Shown here in pieces: positions 1 through 64,000 of a stretch of 64,000 bases of DNA. The notes beneath the pieces are model-generated. The model was not told where the DNA came from. It was given only the letters and a program-made list of their open reading frames with translations, and did no database searches. The stretch is taken from the NCBI RefSeq assembly GCF_029633865.1, contig NC_079223.1, forward strand, positions 35,505,134 to 35,569,133. The letters are read 5' to 3'. This DNA is from Lampris incognitus (lineage: Eukaryota > Chordata > Actinopteri > Lampriformes > Lampridae). Position 1 is the first letter of the stretch. Each line of letters begins with the position of its first letter. The position numbers were made by a program, and so were the translations under genes.

Positions 1-1022
1 ACACATCCATGGGACTTGTGTAAGTATGCTAATCAAAGTATTGCTTTTCCCAAAACAAATTATATTACCCATCTAGTTTTATGTTGTGGTCTGAATTTGA
101 ATAAAATAATTTATTATATTTATATAGTGATGGCCGTCAGACCATCACAGGTCTGGTGGCCTTGTCCAGGGCGTCTCCCCACCTGCTGCCCAGTGACTGC
201 TGGGATAGGCTCCAGCATCCCCGCGACCCTGAGAAAGGATAATTTGTTTGGATAATGAATGAATGATTGAATTTATATAGTGCTTTATCTAGACACCCAA
301 AGCGCTTCACATTGAAGGGGGGAAACTCACCTCAACCACCACCAATGTGTAGCACCCACCTGGGTGATGCACGGCAGCCATTTTGCACCAGAACGCTCAC
401 CACATATCAGCTTGAGGTGGAGAGGGAGGAATTATTGAGCCAATTACACAGGGGGATATTAGGTGGCCAGATGGAGACAGAGCCAGGGTGGGAATGTCAC
501 CTACTATTTGCGATAAGTGCCATGGGATATTCAATGACCACAGTGAGTCCCCATCACTGCACTGGAGCGTTTGGGATTTGATTTTTGTTGTTTTATTAGG
601 ACCAGAAGGATGACTGCCCCCTACTGGCCCACCAAGACCACTTCCAGCAGCAACTCGGCTTTCCCGGGAGGTCTCCCATCCAAGTACTAGCCAAGCCCAC
701 ACTTGCTTAGCTACTGTCATTCGGCAGAGCCAGGGTACATGTTGGTATGGCTGCCAGCAACAGCGGGTCCCACGTGGGAGTATACAGCCTGAACAGCCAA
801 CTAAATTAGGATCCACACCAAAAAAAAAAAAAAAATTGTTTGCTAAGGTTTACATTCTCACATTGGACCTGGTGTTACGTTTCAACTTAGACCACAACAT
901 AACAACATTGTTAGAGCCGTCGATTTAAAAAAACAAAACATAAAAATGAATGGGTAATTTAATTTTTTTCTTTGGTAAATGTTATACTTTGATTAGCATA
1001 TTTATATGACTCGTGGATGTAT
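1..1022. mobile_element. Inverted-repeat (foldback) DNA element containing older SINE sequence
   Basis: Positions 1-~105 and ~880-1022 are inverted copies of each other. Both contain TATGCTAATCAAAGTAT near the outer end, TTACCCAT about 30 bases further in, and ATGTTGTGGTCT at the inner end. The right arm has a ~35-bp extra piece between the last two. The interior holds a SINE/LINE tail fragment (about 128-275, ending in GAATGAATGA) and a minus-strand 5S-derived SINE. The left edge coincides with the window edge, so the true end may lie outside. No transposase frame is visible; non-autonomous DNA transposon is my inference. Confidence 0.55.
276..800 (-). mobile_element. 5S-rRNA-derived SINE (SINE3-like)
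   Basis: On the minus strand the head at about 755-660 resembles 5S rRNA in order: GCCATACCA, a degenerate middle, GCTAAGCA, then CTAGTACTTGGATGGGAGACC, the 5S internal promoter region (box C). The tail at 330-276 reads AAGCGCTTTGGGTGTCTAGA...CACTATATAAATT, the 3' end common to many fish SINEs and their partner LINEs. SINE3 of zebrafish is a known 5S-derived family; membership of this copy is inferred. Confidence 0.7.
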
Positions 1023-1513
1023 TATTTTTATTCAGTTGTTTGCTTAAGTAGATAAACTAACATATTGCCCCTTCAAGACCACTCCTGGGTACAATGTTTG
1101 GAGCTGAAATGGTGTTATCCTCTTTTATTTGTAGAATTTATATTTGTCATTGTGAGGATATATATGTTTAAATTTGAACACTTCTGTGCAAAAAAAAACC
1201 CCTAACAACAAACCAACTGTGCTACATAAACAGCAATGCTCCATGATTTGTGTGCCAAGCATTCTGCGTTTTATCATGCTGAAAGTACATCCAAATCTGC
1301 ACTGACTGTTTGTTTGTTTTTTTGTACATATTTTTGTACATATCCTGTTCTTGCACTGATTTCTCTGAGTACTTTTATCTGTACCTCTATTTCCCCATTT
1401 GTGTGTTGAGCCAGCAAAACAAGCATTTCCTTATGAGAATAGGTGTAAACCTGCTTTCATATAGTATGGCAAATAAACTTGAAAACTTGAATAATCACAG
1501 CGTCTTCCTGTAG

Positions 1514-4500
1514 GTACACAGATCTATTCTCTTAATGGCACAGACCCTGAAAGGCACGAGGTGACGTATGGCCTTGCCTTTGAACCTGGATCCAAAGAAT
1601 ACTTCAGAGTGGACCCCAAATCTGGGACCATTACCTTAGTGGAAAAGCTGGACAGAGAGGTAAACCTTCATGCACACATTACAGGGGACTGTGGCACAGA
1701 ACCAAAATTAGCAGGGTCAATGTCGGAATTTTTGTCAAACTTAGTAATTGTGCTAACTTTTGAAATAATATGTTGGGGACGTCCGGGTGGCGTGGCGGTC
1801 TATTACGTTGCCTACCAACACAGGGATCGCCGGTTCGAATCCCAGTGTTACCTCTGGCTTGGTCAGGCATCCCTACAGCCACACTTGGCTGTGTCTGCAG
1901 GTGGGAAGCCGGATGTGGGTATGCGTCCTGGTTGCTGCACTAGCACCTCCTCTGGTCGGTCGGGGCGCCTGTTCAGGGGGGAGGGGGAACTGGAGGGAAT
2001 AGCATGATCGTCCCATGTGCCACGTCCCCGTGGTGAAACTCCTCACTGTCAGGTGAAAAGAAGCGGCTGGCGACTCCACATGTATCGGAGGAGGCATGCG
2101 GTAGTCTTCAGCCCTCCCCGGATCGGCAGAGGGGGATGGAGCAGCAATTGGGACAGATCATAGAGATTGGCCAGGTACAATTGGGGAGAAAAAAAAAGGG
2201 GGGGGGGGAGTAAATAAAAAAAATTAATAATGAAATATTTATTATGCCTACTAAATTGTGGTTTATATCACCTTTGTCACTGTCAATTCAGAAACAGGAC
2301 TCTATTGAAGTCCTTGTTAGCATCACAGATGGACGGAGCAAGGTATGTGCTGAGTTCAGGACCTGAATGCACCCTCAAAATCATATGGCACCCATTACAA
2401 TGAATCTGAATCAACTTAACACACGCATCATGTTTACAACTTTTTACAGGTGGTGGAAAGAGTCACAGTATTTGTAATGGATGCAAACGATGAAAGACCA
2501 GAATTTCAAAACATGCCTTCAATCATTAATGTACGAGAAGTAAGTAACCCACTACCCCCGGGTAAAAAAAACAAAAACATTCTGAGTGTAAGTTGGGGGT
2601 TTTTTTTGTTTCTATTTGCTGCTTTGCCATCCATTGACCTGTGCCCTTGTAAATCTAAAACTGTTGAACACGAACTCAGTTGTAGGTCTTTCCAGACAGA
2701 GTGATTAATCTGCATATCTAGGACACATGCTAAAACAATTGTAATCCATATTTCTTTGTCAAGAAAAACCGGGCTGTTGTGTGATTGTTCCTGATGTTGT
2801 GTTCTCCTGGGTTAATGTGTGTATTCCCGTGTCCATCTCAGACTGCTGAGTCCGGAAGCAGCATCTGCAAAGTTGAAGCCGTGGACAGAGACACGGGCTC
2901 AGGGGGCTCTGTCACCTTTTACCTCCAGGTAGCAAGTGAAGAAAGCACACACACTTCACACTCGCACTCACATCCACTCTGCAATAAATGCTCATATGCC
3001 CCCCCCCCCCAAAAAATGAATTGCATTGCAGTGTACTGCACTGCAAAACTGGCCAGTTTTACAGCTATACTGGACATGATAAAAAAAAAAAGTGTGACAG
3101 TAGACATAACCTCATTAGGTTAGCGTCATTTAGACTTAAGACCATGTTTAAATGTGTATGCACGTGTGTGTGTGCTAGTGAGATTAAATCACAATTACAT
3201 TTGTGTGAGGTATTGGAGGCTTGGAGGGCTGCTCTGGCGGTGGGGGTGCAGAGAATGTTAGGTTGCACTTAAGGCTATTAGGAACAGAGAACAGCTGGCC
3301 TGCAGTGACAGTGATGCAGTGCACATCTGGACACAGCGGCTTTCACCTGCCTGCCCTGTCCTTGGGCATATGATGCTTTACATCCAAACGGACAGAGATA
3401 GAGAGACTTTATACAGGATGTGGCCTAATTCAAGTGGCTGCTGAGTGCACTGTCTTTATGCATTAATCTGACCACTTTTCATGATGGCTCACGTGAGGGG
3501 CGGCAGTAAACGTGCTTTAGGTGTTTCGACAGAACAGTCTTTTAATTCTGCAACCTCATCTGTGTTCATCATCTGATATTATCTTTTCTGTGTTTCTGTT
3601 GCAGAATGCTCAGTCCAGTTTGTTTGCCATAGACAGACATAGCGGCGTCCTTCGCATCAAACCTGGAGAGGCTCTCGATTACGAGAAATCCAAGACACAC
3701 TTTGTCACAGTTGTTGCAAAGGTAATGGTGATATGATGAATTGCTACACAATGCTGTTCTGCTTTATTGTCGGTCAAACCTGTCAATTAGCCACCATTTA
3801 TTTCTGAAGGCCTTTCAGTAAAGCAGAAACTGCCTCTGCACTACACTACATGTGCAATCATTGAAAATACTAACTTCATGAGAGAGACTCAAAGAGATGT
3901 TTGAGTCAAAGAAAATCACCCAAGACATTTCATGGTACACCTCCACCAGCAGTAAACCCCTCCTTAGAGAAACTTCTCCTTGTCCTTACATTTTATCCTG
4001 ACATTGTTCTTATTGCAGCCCTGTGCCTGAACATTTTTTAAGTGAAATATATAAGAAATTAATATATAAATTAAATATAAATTAATATCTAAAAATTTTA
4101 AATAAATATAAATTAATATAGATTAAATATTACATTAAATCAAATGATAAATAATATAATATTCAATAATAATAATAATAATAATAAATATTAAATACTA
4201 TATTATTATATGAATTAAATGAATATATAAGAAATTGTCCCTAGGTGTGAATGTGTGTGTGTGTGTGTGTGTGTGTGTTGGCCCTGTGATGGACTGGCGG
4301 CCTGTCCAGAGAGTTTCCCGGCATGCCGCCCAATGACTGCTGGGATAGGCTCCAGCATCCCTGCAACCCTGAGAGCAGGATAAGCGGTTTGGATAATGAA
4401 TGAATGAATGAATATATAAGAAAACTACCCTTATGTCTAGGGCCTCTGTGATCACAGCCATTGAATAACAGATGGATGACGTTTGTTTTAGGACGGTGGT

Positions 4501-7500
4501 GGAAATTTCAATGGTAAGGAACAGTTTTTGTCATCCACGGCTACACTGACGATCAACGTGATAGACGAACAGGACACTCCACCGTCTTTTATCGGTACGC
4601 CATACTTCGGCTACGTCTATGAAGTGTCTGCACCGGTGAGTATGTTTACATCTTTCAGTCACATCATCATTCACTTTCTATCTGAAATTAAAAGTTTATA
4701 CTGTGCGGCTTGGTCGGGCATCCCTACAGACACAATTGACCTTTCACAAAGTCCCGCCCCCCTTAGTTACTGTTGCTATGCCCGTCAAGCATTTCAGAAC
4801 TATCCAGGAAGTAGCCGGAAAACACCAAAACATGAAGGAAGAAATCAGCGCATTGTGTGGGTAAAAGTAACTGTAATAATACGTTAGCTGTATTAGCTAT
4901 CAATAATAGCTAGTAGCAAGCTTAGCTTGGAGCAGACAGGTATTTTTGGTGATTTTGGATGGATTAAGCTGGCCATGGGGTCTGCTATACTGTGAAATCT
5001 ATTGCCGACATTGCGCTTCTTGCATTCTGTGTTTCGGGATGGGAAAGAAAATTACACTCCCTCCAAACTTTTCAGATATCTAGTATCCGATTTGCAGATC
5101 CCATAGGCACACCGTTTCAGCATTTTGTTGTGTGTTTGAAAGCTTGATGGACCGTTGCTAAGGTAGGATTGGACAAGCACCATTATGGGGCTATACTTTG
5201 CGAAAGGTCAATTGTCCATGTCTGTGGGTGGAAAGCTGGATGTGGGTATGTGTCCTGGTCGCTGCACTAGCACCTCCTCTGGCCGGTCAGGGCGCCTGTT
5301 CAGGGGGGAGGGTGAACTGGGGGGGAATAGTGTGATCCTCCCACACGCTACTTCCCCCTGGTGAAACTCCTCACCGTCAGGTGAAAAGAAGCAGCTGGCA
5401 ACTCCACATGTATCGGAGGAGGCATGTGGTAGTCTGCAGCCCTCCCTGGATCGGCAGAGGGGGTGGAGCAATGACTGGGATGGCTCAGAAGAGTGGAGTA
5501 ATTGGTCAAGTACAATGTACATTGCATGAATTTTTAGTCATTTTGTAAACATCTTTTTAAAGTTATTCTCAAAACCCATGAGAGGACTTTTCATACGTTT
5601 TTCTTTTTGCCACTGACTGTAGAGTGAGAGTTACTGTATGGAAACGATTCAGGTCAGATTCACTTCCTGGATGAGCGGGCTTATATAAAATTCAGTTCAT
5701 AGTTTCATAGTATTTAATTGGATGGAGGCGGCAGATCGTTGCATGCCTCCTGGCTGATGTGAGTTCTTCAGCTGCCAAGCGGCTTTGAATGAGCGGATCC
5801 ACACAAATGTCTTGTTAAATTTCAGCGGGGCATTGCAGTGCAAATGACAAGATCTGATTAAGAGCACAGTGTGATGTTGCATGTGTGATAAGAGTCTTAC
5901 CGTGATTACAGTGATGGATCCTTTGTTATATGCATGCAATGTAAGCAGAAACATGTCTTGGCTTGCATGAGGACACAAAGTAAGAGTGGAAACAAGAGAC
6001 ATGTTGATTGGTTTGTAAAATGTCCAATACAGTATGTGCAGGGCAAAAATTAACGTGGCCGTCTGTGTAGCATAGCGGTCTATTCTGTTGCCTACCAACA
6101 CGGGGATCACCGGTTCGAATCCCCGTGTTACCTCTGGCTTGGTCGGGCGTCCCTACAGACACAATTGGCTGTGTCTATAGGTGGGAAGCTGGATGTAGGT
6201 ATGTGTCCTGGTTGCTGCACTAGCGTCTCCTCTGGTTGGTCGGGGCACCTTTTCAGGGGGGAGGGGGAACTGGGGGAATAGCGTGATCCTCCCATGTGCT
6301 TATGTCCCCATGGTGAAACCCCTCACTGTCAGGTGAAAAGAAGCAGCTGGTGACTCCACATGTATTGGAGGAGGCACGTGGTAGTCTGCAGCCCTCCCCG
6401 GGTCGGCAGAGGGGGTGGAGCAGCAACTGGGACGGCTCGGGAGAATGGGATAATTGGCTGGATACAATTGGGGAGGAAAAAAAAAACTTTTCTTAGACAG
6501 CTCTTATTTCTGAGGAATGCTGCTATTGTAACATCGCCATAGCTTTTCTTGAATATCTGAAAGACATTTTATCGATTACATATATTTCATCATAGCTCCT
6601 ATATTATGTTATGTCATGATCAACATTATGTGTCTACAGCTAATCATCAATTCTGCATTGTGTTGGTTTGTTCAATAACAAAAAAACTTTCTGGTATTTC
6701 CCCCATTCCAAGGGATCTGAAATATACACTGTTTTGGCCAAAGACGGGGATGTGGGAAGCCCAAATCCAATCGTTTACTCATTTGACAGCGGTAAGCACT
6801 ACATCGTCCCTGCAGACTTCACAAAAGACATATTTTAACCATTGGCTAATTGCACTAACTATATCAGTTCATAGTTGCAGTATATTATGTTTACATATAT
6901 GTAATACAGATCTGTCAGAGATAAAGTGAGGGATGAAGTGTAAAGTTCAACAGACGTTTGTTGTGTAGAGTGAAGGTTTGATGGGAGTGTTTATCATTAT
7001 GTTTGCTACTTGTCTTTCCAGGAGATGATGGGGTTTTTAGCATTAATAAGACCAGCGGCTGTATCATGCTGCTGGTTTACCCGATGTATCTGAAGAGAGA
7101 GATATTCAACATTAAAGTCAGGGTAAGATGCACCCCACGCAACCAGTTCTGTTACGAGGTGCTAGAGCAAAAAGGCGACCACCACAGATTTACCAATACG
7201 TTATTTATATAAAGTATTCTTAATTTTTTTTTTAATTGCCCAGCACATAATTGCTTTTTTTTTACAGCTGTCTATTTCGCACCTTTCATCCTGGCTCCAT
7301 GTTATCCATCTACCACGCACAATTTTTGCTATCCCAAAAAGTTGACACCTCATGTTGTGCATGGGAAATGCCCAATTAACACACACACATAGGACTGCAT
7401 AACTGAATAATTTCTATTTTGCCCAGAAAATACCGAATCTTGAGAGTTTGTGAACTGTGAAGTGACTGAGCTAATTATCAACCCATGTGTCCAGGCATCA

Positions 7501-7927
7501 GAAGTAAACCCAGACAACAAGCTCGCAGACTACGGGGTAACCACAGTTGTGATTCGAGTGGTTGATCTGAACAACAATCCCCCCACTTTCTATGGAGAGA
7601 AGGGCCAACAGACCATCTTTGAATTGACCATGTATGAACATCCGCCCGAAGGAGAGATACTCAGGGGTCTGAAGATTACTGTCAATGACTCTGATCAGGT
7701 GAAGTAACTCTTATTAATCTAACATACAGTATTCTCCTTACTTTATCCCAATCTGACATTTTTGTATACAAGATGTCAACTCTCAACATAGTGATACACA
7801 AGTTATATTGCTGCATTTGATGCTGTACCTCACTTACCCAAAAGACAATAACAGTAGGGATTGTCATGAAGTAATGCTATTTAAACTATATCATATTGTA
7901 CTATGTTAAATTTCATATTTAACATGC

Positions 7928-7992
<65 letters not shown>

Positions 7993-7993
7993 A

Positions 7994-8060
<67 letters not shown>

Positions 8061-11000
8061 GAGAGAGAGAGAGAGAGAGAAATAGATATAGATATATAGA
8101 CGTAGATATAGATGATAGTTATATATAGATATAAACAGTTTGGTGATATTTGATGATAGTTCTTATCTAATGAGGAACTGAGTTCATCAACGTTCTGCAC
8201 AATATTATAATGTGGTCAAATGAGCAGGCTCAGTGTCTGGCTTGCTCTCTGTGATATGATATTAAAGCCAAGGCCATTATCATAATAATTCCCTTCTGAA
8301 ATTACATAAAATTTAAAGCAAGCCAACCCAAATTAAGAGGTGCCTGTTAACATACCATTTGCATTGTTATGCAAGTCTCTCTGTAATTCCAGATCCTGCT
8401 CCTAACAGCTGATGTTCACCTCAAGCATAACCTCTGATAATACTGTTATAACATCAGCCCTTTCTTTCTCCATACTGTATTAACATTAAATATTATCTTC
8501 CATCAGGAATAATACTACTGGGACAGCTAGGCTATTGATTTTTGTCAATTTGATAATAAGAGACAATGTTTGCTGTCAGAAGATACAGGGCTTCCCATTG
8601 ATTGAATGGAAAATTCTAGAGGAATTATTTGTGTGACATTGGTTTGCCTTGGCAACATTACAGATGTAGCTCAAATAAGATCATGCATGGATGTCATGAG
8701 TGGACTGTGATCTGCAGTGAGCTGAAAAAGAAATCAGCATGTAAGATTTATCTCGATTTTAATACAAATATCTTAAGCATTGCTGTACGTTGTGTGCTTG
8801 CAGGGCGCAAATGCTAAATTCAATCTGAAACTAATTGGACCCGGGCGGATGCTGCGCGTCGTCCCTCAGACTGTTCTCAATGAAGCCCAAGTTACAATCC
8901 TAGTGGAGGACTCTGCTGCTATGGACTATGAAAAATATCAAGTCCTCACATACAAGGTTAGCCCATATCACGTTCTCAAATTTTGTCATGTATGTGAAAG
9001 AAAGTCATGAAAGTTGATTACAAAGGGATTTAAAATGTGTAAAATAGGCTCTTTTTCATTGGGCTACCACTTGCCAGATGATGTCGATATCTTACAGAGT
9101 GGTACAGGTAGTGTCTGACCAACACGCGGCATGTTTTTGCCCCTTCTTCCCGTTTCTTTCTTTCCTATAGCTTCTTGCAGTCGAAATCGATACGCCGGAG
9201 AGATTCAGTGCCACGGCAGACATTGTCATCCGTCTCCTGGACACCAATGACAACGCCCCAAAGTTCTCCTCTGACTACTACATAGCTAGGATTCCTGAAA
9301 ACTCACCTGGTGGCTCCAACGTTGTGTCAGTGACGGTGAGTGCTGATCCAGGCTAAAAATACGTGCCCTCATGAGTCTACGTCATTCATTCTGGACTGAA
9401 GAGGAATGCTGATTTCAACAAAACGCTGAAGAGAGAGAGCCACTAATTCCCTAAATGTAGACTTTTGGGCAGTTGGGATAATATGTGAAAACATGTAGAT
9501 AAAAGCTAGGGGAGGTAAGCTGCCAGATGGCTATCACTTTCATTTCGTTGTGTAACACCAAATTCCCTGATTTTTTTTTTCATCCTAATACTTAGCAGCA
9601 CATGCAGCTGCAGCACAAAAATATGCACAGAAACATCATGTGTGACTGACATGCCTGTCTGATTTTCTCCATTCAATTTGAGTTTCTTTTTCGAGCAATT
9701 TTCAGTTTCCATCTACCATATGGGCAGTATCTATCCTCCATGGCCAAAAATATAAATGATGTATGACAAGAAATATATATGTTTTACTTGGTTCCTTTGG
9801 ACCCTTTGCATGATAGAAACATTAGTGATGACGGAAAAGCGATTTCTAAATCTGCTTATGTTGATTATGTTATGTCGCTGAGTTGCTTAACATCGATTCA
9901 AACTGCTTGGTTACATTCAGCGAATGGTGAAACGTTTGTCCTTGTCTGTGGTTCATCAGCCCTGCGGAGGCTGGGGGCAACGGCAGGCTCACTAATAAAT
10001 CCTGCCCTTGCATAAACGCCACAGAGGCTCATCACTGTGATCCCAGGCAATTTCAATCAGATAAAAGAACAGCCAGCCAGTGACCTTGGACACAGAGAGA
10101 CGGCAAACATGGCATTCCTGCAATGAGACAGACAGATTAGCTGATAACACGATGATGTTCCTATGACATCAAGAGACGTCCCTTTTATAGCTGATTCCCG
10201 TAACATCATGTACCAAGCCACAACAGATTGATTCTGGGGAATTGGACTGTACATATCATGTATATTCACTATACATATTCTCCCATTCATGTGTTGTCCT
10301 TTTTTGTGTTTGTTGTTGTAATGGTTTATGGGGCCGCTTGTTTTTCTCTCTTTCTTTTTTGCACTGGAACCGAGCTACCATGCTATACTAAATCAATAAC
10401 CACCAACATTGTTGCATGGCAATGATAAAGTATCTATTTTCACTTAACTGATTCCACAGTGACCATCCACCCCCCCCCCCAGGTATTCATTCAGGTCAAC
10501 AAAGGAAATGAAAATGAGCCAAAGAATTTCTCAGGAATAGAGAGATTATTGTTGAGGCATTGCACCCTTATCAGACAATACATGGTAGCACACAGAGTAA
10601 AAAGAGAATAGCAGAAGAGGAGAGCAAGAAGATGGCTTTTACAGTAAGGTCAATAACCCCAGACTGAAGCCTCCATGATGTGAGTACATTGCAAGCGTCG
10701 TAGTTTGCTGACCAGCATATTGTTCTTGAACCTCAGTTGAGACAATATTACGTTCATTTGGCTCAGTATGTTCCCATAGATTTCCATACTGTACCAGTTA
10801 CTATGTAACCTGTCCTATCAACTATACTACCTATGCAATATGTACAAGGCAGGCTGCCATGATGTTAACATATAACATATTTATTCATCTTTTGTCTGTT
10901 TGTCTACAGGCAGCAGATCCAGATTCGGGGACTTGGGGAGAAGTGAAATATTCCATCTATGGTTCAGGGGCTGACTTGTGAGTATTTAAGCATGACTTAG

Positions 11001-11261
11001 ATAAGTCTGCAGAAAGTGGCCCCATTGTTGGCCTGTTCTTTGTTTACACTTATACCACAAAGACTAGTGACATTTACATGTCTAGTTTTTTATCTCTCTT
11101 TCTCCTTGTCTGTCTTTCATGTTTCTCTGTCTCTCTGTCATTGCTGCATTCGCTCTTTCCGTGCATGTGTCCACATGTGGTGATTATGTGAGCCTAAACT
11201 CAGTGTTGGTGCAGAAAACCAGCTGATAAGGTTCCAGCAGACCAGAATAAAACCCTTACAA

Positions 11262-11323
<62 letters not shown>

Positions 11324-13927
11324 TGCTTATGCAACATTATTAGCGGCTGATTCTCTGACTATTTATCAAGAGGGGCAAAAAAAAAGACCACACTATTCAC
11401 CAAAAATGTCTGAGACACAATGACCTTGGTAAAATATTAACATTTGCAAACACAAAATTGTTATATGTTTTCCTTAATTAATGCATGATATCTTTTTTTC
11501 CAGAGTTTTAGGTATTTTTAGGTATTTGTTGGTGAAGTAATTTACTTGAAATGTCTTTTCTGATGGCTGTTTTAAAATATGTGATGCCAATGAAATATTT
11601 CAAACTGAAAGGAATATCTGCAGGTCACTTAATACGAATGCATTAATTCCTAGACCTGTAGTTGGCTTTTATGCTACCTTGAAATCTATGACTAAAGAGG
11701 GCCAGTAGGTGCACTGCAGCAGATCCTCGTCATATTTCTACATGGTCCTGCATATTTCTTAAATTCGTCCATGCACCCTAGATGCTCAGGAGGATTTCCT
11801 GGTATTTTCTTTTAAAGATTTTTTTTATTAGATTTCCAAATTTAACTTCAGAAATAAAAGGCTCAGGTCCCAGTCTTTTCTTTGGCTGATCACAGTAAAT
11901 TGCCTTCATACCACAAAACAACCTCAAACCTGTCAGCATGCCCTTTTTTCATAATCCCTTCAACTAGAGACCCCATGGTACCTGCATTTAGTTTTGGTTT
12001 AGCACCCAATGCACCTTACCACTGAAATAATGAAGCAGGTGATAATATTTCCTCAGACATTCCTACCTGACGTCCACTAAAGGTACTAAAAATCCAAAAT
12101 GCCTAAATTTGGACAAACTGCAAGCTCTTATAAGAGTGCAATTTGAACAGTGCTGAATAACATTGGGAAGCTGGCATAATGTAATATTCATCTCATCTCA
12201 TCTCATCATCAGCCACTTCTCCACAGTCGGGTCGTGGTGGCAGCAAGCTAAGTAGGGCACTCTAGATGTCCCTTTCCCCAGCAACACCCTCCAGCTCCTC
12301 CTGGGGGATCCCAAGGTGTTCCCAGGCCAGATTGGACATGTAGTCCCTCCAGTGAGTTCTGGGTCTTCCACAAAGTCTCCTACCAGTTGGCGTGCCTGGA
12401 AAACCTCCAAAGGAAGGCACCCTGGAGGAATCCTAATCAGATGCCCGACCACCTCAACTGGTTCCTTTCGACGCGAAGGAACAGTGGCTCTACTCTGAGC
12501 TCCCTCCGGATGTCCGGGCTCCTCACCCTATCTCTAAAGCTGGGCCCAAACACCCGACGGAGGAAACTCATTTCAGCTTGCTTGTATCAGTGATCTCACC
12601 CTTTCAATAACTACCCAAAGATCATGACCATAGGTCAGGGCTGAAATGAAGATTGACTGGTAAATTGAGAGCTTTGCCTTCTGGCTCAGCTCCCTCTTCA
12701 CCACAACAGTCCGGTACAACGTCCACATGACTATTGATGCTGGACCAATCCACCTGTCAATCTCTCGCTCTATCCTACCCTCACTCGTGAACAAGACGCC
12801 AACATACGTGAACTCCTTCACTTGAGGCAACAACTCATCCCCAACCCGGAGGGGGCCAATCCGCTATTTTCCGGTAGAGAACCATAGCCTCAGACTTGGA
12901 TGTGTTGACTCTAATCCCGGCCATTTCACATTCAGCTGCAAACCATTCCGGTGTGCCCTGGAGGTTGCGTTCTGATGAAGCCAACAAAACCCCATCATCT
13001 GCAAAGAACAGAGATGAAATTCTGAGGTTCCCAAAATGGACATACTCCTCACCTTGGCTGCACCTTGAGATCCTGTCCATGAATATCACAAACAGAATCG
13101 GAGGCAAGGGACAACCTTGGCGAAGTCCAACACCCACCGAAAGCGTATTTGACTTTGTGCCGAGAATACAAACACAGCTCTCACTTTGGTTATACAAGGA
13201 CCGGATGACTTGTAGCAACTGTCCCGGTACCCCATACTCCCGCAGTACCCATCACAGAGTGCCCCAGGATCCACAGTCATAAGCCTTTTCCAACTCCACA
13301 AAACACATGTAGACTGGCTGGTCAAACTCCCATGCCCCCCTCAGCACTTCCACAAGCGTAAAGAGTTGGTTCGTTTTTCCACTGCCAGGACAGAATCCGC
13401 ATTGTTCCCCCTGGATCCGAGGTTCGACTATTGGTTGGAGCCTCCTTTCCAGCACCCTAGAGTAGACTTTCCCAGGGAGGCTGAGCAGTGTGATGCCCCG
13501 ATAATTGGAGCACACCCTCCAGTGCTCCAATATAATGTAATATTCCCAGACACATAGTAGTCGGTCGGCATGTGTTAAATCTTTTTTCTTGCAGCTTTCC
13601 CGGCCACCCTTTTGGCATTGAGAGCAGTAACATGTAATGTCATTTGTTTGTTTTTTGGGGTGTTTTCTGTGTTTATTTTGTGGGAGAATTTTTAGAGCTA
13701 TGTGGGCAAATCATGAGTTTTGCAGCAATGATTTAAGAGAAAACATGGAACATTAAATGGCTTCTAGGAAAGGGATTTGTAATTTAGGCACAGGAGAGGG
13801 ACTTGGAATACTTTCAGCTTAGGGAATACTTTTTGGTCAAAAACATATATTATGTAACGGTGTCACTTGCCCTTAAATCCAACCTTTTTTTTTTTTTATC
13901 AAGAGCTGTGACACTATATTTCCTGTT

Positions 13928-13982
<55 letters not shown>

Positions 13983-16900
13983 TGTGTGTGGGTGGGTGTG
14001 CGTAATATACTATGTTAAAAACGACCGTATGTATGTGATAACTTCCATCTTACCGAGGTAACCTCTGATGGAACGTTACTTTGCCATGCTGCACTCCTGA
14101 GCTCTGCCTGCTGTCCCTCCATCTGCAAATCCTCTAATGGGATTGGAGGAAGAAATAGACCGCTCTTTGCTTCCATTTACCTTGCAAAGTCACAGAAGAT
14201 AACTGAGCAAGACACACTGAAATATCCACTCCTATCCCTGTTCTGTATATTGAATTCCAGCAGTAGCATAGGTCTCATTCTAGGAATCATCGGTCTACCT
14301 ACAGAATTCATACAATAATGAACCCAGTTGGTTTCTGTCAGGAAAAATCAAGCTGTACTTGATTAATTCGTTGTGTTTATTCCTTCATTTTGCAAAAAAA
14401 AAAAAAAAAAGCAAGCTTTGCCCATCCGGTTAGTGCTGCCACAGTCATTGGCTATAGCAGGAGTGACTGATAAGTATTGTGATCTTGCTCTCACATACAA
14501 CGTGCATAACATGACGTGTGTCAAACAAAATTGGCAATAAAAAGCTGAAAAACAGAAACAAATTTAGACCACTTGGGTTGAATTTAGGGGAATAAATCTG
14601 TGACAAGTTTCAAGCGCTCTGTTTAAGAGGGACACACTGGAAACCACTGTAATTTGCAGTTTTATTTCGTAACATATTATTTATTGTTATTTAGGAGACT
14701 CACTCACTGCAGACGTCCTCCAGATAGACAGTTTGTTGTCTCTATTCCTTTTTAAGGCTCATGGTATTAGTTATATAGTTAAGACATCAGTAGGTATAGG
14801 TAATGTAAGTAATGTAATGCGTCCCTTCTGCCCACTACCGATAATGTTCCCTTGAGCATGGTGCTTAACCTCCGGCTGCTGAATGGACTAGAAAGCAGGA
14901 TATATTAAAATTTCAATCTTAAAAATTTACTTGCATACACGTGTCCAATTTGATATTTTTACCACTGACACGCAAATTATGAAAACTTTTGCTCCTGCTT
15001 TTTTTTCTTTTTCTTTTTTTCCCCCTTTTTCTCCCCAATTGTACCCATCGAATTACCCCACTCTTCCGAGCCGTCCCGGTCACTGCTCCACCCCCTCTGT
15101 CGATCCGGGAGGGCTACAAACTACCACGTGCCTCCTCCGATACATGTGGAGTCGCCAGCCGCTTTTTTTCCCCTGACAGTGAGGAGTTTCGCCAGGGGTA
15201 CGTAGCGCGTGGGAGGATCACGCTATTCCCCCAGTTCCCCCTCCTCCCTGAATAGGCGCCCCGACCGACCAGAGGAGGCGCTAGTGCAGCGACCAGGACA
15301 CATACCCACATCCGGCTTACCACCCGCAGACACGTCCAGCTGTGTCTGTAGGGACGCCCGACCAAGCCGGAGGTAACACGGGAATTTGAACCGGCGATCC
15401 CCATGTTGGTAGGCAATGAAATAGACCGCTATGCTACCCAGAGATCCTGCTCTTTTTAATGATTACAGTCAAGGAGGGCAATACGGCAGAAATGACATGA
15501 CACAGAGCATCGTATGTTTTACATTGAAACAATGGAATGTGGAAGAAGAAGGGAGGTGATTTTCAGGGAGAAGTTAAGTTGTGGCTAGCAAGCAGACATG
15601 GCAGAACAAATTCATGAAAGACCTTTAACTAACAGATACTGCAACATCATTAGCTAGAAATCCAATTTCAGTCATGTCTTTGTTTTTTTTTTTTGTCTTC
15701 AAAATAGCACTGCAGGCTTTTTCTTTTGAAGTCCTAAAGCAACTCTGCAATCCATTACAGATCACCTTGGTTGTTAGTAAACTAAACAAAAATTAAGATC
15801 TTTTTGGGATTATAACCTTAAGTTGTTGGTTTTGTCACTACCTGCATCCTTCTTCTGTATTTGCCTGCTTTGGTGGTGATATAAAATATTACGCACCATA
15901 TCACTTCTGGGGAAGTCCAACTCAACAGTAACCATTAAAATATGCAATTACAAAAGCGTTATTGTGGATTCTCTTTTGTACTCAATGCACAAGGGAAATA
16001 AAGCATCAAAAAGGGCATTATCTGCATGTAAATCTTCAGGATTGTAGCTTTAAACATTGCATATTTCAAATTTTGTCTCTGTGATGTGACATCTAAATGA
16101 CGTTTCTCCAATTTCAGGTTCCTGATACAGCCTACTTCTGGGATCATATACACCCAGCCATGGGCGAGTCTGGATGCAGAGATGAGATCCAAGTTCAACT
16201 TCTATGTAAAGGCAGAGGATGCCGAGGGAAAATACAGCCTGGCTGAGGTCTTTGTGACTGTCTTGGACCTGAACGACCATCCGCCCGAGTTCAGTGAAAA
16301 CTTTCTGGAGAAGACCATGGTCATTGGAGCACCAGTCAAAATAGAGGTGTGTTCTTATCACGAATACAGTAGTCATCATGACCATGTGCTGTGAACTTAA
16401 GGCCAGGTAATGCCTCAAAAAATGCCTCAGTCTTTCTTGTCTTTCTGAAACTCATTCTGTAGGCCATAGATGATGATGCAGAGGAACCCAACAATGTCAT
16501 TGAGTACTCCATCATGAAAGCTGACCCAGATAACATCTTTGACATTAACGCTGACACTGGGGAGATTGTGCTCAAGTCCTACATTAAGTCACTAGATATT
16601 GTCCAGAATATCACAAAGCAAAAGGATTGCACCTGGTCACTGGTGGTCCAGGCTCGAGACCGGGGCCAACCCTCCTTCAGCACCACTGCAGTTGTCAAGA
16701 TTGACATCACTGAAGCGGTAAGTTGGGAAAGAGAGTAGCTGTATATCAAATGAAACCCATGTGACCTTTTCCTAAAAAAAAAAAGAAGAAAAAACTGCCA
16801 CTCAGGGTGTCCGGGTAGCATAGCGGTCTATTCCATTGCCTACCAACACAGGGCTCGCCGGTTCGAATCCCTATGTTACCTCCGGCTTGGTCGGGCATCC

Positions 16901-19138
16901 CTACAGACACAATTGGCTGTGTCTGTGGGTGGGAAGCTGGATGTGGGTGTGTGTCCTGGTTGCTGCACTAGCGCCTCCTCTGGTTGGTCGGGTCGCTTAT
17001 TCGGGGGGGGAGGGGGAACTGGGGGGAATAGCGTGGTCCTCCCACGCACTACGTCCCCCTGGCGAAACTCCACACTGTCAGGTGAAAAGCGGCTGGCGAC
17101 TCCACATGTGGCATGTGGTAGTCTGCAGCCCTACCCGGATTGGCAGAGGGGGTGGAGCAGCGACCGGAGCAGCTCGGAAGCGTGGGATAATTGGCCAAGT
17201 ACAACTGGAAGGGGGGGAAAAGCCAATTAAAAAAAAAAACCACTCAAATCTACCTGGACCCGATGTCTAGTGGGAGTTAGAAACATACTTTACACTTAAT
17301 CCCTATAAATTTCCAAATTTTGAAGGTTTAAATATCATTTTTATCAGTAATTTGCAATGCAACTCCCAGAACACATTCCTCAAATTGGCTTTTGAACATT
17401 GAAATGTACTCTACTAGTTACAACCCTAAATATGGATGTGATTGTTAGCATGGCTGTTGTTGTAAACACAGGCCAAGATATCAGATAGGTAGTTGTGATG
17501 ACAGCCATTAATCAGTTAAACCTCATTCACATACTATTGTTGTGTTTTCAGATCAAATCCAGATTTTTCTCATACCTCTTGGGCCTAAGGAAACGTCCAG
17601 GGGCTGTGTTTGGGATTTTTTTGATCCTTGTCATCCTCGCCATTTTATTGACAATCATCATTTCAACACTTATATACTGGAGCTCTGTGAAAAAGTCACG
17701 CGTCACATCTCAGGGCAAGATCAGAAAGATTACACGGAGGCCTGTGCCATAAATGAAGCTTGCCTTGAGATCATCCCGCAGCACTGTTTTTTTTTTTTTT
17801 TCCCCCACTCTGCGATACTCAGAATTGAATGCTTAGTGCATAATCTAATAAGTTGTTGTACCAGGATAGGGTTGTGTCTGTAAAAGAGTACAGAAGCACA
17901 ATATGTACCACCCTCTTCATTTTGACTTATCGGTTTTCTCCATGATTTGATTCACCTATCCCAAGGTGTCACTCGGTAGGATCGATCAAAACACAGTTTT
18001 AAAAAATGCGTTATGCTCCGTAAGCTAGACAGGAGTTCATACTGTTTCGTTCTCAAATGCAACGCTGAATGGCCTCAGCTATGGGTGCTCCAATTAACCC
18101 TTCTGATCTTGTCTTGACAAAATGAGAGAAAGCCAACTGCATAAACGTTATCATTTTGTCAGCGATCATTTTGAATTTATGATAGTCATCATTTCAAGTT
18201 TGTCCCATTGACAAGAGCACCCAGAAGGAAAACATTTTTATTCTTGAACCAATATCATTATCATCATCATCATCATCATCATCATCATGGATGCCACACT
18301 GTCCAGAGCATGCTGTAATACAGCCAGTAACTCACATGTGCATTTAACTGGGGCTTTGTAGGAGCGATGTAGGAGCAATATACTGCCGCCTCATACAGTA
18401 TATTGTCGTAGGTCAAATGATAATGCATGCAGTACAATAAATGAGAGATAATAGAAAGGAGTTCGTAGGCCAAATGATAATGCATGCAGTACAATTAATA
18501 GAAAGGCATTATTACTATGTCTGGCAGTCTATGATTTCAGTCCCATAGACGTGACTTCTCCTTGTGCTCTTTTACAGACCCAACTCAGGGGGGGGCCTTT
18601 GGCATCATTTTTAATGCAGGGTAGAAACAACCCTTTGCAAGTCCTAGGCATGCTCGCTGGCATCATTATTCTCACAGTCATAGTGACAGTCGTCATCTCC
18701 ACCGCAATATTCATGCGCAACAAAAAGTCCAACCGGATCCTGCCCAATCGGCGTATTAAGAGGAGGCGACGTAGCAGGCAGACCTGGGCCTTCAAAAACC
18801 CCTTCAAGAAACCGGAGAACCCTGGAGAGAAGTTCCGTGTCGTGGAGCAAGAGCAAGAGCAAGAGCAAGAGCCGGAGGTCGTCGTTGAGAACATCAACTA
18901 TAACAACAATGTAGTCAGACAGTGGCCCCTGGCTCCACTGCCTTGTGCCCCCTCTCTGCCCCCACCACCTCCCTCCTATATAGCAGGGGAGAGACAGTGG
19001 ATGGTGCCCACCATATCAGCTGGAGTGGCAGCCAAGCCTCTAAGGAAGGTAGGGAGAAGCAAAGAGGACATTGTTAACAGAGCACTGGTTTCAGAGCTCA
19101 AAATGATACTGGAGCAGAAGAGGATGCAGAACCAATAG
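1514..19138 (+). CDS. cdhr1a: Cadherin-related family member 1 (photoreceptor cadherin), 5'-incomplete
   Basis: Multi-exon gene whose spliced product matches vertebrate CDHR1 (protocadherin-21/prCAD), a cadherin at the base of photoreceptor outer-segment discs. Exons inferred from GT/AG sites and continuous phase: 1514-1659, 2292-2342, 2450-2539, 2842-2928, 3605-3721, 4492-4635, 6713-6791, 7022-7122, 7495-7698, 8804-8956, 9171-9335, 10910-10977, 16118-16346, 16463-16717, then 18578-19138 (long tail) or 17552-17752 (alternative end). About 815 residues are encoded here; signal peptide and start of the first cadherin repeat lie left of the window. Calcium-binding cadherin motifs recur: DANDE (2450 exon), [31 protein letters not shown]. 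The last exon has a hydrophobic segment ([20 protein letters not shown]), then a basic stop-transfer run and an E/Q- and proline-rich tail. The 5.1-kb intron before 16118 holds a LINE and a SINE. The 'a' suffix is inferred from neighbours, not shown. Confidence 0.93.
1776..2205 (+). mobile_element. tRNA-derived SINE, family A, copy 1 (cdhr1 intron)
   Basis: Begins with a tRNA-like head (TGGCGTGGCGGTCTATTACG as box A region; GGTTCGAATCC as box B), followed by the family body (CCACATGTATCGGAGGAGGC) and a poly-A/G-rich end. Nine copies or pieces of this family occur in the window. Confidence 0.85.
4228..4425 (+). repeat. Fish SINE/LINE tail fragment
   Basis: Contains the common teleost repeat words ATTGTCCCTAGGTGTGAATG, a (TG)n run, GATGGACTGGCGGCCTGTCC, GCTGGGATAGGCTCCAGC and a (GAAT)n tail. 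No coding frame. Shorter pieces of the same tail lie at about 128-275 and 37125-37165. The AT-rich stretch 4040-4215 in the same intron has only simple (ATAA)/(AAT)n sequence. Confidence 0.7.
4705..4738 (+). mobile_element. tRNA-derived SINE, family A, copy 2, left piece
   Basis: Matches the family body just after the tRNA head (CGGCTTGGTCGGGCATCCCT...ACACAATTG), then stops abruptly where another element begins. The match resumes at 5209. Confidence 0.8.
4739..5208 (-). mobile_element. THAP-type DNA transposon relic inserted in a SINE
   Basis: A 470-bp insert with imperfect terminal inverted repeats (ACCTTTCACAAAGT at the left; reverse complement ACCTTTCGCAAAGT at the right), flanked by CAATTG at 4733-4738 and 5209-5214. 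On the minus strand a frame from the ATG at 5123 begins [13 protein letters not shown] and, after an internal stop, ends near VCSK, reminiscent of the C-x-C...C(S)K(H) layout of THAP zinc fingers found in P-, Kolobok- and ISL2EU-type transposases. It is broken (TAA after 24 codons; final His not visible). The superfamily is not settled. Confidence 0.55.
5209..5520 (+). mobile_element. tRNA-derived SINE, family A, copy 2, right piece
   Basis: Continues the family body from GTCTGTGGGTGG through CCACATGTATCGGAGGAGGC to GTGGAGTAATTGGTCAAGTA. With 4705-4738 it forms one SINE split by the transposon relic. Confidence 0.8.
6057..6482 (+). mobile_element. tRNA-derived SINE, family A, copy 3 (cdhr1 intron)
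   Basis: Nearly full length: head with TAGCATAGCGGTCTATTC and GGTTCGAATCC, the family body, and an end in AATTGGGGAGG plus poly-A, about 230 bp upstream of the exon at 6713. Confidence 0.85.
7925..8130. repeat. Compound microsatellite (ATCT)n-(TG)n-(GA)n
   Basis: Sixteen or so ATCT units, then about 29 TG units, then short GA and GATATA runs. It lies in the cdhr1 intron between the exons ending 7698 and starting 8804; the rest of that intron shows nothing recognisable. Confidence 0.95.
11263..11321. repeat. (CA)n microsatellite
   Basis: About 29 uninterrupted CA units in the large cdhr1 intron (10978-16117). A shorter (TG)n run lies at 13929-13978. Confidence 0.95.
12190..13531 (-). mobile_element. 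5'-truncated RTE/Rex3-like LINE with reverse transcriptase relic
   Basis: Minus-strand frames encode, in order, [20 protein letters not shown] and a degraded [13 protein letters not shown] (13530-13252), [20 protein letters not shown] and the catalytic FADD box (13218-12835), [16 protein letters not shown] (12833-12573) and [20 protein letters not shown] (12452-12198). This is the C-terminal half of a non-LTR reverse transcriptase of the type common in fish (Rex3/RTE). Frameshifts and stops separate the pieces, so it is dead. The 3' end is a short GATGA repeat. A perfect 14-bp duplication ATAATGTAATATTC flanks it (12176-12189 and 13532-13545). Confidence 0.88.
15010..15447 (-). mobile_element. 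tRNA-derived SINE, family A, copy 4 (cdhr1 intron)
   Basis: Reverse-orientation copy: poly-T/C at the left, CACATGTATCGGAGGAGG complement in the middle, tRNA-like head at the right end. TCCTGCTTTTTT-like sequence on both sides is a probable target duplication. Confidence 0.85.
16806..17228 (+). mobile_element. tRNA-derived SINE, family A, copy 5 (cdhr1 intron)
   Basis: Head GGTAGCATAGCGGTCTATTC and GGTTCGAATCC, then the body and an A-rich tail. CCACTCA occurs immediately before (16798-16804) and after the tail (17240-17246), consistent with a target duplication. It sits between the last shared cdhr1 exon and the alternative terminal exon. Confidence 0.85.
17552..17752 (+). CDS. cdhr1a: Alternative terminal exon of cdhr1 (second TM segment, short basic tail)
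   Basis: A TTTTCAG acceptor at 17551 opens a phase-0 frame that joins exactly to the exon ending at 16717 and runs to TAA at 17750-17752. It encodes 66 residues: a short juxtamembrane part, a strong hydrophobic segment ([20 protein letters not shown]), then a short basic tail ending RRPVP. It aligns with the start of the downstream terminal exon (both have S-F/Y-L, a TM ending in IST, KKS, and an arginine-rich stretch), suggesting exon duplication. Using it would give a cadherin with the same ectodomain but about 30 cytoplasmic residues in place of about 140. Transcript support cannot be judged from DNA; a decayed duplicate is possible, though the frame, acceptor and TM are intact. Confidence 0.65.
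   Translation: MKSRFFSYLLGLRKRPGAVFGIFLILVILAILLTIIISTLIYWSSVKKSRVTSQGKIRKITRRPVP
18406..18521. repeat. 58-bp tandem duplication between the two alternative cdhr1 ends
   Basis: TCGTAGGYCAAATGATAATG and CATGCAGTACAAT recur with a 58-bp period. The first unit carries AATAAA (18436-18441); the second has AATTAA. The first could serve as a poly(A) signal for the 17552-17752 exon. An ATC/TCA triplet run lies at 18255-18288. Confidence 0.6.
18578..19138 (+). CDS. cdhr1a: Canonical terminal exon of cdhr1 (TM and long cytoplasmic tail)
   Basis: Acceptor TTTTACAG ends at 18577 and the exon continues phase 0 from 16717. It encodes 186 residues to TAG at 19136-19138: a juxtamembrane stretch ([11 protein letters not shown]), one TM helix, [11 protein letters not shown], an arginine-rich run, repeated EQ dipeptides (from a GAGCAA repeat near 18847-18870), a proline-rich segment (PPPPPSY) and a C-terminal [12 protein letters not shown]. 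The TM-proximal part closely resembles vertebrate CDHR1. The stop is followed within 10 bp by a (TG)n microsatellite. Confidence 0.9.
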   Translation, partial: TQLRGGPLASFLMQGRNNPLQVLGMLAGIIILTVIVTVVISTAIFMRNKKSNRILPNRRIKRRRRSRQTWAFKNPFKKPENPGEKFRVVEQEQEQEQEPEVVVENINYNNNVVRQWPLAPLPCAPSLPPPPPSYIAGERQWMVPTISAGVAAKPLRKVGRSKEDIVNRALVSELKMILEQKRMQNQ

Positions 19139-19142
19139 CAGA

Positions 19143-19146
<4 letters not shown>

Positions 19147-19226
<80 letters not shown>
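19147..19226. repeat. (TG)n microsatellite in the cdhr1 3' UTR
   Basis: About 39 TG units start 9 bp after the cdhr1 stop codon and are presumably transcribed as UG repeats in the mRNA. Confidence 0.95.
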
Positions 19227-19229
<3 letters not shown>

Positions 19230-19771
19230 GTGTACATGTTTACTCAACGGTTTTTATCTTGCGAATGTCAATATGTTTCATTTAGTGATGATTATCAAAT
19301 CAATTTAAATCTGTTGAATTACATACGGACTTCTTAACTTGAGGATTTTAATGCCTGGTGTACCGTCATTCTACATGTGTTTGTGCTTCACTATGTTTTG
19401 GTGTAATGCGTTTGGTTCTGGATTCTGTCATTTGCGTTTGTATAAAACCACAACTTGATCCTTTTATTGATACGGTAGTTGCTCAAGTTCTTCACAGCAA
19501 ATCCCTTGTAGGGGATGAAGTCACAGACAAGATTTCAGCAAGCCAAGCTGCTTATTTGGTATCCAACCAAGCTGCTTACAAGAGATTTTGTGACGCTTGC
19601 ACAAACCAAGGAGATCAACCCAAAGGAAATGGACCAAACTAATCACCTCGTTACCGATAATCTTGACAGTCTGGGTGTAAAGATTATTTACGACAACAAC
19701 TACAGCTGATACATTTCATCAAATTTGAGGACATAAAATTGCATCTGTGATAGTTATGTGGTGAAGAATGA

Positions 19772-19777
19772 AATAAA
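19772..19777 (+). terminator. Candidate cdhr1 poly(A) signal
   Basis: First AATAAA downstream of the cdhr1 stop, 634 bp beyond it. Function is inferred from position only. Confidence 0.4.
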
Positions 19778-19779
19778 TT

Positions 19780-22700
19780 GACATTATTTGGATCAGCAGC
19801 AAGTGGATGGAGTACCCTACTTGGTTGATACTTGGAAAACCAAGAGAAAACAAATGAAGCCATTTTCAACTCAAAACTGAAAAGGAATAGTTTCAAATAA
19901 GGACATTTTTTAACATAGGCTGGTGAGTATACGCGGGGAACAGAAACATGCTGATGGTGGACTGAAACAGCAATGACCAAGAAAAGCTGTAGCTGTGAAG
20001 CTGAGTTCTGATGTCCTAAATGGGCCACAGGTCATGATGAGGATGTGAAAACATAAATTGACTTTAAAAAAAACTTTGAATGGCGTGTCATCCCCCCCCC
20101 CCATTTGTTTTATCTCACTGCACAAACCGAGCAACCTGTGTGAGTTTGGAGGTCACAGTGGACGTTGCTTCTTTCTGCGGCCTTCAGCTCAAGACTGAAG
20201 CCTGACGCCTTTATGAAGGGGTCTATACGTACCACTGCCCCCTCCTGGTGAAAGATAAGAAACTTCTATCTATAATTTTTTTTAACTACTTTTATTAATC
20301 CCCCGTGAGGCAATTCTTTTTCTGCATTTATCCCATCCTATCTGTGTAGCTAGGAGCAGTGGGCAGCCGCTAGTGCAGCGCCCGGGGACCGACTCCAGTT
20401 CATCTTGCCATGCCTCGGTCAGGGGCACAGACAGGAGTATTAACCCTAACATGCATGTCTTTTTGCTGGTGGGGGAAACCGGAGCACCCAGAGGAAACCC
20501 ACCGCAGACACGGGGAGAACATGCAAACTCCACACAGAGGACAACCTGGGATGACCCCCCCCCCCCCAAGGTTGGACAACCCCGGGGTTCGAACCCAGGA
20601 CCTTATTGCTGAGAGGCAACAACACTTACCACTGGGCCGCCAATCATTCATCTATCTATCTATCGATCTATACACCGACTGCCATGGTATGGCAGAACCA
20701 AAGCAATCGGTGAATGAGCTGAATTACAGCATGTGGAGGGCCTTCCCAAAACCTTGTAGGAACACTTACCAATCAAATACCCTTAAATCATCAAATGGTA
20801 GTAGAGAAGGAAATGTATGTATAAGCAAAATGGTTATGACAAATGAAATTTTGTGAGAGCTAGTTATTGATGAATTAATAATACACAGCGGCACAACTTC
20901 CATACTATGTCTGATTGTATCCAACCAAACACTCCCAGATGTTGGCTGTGTATGGACGCCATTTAACATGACCCTCTCTCGTCTTCATATGGAGCATCCC
21001 TTTGAGCACTACCAATTAAGAAGTTACACTGAACACGTGCTGGGCATTTGTGTGGACAGCTACCAAACATGCACACTATTCCAAAGTTACATAAAACATG
21101 AAAACTGCAGATTACCCTCTCTAATCCAAGAACCGACATGTTTCTCTTTTTTACAATATTGCATCGTTGGCTAAAAACCAAAAGTCCATCTGCCCTGATC
21201 TCGTTTGAACTGAGAAGATGTGAATGACTGGCGCAGAACCTTCTGCAACCTCAGCTTGCACATTTCACATGGTTGCAATGGAAATTAGTGAGCTTTGTTT
21301 CATCTATCTACTTGTAAATAGAAACATAAGTTTAAAAAAAAGAAGCGATGACACTCTAGCTTATTCCTCTTTTTTATTTTACTAACAAACCCCACATCAT
21401 CGCATTGTAAAGACCTTTTGAAAAAACAATTTAAAATTTGCGGTGAGAAATATCACCCAGACATGCAAAATATGTTTTTTTTTTTAAAAAACATGAGCAC
21501 ACACACATTTTTTAATGTCGCAGGCTTTTAATGCCCTGAAGTGAAATGACGGAGAATGAGGGGCAGCCCAAATGATCATACATTATACCATGTAAGAGGC
21601 CGCCAGGATTACTGGGCTATTTGATAGAGGATTACCAAGTTGCAAAGAGCATTGATGCACCAGAATGAAAGAAAGCTATGCACGGCATTCAAAAAATGAT
21701 GCTGCAGTACTTGTTTGATGCTACGTTAAAACAACTGCAGCTTTAAATGGTGAATTGAAAAGGGAAAAGACCACACTCCCAGAAAGGGAGGAAATGTTCA
21801 ACTTTTTCTGTTATTTTTGAGGAAACAAAATGAACATGAAACCATGTGAACTATGTGAACTCGTATCACTCAACATGAGGTAAACAACTGATCTCAACAG
21901 TTCACCCCGTTAGGCCTGTGGCTGCAGTTTGCATTGTACACTGATCATTAGCATTAACAACTATGAGAATTATGTGATGTTAAAATGTCGAGGTAACACC
22001 TGACCCCGTTGGCACAAAATTGTGATCCGCGTATGGTTTGTCAGTCTTACAGCATACCCAGGCAGTGGTGAATGAGGGTTACAAGAAAAAACATCAGTTC
22101 CCCAACCCCCCCACACACACACACACATCTCTGCTGTAGTCCCCCCCCCCCCCCCGATGTTTACCGCTCTTCACTAGAACTGGAGCCAGTGGAGATTAAT
22201 TGATCTTCTGCCGTCATAGATGGTGTGTGTGTGTGTGTGTGTGTATATGTATGTGTGTGTGAAATGCATGAAGAGATGGGAGGAAGGGACATTGGAGAGG
22301 ACGCCTGTGTTTGGGTATTATGTCAAATGAACAATGGCACCGGCCACCACATATCCTATGTGCCATCTGTCTGGCAGCACAGATCATGTGTGACGCAGGC
22401 CAGCTGAGACATTTGCCAGCTGTAGCAGACACTGGGACTGTAATATACACACACAATCAACCAACAGGGATTAAACAGGCTTTAAGGGAACTTTAAAGTA
22501 TGCACATTAAAATGCTGACTTTACATGCTTCACTGATAAATATATTTATCCAATTTAGTTTGATGCCTGGCTTAAGCAGGAAACCTTCGAAAACTGATGA
22601 TACAGCGGATCAAATGACAAATGCATTATGAGTAAGTGTTGCCTTGAAACCTCCTACACTGTCATTCCTGTCATCCCACTTATTTGAAAGGACTAGGCAA

Positions 22701-23030
22701 GATATTAAGGCCAGACATCAGTAAGCGAATAGTGTGTTGTCAGATTTACGCTCACACACACTGGTTGAAATGTCAAACCAGGGTAAAGAAAGCTGAGATG
22801 GTGACAGAAAAGGGTAAATACCTGAATCTGCTTTTAAAAGGTTGCAAGCTTTTCAGCATTTGAGCAGCTGTTCTGTCGGCCTTACATTTCCCTATTGCAT
22901 TGTTGAAGGGTATGTGTGAATGTTTACTAGTAGAGGCTTACAGATAGAGGATTGCATCTAAAATGAAGAAATCTTGAGGAAAAATAAAAAAAGTCCGACT
23001 CTAGCATCCTTGGCCCTGTTGGGCGCCCTG
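19780..23030. other. Spacer between cdhr1 and lrit2 3' ends
   Basis: Apart from one family B SINE (20280-20645), short (CA)n and poly-C runs near 22110-22155 and a (TG)n near 22223-22260, I see no coding exon, RNA gene or recognisable element. Frames here are short and low in complexity. Confidence 0.6.
20280..20645 (-). mobile_element. tRNA-derived SINE, family B, copy 1
   Basis: Reverse copy: AT-rich tail at the left (ACTTTTATTAATCCCC), body with AAGACATGCATGTTAGGGTT complement, tRNA-like head at the right (GGTTCGAACCCAGGACC on the plus strand is the box B region). Copy 2 is at 35124-35487. Confidence 0.8.
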
Positions 23031-23031
23031 T

Positions 23032-23037
23032 TTTATT
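23032..23037 (-). terminator. Candidate lrit2 poly(A) signal
   Basis: TTTATT on the plus strand (AATAAA on the coding strand), about 400 bp after the lrit2 stop. Positional inference only. Confidence 0.4.
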
Positions 23038-23439
23038 TAAGTCAATCACAAAAGATTTACATAGTAATCAAATGCATGTGAATAACTGACAGTGAGATAC
23101 TATATCATATAATCGAGACAAGCTTTAGCAGACTGCAGCACATCTTCTACATGGGTGCATAGCACAGTCACTACATTGGTGCGAATCCATAGAATACAGT
23201 CTTGAAATAATGGTCATCATTTCACATCTTTGCAACAATCTCCTCAGCCTAGAAACAGAGGAAGAGACAAGATTAAAAGCAAGGCAAACGTTTTTTGTTT
23301 TTTTATCTTAGTTAAGATCGTTTGACGTTCTACTTTCTATGGAAATATCAAAGCCGATCAAATAACCAAAACAGGTGTCATGGGCCTAAACCCAAAGCAG
23401 CTTTCGGGTCTTTCGACTCTTGATTCGCTTCATACTAAC

Positions 23440-26187
23440 TTAATAGAGTTCGGCTGTGAGTCTGCAGTGATCGCCCTTCCCTTTGAGAATTCGGTCATCA
23501 GACCTCCGCCTCACCTTCCTCTCCTGACTGGAGTCTTTATTAACCAGGCCCTCGTCGCTGGCCGCCTGCAGGCTATCAAAGTTGCCTTGCCTCTCCCTCT
23601 CCGATGAATCATCATCTCTCTGACGACGCTTCCAGGACTCCATGATACCGTCCAAGCAGGTAAACTTGGTGTCGGTGGTGCAGGCATACATGCCAGCAGG
23701 CACAGCCAGCACCATGGCGAGAACTATCACCACAATGTGAATCAACTTCTCCCGTTGTTCCTTCTCTGTGACGTCACTTCCTGTCACAAAGACAATGCAC
23801 TGTCCGGGACGTGGTGTCTGGTTCTTGAGGGTGACGCAAATGTCATATTTGGTGGCAGGCATTAAATCAGACACAGAGTAAGAGTTGATCCCCGGGCCAA
23901 TGTAGATCGTCTCCCTCTTGTTGGAGCCCCAGCGGCCAAAATGGATGGTGAACCAGGTTTCGTACGGGTGGTCTAAGACAGCGTACCACTCGATTGTGAT
24001 GCCCCGTATTGTCTGCTTGGCAATGCGGATGTCGATGTAGACATTTTCCTCAGCCGTGGCAACTGGGGCTGAGAAACCAGGGGAGAGCGCTGACTGGGAG
24101 CCGTCCGGAGAATGGACGTCCAGGAGGATGTTGACAGATGAGTTGCCGATGAAATTGACGGCAGTGCAGGTGTAAACGCCCTGGTCAGCAACGTGAAGGG
24201 AGGGTATCACCAAGTGGGAACTGATGGTGTCCTCATCCACGCTCTCCTGAAACTCTGGGACAGACACAAGGGGGAAATTCACTGCTTTCAGAGGCGGCAT
24301 ATGTACCCTTACAAGAAGGTTGCTGACATAAGTACAGCTCATCTTGGAAAAGTCTCTCAATTATGTTTGCTAGCTTCGAACGTTTTTCTACAGAAAAATA
24401 TTAATGAATTTAATCTAACACTTATGTTACATGTATATTAAATAATACAAGTCTTAAAAGTTGAGCGAGGCATAGCAAAACCTTGCCATCGGTAAATAGA
24501 AAACACCACAATCAGGCCACCAGCTCCCCAACTAGAACACATAGAAAGAAATATCAATTATCATTACAATGTGTTAACATCATATTGCTTTCACTGGTGT
24601 GTCCCAAAACACGGGACTGCGAAATGGTTTTGAAGGGCTGACCACATGCAGTCAGAACTGTCATGGCCCATGGTTACAGGGAAAGATTAGGCCGAATGAC
24701 GAGGAGGCTCATTTAATTACAAAGTAGGCCAACATGTCGACATTAGGTATGCCACAGTGCTCCACAATCTCCCAACGTCTTAATCAACATCAGTGATGTA
24801 CTGGCAGATTAAGAGAATCGGTGGTGATTATAACGTGGTAGGCCCAGGCCAATATCCAGATTACTCCTCCTTGCTTAATTAGTAGGCCTAGTTGTTTAGA
24901 GCGGGAAGGGTTTCTCAGTGTACGTTTAAGTATCTAATTTACAGCAAAACGTTTCTCGTGGAAAGCGTTTATACGTTACGTATGTTGACACCAGTGAACT
25001 CTTACCATGAAATCCTCTGATTATCTTCAGACCATATGTCCACCACACCGCCGGGTTCGGCCTGGCCTTCGCGAGGCAGCTGAGAGTCGTATTTACTCCC
25101 TGCGGCATGCTGATATTGGCGGACGGCGTGGTCACAATGGGCTTGATGCAGGCTTTCAGCTCCACTTCGTGGAAGAACTTGCCTGCCCTAAAGTCCGGCC
25201 CGGAGCAAGTCAAGTAGGAGTTCATCAGAATGATGGGCGGGCTGATGGATTTGATAAATTCCACAAAGCCCTTCAGGCGGCAGTCGCAAAGCCAGGCGTT
25301 GTCGTGAAGGGCCAGCATGACGTTGGGCGCAAAACCCGTCACCTCCCTCTCGCCCATGCCCTGTGTCTTCTGATGGAGAGGCCAGTTTAGGAAGACGTCC
25401 TTTGAAATTACCGTGAGTTGATTGAAGGATACATCTAAGTACGTGAGAACTGGCAGAAACTTTAACGCATGCTCCGGTACGACGTCCAGCTGGTTGTGTT
25501 TCAGGTCCAGGATCTTGAGGGCCGGGGTGTCCTCGAACGCTGTCCATGGCACCGACCTCAGTTTGTTCCCTTGCAGGCGGAGCTCGGTTAAATTCCCCAA
25601 ACCTTCGAAACCCTTCGAATTGATCACGGTGATCTCGTTGAAGTTCAACCACAGGTTTTCTAAGGCCGGCACGTTTGAGAACGCTGCCCGAGGTATTTCG
25701 GTGAAGTGAGATTTTTCAATGCGTATTTTGTTCATATCATCTGGAATGTTCGCTGGTATGGCCCCAAACGCGCTCTCCTCCATGCATATAAGTGACCTGA
25801 GATCGAAAGGAACAATGCTTCAATGCTTCTGCCATGATTAAATAATAGCCTTGTTAAATGTAACAAAATAAAAGTGACTAACAATAGCTGGTGAGACATA
25901 AATTAGGGCCACTGCAAGTTGGTTAATTATTGAGGGTACGAGCATGCAGTAAATAATGTCAAGCGTGGCTTTCAATATGTAGAACCCATTCACAGAAACG
26001 TGAGAACGATACCTACTGACGTCAGCAGCAACCTCGATACCTCTGCCTATGCAGTACGTGGCTGAGGCACGTCTTACCTTCCATTACGGTCCGTCACACA
26101 GCTGCATCTACTGAAGCATTGTGAATTAGCTTGATGTGCTTGAATGATCAAAAAAAATATCGCTGATACGCCACAAAATATGTCCAT
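23440..26187 (-). CDS. lrit2: Leucine-rich repeat, Ig-like and transmembrane domain protein 2
   Basis: Three coding exons on the minus strand: 26187-26078, 25796-25006 and 24254-23440, with consistent phase and GT/AG junctions, giving 571 aa (close to mammalian LRIT2). The start ATG at 26187 is chosen because it begins a signal peptide ([14 protein letters not shown], residues 4-17); an upstream in-frame Met would bury it. Order: N-terminal cysteine cap (C24..C41), about five LRRs (58-180; [12 protein letters not shown] type), C-terminal cap [12 protein letters not shown], an Ig domain split by intron 2 (LSC ... GVYTCTAVN, Cys330), an FN3-like domain (about 365-455), TM helix (about 471-492, [19 protein letters not shown]), and a ~79-residue charged tail. 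LRIT2 is a retina-enriched membrane protein of poorly known role. Family assignment is firm; gene order next to lrit1 and cdhr1 supports it. Confidence 0.95.
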
Positions 26188-26277
26188 AGTCCGATAAAAA
26201 CGAAAAAAAAAACCCTGTGAGCTACATTCGTGCTCGAGGCATACCAACCGCGGCGGACCAGAGAAGCCTATTAAGTC

Positions 26278-26283
26278 TAATCC
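26278..26283. promoter_or_regulatory. OTX/CRX-type core motif upstream of lrit2
   Basis: TAATCC lies about 90 bp upstream of the lrit2 start codon. CRX/OTX factors drive photoreceptor genes through this core; a single 6-mer is weak evidence. Confidence 0.25.
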
Positions 26284-26594
26284 CTGACGCACTGCGTGAA
26301 GCACAAGTGGCACCTGATTCCCAGGAAAGCTGGCATGCTTAAGACTGGACAGTGTCAGTAGTTCTTAACCGATGCCTGTATAACTCCTATTGGCTATCTG
26401 ACCCGAAACCAGTATTTAAACAGTTGGCTAACTGGAACATGAAGACAACGGAAACATCCCAATACAAATTCAACCGATAACAGCAAACCATTAACTAACT
26501 AAAGCCAACGACTACAATGTACTGCGTTAACTCATTGTTCAATCTTGGCTGAATTTATTTACTTGTTTGTTTGTTTGTTTATTATTTATTTATT

Positions 26595-27056
26595 TGCTTT
26601 TTTTGCCCCTTTGTCTCCCCCATTGTACTTGGCCAATTACCCCACTCTTCCGAGCCGTCCCGGTCGCTGCTGCACCCCCTCTGCCGATCCGGGGAGGGCT
26701 GCAGACTACCACATGCCTTCTCTGATACATGTGGAGTCGCCAGCCGCTTCTTTTCACCTGACAGTGAGGAGTTTCGCCGGGAGGACGTAGCGCGTGGGAG
26801 GATCACGCTATCCCCGCCAGTCCCCCCCCTCCTCCTCCCCCTCCTCCTCCTCCCGCCCGAACAGGCGCCCCGACCGACCAGAGGAGACGCTAGTGCAGCG
26901 GCCAGGACACATACGTACCCACATCCGGCTTCCCACCCGCAGACACGGCCAATTGTGTCTGTAGAGACGTCCGACCAAGCCGGAGGTAACACGGGGATTC
27001 GGACCGGCGATCCCCGTGTTGGTAGATAACGGAATAGACGCTACCCGGACGCCCTC
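26595..27056 (-). mobile_element. tRNA-derived SINE, family A, copy 6
   Basis: Reverse copy upstream of lrit2; the body has an extra CCTCCTCCTCC expansion near 26828-26855. GGCTGAATTTAT (26547-26558) and GGCTGAGTTTAT (27058-27069) are probable target duplications that include a (GTTT)n/(ATTT)n stretch on the left. Confidence 0.85.
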
Positions 27057-27168
27057 AGGCTGAGTTTATAGTCTTGCACAGCTCAGCACCTTATGTACGG
27101 TGAAGTGAAACTGGAGATAAGAACACTACTGCTAGTGCTACAACAGGATGAATATATATATATAAAAG

Positions 27169-27174
27169 TTTATT
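27169..27174 (-). terminator. Candidate lrit1 poly(A) signal
   Basis: TTTATT on the plus strand, about 1,045 bp beyond the lrit1 stop. The interval 27180-28218 has no other feature and is the likely 3' UTR; it includes a G/T-rich repetitive stretch at 28040-28180. Confidence 0.35.
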
Positions 27175-28218
27175 TCGTTTCATTCAAATAGTATGGGGGG
27201 GGGTGAATAGATTTACATTGACAGGGGTAATGATGCAATCTAAGTGACATAAAACAGGTACATAGTAAGACATAATTGAAGTGCTATGTGTCTCATTGCT
27301 GGGACTAGTAATGGTTTAACATTTTGCATCATTTCTGCCATATTTACAATGTGTCATAGTTCAGTCCTTACTGTACTTCTCTCCAGCTCCAGCTCTTTCT
27401 TTTTTTTAACTTTTCGTCAGCGTATTGAACCATGCCTATGTGTATATCTTCTCTGAGAACATATGACAGATATATACAGAGGCATAGACTTAACGATATA
27501 TGTAAGTGTACATCATCAAGTAGATTATTTACAAATCATACACATACATATGCGGTATAAACAGTGGAAAACACGTCCTTGAGTTCCCTTTAGAGCAGAT
27601 CAGTTTGTGGGGGTTTCTATCCTGGGGTGTGCTAGTCATCTGAGATGAGATTTATGATCATAAGTATTAATGTTCCTTCAGCCTTCGACATCATTCTGTT
27701 ACAGCTTCTGTGATGTGAACATTCTCTGGGGCATAAAACGGATGAAATCTATCTCAGTGGATACATTCTGTTTGTGTCACTGTATGAATACATGTATGCC
27801 ACAATAGTAAGAATGAGTCCCAGCAATTCATATTCACTCTATCCGCAAGAAACATAAAATTTTTTGAAATAGCTCAAAAAAATGTGAATAAAAATGACAT
27901 AAAAATCCCCTAAACCGATATTTCCATGATGGTGCAGCGTGCAAAAGTCCTTTGATAGAAGTTGGCCCGCTGTGGCGGCGGTGTGGGTGGTGTGATCCAG
28001 CGAGGGGGGACGGATGGAGAGGAATCCCATGGCTGGGGTGTGTGTGAGCGGGTTGCGGGGGGGCTGACTTCAGGATGTCGATGGGGGTGAGGGTAAGGGT
28101 AGTGATGGGGGTAGGGGCGGGGGTGTGAGTGCACATGAGCGTTAGAGTTGTGGCGAGGAAGTGTATGAGGGTGAGTGTGTGAGACATGGCGTGGAGGAGC
28201 TGGAGCCGGAGCGTGACG

Positions 28219-31200
28219 TCAGCAGAAGTACTCGTTGGGCTGTCCCTCGATCTTAGCTGTGGCCTCGGAGTCCAGGCTGGAGCGGGCCGACAGCAGTCGG
28301 TTGGACTCCTCTGGGTTCAGTCTGGTCAGATACTCACCCTCCAGCCCTTTGGCTTTTGTGCCGGGCGACAGCGTTTCAAAGGTCACGTACGAGTCCTGTA
28401 TGTCCTTGGACTTCTTTCCCCAGTACTTCTGGATGCGCCTCTTCAGCGCACCACAGCACACAATGACAGTGAGCGGCACCGCGATGACGCAGGCCACTGT
28501 GATCACGATAACGTTAATTAGCTTTTGGGTACCGGTGGCACTGGCTGCTTCGTCTGTAGAAAATATGACACACTGCTCCTTCTTAGGGATCAGCCCCCTT
28601 ACACACACACAGGCGATGTACTTGGTCCTGGGCACCAGCCCCTCAATAGTTACGCGGTTCTGCCCCGCCCCAACATTGATCTTCCTCATGTCCCGCTCCC
28701 CAAACACAGCATATAGCACGCTAAATGCTGTTGTGTTCTTAGCCTTTGGAGCTCTCCAATTCAGAGAGATGGTATTGTCTGTGTCACCCACCACCTTTAC
28801 AGAGCGGACCACCCTGTCCGGGTCCTGCTGAAGGGATGAGGTGTTGGCCGCCAGGTTGCTGAGATTGGTCTTCTCCAGATCCAGCAGCCCGTCTGGGCCT
28901 GAGGAGGTGCCAGGCCCAGGCGTGGCTCGGTCAGCTAGGCTGTAACTGGCCATCCCAGCACCAGGCCCGGGGCCGGGTGGTGGGCCTGGCTCCAGTGCAG
29001 GCGGGGCTGGAGGCGTGGAGGTTGGTACCACATATCTGGCCACCAGTTTTTCCTGATAGGCAGCTTTGCCCATTTGGTTGGGTTTCTTGGCTTTGGGTTT
29101 CTTATCAGTGCTAGTTTGGTTTCCCTCTGGTTTCGGTGTGTTGGAGACCATGAGAGAGATGACGGCCTCGGCACTTCCCGCGTAGTTAGTGGCTTTGCAA
29201 ACGTATTTCCCTGAATCACGATATGACACAGCCGGGACGCTTAGGATGGACCAGGTGATTCCCTCCTTCGAATTCTCCAGCTGGACTGTGAGGAGGACAG
29301 AGACAATGAACATTACGACTATAAATGAGCAGTAAAATGTGAAAACTATAAAGCATGACACGGGGAAACTCATGAAGGTATAACAAGTGAGGGCTGGACC
29401 GATTTTGTGGTGGTATTGTAATAATGACAGTATTTTAGAAATATCTCAGTTAAGATACCCTCTGGTGACTTAGCCCAACGTCAAAAATTACACACGCAAA
29501 TTAAAAGGGCTGTAGCTGAACTCTTCTGAATATATGCATAACCATGGCCTCCCCAGAAAGGTTTGACCCTGAACTGCCAGATTTAACTTGCCCATTACTG
29601 AAATTGAGTTGCTGAAGGTCAAAACACAGTGTAAATTGAATTCTATCATCGCCTAAAAGAGAACTCGTTATTTGCATAAAAATAACTTCCTTTGGTTTTG
29701 TATCTTGAGCCCATGACTCAACTGAGCTATTACCATAAGTCTCTTCACGTTTGATGATATAATACCAAAACGTGAGCGTTTGGCGTTGTTTTTACTATGG
29801 ATATGCATCTCCAAACTACCCAACTGAAGTATCCAATGGGCCACTTTTTGTCCCAAATGATGTTAACGGGCCTTTTGGAGTGTGCAAGACAACATATTTT
29901 TGTAACTTTCATCTAAATGGTTCTTTACAGGGGCCTGTGCATGAAGGATAAAAAAAAGTGTGTTGCTGTCAATGTATTGACTCATGCAAGTATGCAAATT
30001 AAAAAAAAAACACTGAAAATGAGCAACGTTGCACAACTCGTTCTGATCACAGCTGCTCAAACATCTGCACAAATCCAACGCAAGCTTCTGTTTAATTAGT
30101 GTGCATTTTGCGTAATGGCGCAGCGCAACGGCAGTTCTCTTACACAAAGCACAACCACCATAACGAAAGCGGGCGGAGGGAGAAAGAGGGTGAGGTATAG
30201 GGGGGGTTGGGTGACTCACGCTCCAGAAGGTCATGCTGGCTCACCTGACCCATTGATGGCTCTCCCGTCAGCCCTGCGCCATGCCAGGTCGGGGATGGGG
30301 ACTCCGATGGTGCCGCAGCGCAGCAGCACGTTGTTACCGACGGCGCTGCGGACCCGCGCCACCGCCGTGTGGATGCGGGGCAGCTGGCAGCTCCGCAGCT
30401 CGGCATCGCTGAACAGGACCCCCGACAAGCTCTCCGGGGCCGAGCAACGGAGCCGCGTGTCGATGAAGGCTACTGAGAGGGTCGGGGACTTCTGAAACTG
30501 GACCAGGTCGAACAGGCGACAGTCACACACCCAAGGGTTATCGTGAAGACCTGTACAAATAATAATAAAAAAAGGGCGGGGGGGGGGGGTTACCATAGAA
30601 GAGAGGTGACAGGCCAGTAATTTGGACTAGCGGAGAAAGAACGGTTCCCGCACTGTGCGTAAATTGATGGATAAGCCTAGATGGGTGGTGTTATGACGTT
30701 AGTTATGTGAAAATGCTATAAAACGATTAGTGGGCTGTTTGGTTCATGAACTATGTCATGAAGTCAGCAACGATGATGACGATGATGATGATGATGATGA
30801 TATGAGAGGAGTTAACTAAAAGATGCATTTTACGGGGGGGGGGCGGAGGGGTCAAGGAAAATTAGCATTGGGTGTCATTTCAAGGTGGTTCTCCCAAGTG
30901 CCTCGTTAAGTGGTTATCGTAAATCTGTTACAACTTGTTGACTTTTTTATGTTTTGTGTAACCTTTATATAACCAGGCAAGTCATTAAGAACAGTTTTTC
31001 CATTTGCAATGACAGCCTGGCAAGAGGCAGAGCTTCTTGGGGAAAGGAGAAAAACGGTGAAAGATACACACTTGAAAAAAAAACAGACATACCAACAGTC
31101 AGAGCAAAAGAGATTAAAAAAGAAATCTATGCAGTGGGTGCGTCCATCTTGGAGGGATCCCTTCTCTGATGCTTTTATACTGAAGTTTCTTTTTGTCTGT

Positions 31201-32561
31201 GAAGTTTTTTTCCTTTTTCCGGTTCGAGGGTCGATCAGGATAAGAGGTGTCGTATACACGGGCACCTATTCTATTTCTATCTGCAGGGGAATGTGACGTG
31301 ATTTAGGGCTATGGCTATACAAACAAACTTCGACTTCACTTGAGGGAAACAAAAAGCACAAACTAAAACCCAAACACAGGAAAGAAAGAATAGGGGGAAG
31401 AAACGTGGAATAAATGACACACCGAGGCCTTACCGAGTATCATTTTGGAGCTCTCGGGCCCCTGCGTGGGTCTGACCGCCAGCCAGGTGGAGAGCACCTC
31501 CGCCGGCAGAGTGAGCAGGCTGTTGCTGGATAGATCCAGGTAGGTCAGGTTTCTGATGTACGCGGTGGCCTCCGCGGGGAGTGAGGTCAGCTGGTTGTTG
31601 TGCAAGTCGAGCAGTCGGAGGCTGGGCATGTCCACCAGAGACTCCCAGGGGAAGGAGGTGAGGGCGTTGCCGTCCAGGCGGAGCTCCTCCAGGTTCAAGA
31701 GGCCGCGGAAGCTGTCCGGGCTGAGGACGCACAGCGTGTTGAAGGACATCCACAGGAACTCCAGACTGGAGAGGTAGTGGAAAGCTTCGCTGGGGATCCG
31801 CTGGATCGCCGTCTTCTCGATCCGCAACTTGGACGTGTCAACGGGGAACCCGGCAGGCACAAGGGAGATCTCGGGGTCGTTGCAGATAACGCTCCTGATT
31901 GGAGACGCGACAAATGAATTACTTAGCCTGGAACTGCCCATCGCGCGTTTAAGACACAGTGTAACCAAGGCGGAGGGGCTGAATCCCACGTCATTTGCTC
32001 GATTAACGTCATTTGCTCAATTATTGCAAATTGGCTATTAGCAATTTGGAAAGACAAGGCTGTAAAAACCAGCCAAACACTGGCGATATCCGTTAACCAA
32101 AATATGTGAGCAGAGTACAGAACGAACAAAATAGCACAGTTACCAGTCAGTATGACAAAAATACTCGTATACCCCCATTCACCAAACTGGCATATTCGCA
32201 TAGATGGAGGGGTTGAAAGTGCCTTTGAGATAATCCAGCATTAAATGAAATTGGACAGGCACGCACTCCCTGAATTATCTTTTGCACACGTGTTCACTTC
32301 TGTGCAAACACCAGTAATCATGCAAGGGCAGATATGCCCGTCAAAAGAAGAAGGGGAAAAAACACACAGACACACACAGACGCACATATAGCCAGTGTTA
32401 TAGAAGCGTGCCCCCGTGGCCCGTTTGAGACGTTACCTGGCCTTGGATCCGTCACTCAGGTTGTGGTAAAAACAGCTGCACTGCGACGGGCACGCGCTCA
32501 CCGACGACGACAGGAGCACACCTGTGCACAGGTACAGTCCCGGGAGGAGGACGAGGAACAT
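28219..32561 (-). CDS. lrit1a: Leucine-rich repeat, Ig-like and transmembrane domain protein 1
   Basis: Four coding exons on the minus strand: 32561-32437, 31894-31434, 30550-30245 and 29285-28219; phases agree and total 652 aa (human LRIT1 is slightly shorter). Signal peptide 1-23 (FLVLLPGLYLCTGVLLSSS), cysteine cap CPSQCSC, LRRs about 60-180 (LEELRLDGNALTSFPWESL), C-terminal cap NPWVCDCRLF (200-209), Ig domain (second Cys at 327, YVCKATNYAG), a lysine-rich then proline/glycine-rich linker (about 355-430), FN3 domain (about 455-540), TM helix 553-575 and a 77-residue tail. LRIT1 is a retinal protein reported at photoreceptor synapses, where it modulates signalling to bipolar cells. The intron between exons 2 and 3 sits exactly before the LRRCT, as in lrit2 where that intron is absent. 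The 'a' suffix follows the neighbourhood and is inferred. Confidence 0.95.
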
Positions 32562-32748
32562 TTTGGCCCAGCTTCACGCGCGCACAGCTTGCCTACACAT
32601 GCGCCCAGTCTGGTGGCCGGTGGAGTCAAACGGACCTGTGTGGGTTTTTTTTTTCTTCTTCTCATTTACCGGAATATCATCCGCCCACCGCTTCGCTGTC
32701 CCATAGTGATCAGACTGCTGTGAGTCCCGAGATAAAAAGGATAGACAA

Positions 32749-32754
32749 GGATTA
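32749..32754. promoter_or_regulatory. OTX/CRX-type core motif upstream of lrit1
   Basis: GGATTA lies about 190 bp upstream of the lrit1 start codon. Weak on its own; noted because lrit2 has the same core close to its start. Confidence 0.25.
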
Positions 32755-33042
32755 ACGAGAGGACTGGCGGTCTTTACATTTGGATGGCGTATTGCATCCC
32801 GGAATCCGATAGGCTGCGCAGAGACGTCCCTGTTTATTATCACAGAAAAAAAATACTTCCGAAATGGTCATAATCCACTGTGATGCCCCCCCACCCCCCC
32901 AAATGTGGTTTGTTCATTTGAGCCTTGTCGTGACTGTTAATCTGTAAGTGGACGGCTCTGTTTTAGCCACAAGGTGGCCCCTATACATCACATAGCCTGT
33001 GGCTCCCGCTCTTCGCACACTAGAAAGAGCGTATTTACTTAA

Positions 33043-33290
33043 CAGCCAATACATTTACTCTTTATTGCCGTTCAGGTTACAGATTAAGGTGGACATCCCC
33101 GTGTTGATGTCGTCACCGTCGTTTAAAAGGAAGCAACTAAACATCATCCAATAGAAATCAATGCAAATGTTTTATGTGCAAAATGCACGAGTTTATGCTA
33201 AAACTTCAGCTGCAGAAGGTCACAATTACTGATTTAAAAATGTAAATTCTCTTTCTGGTTGGGTCGGCCAGCAAAGGTGCCACCCCATGC
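33043..33290 (+). repeat. Unclassified dispersed repeat, copy 1
   Basis: About 250 bp resembling 39407-39680 in the same orientation. Shared words include TTACAGATTAAGGTGGAC, ATCAATGCAAA, TTTATGCTAAAAC, AAATTCTCTTTCTGGTTG and GCAAAGGTGCCACCCCATG. No coding frame persists through both copies. Confidence 0.7.
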
Positions 33291-33632
33291 GGTGGAGTAA
33301 TTAAGACGTGTCAGACAGTACTTGTCTGGTGTACTGTGTAACACACTATATAATTAACTATAAATGACATCTATAACGCCTTATGACTGAAGAGATAATG
33401 CATCATACGTGCTTGCAAGGTATAACTCATTAAGTGTGCATTATTATTCACTGAGTGCCTTCCTAATGCATAGCGTTGCTAGTCCTAGAAGGTGTACTGT
33501 TATTTGGACCCCCCCCCCCAGAAGGAAGCTGATGAAATTGAGTTTCAAAACATTTTGTTGCACTTTTAAATTCAAACATTTCATCTTGTGCTCGTGTGCG
33601 CTCATGCATTGTTGTGTACCGTGTCAACATTT

Positions 33633-34063
33633 TTTTTCTCTCCACTTTCTAGCCCAGTTGTACTTGGCCAATTACTCTACTTTCCAATCTGTCCCGGTTG
33701 TTGCTCCACCCACTCTGCCGATCCGAGGAGGGCTGCACACTACCACATGCCTCCTCCCATACATGTGGGGTCGCCACCTCTTCTTTCCACCTGACATTGT
33801 AGAGTTTCGCCAGGGGGACGTAGCGCGTGGGAGGATCACGCTATTCCCCCCAGTCCCTCCTCCCCCCCTCCCCAAACAGGCGCCCTGACCGACCAGAGGC
33901 GGCGCTAGAGCAGCGACCAGGACACATACCTACATCTGACTTCCCACACGTAGACACGGCCAATTGTGTCTGACCAAGCCGGAGGTAACACGGGGATTCG
34001 AACTGGCGAGCCCCGTGTTGGTAGGCAACGGAATAGACCGCTGTGCTACCCAGATGCCCACCC
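33633..34063 (-). mobile_element. tRNA-derived SINE, family A, copy 7
   Basis: Reverse copy with a perfect 11-bp flanking duplication TGTCAACATTT (33622-33632 and 34064-34074), which fixes both ends of the element. Confidence 0.9.
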
Positions 34064-34739
34064 TGTCAACATTTGACCATTGATTGAATGGCTGACATTG
34101 TTTCCATCTGTCTGCCTCTCCCTTTAATTTCTACAATTACAAATGTCTGATAATATGTTTACGGGTTTTCTCGTTCGTTTTGGTGCATTTCTCCAGTCAT
34201 CCTTAACATTTGAGAATTGGTAAGTGCATTTCTCAAAACCATGTGTGCAAACGGCACCACACAATGTATTCCCTGCAAAAGCCCACGACTTGCTCAAAAT
34301 CCTTAGTTTATCTCTCAAAAGTGAATATTTATGTCAATGAACATGTCAGTGCCATCAGAATGACAAGTCCTACCGTCATTGTTTACAAACAAGAAGGTCA
34401 AAATGCTCAGCCATGTTGTCAACATACCGGTGTACTCTGTATAAGTACTATCTGATTTAAACTATGGCTAAGGTTTCAATGACAATTGATAGAAAATGCA
34501 CAAGGCTGCAATTTTTCTGTTTGGCATGAATCAATTTCAACAGTGCAATATTACACATTACTGGATGTGGGCGACCGATTGCAAGAGATTCACATTTACA
34601 CTTACTGTTTGTAATGTAATTTGTTGCAATGCAGAAAAGAAAAAGATAAGACTGTTTCACAGCACTGCATAGCACAAAGGAAAAACAATAGAAAATTTGA
34701 AATGTAAACATATGAAACACCCCTTAGGCAGAACTGTAC

Positions 34740-35900
34740 ATGCAGCGCTGTATGGGAATTATAGTGCAGTCTTTCTAAACTTACTGACGTTCCTGTCTGT
34801 CCAGCTACAGATTCTCATCCACATCACTATGGATATCTTCCCTTGCAGTGCAGAATCTTCTGCAATGTCTTATGCAGCCTCTGCAGGCATGTGCTATGAT
34901 GTCCTCGCATGCTGCATCCATGGCAACCGGCAGGGTCATCTGATTACGTGGCTGGCGATTGTAAACCTTCCACCTCCATGCTGAGTAGAACTCCTCATTT
35001 GGGTTAAGGAATGGGGAAATAGGGAGGGAAGAATTCCATCAGCATCCTGTAGTGGGTCGCAAACCATTGCCTGATGGTGTTTGAGTGATGGAAACTCACA
35101 TTATCCCCAATTACCACATACTTTAGCGGCACAGTGACACAGTGGTAAGCGCTGTCACCTCACAGCAAGAAGGGCCTGAGTTCAAACCACAGGGTTGCCC
35201 AACCTTGGGGTCATCCCAGGTCATCCTCTGTGTGGAGTTTGCATGTTCTCCCCATGTCTATGGTGGGGTTCCTCTGGGTAATCCGGTTTCCCCCACCATC
35301 AAAAAGACATGCATGTTAGGGTTAATACTGCTGTCTGTGCCCTTGACTGAGGCATGGCAAGATGAACTGGAGTTGGTCCCCGGATGCTGCACAGTGGCTG
35401 CCCACTGCTCCTAGCTACACAGCTAGGATGGGTTAAATGCAGAGTGTCATTTCCCCATGGGGATCAATAAAGTATCTCAAAAAAAATCATATCGAATCAG
35501 ACCCCTCTCATCATCAGAGATGAGATCCTTGTAGAGGTTGTCTGAGAAGCTGAGGAGATGCTGTGTGTTGTATGGCCCTATAATGGGAATACATGTTAGC
35601 ACACCATGCTCTGAAATAGCAGCACACATAGTGATGGTCTCTCCCCGTTGGCCTGACACATCAACAGTAGCTCTGTGGCCAATAGCATTTCAACCATGCC
35701 TTCTGGCTTTGGCCAGGTTGGAGCCAGTTTCATCCTGGTATATGAAGTGATGAGGTGGTTCACATTATTCCAGTACCATTATACGCTATGTCCCAGAAGA
35801 TACAAAATGAGTTTGATGAATAACGTGTATTTTCATTTTGGACAACATACAGTTGCATCGTCAGTATACATATTGCATGTTCTTTTCTACACCCATAGCA
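34740..35900 (-). pseudogene. IS630/Tc1-type transposase relic, catalytic half, interrupted by a SINE
   Basis: Minus-strand frames show HHFIYQDETGSNLAKARR (first catalytic Asp, about 35760-35705), GHRATVDVSGQRGETITMCA and IGPYNTQHLLSF (35700-35560), then after the SINE KYVVIGDNVSFHHSNTI (second Asp, about 35115-35065) and, one frame over, FLNPNEEFYSAWRW (third, Glu, about 35005-34960). This is the DD-E core of the IS630-like branch of the Tc1/mariner superfamily. It is dead: in-frame stops, a 1-bp frameshift and a SINE insertion. A probable N-terminal piece of the same family is at 38596-38709. Confidence 0.75.
35124..35487 (+). mobile_element. tRNA-derived SINE, family B, copy 2
   Basis: Head GTGACACAGTGGTAAGCGCT with box B-like GTTCAAACC, body with AAGACATGCATGTTAGGGTT, tail ATCAATAAAGTATCTC plus poly-A. 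It splits the transposase relic between its two catalytic Asp regions. Confidence 0.85.
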
Positions 35901-35930
35901 AATGTGTACAGGTCACACTTATTGTACTGT

Positions 35931-36365
35931 ACAGTGGTGCTTAAAAGTTTGTGAACCCTTCAGAATGTTCTATATTTCTGCATAAATATGACCTAGAACA
36001 TTATCAGATTTTCACACAAGTTGTAAAAGTAGATAAAGAGAACCCAATTAAACAAATGGGACAAACATATTTTACTTGGTCATTTATTTATTGAGGAAAA
36101 TGATCCAATATTACATATCTGTGAGTGGCAAAAGTATGTGAACCTTTGCTTTCAGTATCTGGTGTGATACACCCCCCGCCCCAGTGCAGCAATAACTGCA
36201 ACTAAATGTTTCTGGTAACTGTTGATCAGTCCTGCACATCGGCCTGGAGGAATTTTAGCCCATTCCTCCGTACAAAACAGCTTCAACTCTGGGATGTTGG
36301 TGGGTTTCCTCACATGAACTGCTCGCTTCAGGGCCTTCCACAACATTTGATTCGATTAAGGTCAG
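35931..36365. mobile_element. Truncated Tc1-like transposon end
   Basis: Starts with the terminal sequence ACAGTGGTGCTTAAAAGTTT, continues through ATGATCCAATATTACATATC and the non-coding-strand 3' part of a Tc1 transposase (TTAGCCCATTCCTCCGTACA), and stops at 36365 where Penelope-derived sequence begins. Only one end is present. Confidence 0.75.
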
Positions 36366-36715
36366 GACTCCCCGTTCAAACCAGTGTTTCTCCTTATCAA
36401 GGATGTGCACATCCTCATCCTTGAAAGAGTGGCCACTGGCCTGTAGGTGGGTGTAGACTGCAGAGTCCTGGCCTGATGCGTTAGCTCTTCTGTGTTGTAC
36501 CATTCTCTTGGCCAGCGTCTGTTTAGTTTCTCCAATGTACAAGTCACAGCAATCCTCCCGGCACTTAACAGCATACACTGTATTGCTCTGTTTGTGATGG
36601 GGAACCAGATCCTTGGGGTGGATCAACTTCTAGTGCAGCGTGTTTTGGGGTTTGAAAGCAACAGAGACGTGTATTTTCCGAACATCATGTCTATATATAT
36701 ATATTTTTAAAATCT
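36366..36715 (-). pseudogene. Penelope-like element fragment, GIY-YIG endonuclease domain
   Basis: The minus-strand frame reads VYAVKCREDCCDLYIGETKQ, then KRMVQHRRAN, SGQDSAVYTH and HILDKEKHWFERGV: the GIY-YIG domain at the C-terminus of Penelope-like retroelements. The frame then runs into the adjoining Tc1 sequence, so its last ~40 residues are an artefact of the junction. The RT domain is absent. It shares a subfamily with 54765-55037. Confidence 0.8.
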
Positions 36716-36853
36716 TACACTTGACTTGCGTTACCGTATTTTTACTACATAGGACTGACTGCAAGACTGCCTCATGAGGAGATTATTTGCACTATGGGCA
36801 TAGTGGATAATGCCATACAGAGTGCCAACTTTGAAAACATCCATCTGTTATGT

Positions 36854-36886
36854 CTTTATGCATGCTCAATAATCCAGGTAAGGAAA

Positions 36887-36970
<84 letters not shown>

Positions 36971-37040
36971 TGTGCATGTGTGTTTGTGTGAGCATGGTTA
37001 CATGGATAAGTGAATTAGTGAGTGCAGGCACATTCAAGGA

Positions 37041-37115
<75 letters not shown>
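36854..37115. repeat. Penelope terminal-repeat stub followed by two (TG)n tracts
   Basis: 36854-36888 (GTCTTTATGCATGCTCAATAATCCAGGTAAG) equals the left end of the Penelope element at 54251; it is followed by (TG)n at 36889-36968 and again at 37041-37114. Confidence 0.7.
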
Positions 37116-37117
<2 letters not shown>

Positions 37118-37181
37118 CCGACCGGCCGGCCCTGTGATGGCCTGGCAGCCTGTCCAGGGTGTTTCTAATCACACACACACA

Positions 37182-38378
37182 CATTGGATAGCCAAAACAT
37201 TAAAACCACCTGCCTAATATTGTGTAGGTCCCCCTCATGCCATTAAGACAGCTCTGACCCATCAAGGCATGGACTCCGCAAGACCTCTGAAGGTGTCCTC
37301 TGGTATTTTGCACCAAGATGTTAGCAGCAGATCCTTTAAGTCCTGTAAGTTCAAGGTGAGACCTACATGGATCGAACTTGTTTCCCCACAGATGCTCGAT
37401 CAGATTGAGGTGTGGGAATCTGGAGGCCAAGACAACACCTTGAACTCTTTGTCATGTTCCTCAAACATTCCTGAACAATGTGTGTAGTGTGGCAGGGCAC
37501 ATTATCCTGCTGAAAGAGGCCACTGCCATTAGGAAATATATTTGCCATGAAGGGGTGTACCTGGTCTGCAACGATGTTTAGGTAGGTGGTACATTCAAAG
37601 TAACATCCACATGAACGCCAGGACCCGAGGTTTCCCAGCAGAACATGGCCCAGAGCATCACACTGCCTCCACCAGCTTGCCTTCTTCCCATGGTGCATCC
37701 TGGTGCCATCTCTTCCCCAGGTAAATGACCCACACGCACCCAATCATCCACATGATGTAAAAGCAAATGTGATTCATCAGACCAGGCCACATTCTTCCAC
37801 TGCTCCATGGTCCAGTTCTGACGCTCATGTGCTTATTGTAGGTACTGGTAGACAGGGGTCATCATGGGCACTCTGACTGGTCTGCGGCAATACAGCCCCA
37901 TACACAGCAAGCTGCAATGCACTGTGTTCTGACACCTGTCTATCATAACCAGCTATAACTGTTTCAGCAATTTGCGCTACAGTAGACCTTCTGTGAGATC
38001 AGCCAGATGGGCTAGCCTTTGCTCCCCACACACATCAATGAGTCTTGGACACCCATGACCCTGTCACTGGTTCACTGGTTGTCCTTGCTTAGACCAATTT
38101 CGGTAGGTACTGACCACTGCATACCGGAAACGCCCCACAAGACCTGTTGTTTTGGAGATGCTCTGACCCAGTCGTCTAGCCATCACAGTTTGGCCCTTGT
38201 CAAAGTCGCTCAGATCCTTACACTTGCCCATTTTTCCTGCTTCTAGCACACCAACTTCAAGAACTGACTGCTCACTTGCTGCCCAATATATCCCACCCCT
38301 TGACAGGTGCCACTGTAATGAGATAGTTAATGTTACTCACTTACCGGTCATTGGTTTTAATGTTTTGTCTGATCAGTA
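37182..38378 (-). mobile_element. Tc1-like transposon, near full length, decayed transposase
   Basis: Terminal inverted repeats AAAACATTAAAACCA at 37193-37207 and, inverted, around 38350-38368. Minus-strand frames give the N-terminal helix-turn-helix ([14 protein letters not shown], then [18 protein letters not shown], 38249-38064), WKNVAWSDESHLLLHHVDDW (first Asp, 37808-37750), and GLFQQDNVPCHTTHIVQECL (second Asp, about 37480). Frameshifts between the pieces and a run of stops show it is inactive. It is inserted beside a (TG)n tract. Confidence 0.85.

Positions 38379-38381
<3 letters not shown>

Positions 38382-38446
<65 letters not shown>
38382..38446. repeat. (TG)n-(TA)n-(TG)n microsatellite
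   Basis: Immediately follows the right end of the Tc1-like element. Confidence 0.95.
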
Positions 38447-38450
<4 letters not shown>

Positions 38451-38595
38451 AGTATATGTACATTATATTTATAAAACGCAAGTGGACTACTGTAATATGA
38501 AGCATTACAGTAAGTATACAGTATTACAATCCAGTGCAGATTGTTGGATTAAATACTTCTCATTCTTGGACTACATACCTGTTCTGCCTACGAAA

Positions 38596-38709
38596 CATTT
38601 AAATGATTGACATTCGGCTGCACCCTTTGACCAGCCTCGACCATAGTAAAGCTATGACTGAGAACATGGTCTACAATTGTGGCCCTTATATCATCGAGAA
38701 CATGCCTAT
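38596..38709 (-). pseudogene. IS630-type transposase relic, N-terminal helix-turn-helix
   Basis: The minus-strand frame reads LDDIRATIVDHVLSHSFTMV followed by EAGQRVQPNVN before a stop. This pattern (D-I-R-x-x-I-V-D-H-V ... A-G-x-R-V-Q-P-N) is the DNA-binding start of the fish IS630-like transposases whose catalytic part is seen at 34740-35900. Same strand and right order, so it is probably the other half of one element; 39000-39400 may be its 5' flank. Confidence 0.6.
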
Positions 38710-39406
38710 GTCCCTGGCTTCTTCTATGTCTTCTTCTGTTTTGCCTCCCTACCTTTCCACCAAGCGTTACTCCTCCTCATCTTCTTCTTCTTCTTCATGG
38801 CTGTTGACCCTGTTCATTTCCTTGTTGTTCTTCCATTGTCTGAAATTGTAACACTGTGTTGTGCGCTGTTTATATATGCTTGCCCATTGAAGGTTCATGA
38901 GATACACCGCTTATTTTAGAGAACTGGTTGATTGTTGGTTGATCTAACGCTTCATACATTTCCCTTCATTAGTGAAATTCAAGATTCACCTGAAAGCAAT
39001 TCATCAATTCAGGACACAATTACAACAACAACAAAAAAAAGTCCAACAGAAATGTATAGAAAATACGCTTAACAGATTATGACAACTAATTCAACCATTT
39101 GGCATGTAATGACTTATGCAATGAGCTAATGCTTAGATGTTGTGGGGGCTAAAACTATTCAACAGAGAACCAGTATAATACATTTTGATAAACATGACAT
39201 AAGCAATTGATAATGCAGGAAACAGCAGATAATTGTACATAATCATTGGCGTGAATGTGCAAAAGCATTTTCAATTCGTTTAAAAGAATGAGAAATTGCT
39301 TTTTATGATGTGCACAAGTGACTAGATGATGTGGAGGTTGAACAAGTAGTTTTGAGGATTTCAATTCTGATCAGAGAAATGTGCCAAAGCGACTGAGAAA
39401 AACTGT

Positions 39407-39680
39407 AATAGCTAATAAACGTACTCTGTATTGTGATTCAGATTACAGATTAAGGTGGACGGCTCCGTGTTGATATCGTCACGGTCATTTAAAATGAAGA
39501 CCTAAACATGATAATGTCATTACAATAACAATCAATGCAAACATTTTATGCAAAAATTAATGATTTTATGCTAAAACCTCGACTGAAAAAAAACCCCCTC
39601 AGAATTACTGGTAAGAAATACTTTTTATCTCTCCAGGAGCAAATTCTCTTTCTGGTTGGAGCAAAGGTGCCACCCCATGT
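39407..39680 (+). repeat. Unclassified dispersed repeat, copy 2
   Basis: Direct-orientation partner of 33043-33290 (see that entry), with small insertions near 39510 and 39605-39635. Confidence 0.7.
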
Positions 39681-40060
39681 ATATCTGAACTGGGAATGGA
39701 ACTCGGGTTCTGTGTTGGGTACCATTACTGTTCAGTGTCCACAGATGTGACACCTTTTCATACTCTTCGTTATTTCTACTGCAGTCCAAATTCTTTGAGC
39801 TCCTATCACATGTCCTTAGCAAATCTGTCAAACCAGCTCAGGGGCGAAACAAACTCACTCGTGGTAAATGTTTGACTTCACATCACAGTCACATATAGAC
39901 TGATGGTGTCAACTGACAATTAATGACTTATCAATTAAAAACCAACAAGTTTTATCAAAATAAGTCAGACAGTAAACGACAAAGGGAACCACATGTATAC
40001 ATATGCTGCGTTCACATGGAACCCTGTGAATGGCGGACAGCAAACCGGAAGTCATTATTG

Positions 40061-40194
<134 letters not shown>

Positions 40195-41771
40195 CACTGC
40201 TCAAAAAAATAAAGGGAACACATAAGCAATGCAATGTAGCTCCAAGTCAATCACACTTTTGAGATATCAACCTGTCCAGTTAGGAAGCAACACTGATTTG
40301 TGAATCAATTTCACCTGTTGGTAAATTGTCTAATTTCCACCTGGTGGAAATTAGACAATTTGCAAGACAACCCCTATAAAAGGAATGGATTTGCAGGTGG
40401 TGGCCACAGACCATTTGCCTGTCCTCATCTTTTCTGGCCGATCTTTGGTTAGTTTTTCATTTTGCTAGTGCCCTCACCACTAGAGGTGGCATTAGGCGGT
40501 ATCTGCAACCTGCAGAAGTTGCTCAGGTAGTGCAGCTCATCCAGGATGGCACATCAATGCGTGCTGTGGCAAGAAGATTTGATGTGTCTCCCAGCACAGT
40601 GTCCAGAGCATGGAGGAGGTACCAGGAGACAGGCCAGTACACCAGGAGACGTGGAGGGGGCCGCAGGAGGACAACAACCCCGCAGCAGGACCGCTATCTG
40701 GTCCTTTGTGCAAGGAGGAACAGGAGGAGCACTGCCGGAGCCCTACAAAACGACCTTCAACAGGCCACTAATGTGCAGGTTTCTGCTCAAACAGTGAGAA
40801 ACAGAATGCATGAGGATGGTATGAGGGCCTGACGTCCACAATTGGGGCCTGTGCTCACAGCCCAACACCGTGCAGCCCGATTGACCTTTGCCAGAGAACA
40901 TCTTGGTTGGCAGATTCGCCATTGGCGCCCTGTGCTCTTCACAGATGAGAGCAGGTTCACACTGAACACATGTGACAGAAGTGAGAGAGTCTGGAGACAC
41001 TGTGGAGAACGTTCTGCTGCCTGCAACATCCTCCAGCATGACCGGTTTGGCAGTGGGTCAGTGATGGTCTGGGGAGGCATATCCTTGGAGGGCCGCACAG
41101 ACCTCTACGTGCTAGCCAGAGGTACCATGACTGCCATTAGGTACCGGGATGAGATCCTCAGACCCATTGTCAGACCATATGCTGGTGCAGTGGGCCCTGG
41201 GTTCCTGCTCATGCATGACAATGCTCGTCCTCATGTGGCCAGAGTGTGTCAGCAGTTCCTGTATGTCGAGGGCATTGATGCTATGGACTGGCCTGCACGT
41301 TCCCCAGACCTGAATCCAATCAGCACCTCTGGGACATCATGTCTCGTACCATCCGCCAACGCGATGTCGCACCACAGACTGTCCAGGAGTTGACCGATGC
41401 CCTGATCCAGGTCTGGGAGGAGATCCCTCAGGAGACCATCCGTCGTCTCATCAGGAGCATGCCCAGACGTTGTAGGGAGTGCATACAGGCACGTGGAGGC
41501 CACACACACTACTGAGCCTCATTTTGAATCGTCTTGAAGATTTCCACAGAAGTTGGATCAGCCTATGTTCTCATTTTCCACTTTGATTTTGAGTATGATT
41601 CTGAATCCAGACCTTAATGGGCTAATGATTTTGATTTCCATTGATCATTCTTAGGTTATTTTGCTCTAAACACATTCCTCTGTCTAATAAATAAAGATTT
41701 TCTGCTGAAATATTTCATTCATCAAGGTCTATATTGTGTTTTTAGGTGTTCCCTTTATTTTTTTGAGCAGT

Positions 41772-41772
<1 letters not shown>
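40195..41772 (+). mobile_element. Tc1-like transposon inserted in a (GATA)n microsatellite
   Basis: Ends are near-perfect inverted repeats starting ACTGCTCAAAAAAATAAAGG, with TA on each side (the Tc1 target). Only the left part of the TIR is followed by the expected short spacer, and transposase lies in the plus direction. The two halves of the (GATA)n tract flank it directly. Confidence 0.93.
40491..41515 (+). pseudogene. Tc1-like transposase, lightly damaged
   Basis: Paired helix-turn-helix ([20 protein letters not shown]), then WRPVLFTDESRFTL (first Asp), MVWGGIS, and LLMHDNARPHVARVCQQFLY (second Asp). Damage seen: ATT where the start codon is expected (40491-40493), a TGA at 40830-40832 between MRA and RPQLGP, and a 1-base loss right after PDLNPI (about 41320), where the third catalytic residue (Glu) belongs. 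After the frameshift the original frame continues (LWDIMSRTIRQRDVAPQTVQ) to the stop at 41513-41515. Few lesions point to a fairly recent copy. Confidence 0.88.
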
Positions 41773-41821
<49 letters not shown>

Positions 41822-41839
41822 GGATAGATAGATAGATCC

Positions 41840-44800
41840 TCGAGGGGAAATCAAGACAGCTCACATCATATGATGTGATCGCGATGGTGAAATCAGATGA
41901 CACCGGCAAATTATGCTGATAATGGCATGGTCAGACTGCACTGCCGCCCAAAGCTGAAATATTTTTCCTTTTTGAATATACGACCGGATGTTACATAGCT
42001 GGAGGATTTGAACGACGTTATTCTGTAGTTATATGAGTTGACAGAATTGCTGTCTTAAATTAAATAAAACAAATACAAAACACATTTGCACAATTTATTT
42101 CCCCCCCCTCCAAACAATACAACATCACGCAGGTTGTGGTTCCGCTTTGCCAGCGGCTGTTCAGCATCTCCCAGCTTCCATGCGAATGCAGCATGAGCCA
42201 CTGTAATTGTAAGGGACTTGAGTTGACCCTTGCGATGTGGCCTTTAGTAACCTATTTGGACATGAGTCCTCCGGCGGGGAAATGGTGCCAAGGAAACCTA
42301 TTGTTTTGCTATTTCTGTAAATGCTACATGTGTTGGATCTTGGCATCTGCCCCTGGTATTTCCTCACACCGCACGTTCAGTCTTGGCTTGCACTGCAATG
42401 TGTGCTGGCTTTGATCCGGTGCCATAGTGAAATCACTCCGGCCTTCAACGTGTTTCTTAACGAGATGGCAGCCAGTGTGCACCTTTTCCTGGCATATTAT
42501 AAGGATTTCTAAATGCACAGCAGAGCCATTACGCAGTTCAAGAAGAAGTACAAAGGTCTGATTTTTAAGAGATAGTATGGGGACGATGAAGAGTTAACTG
42601 TTAAAAGTGTTACCTATCTGCAAACATTCTTAATTACATGTGTTCATTTTCCTTTATATGACACCGATATCTCGGTCGTTTTATTTATTTATTTATTTTG
42701 TCATAGATTTTGTTATATTTTTTTTGCTTTTCATTTTTGTAACATATAGAAGCTGAATTAACTTAAGAGTAGGTGAGAAGGGGTTGGAAAAAATAAGTGT
42801 ACTTCCTCCTACTCATTTTTGAACATGTAACAAATAATCTGATGTCCATGGAGATTTGTTCGCTGAGTTTGATGTGTGGATTTGTTCATCACTTCAGATT
42901 ATTGGCAATGGATTATCTGTATGTTATATTCTGCTTGTTTACGTGTTTGAAATAAATCATCCTTTATTCATTAATATGTTTGATGCTAAATCAACATATA
43001 AAACTTATATTTATTTTAGCTGGGAATGCAATAACAGACATTTTACATTACAGAATTACAACGAGCTCTCTCTCTCTCTCTCCCTTCTTCTTAATGTGTG
43101 TGTCAAACTGAAGTATGGGAAGTGCTTGTGTCCTCCCTTAAGAGTAAATCTGTTTTAGCGCACCCTTTGACCTTTGACCTTTATTTGCTAAATCCCTGCA
43201 AATCATGGGTCTTTTAGCACTGTATGGATTTTACTGGGGCACCGAATGTGTTGAGCAATCGCCTTCTCTGGTTACAAAAGTCTTAAACATTCCACTTTGT
43301 CCTGCAAGCAGATAATCTCATTTTCTGCAGCGAGGCTGGCGTTTCATTGGAGGTACAATGTCATCCTTAGTATGCACATATTCTCATGTGACACAATCAG
43401 AAAGTAATGTTTGTATAATAACATTATCATGCACATCCATAATACAATGCCCCCAGTGAAGTCAAGCAGTAATAACTGGAATGACGTAAGATTGTAATAT
43501 GAAATGTAAATTAATTTTGAGTTTGTTATTGCTCAAAAGTCAAATAAAAAGTTTTAACCATGACAAAACACATTTGAGTCAAAACCAAACACATGAAGTG
43601 GTAATTTGTTGCTGTTACCATTGTAGTCATTATCAAACACCTTGTATCACATTTATGGGTCAGTTATATCTAGCAAGGGAGTAATTTGATAACGGCTTTA
43701 TTTAAGAAGAATGTGTGCCGTGGTGTTTTTGTTAACAAGTCCCTGTACAAATATCCTGTCCTGTTGGGGTCAGGTAAGGTCAGACAGGTTTGGGAATTTG
43801 GCTTCACATTTACAGAAATGTACGAATCTGGTCCATCTGGGTGTCTTCATATCTGAAACCCACAGAGAAATCAATTTCATTCACGATCGTCTCACTAACT
43901 GTAATATATTGACTGTTCTTAGTATATCCCGAGTCATTCATTTTACAATACGAGTGTCTACAAATCTGAGATGTTGTTAATTAAACGCGTGGCCTTTTTG
44001 AGGATCCTTTGCTGTGTCATGTGACTTCATCACTTCACACATTTTCAGCTATATTAAGCTATATCCCCGAATCTGGGTACTGAAAAAGACTCCGGCCAAA
44101 CAATGTCCGCCTTGTTTCTACCCCGAGACCACGTATGGTATGAAAAGCTGCAGACGAGGATGTCGCAATTGGAAGGTAAAGAATCCGTTCAGAAACAGGG
44201 CTGTTATTTCAGTGACACAATGGAGGTTTTAGTGTTTTTTCTCCTGCCCATGCTAGACGACAATCATTCCTTATCGTACAGCAAATGCCACTTAATGCAT
44301 TAAAAATGAGGTTTCTGTTGGCACACACAAACATTTCAATCACGTAGTTGCTTCTGATCTCTGAAATGGGGTCAGTGTACCACAGAGTCTGTATGAGGTT
44401 TTGTTCTACGCTCTCCTGGTTTGGTCTCTGATGCCTGCATCGCCACAGAAGGAGAACATAGTGACGACAAATCCTGATGAGCCCAAACCCACCCTGTTGT
44501 GTCAACACTCAATTCAGCCATTTGAGATTAAGGATAAATGGAGTGAGACAGACCTACGATTCCCATTTAAATGACTAGGATACGGTATGCATGCTACAAT
44601 AAGCACCTTATGTCATACTCATGTCAAGTTGCTCCTCTGTTGACCGATACATAGGGACTAATATCTCCCCTTGTTTCATCAAAAAGTAGACGAGTACGCC
44701 CAACACATATCAAAACAAAATCAAGTGTGTGTAAACTCTTCTAAATATATTGATGTGCAACTTTTGTGCACCCCCAGTCTGAAACAATTAATGCCAAGGC

Positions 44801-45240
44801 ATGTGAGACAGCCTTGCTGTCTAAAGGTATTTACATCATATAATTAAAGTCCTATCTCATATATGTCACTGGATGAGTAAGCCAATATTTCCTAATTTCA
44901 GACCGAAGCTTCAGAAAGCAACCTCGTTACGTTGGAGATGATTTAAATGAGATGAAAAAAGAGAAATTAGTCAGTAGGGGAATAGAAACAGACACCTGTT
45001 GTGTCCTTGAAGTGACGTAGTGATGTGTGTGTGTGTGTGTGGGGGGGGTCAGATTCAGATGTGCCGTGGTGTGACATCACCATCAGCATCCTGATCGGGA
45101 CGGTGGTCGCGTAGAGACACAAAGGCTCGCTGTGTGTAACTAATTGAGGGGCTTTAGTGTTCGCGCTGGGCAAATACGCGCATTAGGCTGTTGTGGGTTT
45201 GCCGCTGCCATGTTCATTAAGACATTCTTGGGCGGATTGG
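41840..45240. other. Spacer upstream of rgr without recognised features
   Basis: No exon, RNA gene or mobile element recognised; only a short (CT)n near 43066-43082 and (TG)n near 45025-45040. It may hold rgr or lrit1 regulatory DNA, but nothing in the sequence proves it. Confidence 0.5.
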
Positions 45241-45283
45241 CGAAAGGGAGAGGGGCTTTACATAATGACACGCGTGCCCTTTT

Positions 45284-45305
45284 CACGTGAAATGGCCCTT
45301 TAAAA
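45284..45305 (+). promoter_or_regulatory. Candidate rgr core promoter
   Basis: CACGTG E-box at 45284-45289 and a TATA-like TTTAAAA at 45299-45305, about 110 bp upstream of the rgr ATG. Position suits a short 5' UTR; inference only. Confidence 0.3.
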
Positions 45306-45412
45306 GAGGTGCTCGGTGAGTCTGACTGAGGCACGTTACGAACGAGTGGATAGTGTTGTGAGTGGTGGTCTGAGGTCTGTGCACTTTTGGTCGCGTCCAA
45401 ACCGCCGTCAGT

Positions 45413-50922
<5,510 letters not shown>

Positions 50923-51278
50923 ACAATGCGTGCAAAAACTACACACTCTTGCTGTGCTGGTGGTTTCTCACAGGTAATTTACGTAGCTATCGTGTGTGTG
51001 AGTTTATCTGCATGTGTTGTGTCTCGTACAGTGATTGCCATCATCCCCCCTATGGTGTGTCTGCCCCGTCTCCAGCATCCGTTGTGACCGCGGTGACCGC
51101 TGCAGACTATTGTTAAAACATTATTATTCGTAAGCAAATAGTAAGCTTTGATTTAAGTCGCATACTGAATTACAAAATTCTTGCAGCTTTCTCCCTCCTT
51201 CTCAGAGGAGAACAAAATTGGGAGTTTGCCAAACATCATTTTGGCACGGTGCGATGGTGCACAGCAGATGGTGCACAC

Positions 51279-51284
51279 AATAAA
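51279..51284 (+). terminator. Candidate rgr poly(A) signal
   Basis: AATAAA about 360 bp past the rgr stop. Another AATAAA overlaps the stop codon itself (50918-50923). Choice is positional. Confidence 0.35.
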
Positions 51285-51920
51285 AATGGGAGATGTGTTG
51301 ATACATGAGATCAATTTGATTCACAAACATCTCTGCAAAGGTTAGCCTTGTGTTTGTAATGATTTTAGTGATGTCTTTCATGTAATATGCCAGTTGGAGA
51401 TGTGCTTTTCTGACTGCAGACACATGCCTTCTGTCACCCATGTGCAAATATTCACACAGAGGCAATTTGCTGAGGCAAACAGCCGCCTTCCACGAGGTAT
51501 TGCTGGGGATTAAAGTCAAAAGCTTTTAGCACAACCAAATATGGGTAGCAACAAACCTGCCACACTGTATTCAGCTCCCAAACATGAGTGTTTCTCATCG
51601 GGACTTTAAGAGAGTATTTGTAGTATATAGTCTGCAGTTTCTCAGTCGAGGTATAACCTGTGAACGATAACAGGCCTGCAGGCCGACCTTTCTAACGTAC
51701 CATCCTGTTTGAGCGTCCATCGCCAGGCATTACCGTGTTTTTTATGACCAAAGCGTCTGTAATCCTGCAAACAAAAGGACTTTTCATGGAAACACTGATC
51801 CGGGTCTTGGAGGTTGCCAAGAAAATTAGGTGGACATAGCTTTTGCCTCTAAATTGCTATTTAAGTCAAAAATGAAACTCCCTGCGACACATTGTTGCCA
51901 CAGACCTCCAAAATAGTAGA

Positions 51921-52347
51921 GAAATTCTCCCCAATTGTATGCGGCCAATTACCCCCACTCTTTCAAGCTGTCCCGGTCGCTGCTCCACCCCCTCTGCTGA
52001 TCCGGGGAGGGCTGCAGACTACCACATGCCTCCTCTAATACATGTGGAGTCACCAGCCGCTCCTTTTCACCTGACAGTGAGGAGTTTCGCCAGGGGGGCG
52101 TAGCGCGTGGGAGGATCACGCTATTCCCCCCAATTCCCCCTCCCCCCGAACAGGTGCCCCGACCGACCAGAGGAGGCGCTAGTGCAGCAACCAGGACACA
52201 TAACCACGTCCAGCTTCCCACCTGCAGACACGGCTAATTGTGTCTGTCGGAACGCCCAACCAAGCCGGAGGTAACACGGGGATTCGAACTGGTGATCCCC
52301 ATGTTGGTAGGCAACAGAATAGACCGCCATGCCACCCAGACATCCCA
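51921..52347 (-). mobile_element. tRNA-derived SINE, family A, copy 8
   Basis: Reverse copy downstream of rgr; left end TTCTCCCCAATTGTATGCGG, right end tRNA-like head (GATTCGAACTGG is its box B region). Confidence 0.85.
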
Positions 52348-52349
52348 AC

Positions 52350-54245
52350 ACTCGTTAGAATTAAACCGTTCAAATGAATTAAAGCGAACTTCATTCATCT
52401 TCTGCCGAGAGGTTAAGCTTTAAATGTAATTAGGTAAGAGTTAAGCTACTGATTAATGCCCCTGAAATGCCCCCTGTGTCAGCCTCCTGTAGGCCTTGCT
52501 GTTACCAGCTCTGCTATGTTACGTGTAACGATGACTATATAATGTGAACTACACTGACGAGACGCCTGCTGCTTCACACAATTACCTCAGAAATATATGT
52601 TAACTTTTCATATCTCGAGCTTTTTCTTGTAAGGTTAGTGTCCGATCGGCACATTTAGAGCACGCAGGCCGCTGTTCGGGCGTTGTTTCAGTGCAAGACT
52701 TCGTTCACAAAGCACAAAACAGCCAAGAGTCCTCTGAGCACGAAGCAAACCTGAGCAGACTTGAAATCAGCACCAAGTAGGCTCACAAAAAAGAGCCACA
52801 TCCTTTCAGGAACTGTTGGCGTGACAGGAGGTGTCGTTACCTCACATCCCAGTATCGGGGGACACCGGGATGGGAGGTGACGAGCAAGTCAATCCCGGCT
52901 TTGACAATCATAAAGTGCCGCATGTATGCGATTAGTGAAATCTTAGAGGAAATGCTTGAACAGCACCGACACGCAGGCCTGTTCACCCCTCGCTCCTGCT
53001 TCCCGCGGATGCAGGACTCCGCCGTGTGGCATTTCTCCAGGCTATTAAGGATTAGCATTGAATAACGCGCCCCGCTGGAGATCACTGCAAATGTAGTTTT
53101 CACTTTGAAATGTGAATTATTGTGTGTATTAGATCAATATCCAATTTGTGTAGGTGTTTATCCCCGTGATTGTTTACTTGAAATCCTTCTGGCTCTGTGA
53201 ATGTCTTCTTCCAGTCTCGCCATTTATGGGTTGTGTACTTCAGACACGAAAACGTTTTGTCGTGTATTTCTTTCTTGCTTTGTGTCTTATTTAAACGGCT
53301 GGTCTCGAAGTTGCTTACCGATCAAAAAGAAAAGCATGACATAATGTATGTCAAATGGAAAGCCTTGATGGATGTAACCAACCATTGATTTTGGTAAATA
53401 AATTAACGAATAAATTTAAACTCTCCTTGTCTGTGGCTTGCATTAATCCCCTTACGGCCCTTCGTCGCGAGATTGCCCACGCATCCACTTACGCACGCCA
53501 GCATACAGAATATGTGACATGAAATGGGCATCTTAAAAATTCCTCTCCACTTGCAGTTAGATGTCTGTTTTAATGAGGCTGATGTACGCCAAGTACCAGC
53601 GCAGCGGACACCAGTGCATACTGAGGCCAGCGCTATGGCTGCAACACACAGCGGAGGCTCCCAGTTGGTGTCGCTAAGACGATTAATTGAAGACAGCCTG
53701 TCAGCCCTCAGCGGGCTGGGTTGTTGCATAATTATGTGGTAACAAATGTGCATGAGGAAAACCCGGTGCATGCATGCATGCATGTGTCATCAGCACCAAG
53801 CTCGTTTAGCCCAGTCAGTGTGATCATCATGAACACACTGGTTTCCCAGGATGACATCTGCCTTACTTCCCCGACTGCTCTGCTTTGTTTGTTTGGTTTT
53901 GCTTGATTTTTTTTTCCAATTCTCTCTAATTGTCTTTCAGTAGACATGACGCTTCAACCAAATCTCTTTTGTGTAAACATGAAAGGCCACTTGTTCTTGT
54001 TGGACTTCCTGTTGAGTGGAGGCCCCAACACACTGATGGACACACGGTGCTGCCATCTGGTGAGAGGGCTTTACCCTGAGCACACCTCCACAACCACGAT
54101 GGGCCGAGACTGGCCGCTTTTCACTGACCCACGGCATTCTCCATGACCTTTCTGCCACGCATTAGTAGAATATGCATGCAATAAATGAAAACCTCAATTT
54201 TCAATCATCTGGTTTAATCAAATGGGCCATTAATTGTCTAAAATA
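52350..54245. other. Spacer downstream of rgr
   Basis: No mobile element or exon recognised. 52800-53070 and 53560-53760 have mixed, non-repetitive base composition unlike the repeats around them; conserved non-coding DNA is possible but cannot be shown from one sequence. Confidence 0.35.
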
Positions 54246-54250
54246 GAATG

Positions 54251-55893
54251 TCTTTATGCATGCTCAATAATCCAGGTAAGGAAATCACAGAAAGTTGGAA
54301 TCAGTTCATCTGGACACGGCGTTTATTGAGAGAAACATTTCATCACTCATCTAAGTGACCTCTTCGGTTTGTCATCTATGTGAAGAGGGAACGACCATCC
54401 CTGAAGTGAGGAGGGGGCCCAAGAGTACATCTGTTGCCATCTTACGATACAGTGGCATAACGACCAAAAACAACGATCAGTTTCATATGCAAATTGCTGT
54501 GACCGTTAAATAGAGTTACAATGGCCATGTGTACCACTCACAGAGGATTGGGGGATGGCTGCAATCACAGCATTGTAAGATGGTGACAGATGTACTCTTA
54601 GCCCCCCCCCCCCCCAAGATTCAGGGATGGTCGTTCCCTCTTCACATAAATGGCCTCCTTGACTCCTCATTCAAACCTGCGTTCCTCCCTATTAACTGAG
54701 ACGTGATGTTTGGAAAATACATGTCTCAGTTGCTTTCAAACCCCAAAACACGCTGCACCAGAAATTGGTCCACTTCAAGGATCAGGCCCCTGGCACAAAC
54801 AGAGCAATAGTGTATGCTGTTAAGTGCCGGGAGGATGGCCGTGACTTGTACATCGGGGAAACCAAAAAGACGCTGGCCAAGAGGATGGTACCACACAGGA
54901 GAGCTAACGCGTCAGGCCAGGACTCTGCAGTCTACACCCATCTACAGGCCAGTGGCCACTCTCTCAAGGATGAGGATGTGCACATCCTTGATAGGGAGGA
55001 ATGCTGGTTTGAATGGGGAGTCAAAGAGGCCATCTAGGTGAGGAGGGAACGACCATCCCTGAACCTGGGGGGGGGGGGTACATCTGTCACCATCTTACAA
55101 TGCTGTGATTGCAACCATTTCCAAATCCTCTGTGAATAGTGCACATGGCCATTGAAACTAGTTAATGGTCACACCCATATTTGTATATGAAACTGGTCAT
55201 TGTTTTCGGTCATTATGCCACAGTATTGTTTGTAAGGGTGGGGACACCTGCAGTCAGTAGAGACTGAAGAGGTCACTAAGATGAGTGATGCAACGTATCT
55301 GTTAATAAACGTTGTGTCCAGATGAACTGATTCAACTTTCTGTGATATCTACAACAGAGTATCTCAGAGGATCAGTTTCTGCAGGCCACAAAAACCACTC
55401 AGCTTTATTCAGGCTGCAGTAGATACAAGGCTAATAAACTAAATACTGTGTGCTGTTTATCAAAGCATTGCTGAGAATGCCTTCCAATGTGTGTGCTTAG
55501 TGTTTAGCCACCCTGTATACAGACTGAGACACAGCTGACTGATACAGCACAGTGACACACTTTCAAACATACAATTTGTGTGACGATTTACCATATCACA
55601 ATAAACGCATGATGCAACATGGAGTGAGATGTGAACTGGTTTTGCTACTTTTTCCTTTTAACAGATTATCAGATTTTCTTTTTTGCTTTTTTTTTTTTTG
55701 CTTTTACTGTGGCTCATGTCCGTCCATGCTTGTGTTGGTTTTTGCTTTGTCGAACCGACTTTAGGCCGCCAGCTTCACAGCTGGCCAGGGTCTGCGACTG
55801 AAGACGAGCCTCTTGGCTAATTCTGGCATATCTACAGTAATCACCGTGTGTCTGTGATTTTCTTACCTGGATTACTGAGCATGCATAAAGACA
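54251..55893 (+). mobile_element. Penelope-like element in foldback form (GIY-YIG copy 2)
   Basis: Outer ends are inverted: GTCTTTATGCATGCTCA at 54251 and its complement ending near 55893. The inversion continues inward (CATCTGGACAC...GTTTATTGAGAG near 54309 against 55295-55330; CGACCATCCCTGAA near 54412 and 55048; TTCCTCCCTATT near 54690 against AATAGGGAGGAA-like near 54995). Between the arms lies the GIY-YIG relic at 54765-55037. No reverse transcriptase remains. The arms include a poly-C run at 54603-54615. Confidence 0.7.
54765..55037 (+). pseudogene. GIY-YIG endonuclease domain of a Penelope-like element
   Basis: The frame reads VYAVKCREDGRDLYIGETKK, KRMVPHRRAN, SGQDSAVYTH, HILDREECWFEWGVKEAI and then a stop. 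It has the Y-x-I/V...YIGET core and the catalytic-region Arg/His, but the copper-fist-like cysteine pair is reduced to one (C..D in place of C..C). N-terminal RT sequence is missing, so it is a relic. Confidence 0.8.
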
Positions 55894-57380
55894 TAACTGC
55901 AGTAATGTTTATTCCTATGCACTGTCCCTGAGAAATAAACTGAATAAAAAAAGAAAAAAAAGAAAAAAAAAGATGACTAATCTCTGCAGGGAAATGTTTT
56001 GATAAAAAAAGAGCGCTGGTCAGAGATTTGTGTGCATGCCGACGCCAAGCCTGAAAACCGCTGGATTATACCATATTTAGCATCCAAATCTCTTACAGGA
56101 GACCGCAATTTGTTCTTTTTATTGATTTTCTGTACTTTTTTTTTTTCATCAGCTTTTCCTCTCTTACAGCAGCTCTCCCAAGTCGTACACGCCAACAGAC
56201 TCAGGTACTTACAGTTCAGTGAGGATTAACCCTGGTAAACCAATGAACTTTTCATATGGTTGTTTTTTCTTTTTTCTCCCTCTTTTTTTTTCTTTTTTGA
56301 GAGGATTAGTGCATGGCAGCACAGCGCGAGCGTCAGTCAGGGTGATGCACGGACAGGGGAAAGGCATAATCGTGGTTTCAAAGAGGACATTCAAATGATA
56401 AAAATCAGAATCCGCAAGGAGGAGAGGAGAAACTCAAACTACATAACTGAAATTAGATTATTGTGCATGCATAAAGATGATTGAAATTAGCATTCAAAAG
56501 TGTAATATCAGAGCCACTATGAAAGAAACAAAAAGAAAGAAAAATAAAAAAAAATAAAATGATTTTCAAAATGTACTATCCCAATGTACCATCCCAGAGA
56601 AACCTCCCTATGCCAGCCATACGAGAAGCTGATAGAGAATGACCGGTGGAGTCTTCCCTCCACCTTCAGGGCCAGCTTGGCTTGACCTGGGCATGTTTAT
56701 CTCTAGCACCCTCCTGGCAGAAACCATTCAGCCGGGTGTAAAAACGGGGTGACAGTCAGTCTGCTGCTCAGGATCCATTATAATTTCTCTCACTTGATTA
56801 GTGATCTTCTTTGTCAGATGTGAAGCCGGTTATGTAACCCCCAGCCCCAAAGACACACACACACACACACACACGCGCGAGCGCGCGCGCACATACGCAC
56901 GCACACACGCACACACACACGCACACAGCCCCCTTCCCCCCTATACGGCCATGTAGGGCTCAGCAACCGCAGGGCAATCTATGGCGATGGTAAACACAGC
57001 TGCTCTGAGGACGAGGTCTCAGATCAATTAATCAAAATCGGCAGAGCACAGCATTTGTACGCAAGGAGGTTTACATTTAACAAATCCACTCAAACGGCGT
57101 TGTGGACACAATGTCGTGGCGCCACCAAACAGCTGTTGAGCGCCTACATTTTACATCAAATGTTGACGTATCACGGATGCAAAACACAGCATATCATTTG
57201 TTTTTGTTGTTTTTTAAGAAACAGTATTTTTGAAGGATTAGCGTGTCCAGTGTAATCTGGATTAAAACAGGGTTGTGCGTCACTGCCCTGTAGCGAGCTC
57301 TCTGTTATAATTCATTGAACCACTCACTTTTAACCAGTATAGCGGGGACAATATTGTGATCACATTACTCTGCTCACCCT
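55894..57380. other. Spacer with low-complexity tracts
   Basis: No gene recognised. Contains A-rich runs (55950-55975, 56520-56560), T-rich runs, and an alternating purine-pyrimidine tract (CA)n-(CG)n at 56851-56930. Confidence 0.5.
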
Positions 57381-57387
57381 GACAATC

Positions 57388-57669
<282 letters not shown>

Positions 57670-57734
57670 TGCTGGGGCAGCATAGTATAAGCAGGACTGC
57701 TGGTATGCAGTGATTTTGTATCATGTTATGAAAA

Positions 57735-58260
57735 TGACGTCATGGTCAAACTGGCTGGTCTAACTCTCACGCCTCCCACAGCACTTCCACAAGGGTAAAG
57801 AAGAGTTGGTCCATTGTTCCATGGCCAGGACGGAATCCACATTGTTCCTCCTGGATTTGAGGTTCGATTATTGGTTGGAGCCTCCTTTCCAGCACCCTAG
57901 AATAGACTTTCCCAGGAAGACTGAGCAATGTGATGCCCCTATAATAGGTCACACCCTCCAGTCCCCTTCCACCACCTCTGCCACTCCACAGGTACTGTTC
58001 CCGACCTTCATGCGACACTGAAGAGGCGTGTCAGCCAAGACAGCCCAACAATGTCCAGAGTCTTCAGCATCTCAGGGCAAATCTCATCCCCACCCGGCGC
58101 CTTGCCACCGAGGAGCTTCTTAACTACCTCAGAGACCTCTGCCAGGGATATGGGTGGGGCTTCCCTGAGTCTTCAGACTCTACCTCTTCCACCAAGCACG
58201 TGTTAGCCAAGTTCAGGAGCTCCTCAAAGTGTTCTTTCCACCGCCCCACAATAACCCCAG
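57735..58260 (-). mobile_element. RTE/Rex3-like LINE fragment, second copy
   Basis: The minus strand encodes GRWKEHFEELLN (about 58240), then a frame with [20 protein letters not shown] and EEQCGFRPGHGTMDQLF (57930-57800). It overlaps the N-terminal RT part of the 12.2-13.5 kb copy and extends further upstream in the LINE. Stops and frameshifts are present. Its 5' side abuts a SINE piece. Confidence 0.8.
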
Positions 58261-58261
58261 T

Positions 58262-58402
58262 CCGAGTCTCCTCACTGACAGGTGAAAATAAGCGGCTGGC
58301 GACTCCACATGTATCGGAGGAGGCATGTGGTAGTCTGCGGCCCTCTCCGGATCAGCAGAGGGGGTGTAGCAGCGACCGGGACGGCTCGGAGAGTGGGGTG
58401 AT
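58262..58402 (+). mobile_element. tRNA-derived SINE, family A, copy 9 (truncated both sides)
   Basis: Only the 3' third of the body is present (from TGACAGGTGAAAATAAGCGG to GAGAGTGGGGTGAT). The right end is cut exactly where the LTR of the Ty3/gypsy element begins. Confidence 0.8.
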
Positions 58403-58645
58403 TGTAATATTTAAAAGGGTTGTCTCCTAACGGTCACTCTACAGTGTCTTGAATGAAGCAATGTCCACACATTAAATAACTTTTGGTGTTCCGTGTTTAC
58501 TGTGGTCTACCATTCATACACAATCCCTTCCGTCTGGCGCATTTCCTGAATCTCCAGGATAGGTCAGTGACGTCATCACTCAACGTCGTGCAGGACTAGG
58601 CCATTACTGGATCATACCATCATATCCTGACCTATGGATATTACA
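58403..58645 (-). repeat. 3' LTR of the Ty3/gypsy element
   Basis: A 243-bp segment that, on the element's (minus) strand, starts TGTAATAT and ends ATATTACA, the TG...CA inverted ends of LTRs. On its internal side is a purine-rich tract (AAAAGAAGGGGGA, complement of 58646-58660), as expected of a polypurine primer. The partner LTR must lie right of the window. Confidence 0.75.
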
Positions 58646-58934
58646 TCCCCCTTCTTTTAAAGAAAAAAAAATACTTGGTGGTATGCATGTGCAGTACGCT
58701 ATAATGTCAACATAAATCTATCAGTAACAAAATAGACATTTTCAATTATTGCACCAATGACATAAATCTGCAAATGAATCTTCAATGGCCCTGAGTAGCT
58801 CAATTAACATTCCGGAACATCATGAAAAATAATACACATATTTCAGTGCAACATCAATTCACATTTTCAACAACTTCTTTTTTTTTGCAACATAATATCT
58901 ACCTTTCTGCTTTTTTTAGGTTGATTTCAAACAG

Positions 58935-60040
58935 TCACAGGTCAAAGATAACTTTTGGCTTAACCACACGTCCTGACCTGGTAGTGGAGTGTTGTGGTGA
59001 CACTCTTGCGGAACCTGACACACTTTGCTGTACAGTCTTAGACTCAGTGGTCTGGGGCTCCACCTGTTGGTCGTGTGTGTTAACTTCCTGACCTGCATCA
59101 TATTCGTTGGTCTGTAGAAGGTGTCGTCGATTGCGTCGAAGCGCTTGACCTTCCTCTGTGATGATGTTGTAAGATCTTTGGGTCTCAGCTGGTCCAACAA
59201 CTGTAGCGGGTTTCCACGCTCCAGTTGGCTGTTGGACTCGGACTGTGGCTCCTGTCAGCAGTGCAGGTAGCATTTTGGCATTTCTGTCATAATACTGTTT
59301 TTGTCGTTTTTGGCACAGTTCTCTCCTGCCATGGACTGTGCTGTGACAAGTGAGTTCTGGTTGTAGCTGTTTTGCAGTGGTTGGAAGGACTGAGCATAAG
59401 GCTCTACTCATTAACAGCTGTGCTGGGGAGTTGAGTCCATCCACTGGTGTGTTCCTGTATTCCAATAAGCTGAGGTACGTGTCTGACCTCTGTGTGTGTG
59501 CTTTGTCCATGAGGGCTTTGGCTGTTTGCACTGTCTTCTCAGCCAACCCGTTGTTCTGTGGGTACAGGGGGCTGCTTGTGACATGCTCAAAGTCCCATGC
59601 CTGTGCAAAGCTCTTGAAATCCTGTGAGCTGTAGCAAGGACCATTATCACTAACTACAGACTGGGGTATTCCAAATCTTGCAAAAATGGCCTTCAGCTTC
59701 TGGATGACAGTTGGGGAAGTGAGGATTGCGGTTTTCTCTACCTCCAAGTACCTGCTATAATAGTCAACTGCAACTATATAGTCAGTGTTGTTCCATTTGA
59801 ACAGGTCAGTGGCTATGACCTACCAAGGTCATTCAGGAATGGGGTGTGGCAGCATTGGCTCTTTGGGGACAGAGCAGCGTCGCTCTAGGCAAATGCTACA
59901 AGATCCAACTAGTGTCTCTATTTGTTTACCCATCCCTGGCCAGAATAGAATCTCTCTTGCATGCTGCTTACAATTCTCCATGCCGGGATGGCCTGTGTGT
60001 ATGCGCGCAAGTATGTCTGCTCTGAGTGATTGTGGCACAA
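58935..60040 (-). pseudogene. Integrase of the Ty3/gypsy element
   Basis: The N-terminal zinc-binding part at 60038-59829 shows H-x-GHPGMENCKQHAREILFW...CSICLERRC (HHCC). After a damaged stretch (about 59828-59750) the core resumes at 59747 with FGIPQSVVSDNGPCYSSQDF (second catalytic Asp) and PQNNGLAEKTVQTAKALM (catalytic Glu region, in which the usual N-G-x-x-E is kept). The C-terminal part ends TTRSGRVVKPKVIFDL. The two halves are in different frames. Confidence 0.85.
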
Positions 60041-60164
60041 TTATTTTTTTTTCTTTTAACAGAATGCCATCTGTCTCGGATATTTCATCCCTGTGATTCC
60101 AATATTCAGCGACAGCAGAACATTGTTTGACTGTCTCAGGCCACCCTGATTGAATAACCTGTCT

Positions 60165-60422
60165 CTAGGCTGAGAGTTGCTCATCCTTGGCTGTGACAGA
60201 CCTGATTTCTGCCATTTTCCAGTCGCTCACCAGAGCACTGCTGATCACTGTGTGTATTTGGGAATCCATGCCTTCACTCAGGGAGTTGTCACTGTACTCA
60301 ATCGGCTTCCTAGACAGCGTGTCCGAGACTGGTATTTGCTTTCCGGGCTTGTGAACAATGTTGACGCTGTATCTTTGCAACTGTAGTATCATGCGCTGTT
60401 GCCTTTGAGAGTCTGGGGGCAA
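60165..60422 (-). pseudogene. RNase H C-terminal remnant of the Ty3/gypsy element
   Basis: Begins PPDSQRQQRMILQLQRYSVN and contains HKPGKQIPVSDTLSRKP, the end of the RNase H domain and start of the linker. It follows directly on the RT frame ending ILGMITYLS at 60425, so the RT thumb/connection and most of RNase H have been deleted. Confidence 0.75.
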
Positions 60423-60424
60423 AC

Positions 60425-61120
60425 TTAAGACAGGTAAGTGATCATGCCCAATATTGTGTCTAGCTCTACCTTGCTCTGCGGTGGGGGCATGTCTTTGATT
60501 GCTTTGACTTTGTTGGGGTCAGACTGGACGCCCTCTCGTGTCAGTATGTGTCCAAAATAGCTCACCTTGGGCGCAAAGATGATGCTTTTGTCTTTGTTCA
60601 ATTTCATTCCTTTCTCTTTGGTTCTCTGCAGCACGGCACGCAGGCTGGCATCATGCTCCTCTTTGGTGCGGACATATACAATGATGTCATCGATAATGGC
60701 AGCGATGTTGTGGAGTCCTTCATAGGCCTCATCCACCCGTCTCTGGAACTCATCTTGTGCAGATATGATTCTGAATGGGAGTCTTTTGAATGTGTATCTG
60801 CCATAGACAGTGTTAAATGTGGTTAGCATGGATGACTCTTTGCCGAGTTTTATGTTCCAGTAACCAGACCTAGCATCTAATATGCTAAAGTACTGTGCCC
60901 CTGCCAGTCTTGCCGTAATGTCATCTAGAGTAGGGAGTGGATAGTGGGGTCTCTGGATGGCTTTGTTTAGGGGGCGGGGATCTAAACAAATCCTGAGCTT
61001 TCCTGTTTTGGGCTTTTCCACTACCACCAGTGTGTTAACCCATTCTGTTGGTTCAGTGACCTTTCGGGTTATGCCCATTTTCTCCATTTCATCTAACTTG
61101 TCTTTGAGTCGGCTGCACAA
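60425..61120 (-). pseudogene. Reverse transcriptase of the Ty3/gypsy element
   Basis: 231 codons: LRICLDPRPLNKAIQRPHYP, FSILDARSGYWNIKLG (first catalytic Asp), a damaged middle (RLPFRIISAQDEFQR), IDDIIVYVRTKEEHD (the DD pair), VSYFGHILTREGVQSDPNKV. It is separated from the protease by an in-frame TAA at about 61121-61123 and ends early at the deletion. Confidence 0.88.
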
Positions 61121-61123
61121 AGC

Positions 61124-61729
61124 TTATGGGATGCGGCGAGGCGGGCACACCACTGGTGTTACTTCAGGTTTCAGGTGAAGACTACACTCTCCAGGAAACA
61201 GTCCAATGCCCCGAAACACATCCGCATACTCATCCATTGGACTTATGTGTGGCTCTGGCTGCGCATTGACCATATGCACTATTTTGACAATGTTCAGGTC
61301 TAGACATGCTCTCATGCCTAGGATGGGGGGAGCGCTTTCTGCACAGACTATGTAAAAATGTAGCATTACTGTTTTCTTTTTGTACCTGCAGGTTAACTTA
61401 CAGGCACCTTTCACACTGAGTGTGTTCCCACCATATCCTGAAAGCCTGGACGGTGGGCCTAGCACTACATTTCCAAACAGTTGGTAGAATGTGTTTGCTG
61501 GTATTATGTTGGCCTGGGGACCTGTGTCTATTTTAAACTTTAATTTGTGCCTCTGTTTGCCTATTTCCAATTCTGCAAAGGCCTGTTCCTTATTTGTGTT
61601 TTCATGCTGTTTAGTTATAGTATCAATATACAGTTCATCTTCTGAATACTGTTCCGCACTCTCTGCAATAGCATGCACTTTCTTTGCTTTATATTGTGCT
61701 TGACGGTGCTGTGGTGGTGTCTTACACAC
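61124..61729 (-). pseudogene. Aspartic protease region of the Ty3/gypsy element
   Basis: Contains LKFKIDTGPQANIIPANTFY, the D-T-G active-site loop of retropepsins, followed about 95 residues later by the PILGMRACLDLN flap/terminal strand region. It is preceded by an in-frame stop separating it from gag. Confidence 0.8.
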
Positions 61730-61735
61730 CCTAGC

Positions 61736-62265
61736 TTAGTGACTGAATTTTTTGCATTTGTTACACTGGCGTCCCTTTGCTGGACATTCCTCGGTGCGGC
61801 TGTTCTCTCCTCCGCACGCACCACATCCTTTGTTTTGCATGGCACTGTTAGCGTCAGTTTTGTTTACAGTTTTGCGGTCGTGACGTGCCTGTCCTCTTCT
61901 GAACGGCTTCTTGCTAACTGCATCTACAGACTGGTTGATGACGCCTGCGGTGGGGGAATCCATTGTTTTTAATTGCTGCTGTGATAGTTCGTGTGATCAT
62001 GCTATGTCAACAGCATTTTCCAGTGTTAGCTCTGGACCTACACAGAGAAGCTTTTCTCTCACTCTTGTTGAGTTTGTGGCGAACACAATTCTGTCCCTGA
62101 CCATCTCGTCACTGTTAGGATAATCGCAGTCTCTCACTAGCAGTCTTAATTCAGTCACAAACTGTTCGAAATTTTCACCTTCGCCTTGCATCTTTTCGTG
62201 GAATTTATAACGTGCAAAGATGGGGTTAGCTTTGGGCATTACGTAGGCTTCAAAGCCGTCATAAT
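61736..62265 (-). pseudogene. Gag of the Ty3/gypsy element, C-terminal part with zinc knuckle
   Basis: Encodes ANPIFARYKFHEKMQGEGEN, FVTELRLLVRDCDYPNSDEM (gag capsid-like helices) and, in a second frame, a CCHC-like knuckle CGGENSRTEECPAKGRQC (61860-61790). A stop near 61990 separates the two. The N-terminal coding part is on the other side of the Penelope insertion. Confidence 0.8.
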
Positions 62266-62267
62266 AG

Positions 62268-63742
62268 TCTGTGAATGTTCTCATTCATCCAGGTCATGGC
62301 TATCCAAAGGAGTTGAATCAAGTGCAACTGGACTTGGTATATATCCATGAAGACGTTTCGCCTCTCATCCAAGAGGCTTCCTCAGTTCGTGTCTTTCTGA
62401 CTAGACCACGCTAGTCTGACTGGCTGGTGATGAGACTCAGAATTTATCCTCTTTGGAGTCGTTGTCAGAGCTAATGATGTCCATGGCTCTTTTGTGTACC
62501 GATGTTTGGCCGCGCCCGTCGTTATCGGAGCTATTGATATTCGTGGCTCTCTGTGCTCCGATGTTCAGCCGCGCCCGTTGCCATCGGAGCTATTGATTTG
62601 CATTTGTTTAGCAGCGACGGTCGTTGGGGGTGTTAGTTTCCACTTGTCATCCCGTATGTTTCTGGGGTCTCTGAGAAACTCAGGAGAATTATCAACAAAC
62701 ACCGCATCCCTGTAGACTTCAAACCCAGCAACACACGACAAAGACTGGTTCATCCCAAAGACCGTGTACCACACACCCAAAAAAGCAATCTGGTGTATGC
62801 TGTACAATGCAATGAGGATTGCACTGACCTATACATAGGAGAAACCAAACAACCACTACACAAACGGATGGCCCAACACAGAAGGCCAAACTCCTCAGGA
62901 CAAGACTCAGCAGTCTATCTACACGTAAAGGAGAAGACACACTCCTTCGAGGACAGCAACATACACATTTTGGACAGGGAAGATAGATGGTTTGAAAGAG
63001 GTTTGAAGGAAGCCATCTATGCGAAACTGGAAAAACCATCCCTCAACAGAGGAGGAGGTCTGCGACACTACCTATCTCCCACTTACAATGCCGTCCTTTC
63101 GTCTCTACCCAGGAGACTCAAGAAGCCTAGCCTCCAAGAACAACAGTCGGTCACTAACGGCTCCAACCACTCTCATGACCACTGAATGGAGCACTAACGA
63201 AGTCGAAACTAACACCCCCAATGACTGTCGTTGCTAAACATCGGAACACAAAAGAGCCATTGACATCATTAGCTCTGATAACGACTCCAAAGAGGCTAAA
63301 TATCTGAGTTTCGTCACCAGCCAGTCAGACTAGCTTGGTCTAGTCAAATAGGCACGCACTGAGGAAGCCTCTTGGATGAGAAGCCACTGAATAATGAAGT
63401 CGAAACTAACACCCCTGACGACCGTCGCTGCTAAACAAATGCAAATCAATAGCTCCGATAACGACGGGGGCGGCCAAACATCGGTACACAAAAGAGCCAC
63501 TCATATCTATGGCTCTGTTAGCGACGGGCGTTGGTAAACATCGGAACACAAAGAGCCATGGACATCTATAGCTCGGACAACGACTCCAAAGAGGATAAAT
63601 TCTGAGTCTCATCACCAGCCAGTCAGACTAGCTTGGTCTAGTCAGAAAGGCACGAACTGAGGAAGCCTCTTGGATGAGGGGCGAAACGTCTTCGCGGATA
63701 TATACCAAGTCCAGTTGCACTTGATTCAACTCCTTTGGATAA
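62268..63742 (+). mobile_element. Penelope-like element inserted in gag, foldback form (GIY-YIG copy 3)
   Basis: Ends are inverted over more than 300 bp: TATCCAAAGGAGTTGAATCA at 62291 and its complement ending near 63741; inversion continues through AGACGTTTCGCC (62351) and the ATCGGAGCTATTGAT units. A 12-bp duplication flanks it (CCGTCATAATAG 62256-62267; CCGTCATGATAT 63743-63754). The right arm has a second, partial direct copy (63204-63390). No reverse transcriptase beyond its last residues; the GIY-YIG frame lies between the arms. Confidence 0.85.
62655..63185 (+). CDS. GIY-YIG endonuclease domain, C-terminus of a Penelope-like element
   Basis: Open frame from about 62655 (VSEKLRRIINKHRIPVDFKP) through a junction to the GIY-YIG core LVYAVQCNEDCTDLYIGETK, KRMAQHRRPNSSGQDSAVYL, HILDREDRWFERGLKEAIYA and GGGLRHYLSPTYNAVLSSLP, stop at 63183-63185. 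The first ATG is at 62793, inside the domain, so in its native element this would be the C-terminal end of an RT-GIY-YIG protein. The endonuclease part keeps its conserved C-x3-C, YIGET, R, H and E residues and looks intact, unlike the two other copies. Whether it is expressed alone is unknown. Confidence 0.8.
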   Translation, partial: YVSGVSEKLRRIINKHRIPVDFKPSNTRQRLVHPKDRVPHTQKSNLVYAVQCNEDCTDLYIGETKQPLHKRMAQHRRPNSSGQDSAVYLHVKEKTHSFEDSNIHILDREDRWFERGLKEAIYAKLEKPSLNRGGGLRHYLSPTYNAVLSSLPRRLKKPSLQEQQSVTNGSNHSHDH

Positions 63743-63754
63743 CCGTCATGATAT

Positions 63755-63870
63755 GTTTTCAATAGCTTTTTCTGGTCTGCAGTGAGAGTCCATGTATAGA
63801 AGACGTCTCTTCCCTTCTCTCTAATCGATAACAGCAAGCAGCTGCATTTTTTCCTCCTCCTTTTTTGCAC
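63755..63870 (-). pseudogene. Gag of the Ty3/gypsy element, N-terminal part
   Basis: Encodes GRDVFYTWTLTADQKKLLKT followed by YHDG, which is duplicated at the far side of the Penelope insertion as YYDG. An overlapping frame (63947-63800) carries more of the N-terminal gag but is shifted, so this part is also damaged. Confidence 0.6.
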
Positions 63871-64000
63871 TTAGCGGTCCGGCAAACATGAGCTCCACAG
63901 GCTGGCGAAACTTTCTCCACGCATCGGGAGGGTTGGACGAGTCCCAATCCATCCGTGGCATCGGAACACCGGTAGCCTCCATCTCGTCGTCAGGTCGATG

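Follow-up and report, generated by a model that had tools for sequence, protein, structure and literature searches.

A tandemly duplicated terminal exon very likely provides cdhr1 of Lampris incognitus with an alternative, nearly tailless membrane anchor

The cdhr1 gene described here has two terminal exons in tandem behind one last ectodomain exon. We consider it very likely that the first of them, referred to below as exon A, genuinely serves cdhr1 as an alternative last exon and that it originated long ago, when the terminal exon was duplicated in tandem. The window, i.e., the whole stretch of 64,000 nucleotides that was analysed, corresponds to C16:35505134-35569133. The genome searched comprises 1.48 billion bases in 537 contigs, and all comparisons were made within this one genome. 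The exons concerned are the following, with a slash marking each exon boundary:

16463..16717, plus strand: last shared ectodomain exon, ending ...KIDITEA in phase 0; donor GCG/gtaagt
17552..17752, plus strand: exon A, predicted alternative terminal exon; acceptor tgtgttttcag/ATC; 66 residues; stop TAA
18578..19138, plus strand: exon B, terminal exon; acceptor ctcttttacag/ACC; 186 residues; stop TAG

Exon A encodes a juxtamembrane stalk, a transmembrane (TM) segment at about residues 18-43 and a basic tail of 23 residues with a net charge of +8. Exon B encodes a stalk, a TM segment at about residues 22-46 and a tail of 140 residues. The maximum hydropathy over 19 residues is 3.43 for exon A and 2.97 for exon B. 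Each exon is in phase 0 and continues the frame of the 14 upstream exons (1514-16717), which have ordinary splice sites and, when joined, form a single open frame of 629 residues. An earlier, sequence-only reading of this DNA had placed the two terminal exons at exactly these boundaries and had described them as phase-0 exons behind one ectodomain exon, each with its own acceptor, TM segment and stop, a description which the joined frame confirms. It had also assigned tails of about 140 residues to the B form and about 30 residues to the A form; the former value stands, while the latter is too high, and the very short cytosolic tail expected for the A form is indeed present, with 23 residues past the TM segment.

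The name cdhr1 is a provisional assignment from the human protein, especially from the sequences ...IDIT(D/E)A and NKKSN(K/R)(V/I)LP, and the tail encoded by exon B is presumably the canonical CDHR1 tail. CDHR1, the photoreceptor cadherin, has six extracellular cadherin repeats. The first, N-terminal cdhr1 exons lie to the left of the window; over the 629 residues inside it, the Pfam Cadherin family matched five stretches (E value 1.6e-63). For human CDHR1, the part of the source available places donor c.2040 after codon 680, in phase 0, and the start of the TM segment at residue 703 (PMC5539332). The fish donor is likewise in phase 0 and the hydrophobic run of exon B begins at residue 22, so that both the donor phase and the distance from donor to TM segment match, which supports the name. 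No CDHR1 chain is present among the 54 solved-structure matches to the ectodomain at an E value of 1e-20 or better. With the TM region of exon B as the query, the best solved-structure match reached an E value of only 0.43, and no Pfam family matched either exon A or exon B. A search of viral_contigs gave no relatives, as 112 stretches fitted a pattern and none was confirmed.

Exons A and B can be aligned without gaps over the juxtamembrane part, the TM segment and the basic run, with 15 identical residues out of 45 in BLASTP (E value 4e-8), and a profile comparison with hhalign extends over 54 columns (E value 2.9e-7, probability 93%). The best ungapped register of A against B is the same in both gene copies found in the genome. 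When the sequences were shuffled 5000 times with the composition of stalk, TM segment and tail each preserved separately, the four single-pair scores of A against B were reached by 0, 0, 0 and 2 shuffles, and the joint score by none. By BLASTP, by hhalign and by the shuffles, the likeness of the pair thus extends beyond composition; the alignment from the juxtamembrane part through the basic run, as proposed in the earlier reading, is borne out, and its proposal of a terminal exon tandem duplication gains support from the same homology. A TM-coding open frame behind an AG is not in itself rare. In the region 33000-63000, 10 of 1699 AGs, falling at about three places, are followed by open frames of 45 codons or more whose 19-residue hydropathy reaches 2.5 or above, and the window alone is therefore only suggestive. 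It is the second gene copy, located on contig C22 and also carrying exon A, that settles the existence of the exon.

The genome search with exon A returned one further match, on C22 and free of stops, after scoring of 6 candidates (tblastn E value 1.3e-16; 51% identity over residues 1-63), and 33 of the 66 columns are identical between exon A of the window and exon A of C22. The last ectodomain exon and exon B likewise each had one further match, at this same C22 locus, with 82% identity over 85 residues and 55% identity over residues 6-184, respectively; 73 and 64 candidates were scored, and the counts of matches may be lower bounds. The C22 copy has the last ectodomain exon (phase-0 end IDITEA), exon A (65 residues, acceptor tgctttcag/ATC, stop TAG) and exon B (184 residues) in the same order and all in phase 0, and its ectodomain exons can be matched to their window counterparts over the full 629 residues. 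In the window as in C22, one donor is followed by two terminal exons of the same phase, each with its own stop, and across both copies the cytosolic tails measure 22-23 residues in the A form and 139-140 in the B form. Both gene copies found in the genome carry exon A, and the loss of frame in relatives that the earlier reading had named as counting against the exon is not seen in the one relative compared, the C22 paralogue of the same genome, where the frame is kept. Since the second copy has kept the same exon pair, the short form of Cdhr1 is probably real.

Over the 54 columns shared by all four exons, 26 are identical between the two A exons and 34 between the two B exons, as compared with 13 to 16 between A and B; the exon duplication is thus older than the gene duplication. 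When the window was compared with 50 kb of C22, with queries giving more than three hits dropped as repeats, four genes were found to be collinear, both their order and their relative orientation being shared: cdhr1 is followed by two LRR genes, one LRR/Ig-like and the second LRR/fn3/Ig-like, and these by a 7TM-like gene. The two LRR genes occupy 23443-32016 on the minus strand and are collinear with C22:27007003-27018293 (one Ig match is below the Pfam cut-off). The 7TM-like gene, at 45725-50916 on the plus strand and collinear with C22, has Pfam 7tm_1 matches below the cut-off in three exons. These neighbours of cdhr1 are putatively LRIT2, LRIT1 and RGR, the genes next to CDHR1 in human. The two blocks look like a whole-genome-duplication pair, and their collinearity indicates that exon A predates an old duplication. 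Two genes, cdhr1a and cdhr1b, are described in zebrafish in the portion of the literature available.

The substitutions between the two A exons indicate that exon A is constrained as protein. The exons differ at 71 of 195 bases, distributed as 24, 13 and 34 differences over the 65 first, second and third codon positions, respectively, giving pS 0.63, pN 0.28 and dN/dS 0.25 (bootstrap 2.5-97.5% range 0.10-0.51, with 1835 of 2000 resamples usable). When the same substitutions were placed at random in exon A, none of 20000 placements kept the observed similarity, and 17017 created a stop. For the exon B pair dN/dS is 0.37. In three of the six ectodomain exons tested it is 0.047-0.067, the other three and the pool being saturated (pooled pS 0.77), so that constraint on exon A is far weaker than on the ectodomain. 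Within exon A, the TM segment and the KKSR stop-transfer run are preserved in both copies; the tail past KKSR shows little conservation, and its last residues are not the same in the two copies (RRPVP and RRVK). Within exon B, the proline-rich stretch CAPSLPPPP is conserved in the C22 copy, whereas the E/Q-rich stretch is not, and the EQ repeat at 18836-18890 is missing there. The conserved pieces of the long B tail are candidate binding sites.

The signals by which the two exons would be spliced and ended, together with nearby elements, are listed below. The 14 upstream acceptors of the window gene supplied a small matrix for scoring acceptors, with which the 105 AGs of the last intron were ranked.

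16807..17235 (approximate), plus strand: SINE-like repeat in the intron before exon A, outside the proposed mechanism
17532..17551, plus strand: exon A acceptor tactattgttgtgttttcag, score 9.6, rank 1 of 105 AGs
17875..17905, plus strand: short non-coding conserved stretch downstream of the A stop, with a counterpart at the corresponding place in C22
18436..18441, plus strand: AATAAA, possible weak poly(A) signal for A transcripts
18558..18577, plus strand: exon B acceptor ctccttgtgctcttttacag, score 8.7, rank 2 of 105 AGs
19772..19777, plus strand: AATAAA, possible poly(A) signal for B transcripts

In the C22 copy, the exon A acceptor ranks third among 132 AGs, not first. The poly(A) signal behind exon A is not conserved, as the only such signal in C22 is an ATTAAA located 33 bases upstream of the B acceptor. 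The stretch behind the A stop has 24 of 28 bases identical between the two copies, a score matched by none of 300 Markov shuffles, and a pattern built from the two copies had no third exact match genome-wide; it may help to choose or end exon A. At 18415-18500, upstream of the B acceptor, there is a local tandem repeat of about 57 bases which contains TGCATG twice and AATAAA once. The Rbfox-type TGCATG thus occurs between A and B at 18424 and 18481, both inside this repeat, and once on C22; a role for it as a control element between the two exons is offered as an idea only. The frames of the SINE-like repeat give more than three matches in the 50 kb of C22, and one copy is present in the C22 intron. 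A retrotransposon fragment (12198-13574, minus strand; Pfam RVT_1, E value 2.9e-12) lies in the intron before the exon at 16118-16346.

Three other explanations of exon A were weighed. It might be a poison exon, included upstream of B or ending transcripts early and thereby only lowering the amount of full-length Cdhr1, with the short protein having no job of its own. The in-frame stop of exon A and the conserved non-coding stretch behind it fit such a role, but a poison exon needs neither constraint at the protein level nor a TM segment and KKSR run kept in both copies, and we regard this explanation as improbable. That exon A is instead an unspliced remnant of the duplication, decaying and still intact-looking in both copies, would agree with its faster evolution relative to the ectodomain and with its variable tail end. 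However, while pS is high, the random placements described above show how readily the same substitutions would have destroyed the protein, and the acceptor and phase of exon A are intact in both copies, which leaves a relic very improbable.

The remaining alternative concerns the origin of the exon, namely that A and B resemble each other by convergence of two hydrophobic anchors and not by exon duplication. TM segments are alike in composition, and only 8 of the 54 columns are identical in all four exons, as convergence would allow; the composition-preserving shuffles, however, fall short of the observed scores, and the best register agrees in both copies, so that very little credence can be given to it. 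An alternative last exon derived from an old terminal-exon duplication is the explanation that we retain for exon A.

If exon A is such an alternative last exon, joining of the donor at 16717 to A would yield a transcript ending behind A, and its product would combine the ectodomain of six cadherin repeats with a different stalk, a different TM helix and a basic tail of 22-23 residues. Skipping of A and use of B would give the long tail of 139-140 residues. The choice would then be a competition between the acceptor of A, together with a poly(A) site behind A, and the acceptor of B. We infer that both exons are used in RNA, and likewise the manner in which A transcripts end. The two forms may differ in cytosolic partners, in turnover or in shedding of the ectodomain, and conceivably, as the earlier reading suggested, in anchoring or cleavage at the disc base.

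With respect to shedding, CDHR1 is cleaved and its cadherin domains are released, and the accessible portion of one report proposes that cleavage takes place in rods and not in cones (PMC13090022). Because exon A replaces both stalk and tail, this rod-specific cleavage could depend on exon choice. We can speculate about a switch between two kinds of Cdhr1, one sheddable and signalling through its tail, the other firmly anchored and nearly without a tail, with different use in rods and cones or in retina and another tissue. We hold such a switch to be unlikely; if it were true, it would supply a molecular basis for the proposal of rod-only cleavage. Two narrower ideas were rejected. A Siah1 degron, P[ARTE]xVxP, is reported at residue 857 of zebrafish Cdhr1a in the available part of PMC7719784, and the short isoform might have been one that escapes it; this motif, and even VxP, is absent from both A and B in both copies. 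The idea of a furin-like site in the stalk encoded by exon A (RKRP, SKRP) was likewise set aside, as neither the P4 residue nor the proline that comes next agrees with the consensus.

CDHR1 is a cone-rod dystrophy gene, and one of its human transcripts, NM_001171971, has what we take to be an alternate 3' end. Several coding transcripts of human CDHR1 are annotated, including this one, according to the part of PMC9368980 available, and a table based on Ensembl, in the portion of PMC7917623 available, gives 7 splice variants, 4 of them coding. No report of an alternative last exon of CDHR1 came up in our literature search, whose coverage mostly left out subscription journals, and the text of PMC4642573 contains none of the terms isoform, transcript, alternative, exon 16, exon 17 and cytoplasmic. 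Zebrafish Cdhr1 is described, in the accessible portion of the source, as having a single transmembrane domain and a single cytoplasmic domain, and the cloned cDNA carried a C-terminal tag. If the short form exists, it would be missed by C-terminal antibodies, by C-terminal tags and by rescue constructs built on the long form. Moreover, the two anchors would offer a ready test of whether shedding at the base of the outer segment is governed by stalk and tail.

Among known systems, the retinal dystrophy gene RPGR likewise has an alternative terminal exon at its 3' end, RPGR-ORF15, from which the retina-specific form is made (accessible part of PMC7917623), and alternative last exons therefore matter in retinal disease genes. 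Unlike exon A of cdhr1, RPGR-ORF15 is neither a duplicated exon nor a membrane anchor. Exons 17.1/17.2 of Dscam, as far as the source at hand describes them, are also alternative juxtamembrane and TM exons of an adhesion protein; they differ from the cdhr1 pair in being internal exons of a member of the immunoglobulin superfamily. The Dscam forms share their tail, and in Protocadherin-10 the TM exon is common to both isoforms, with no duplicated anchor known. Long and short isoforms of Protocadherin-10 are described in the part of PMC9040349 available. The closest known case is the pair of exons 18a/18b of arthropod N-Cadherin, Drosophila included, which, according to the accessible portion of PMC2655722, are likewise ancient duplicated TM-region exons in a cadherin, used one at a time. 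As in cdhr1, each exon resembles its orthologue more than it resembles the alternative exon (PMC2655722). Exons 18a and 18b are, however, internal and mutually exclusive, and they lead into the same cytoplasmic domain, whereas the cdhr1 pair is terminal and the whole tail changes; no targeting difference between the 18a and 18b forms was found in fly neurons, again according to the portion available (PMC2655722). Anchor-exon duplication of the kind known from arthropod N-Cadherin is, as the cdhr1 pair shows, also found in a vertebrate cadherin, there as a terminal exon.
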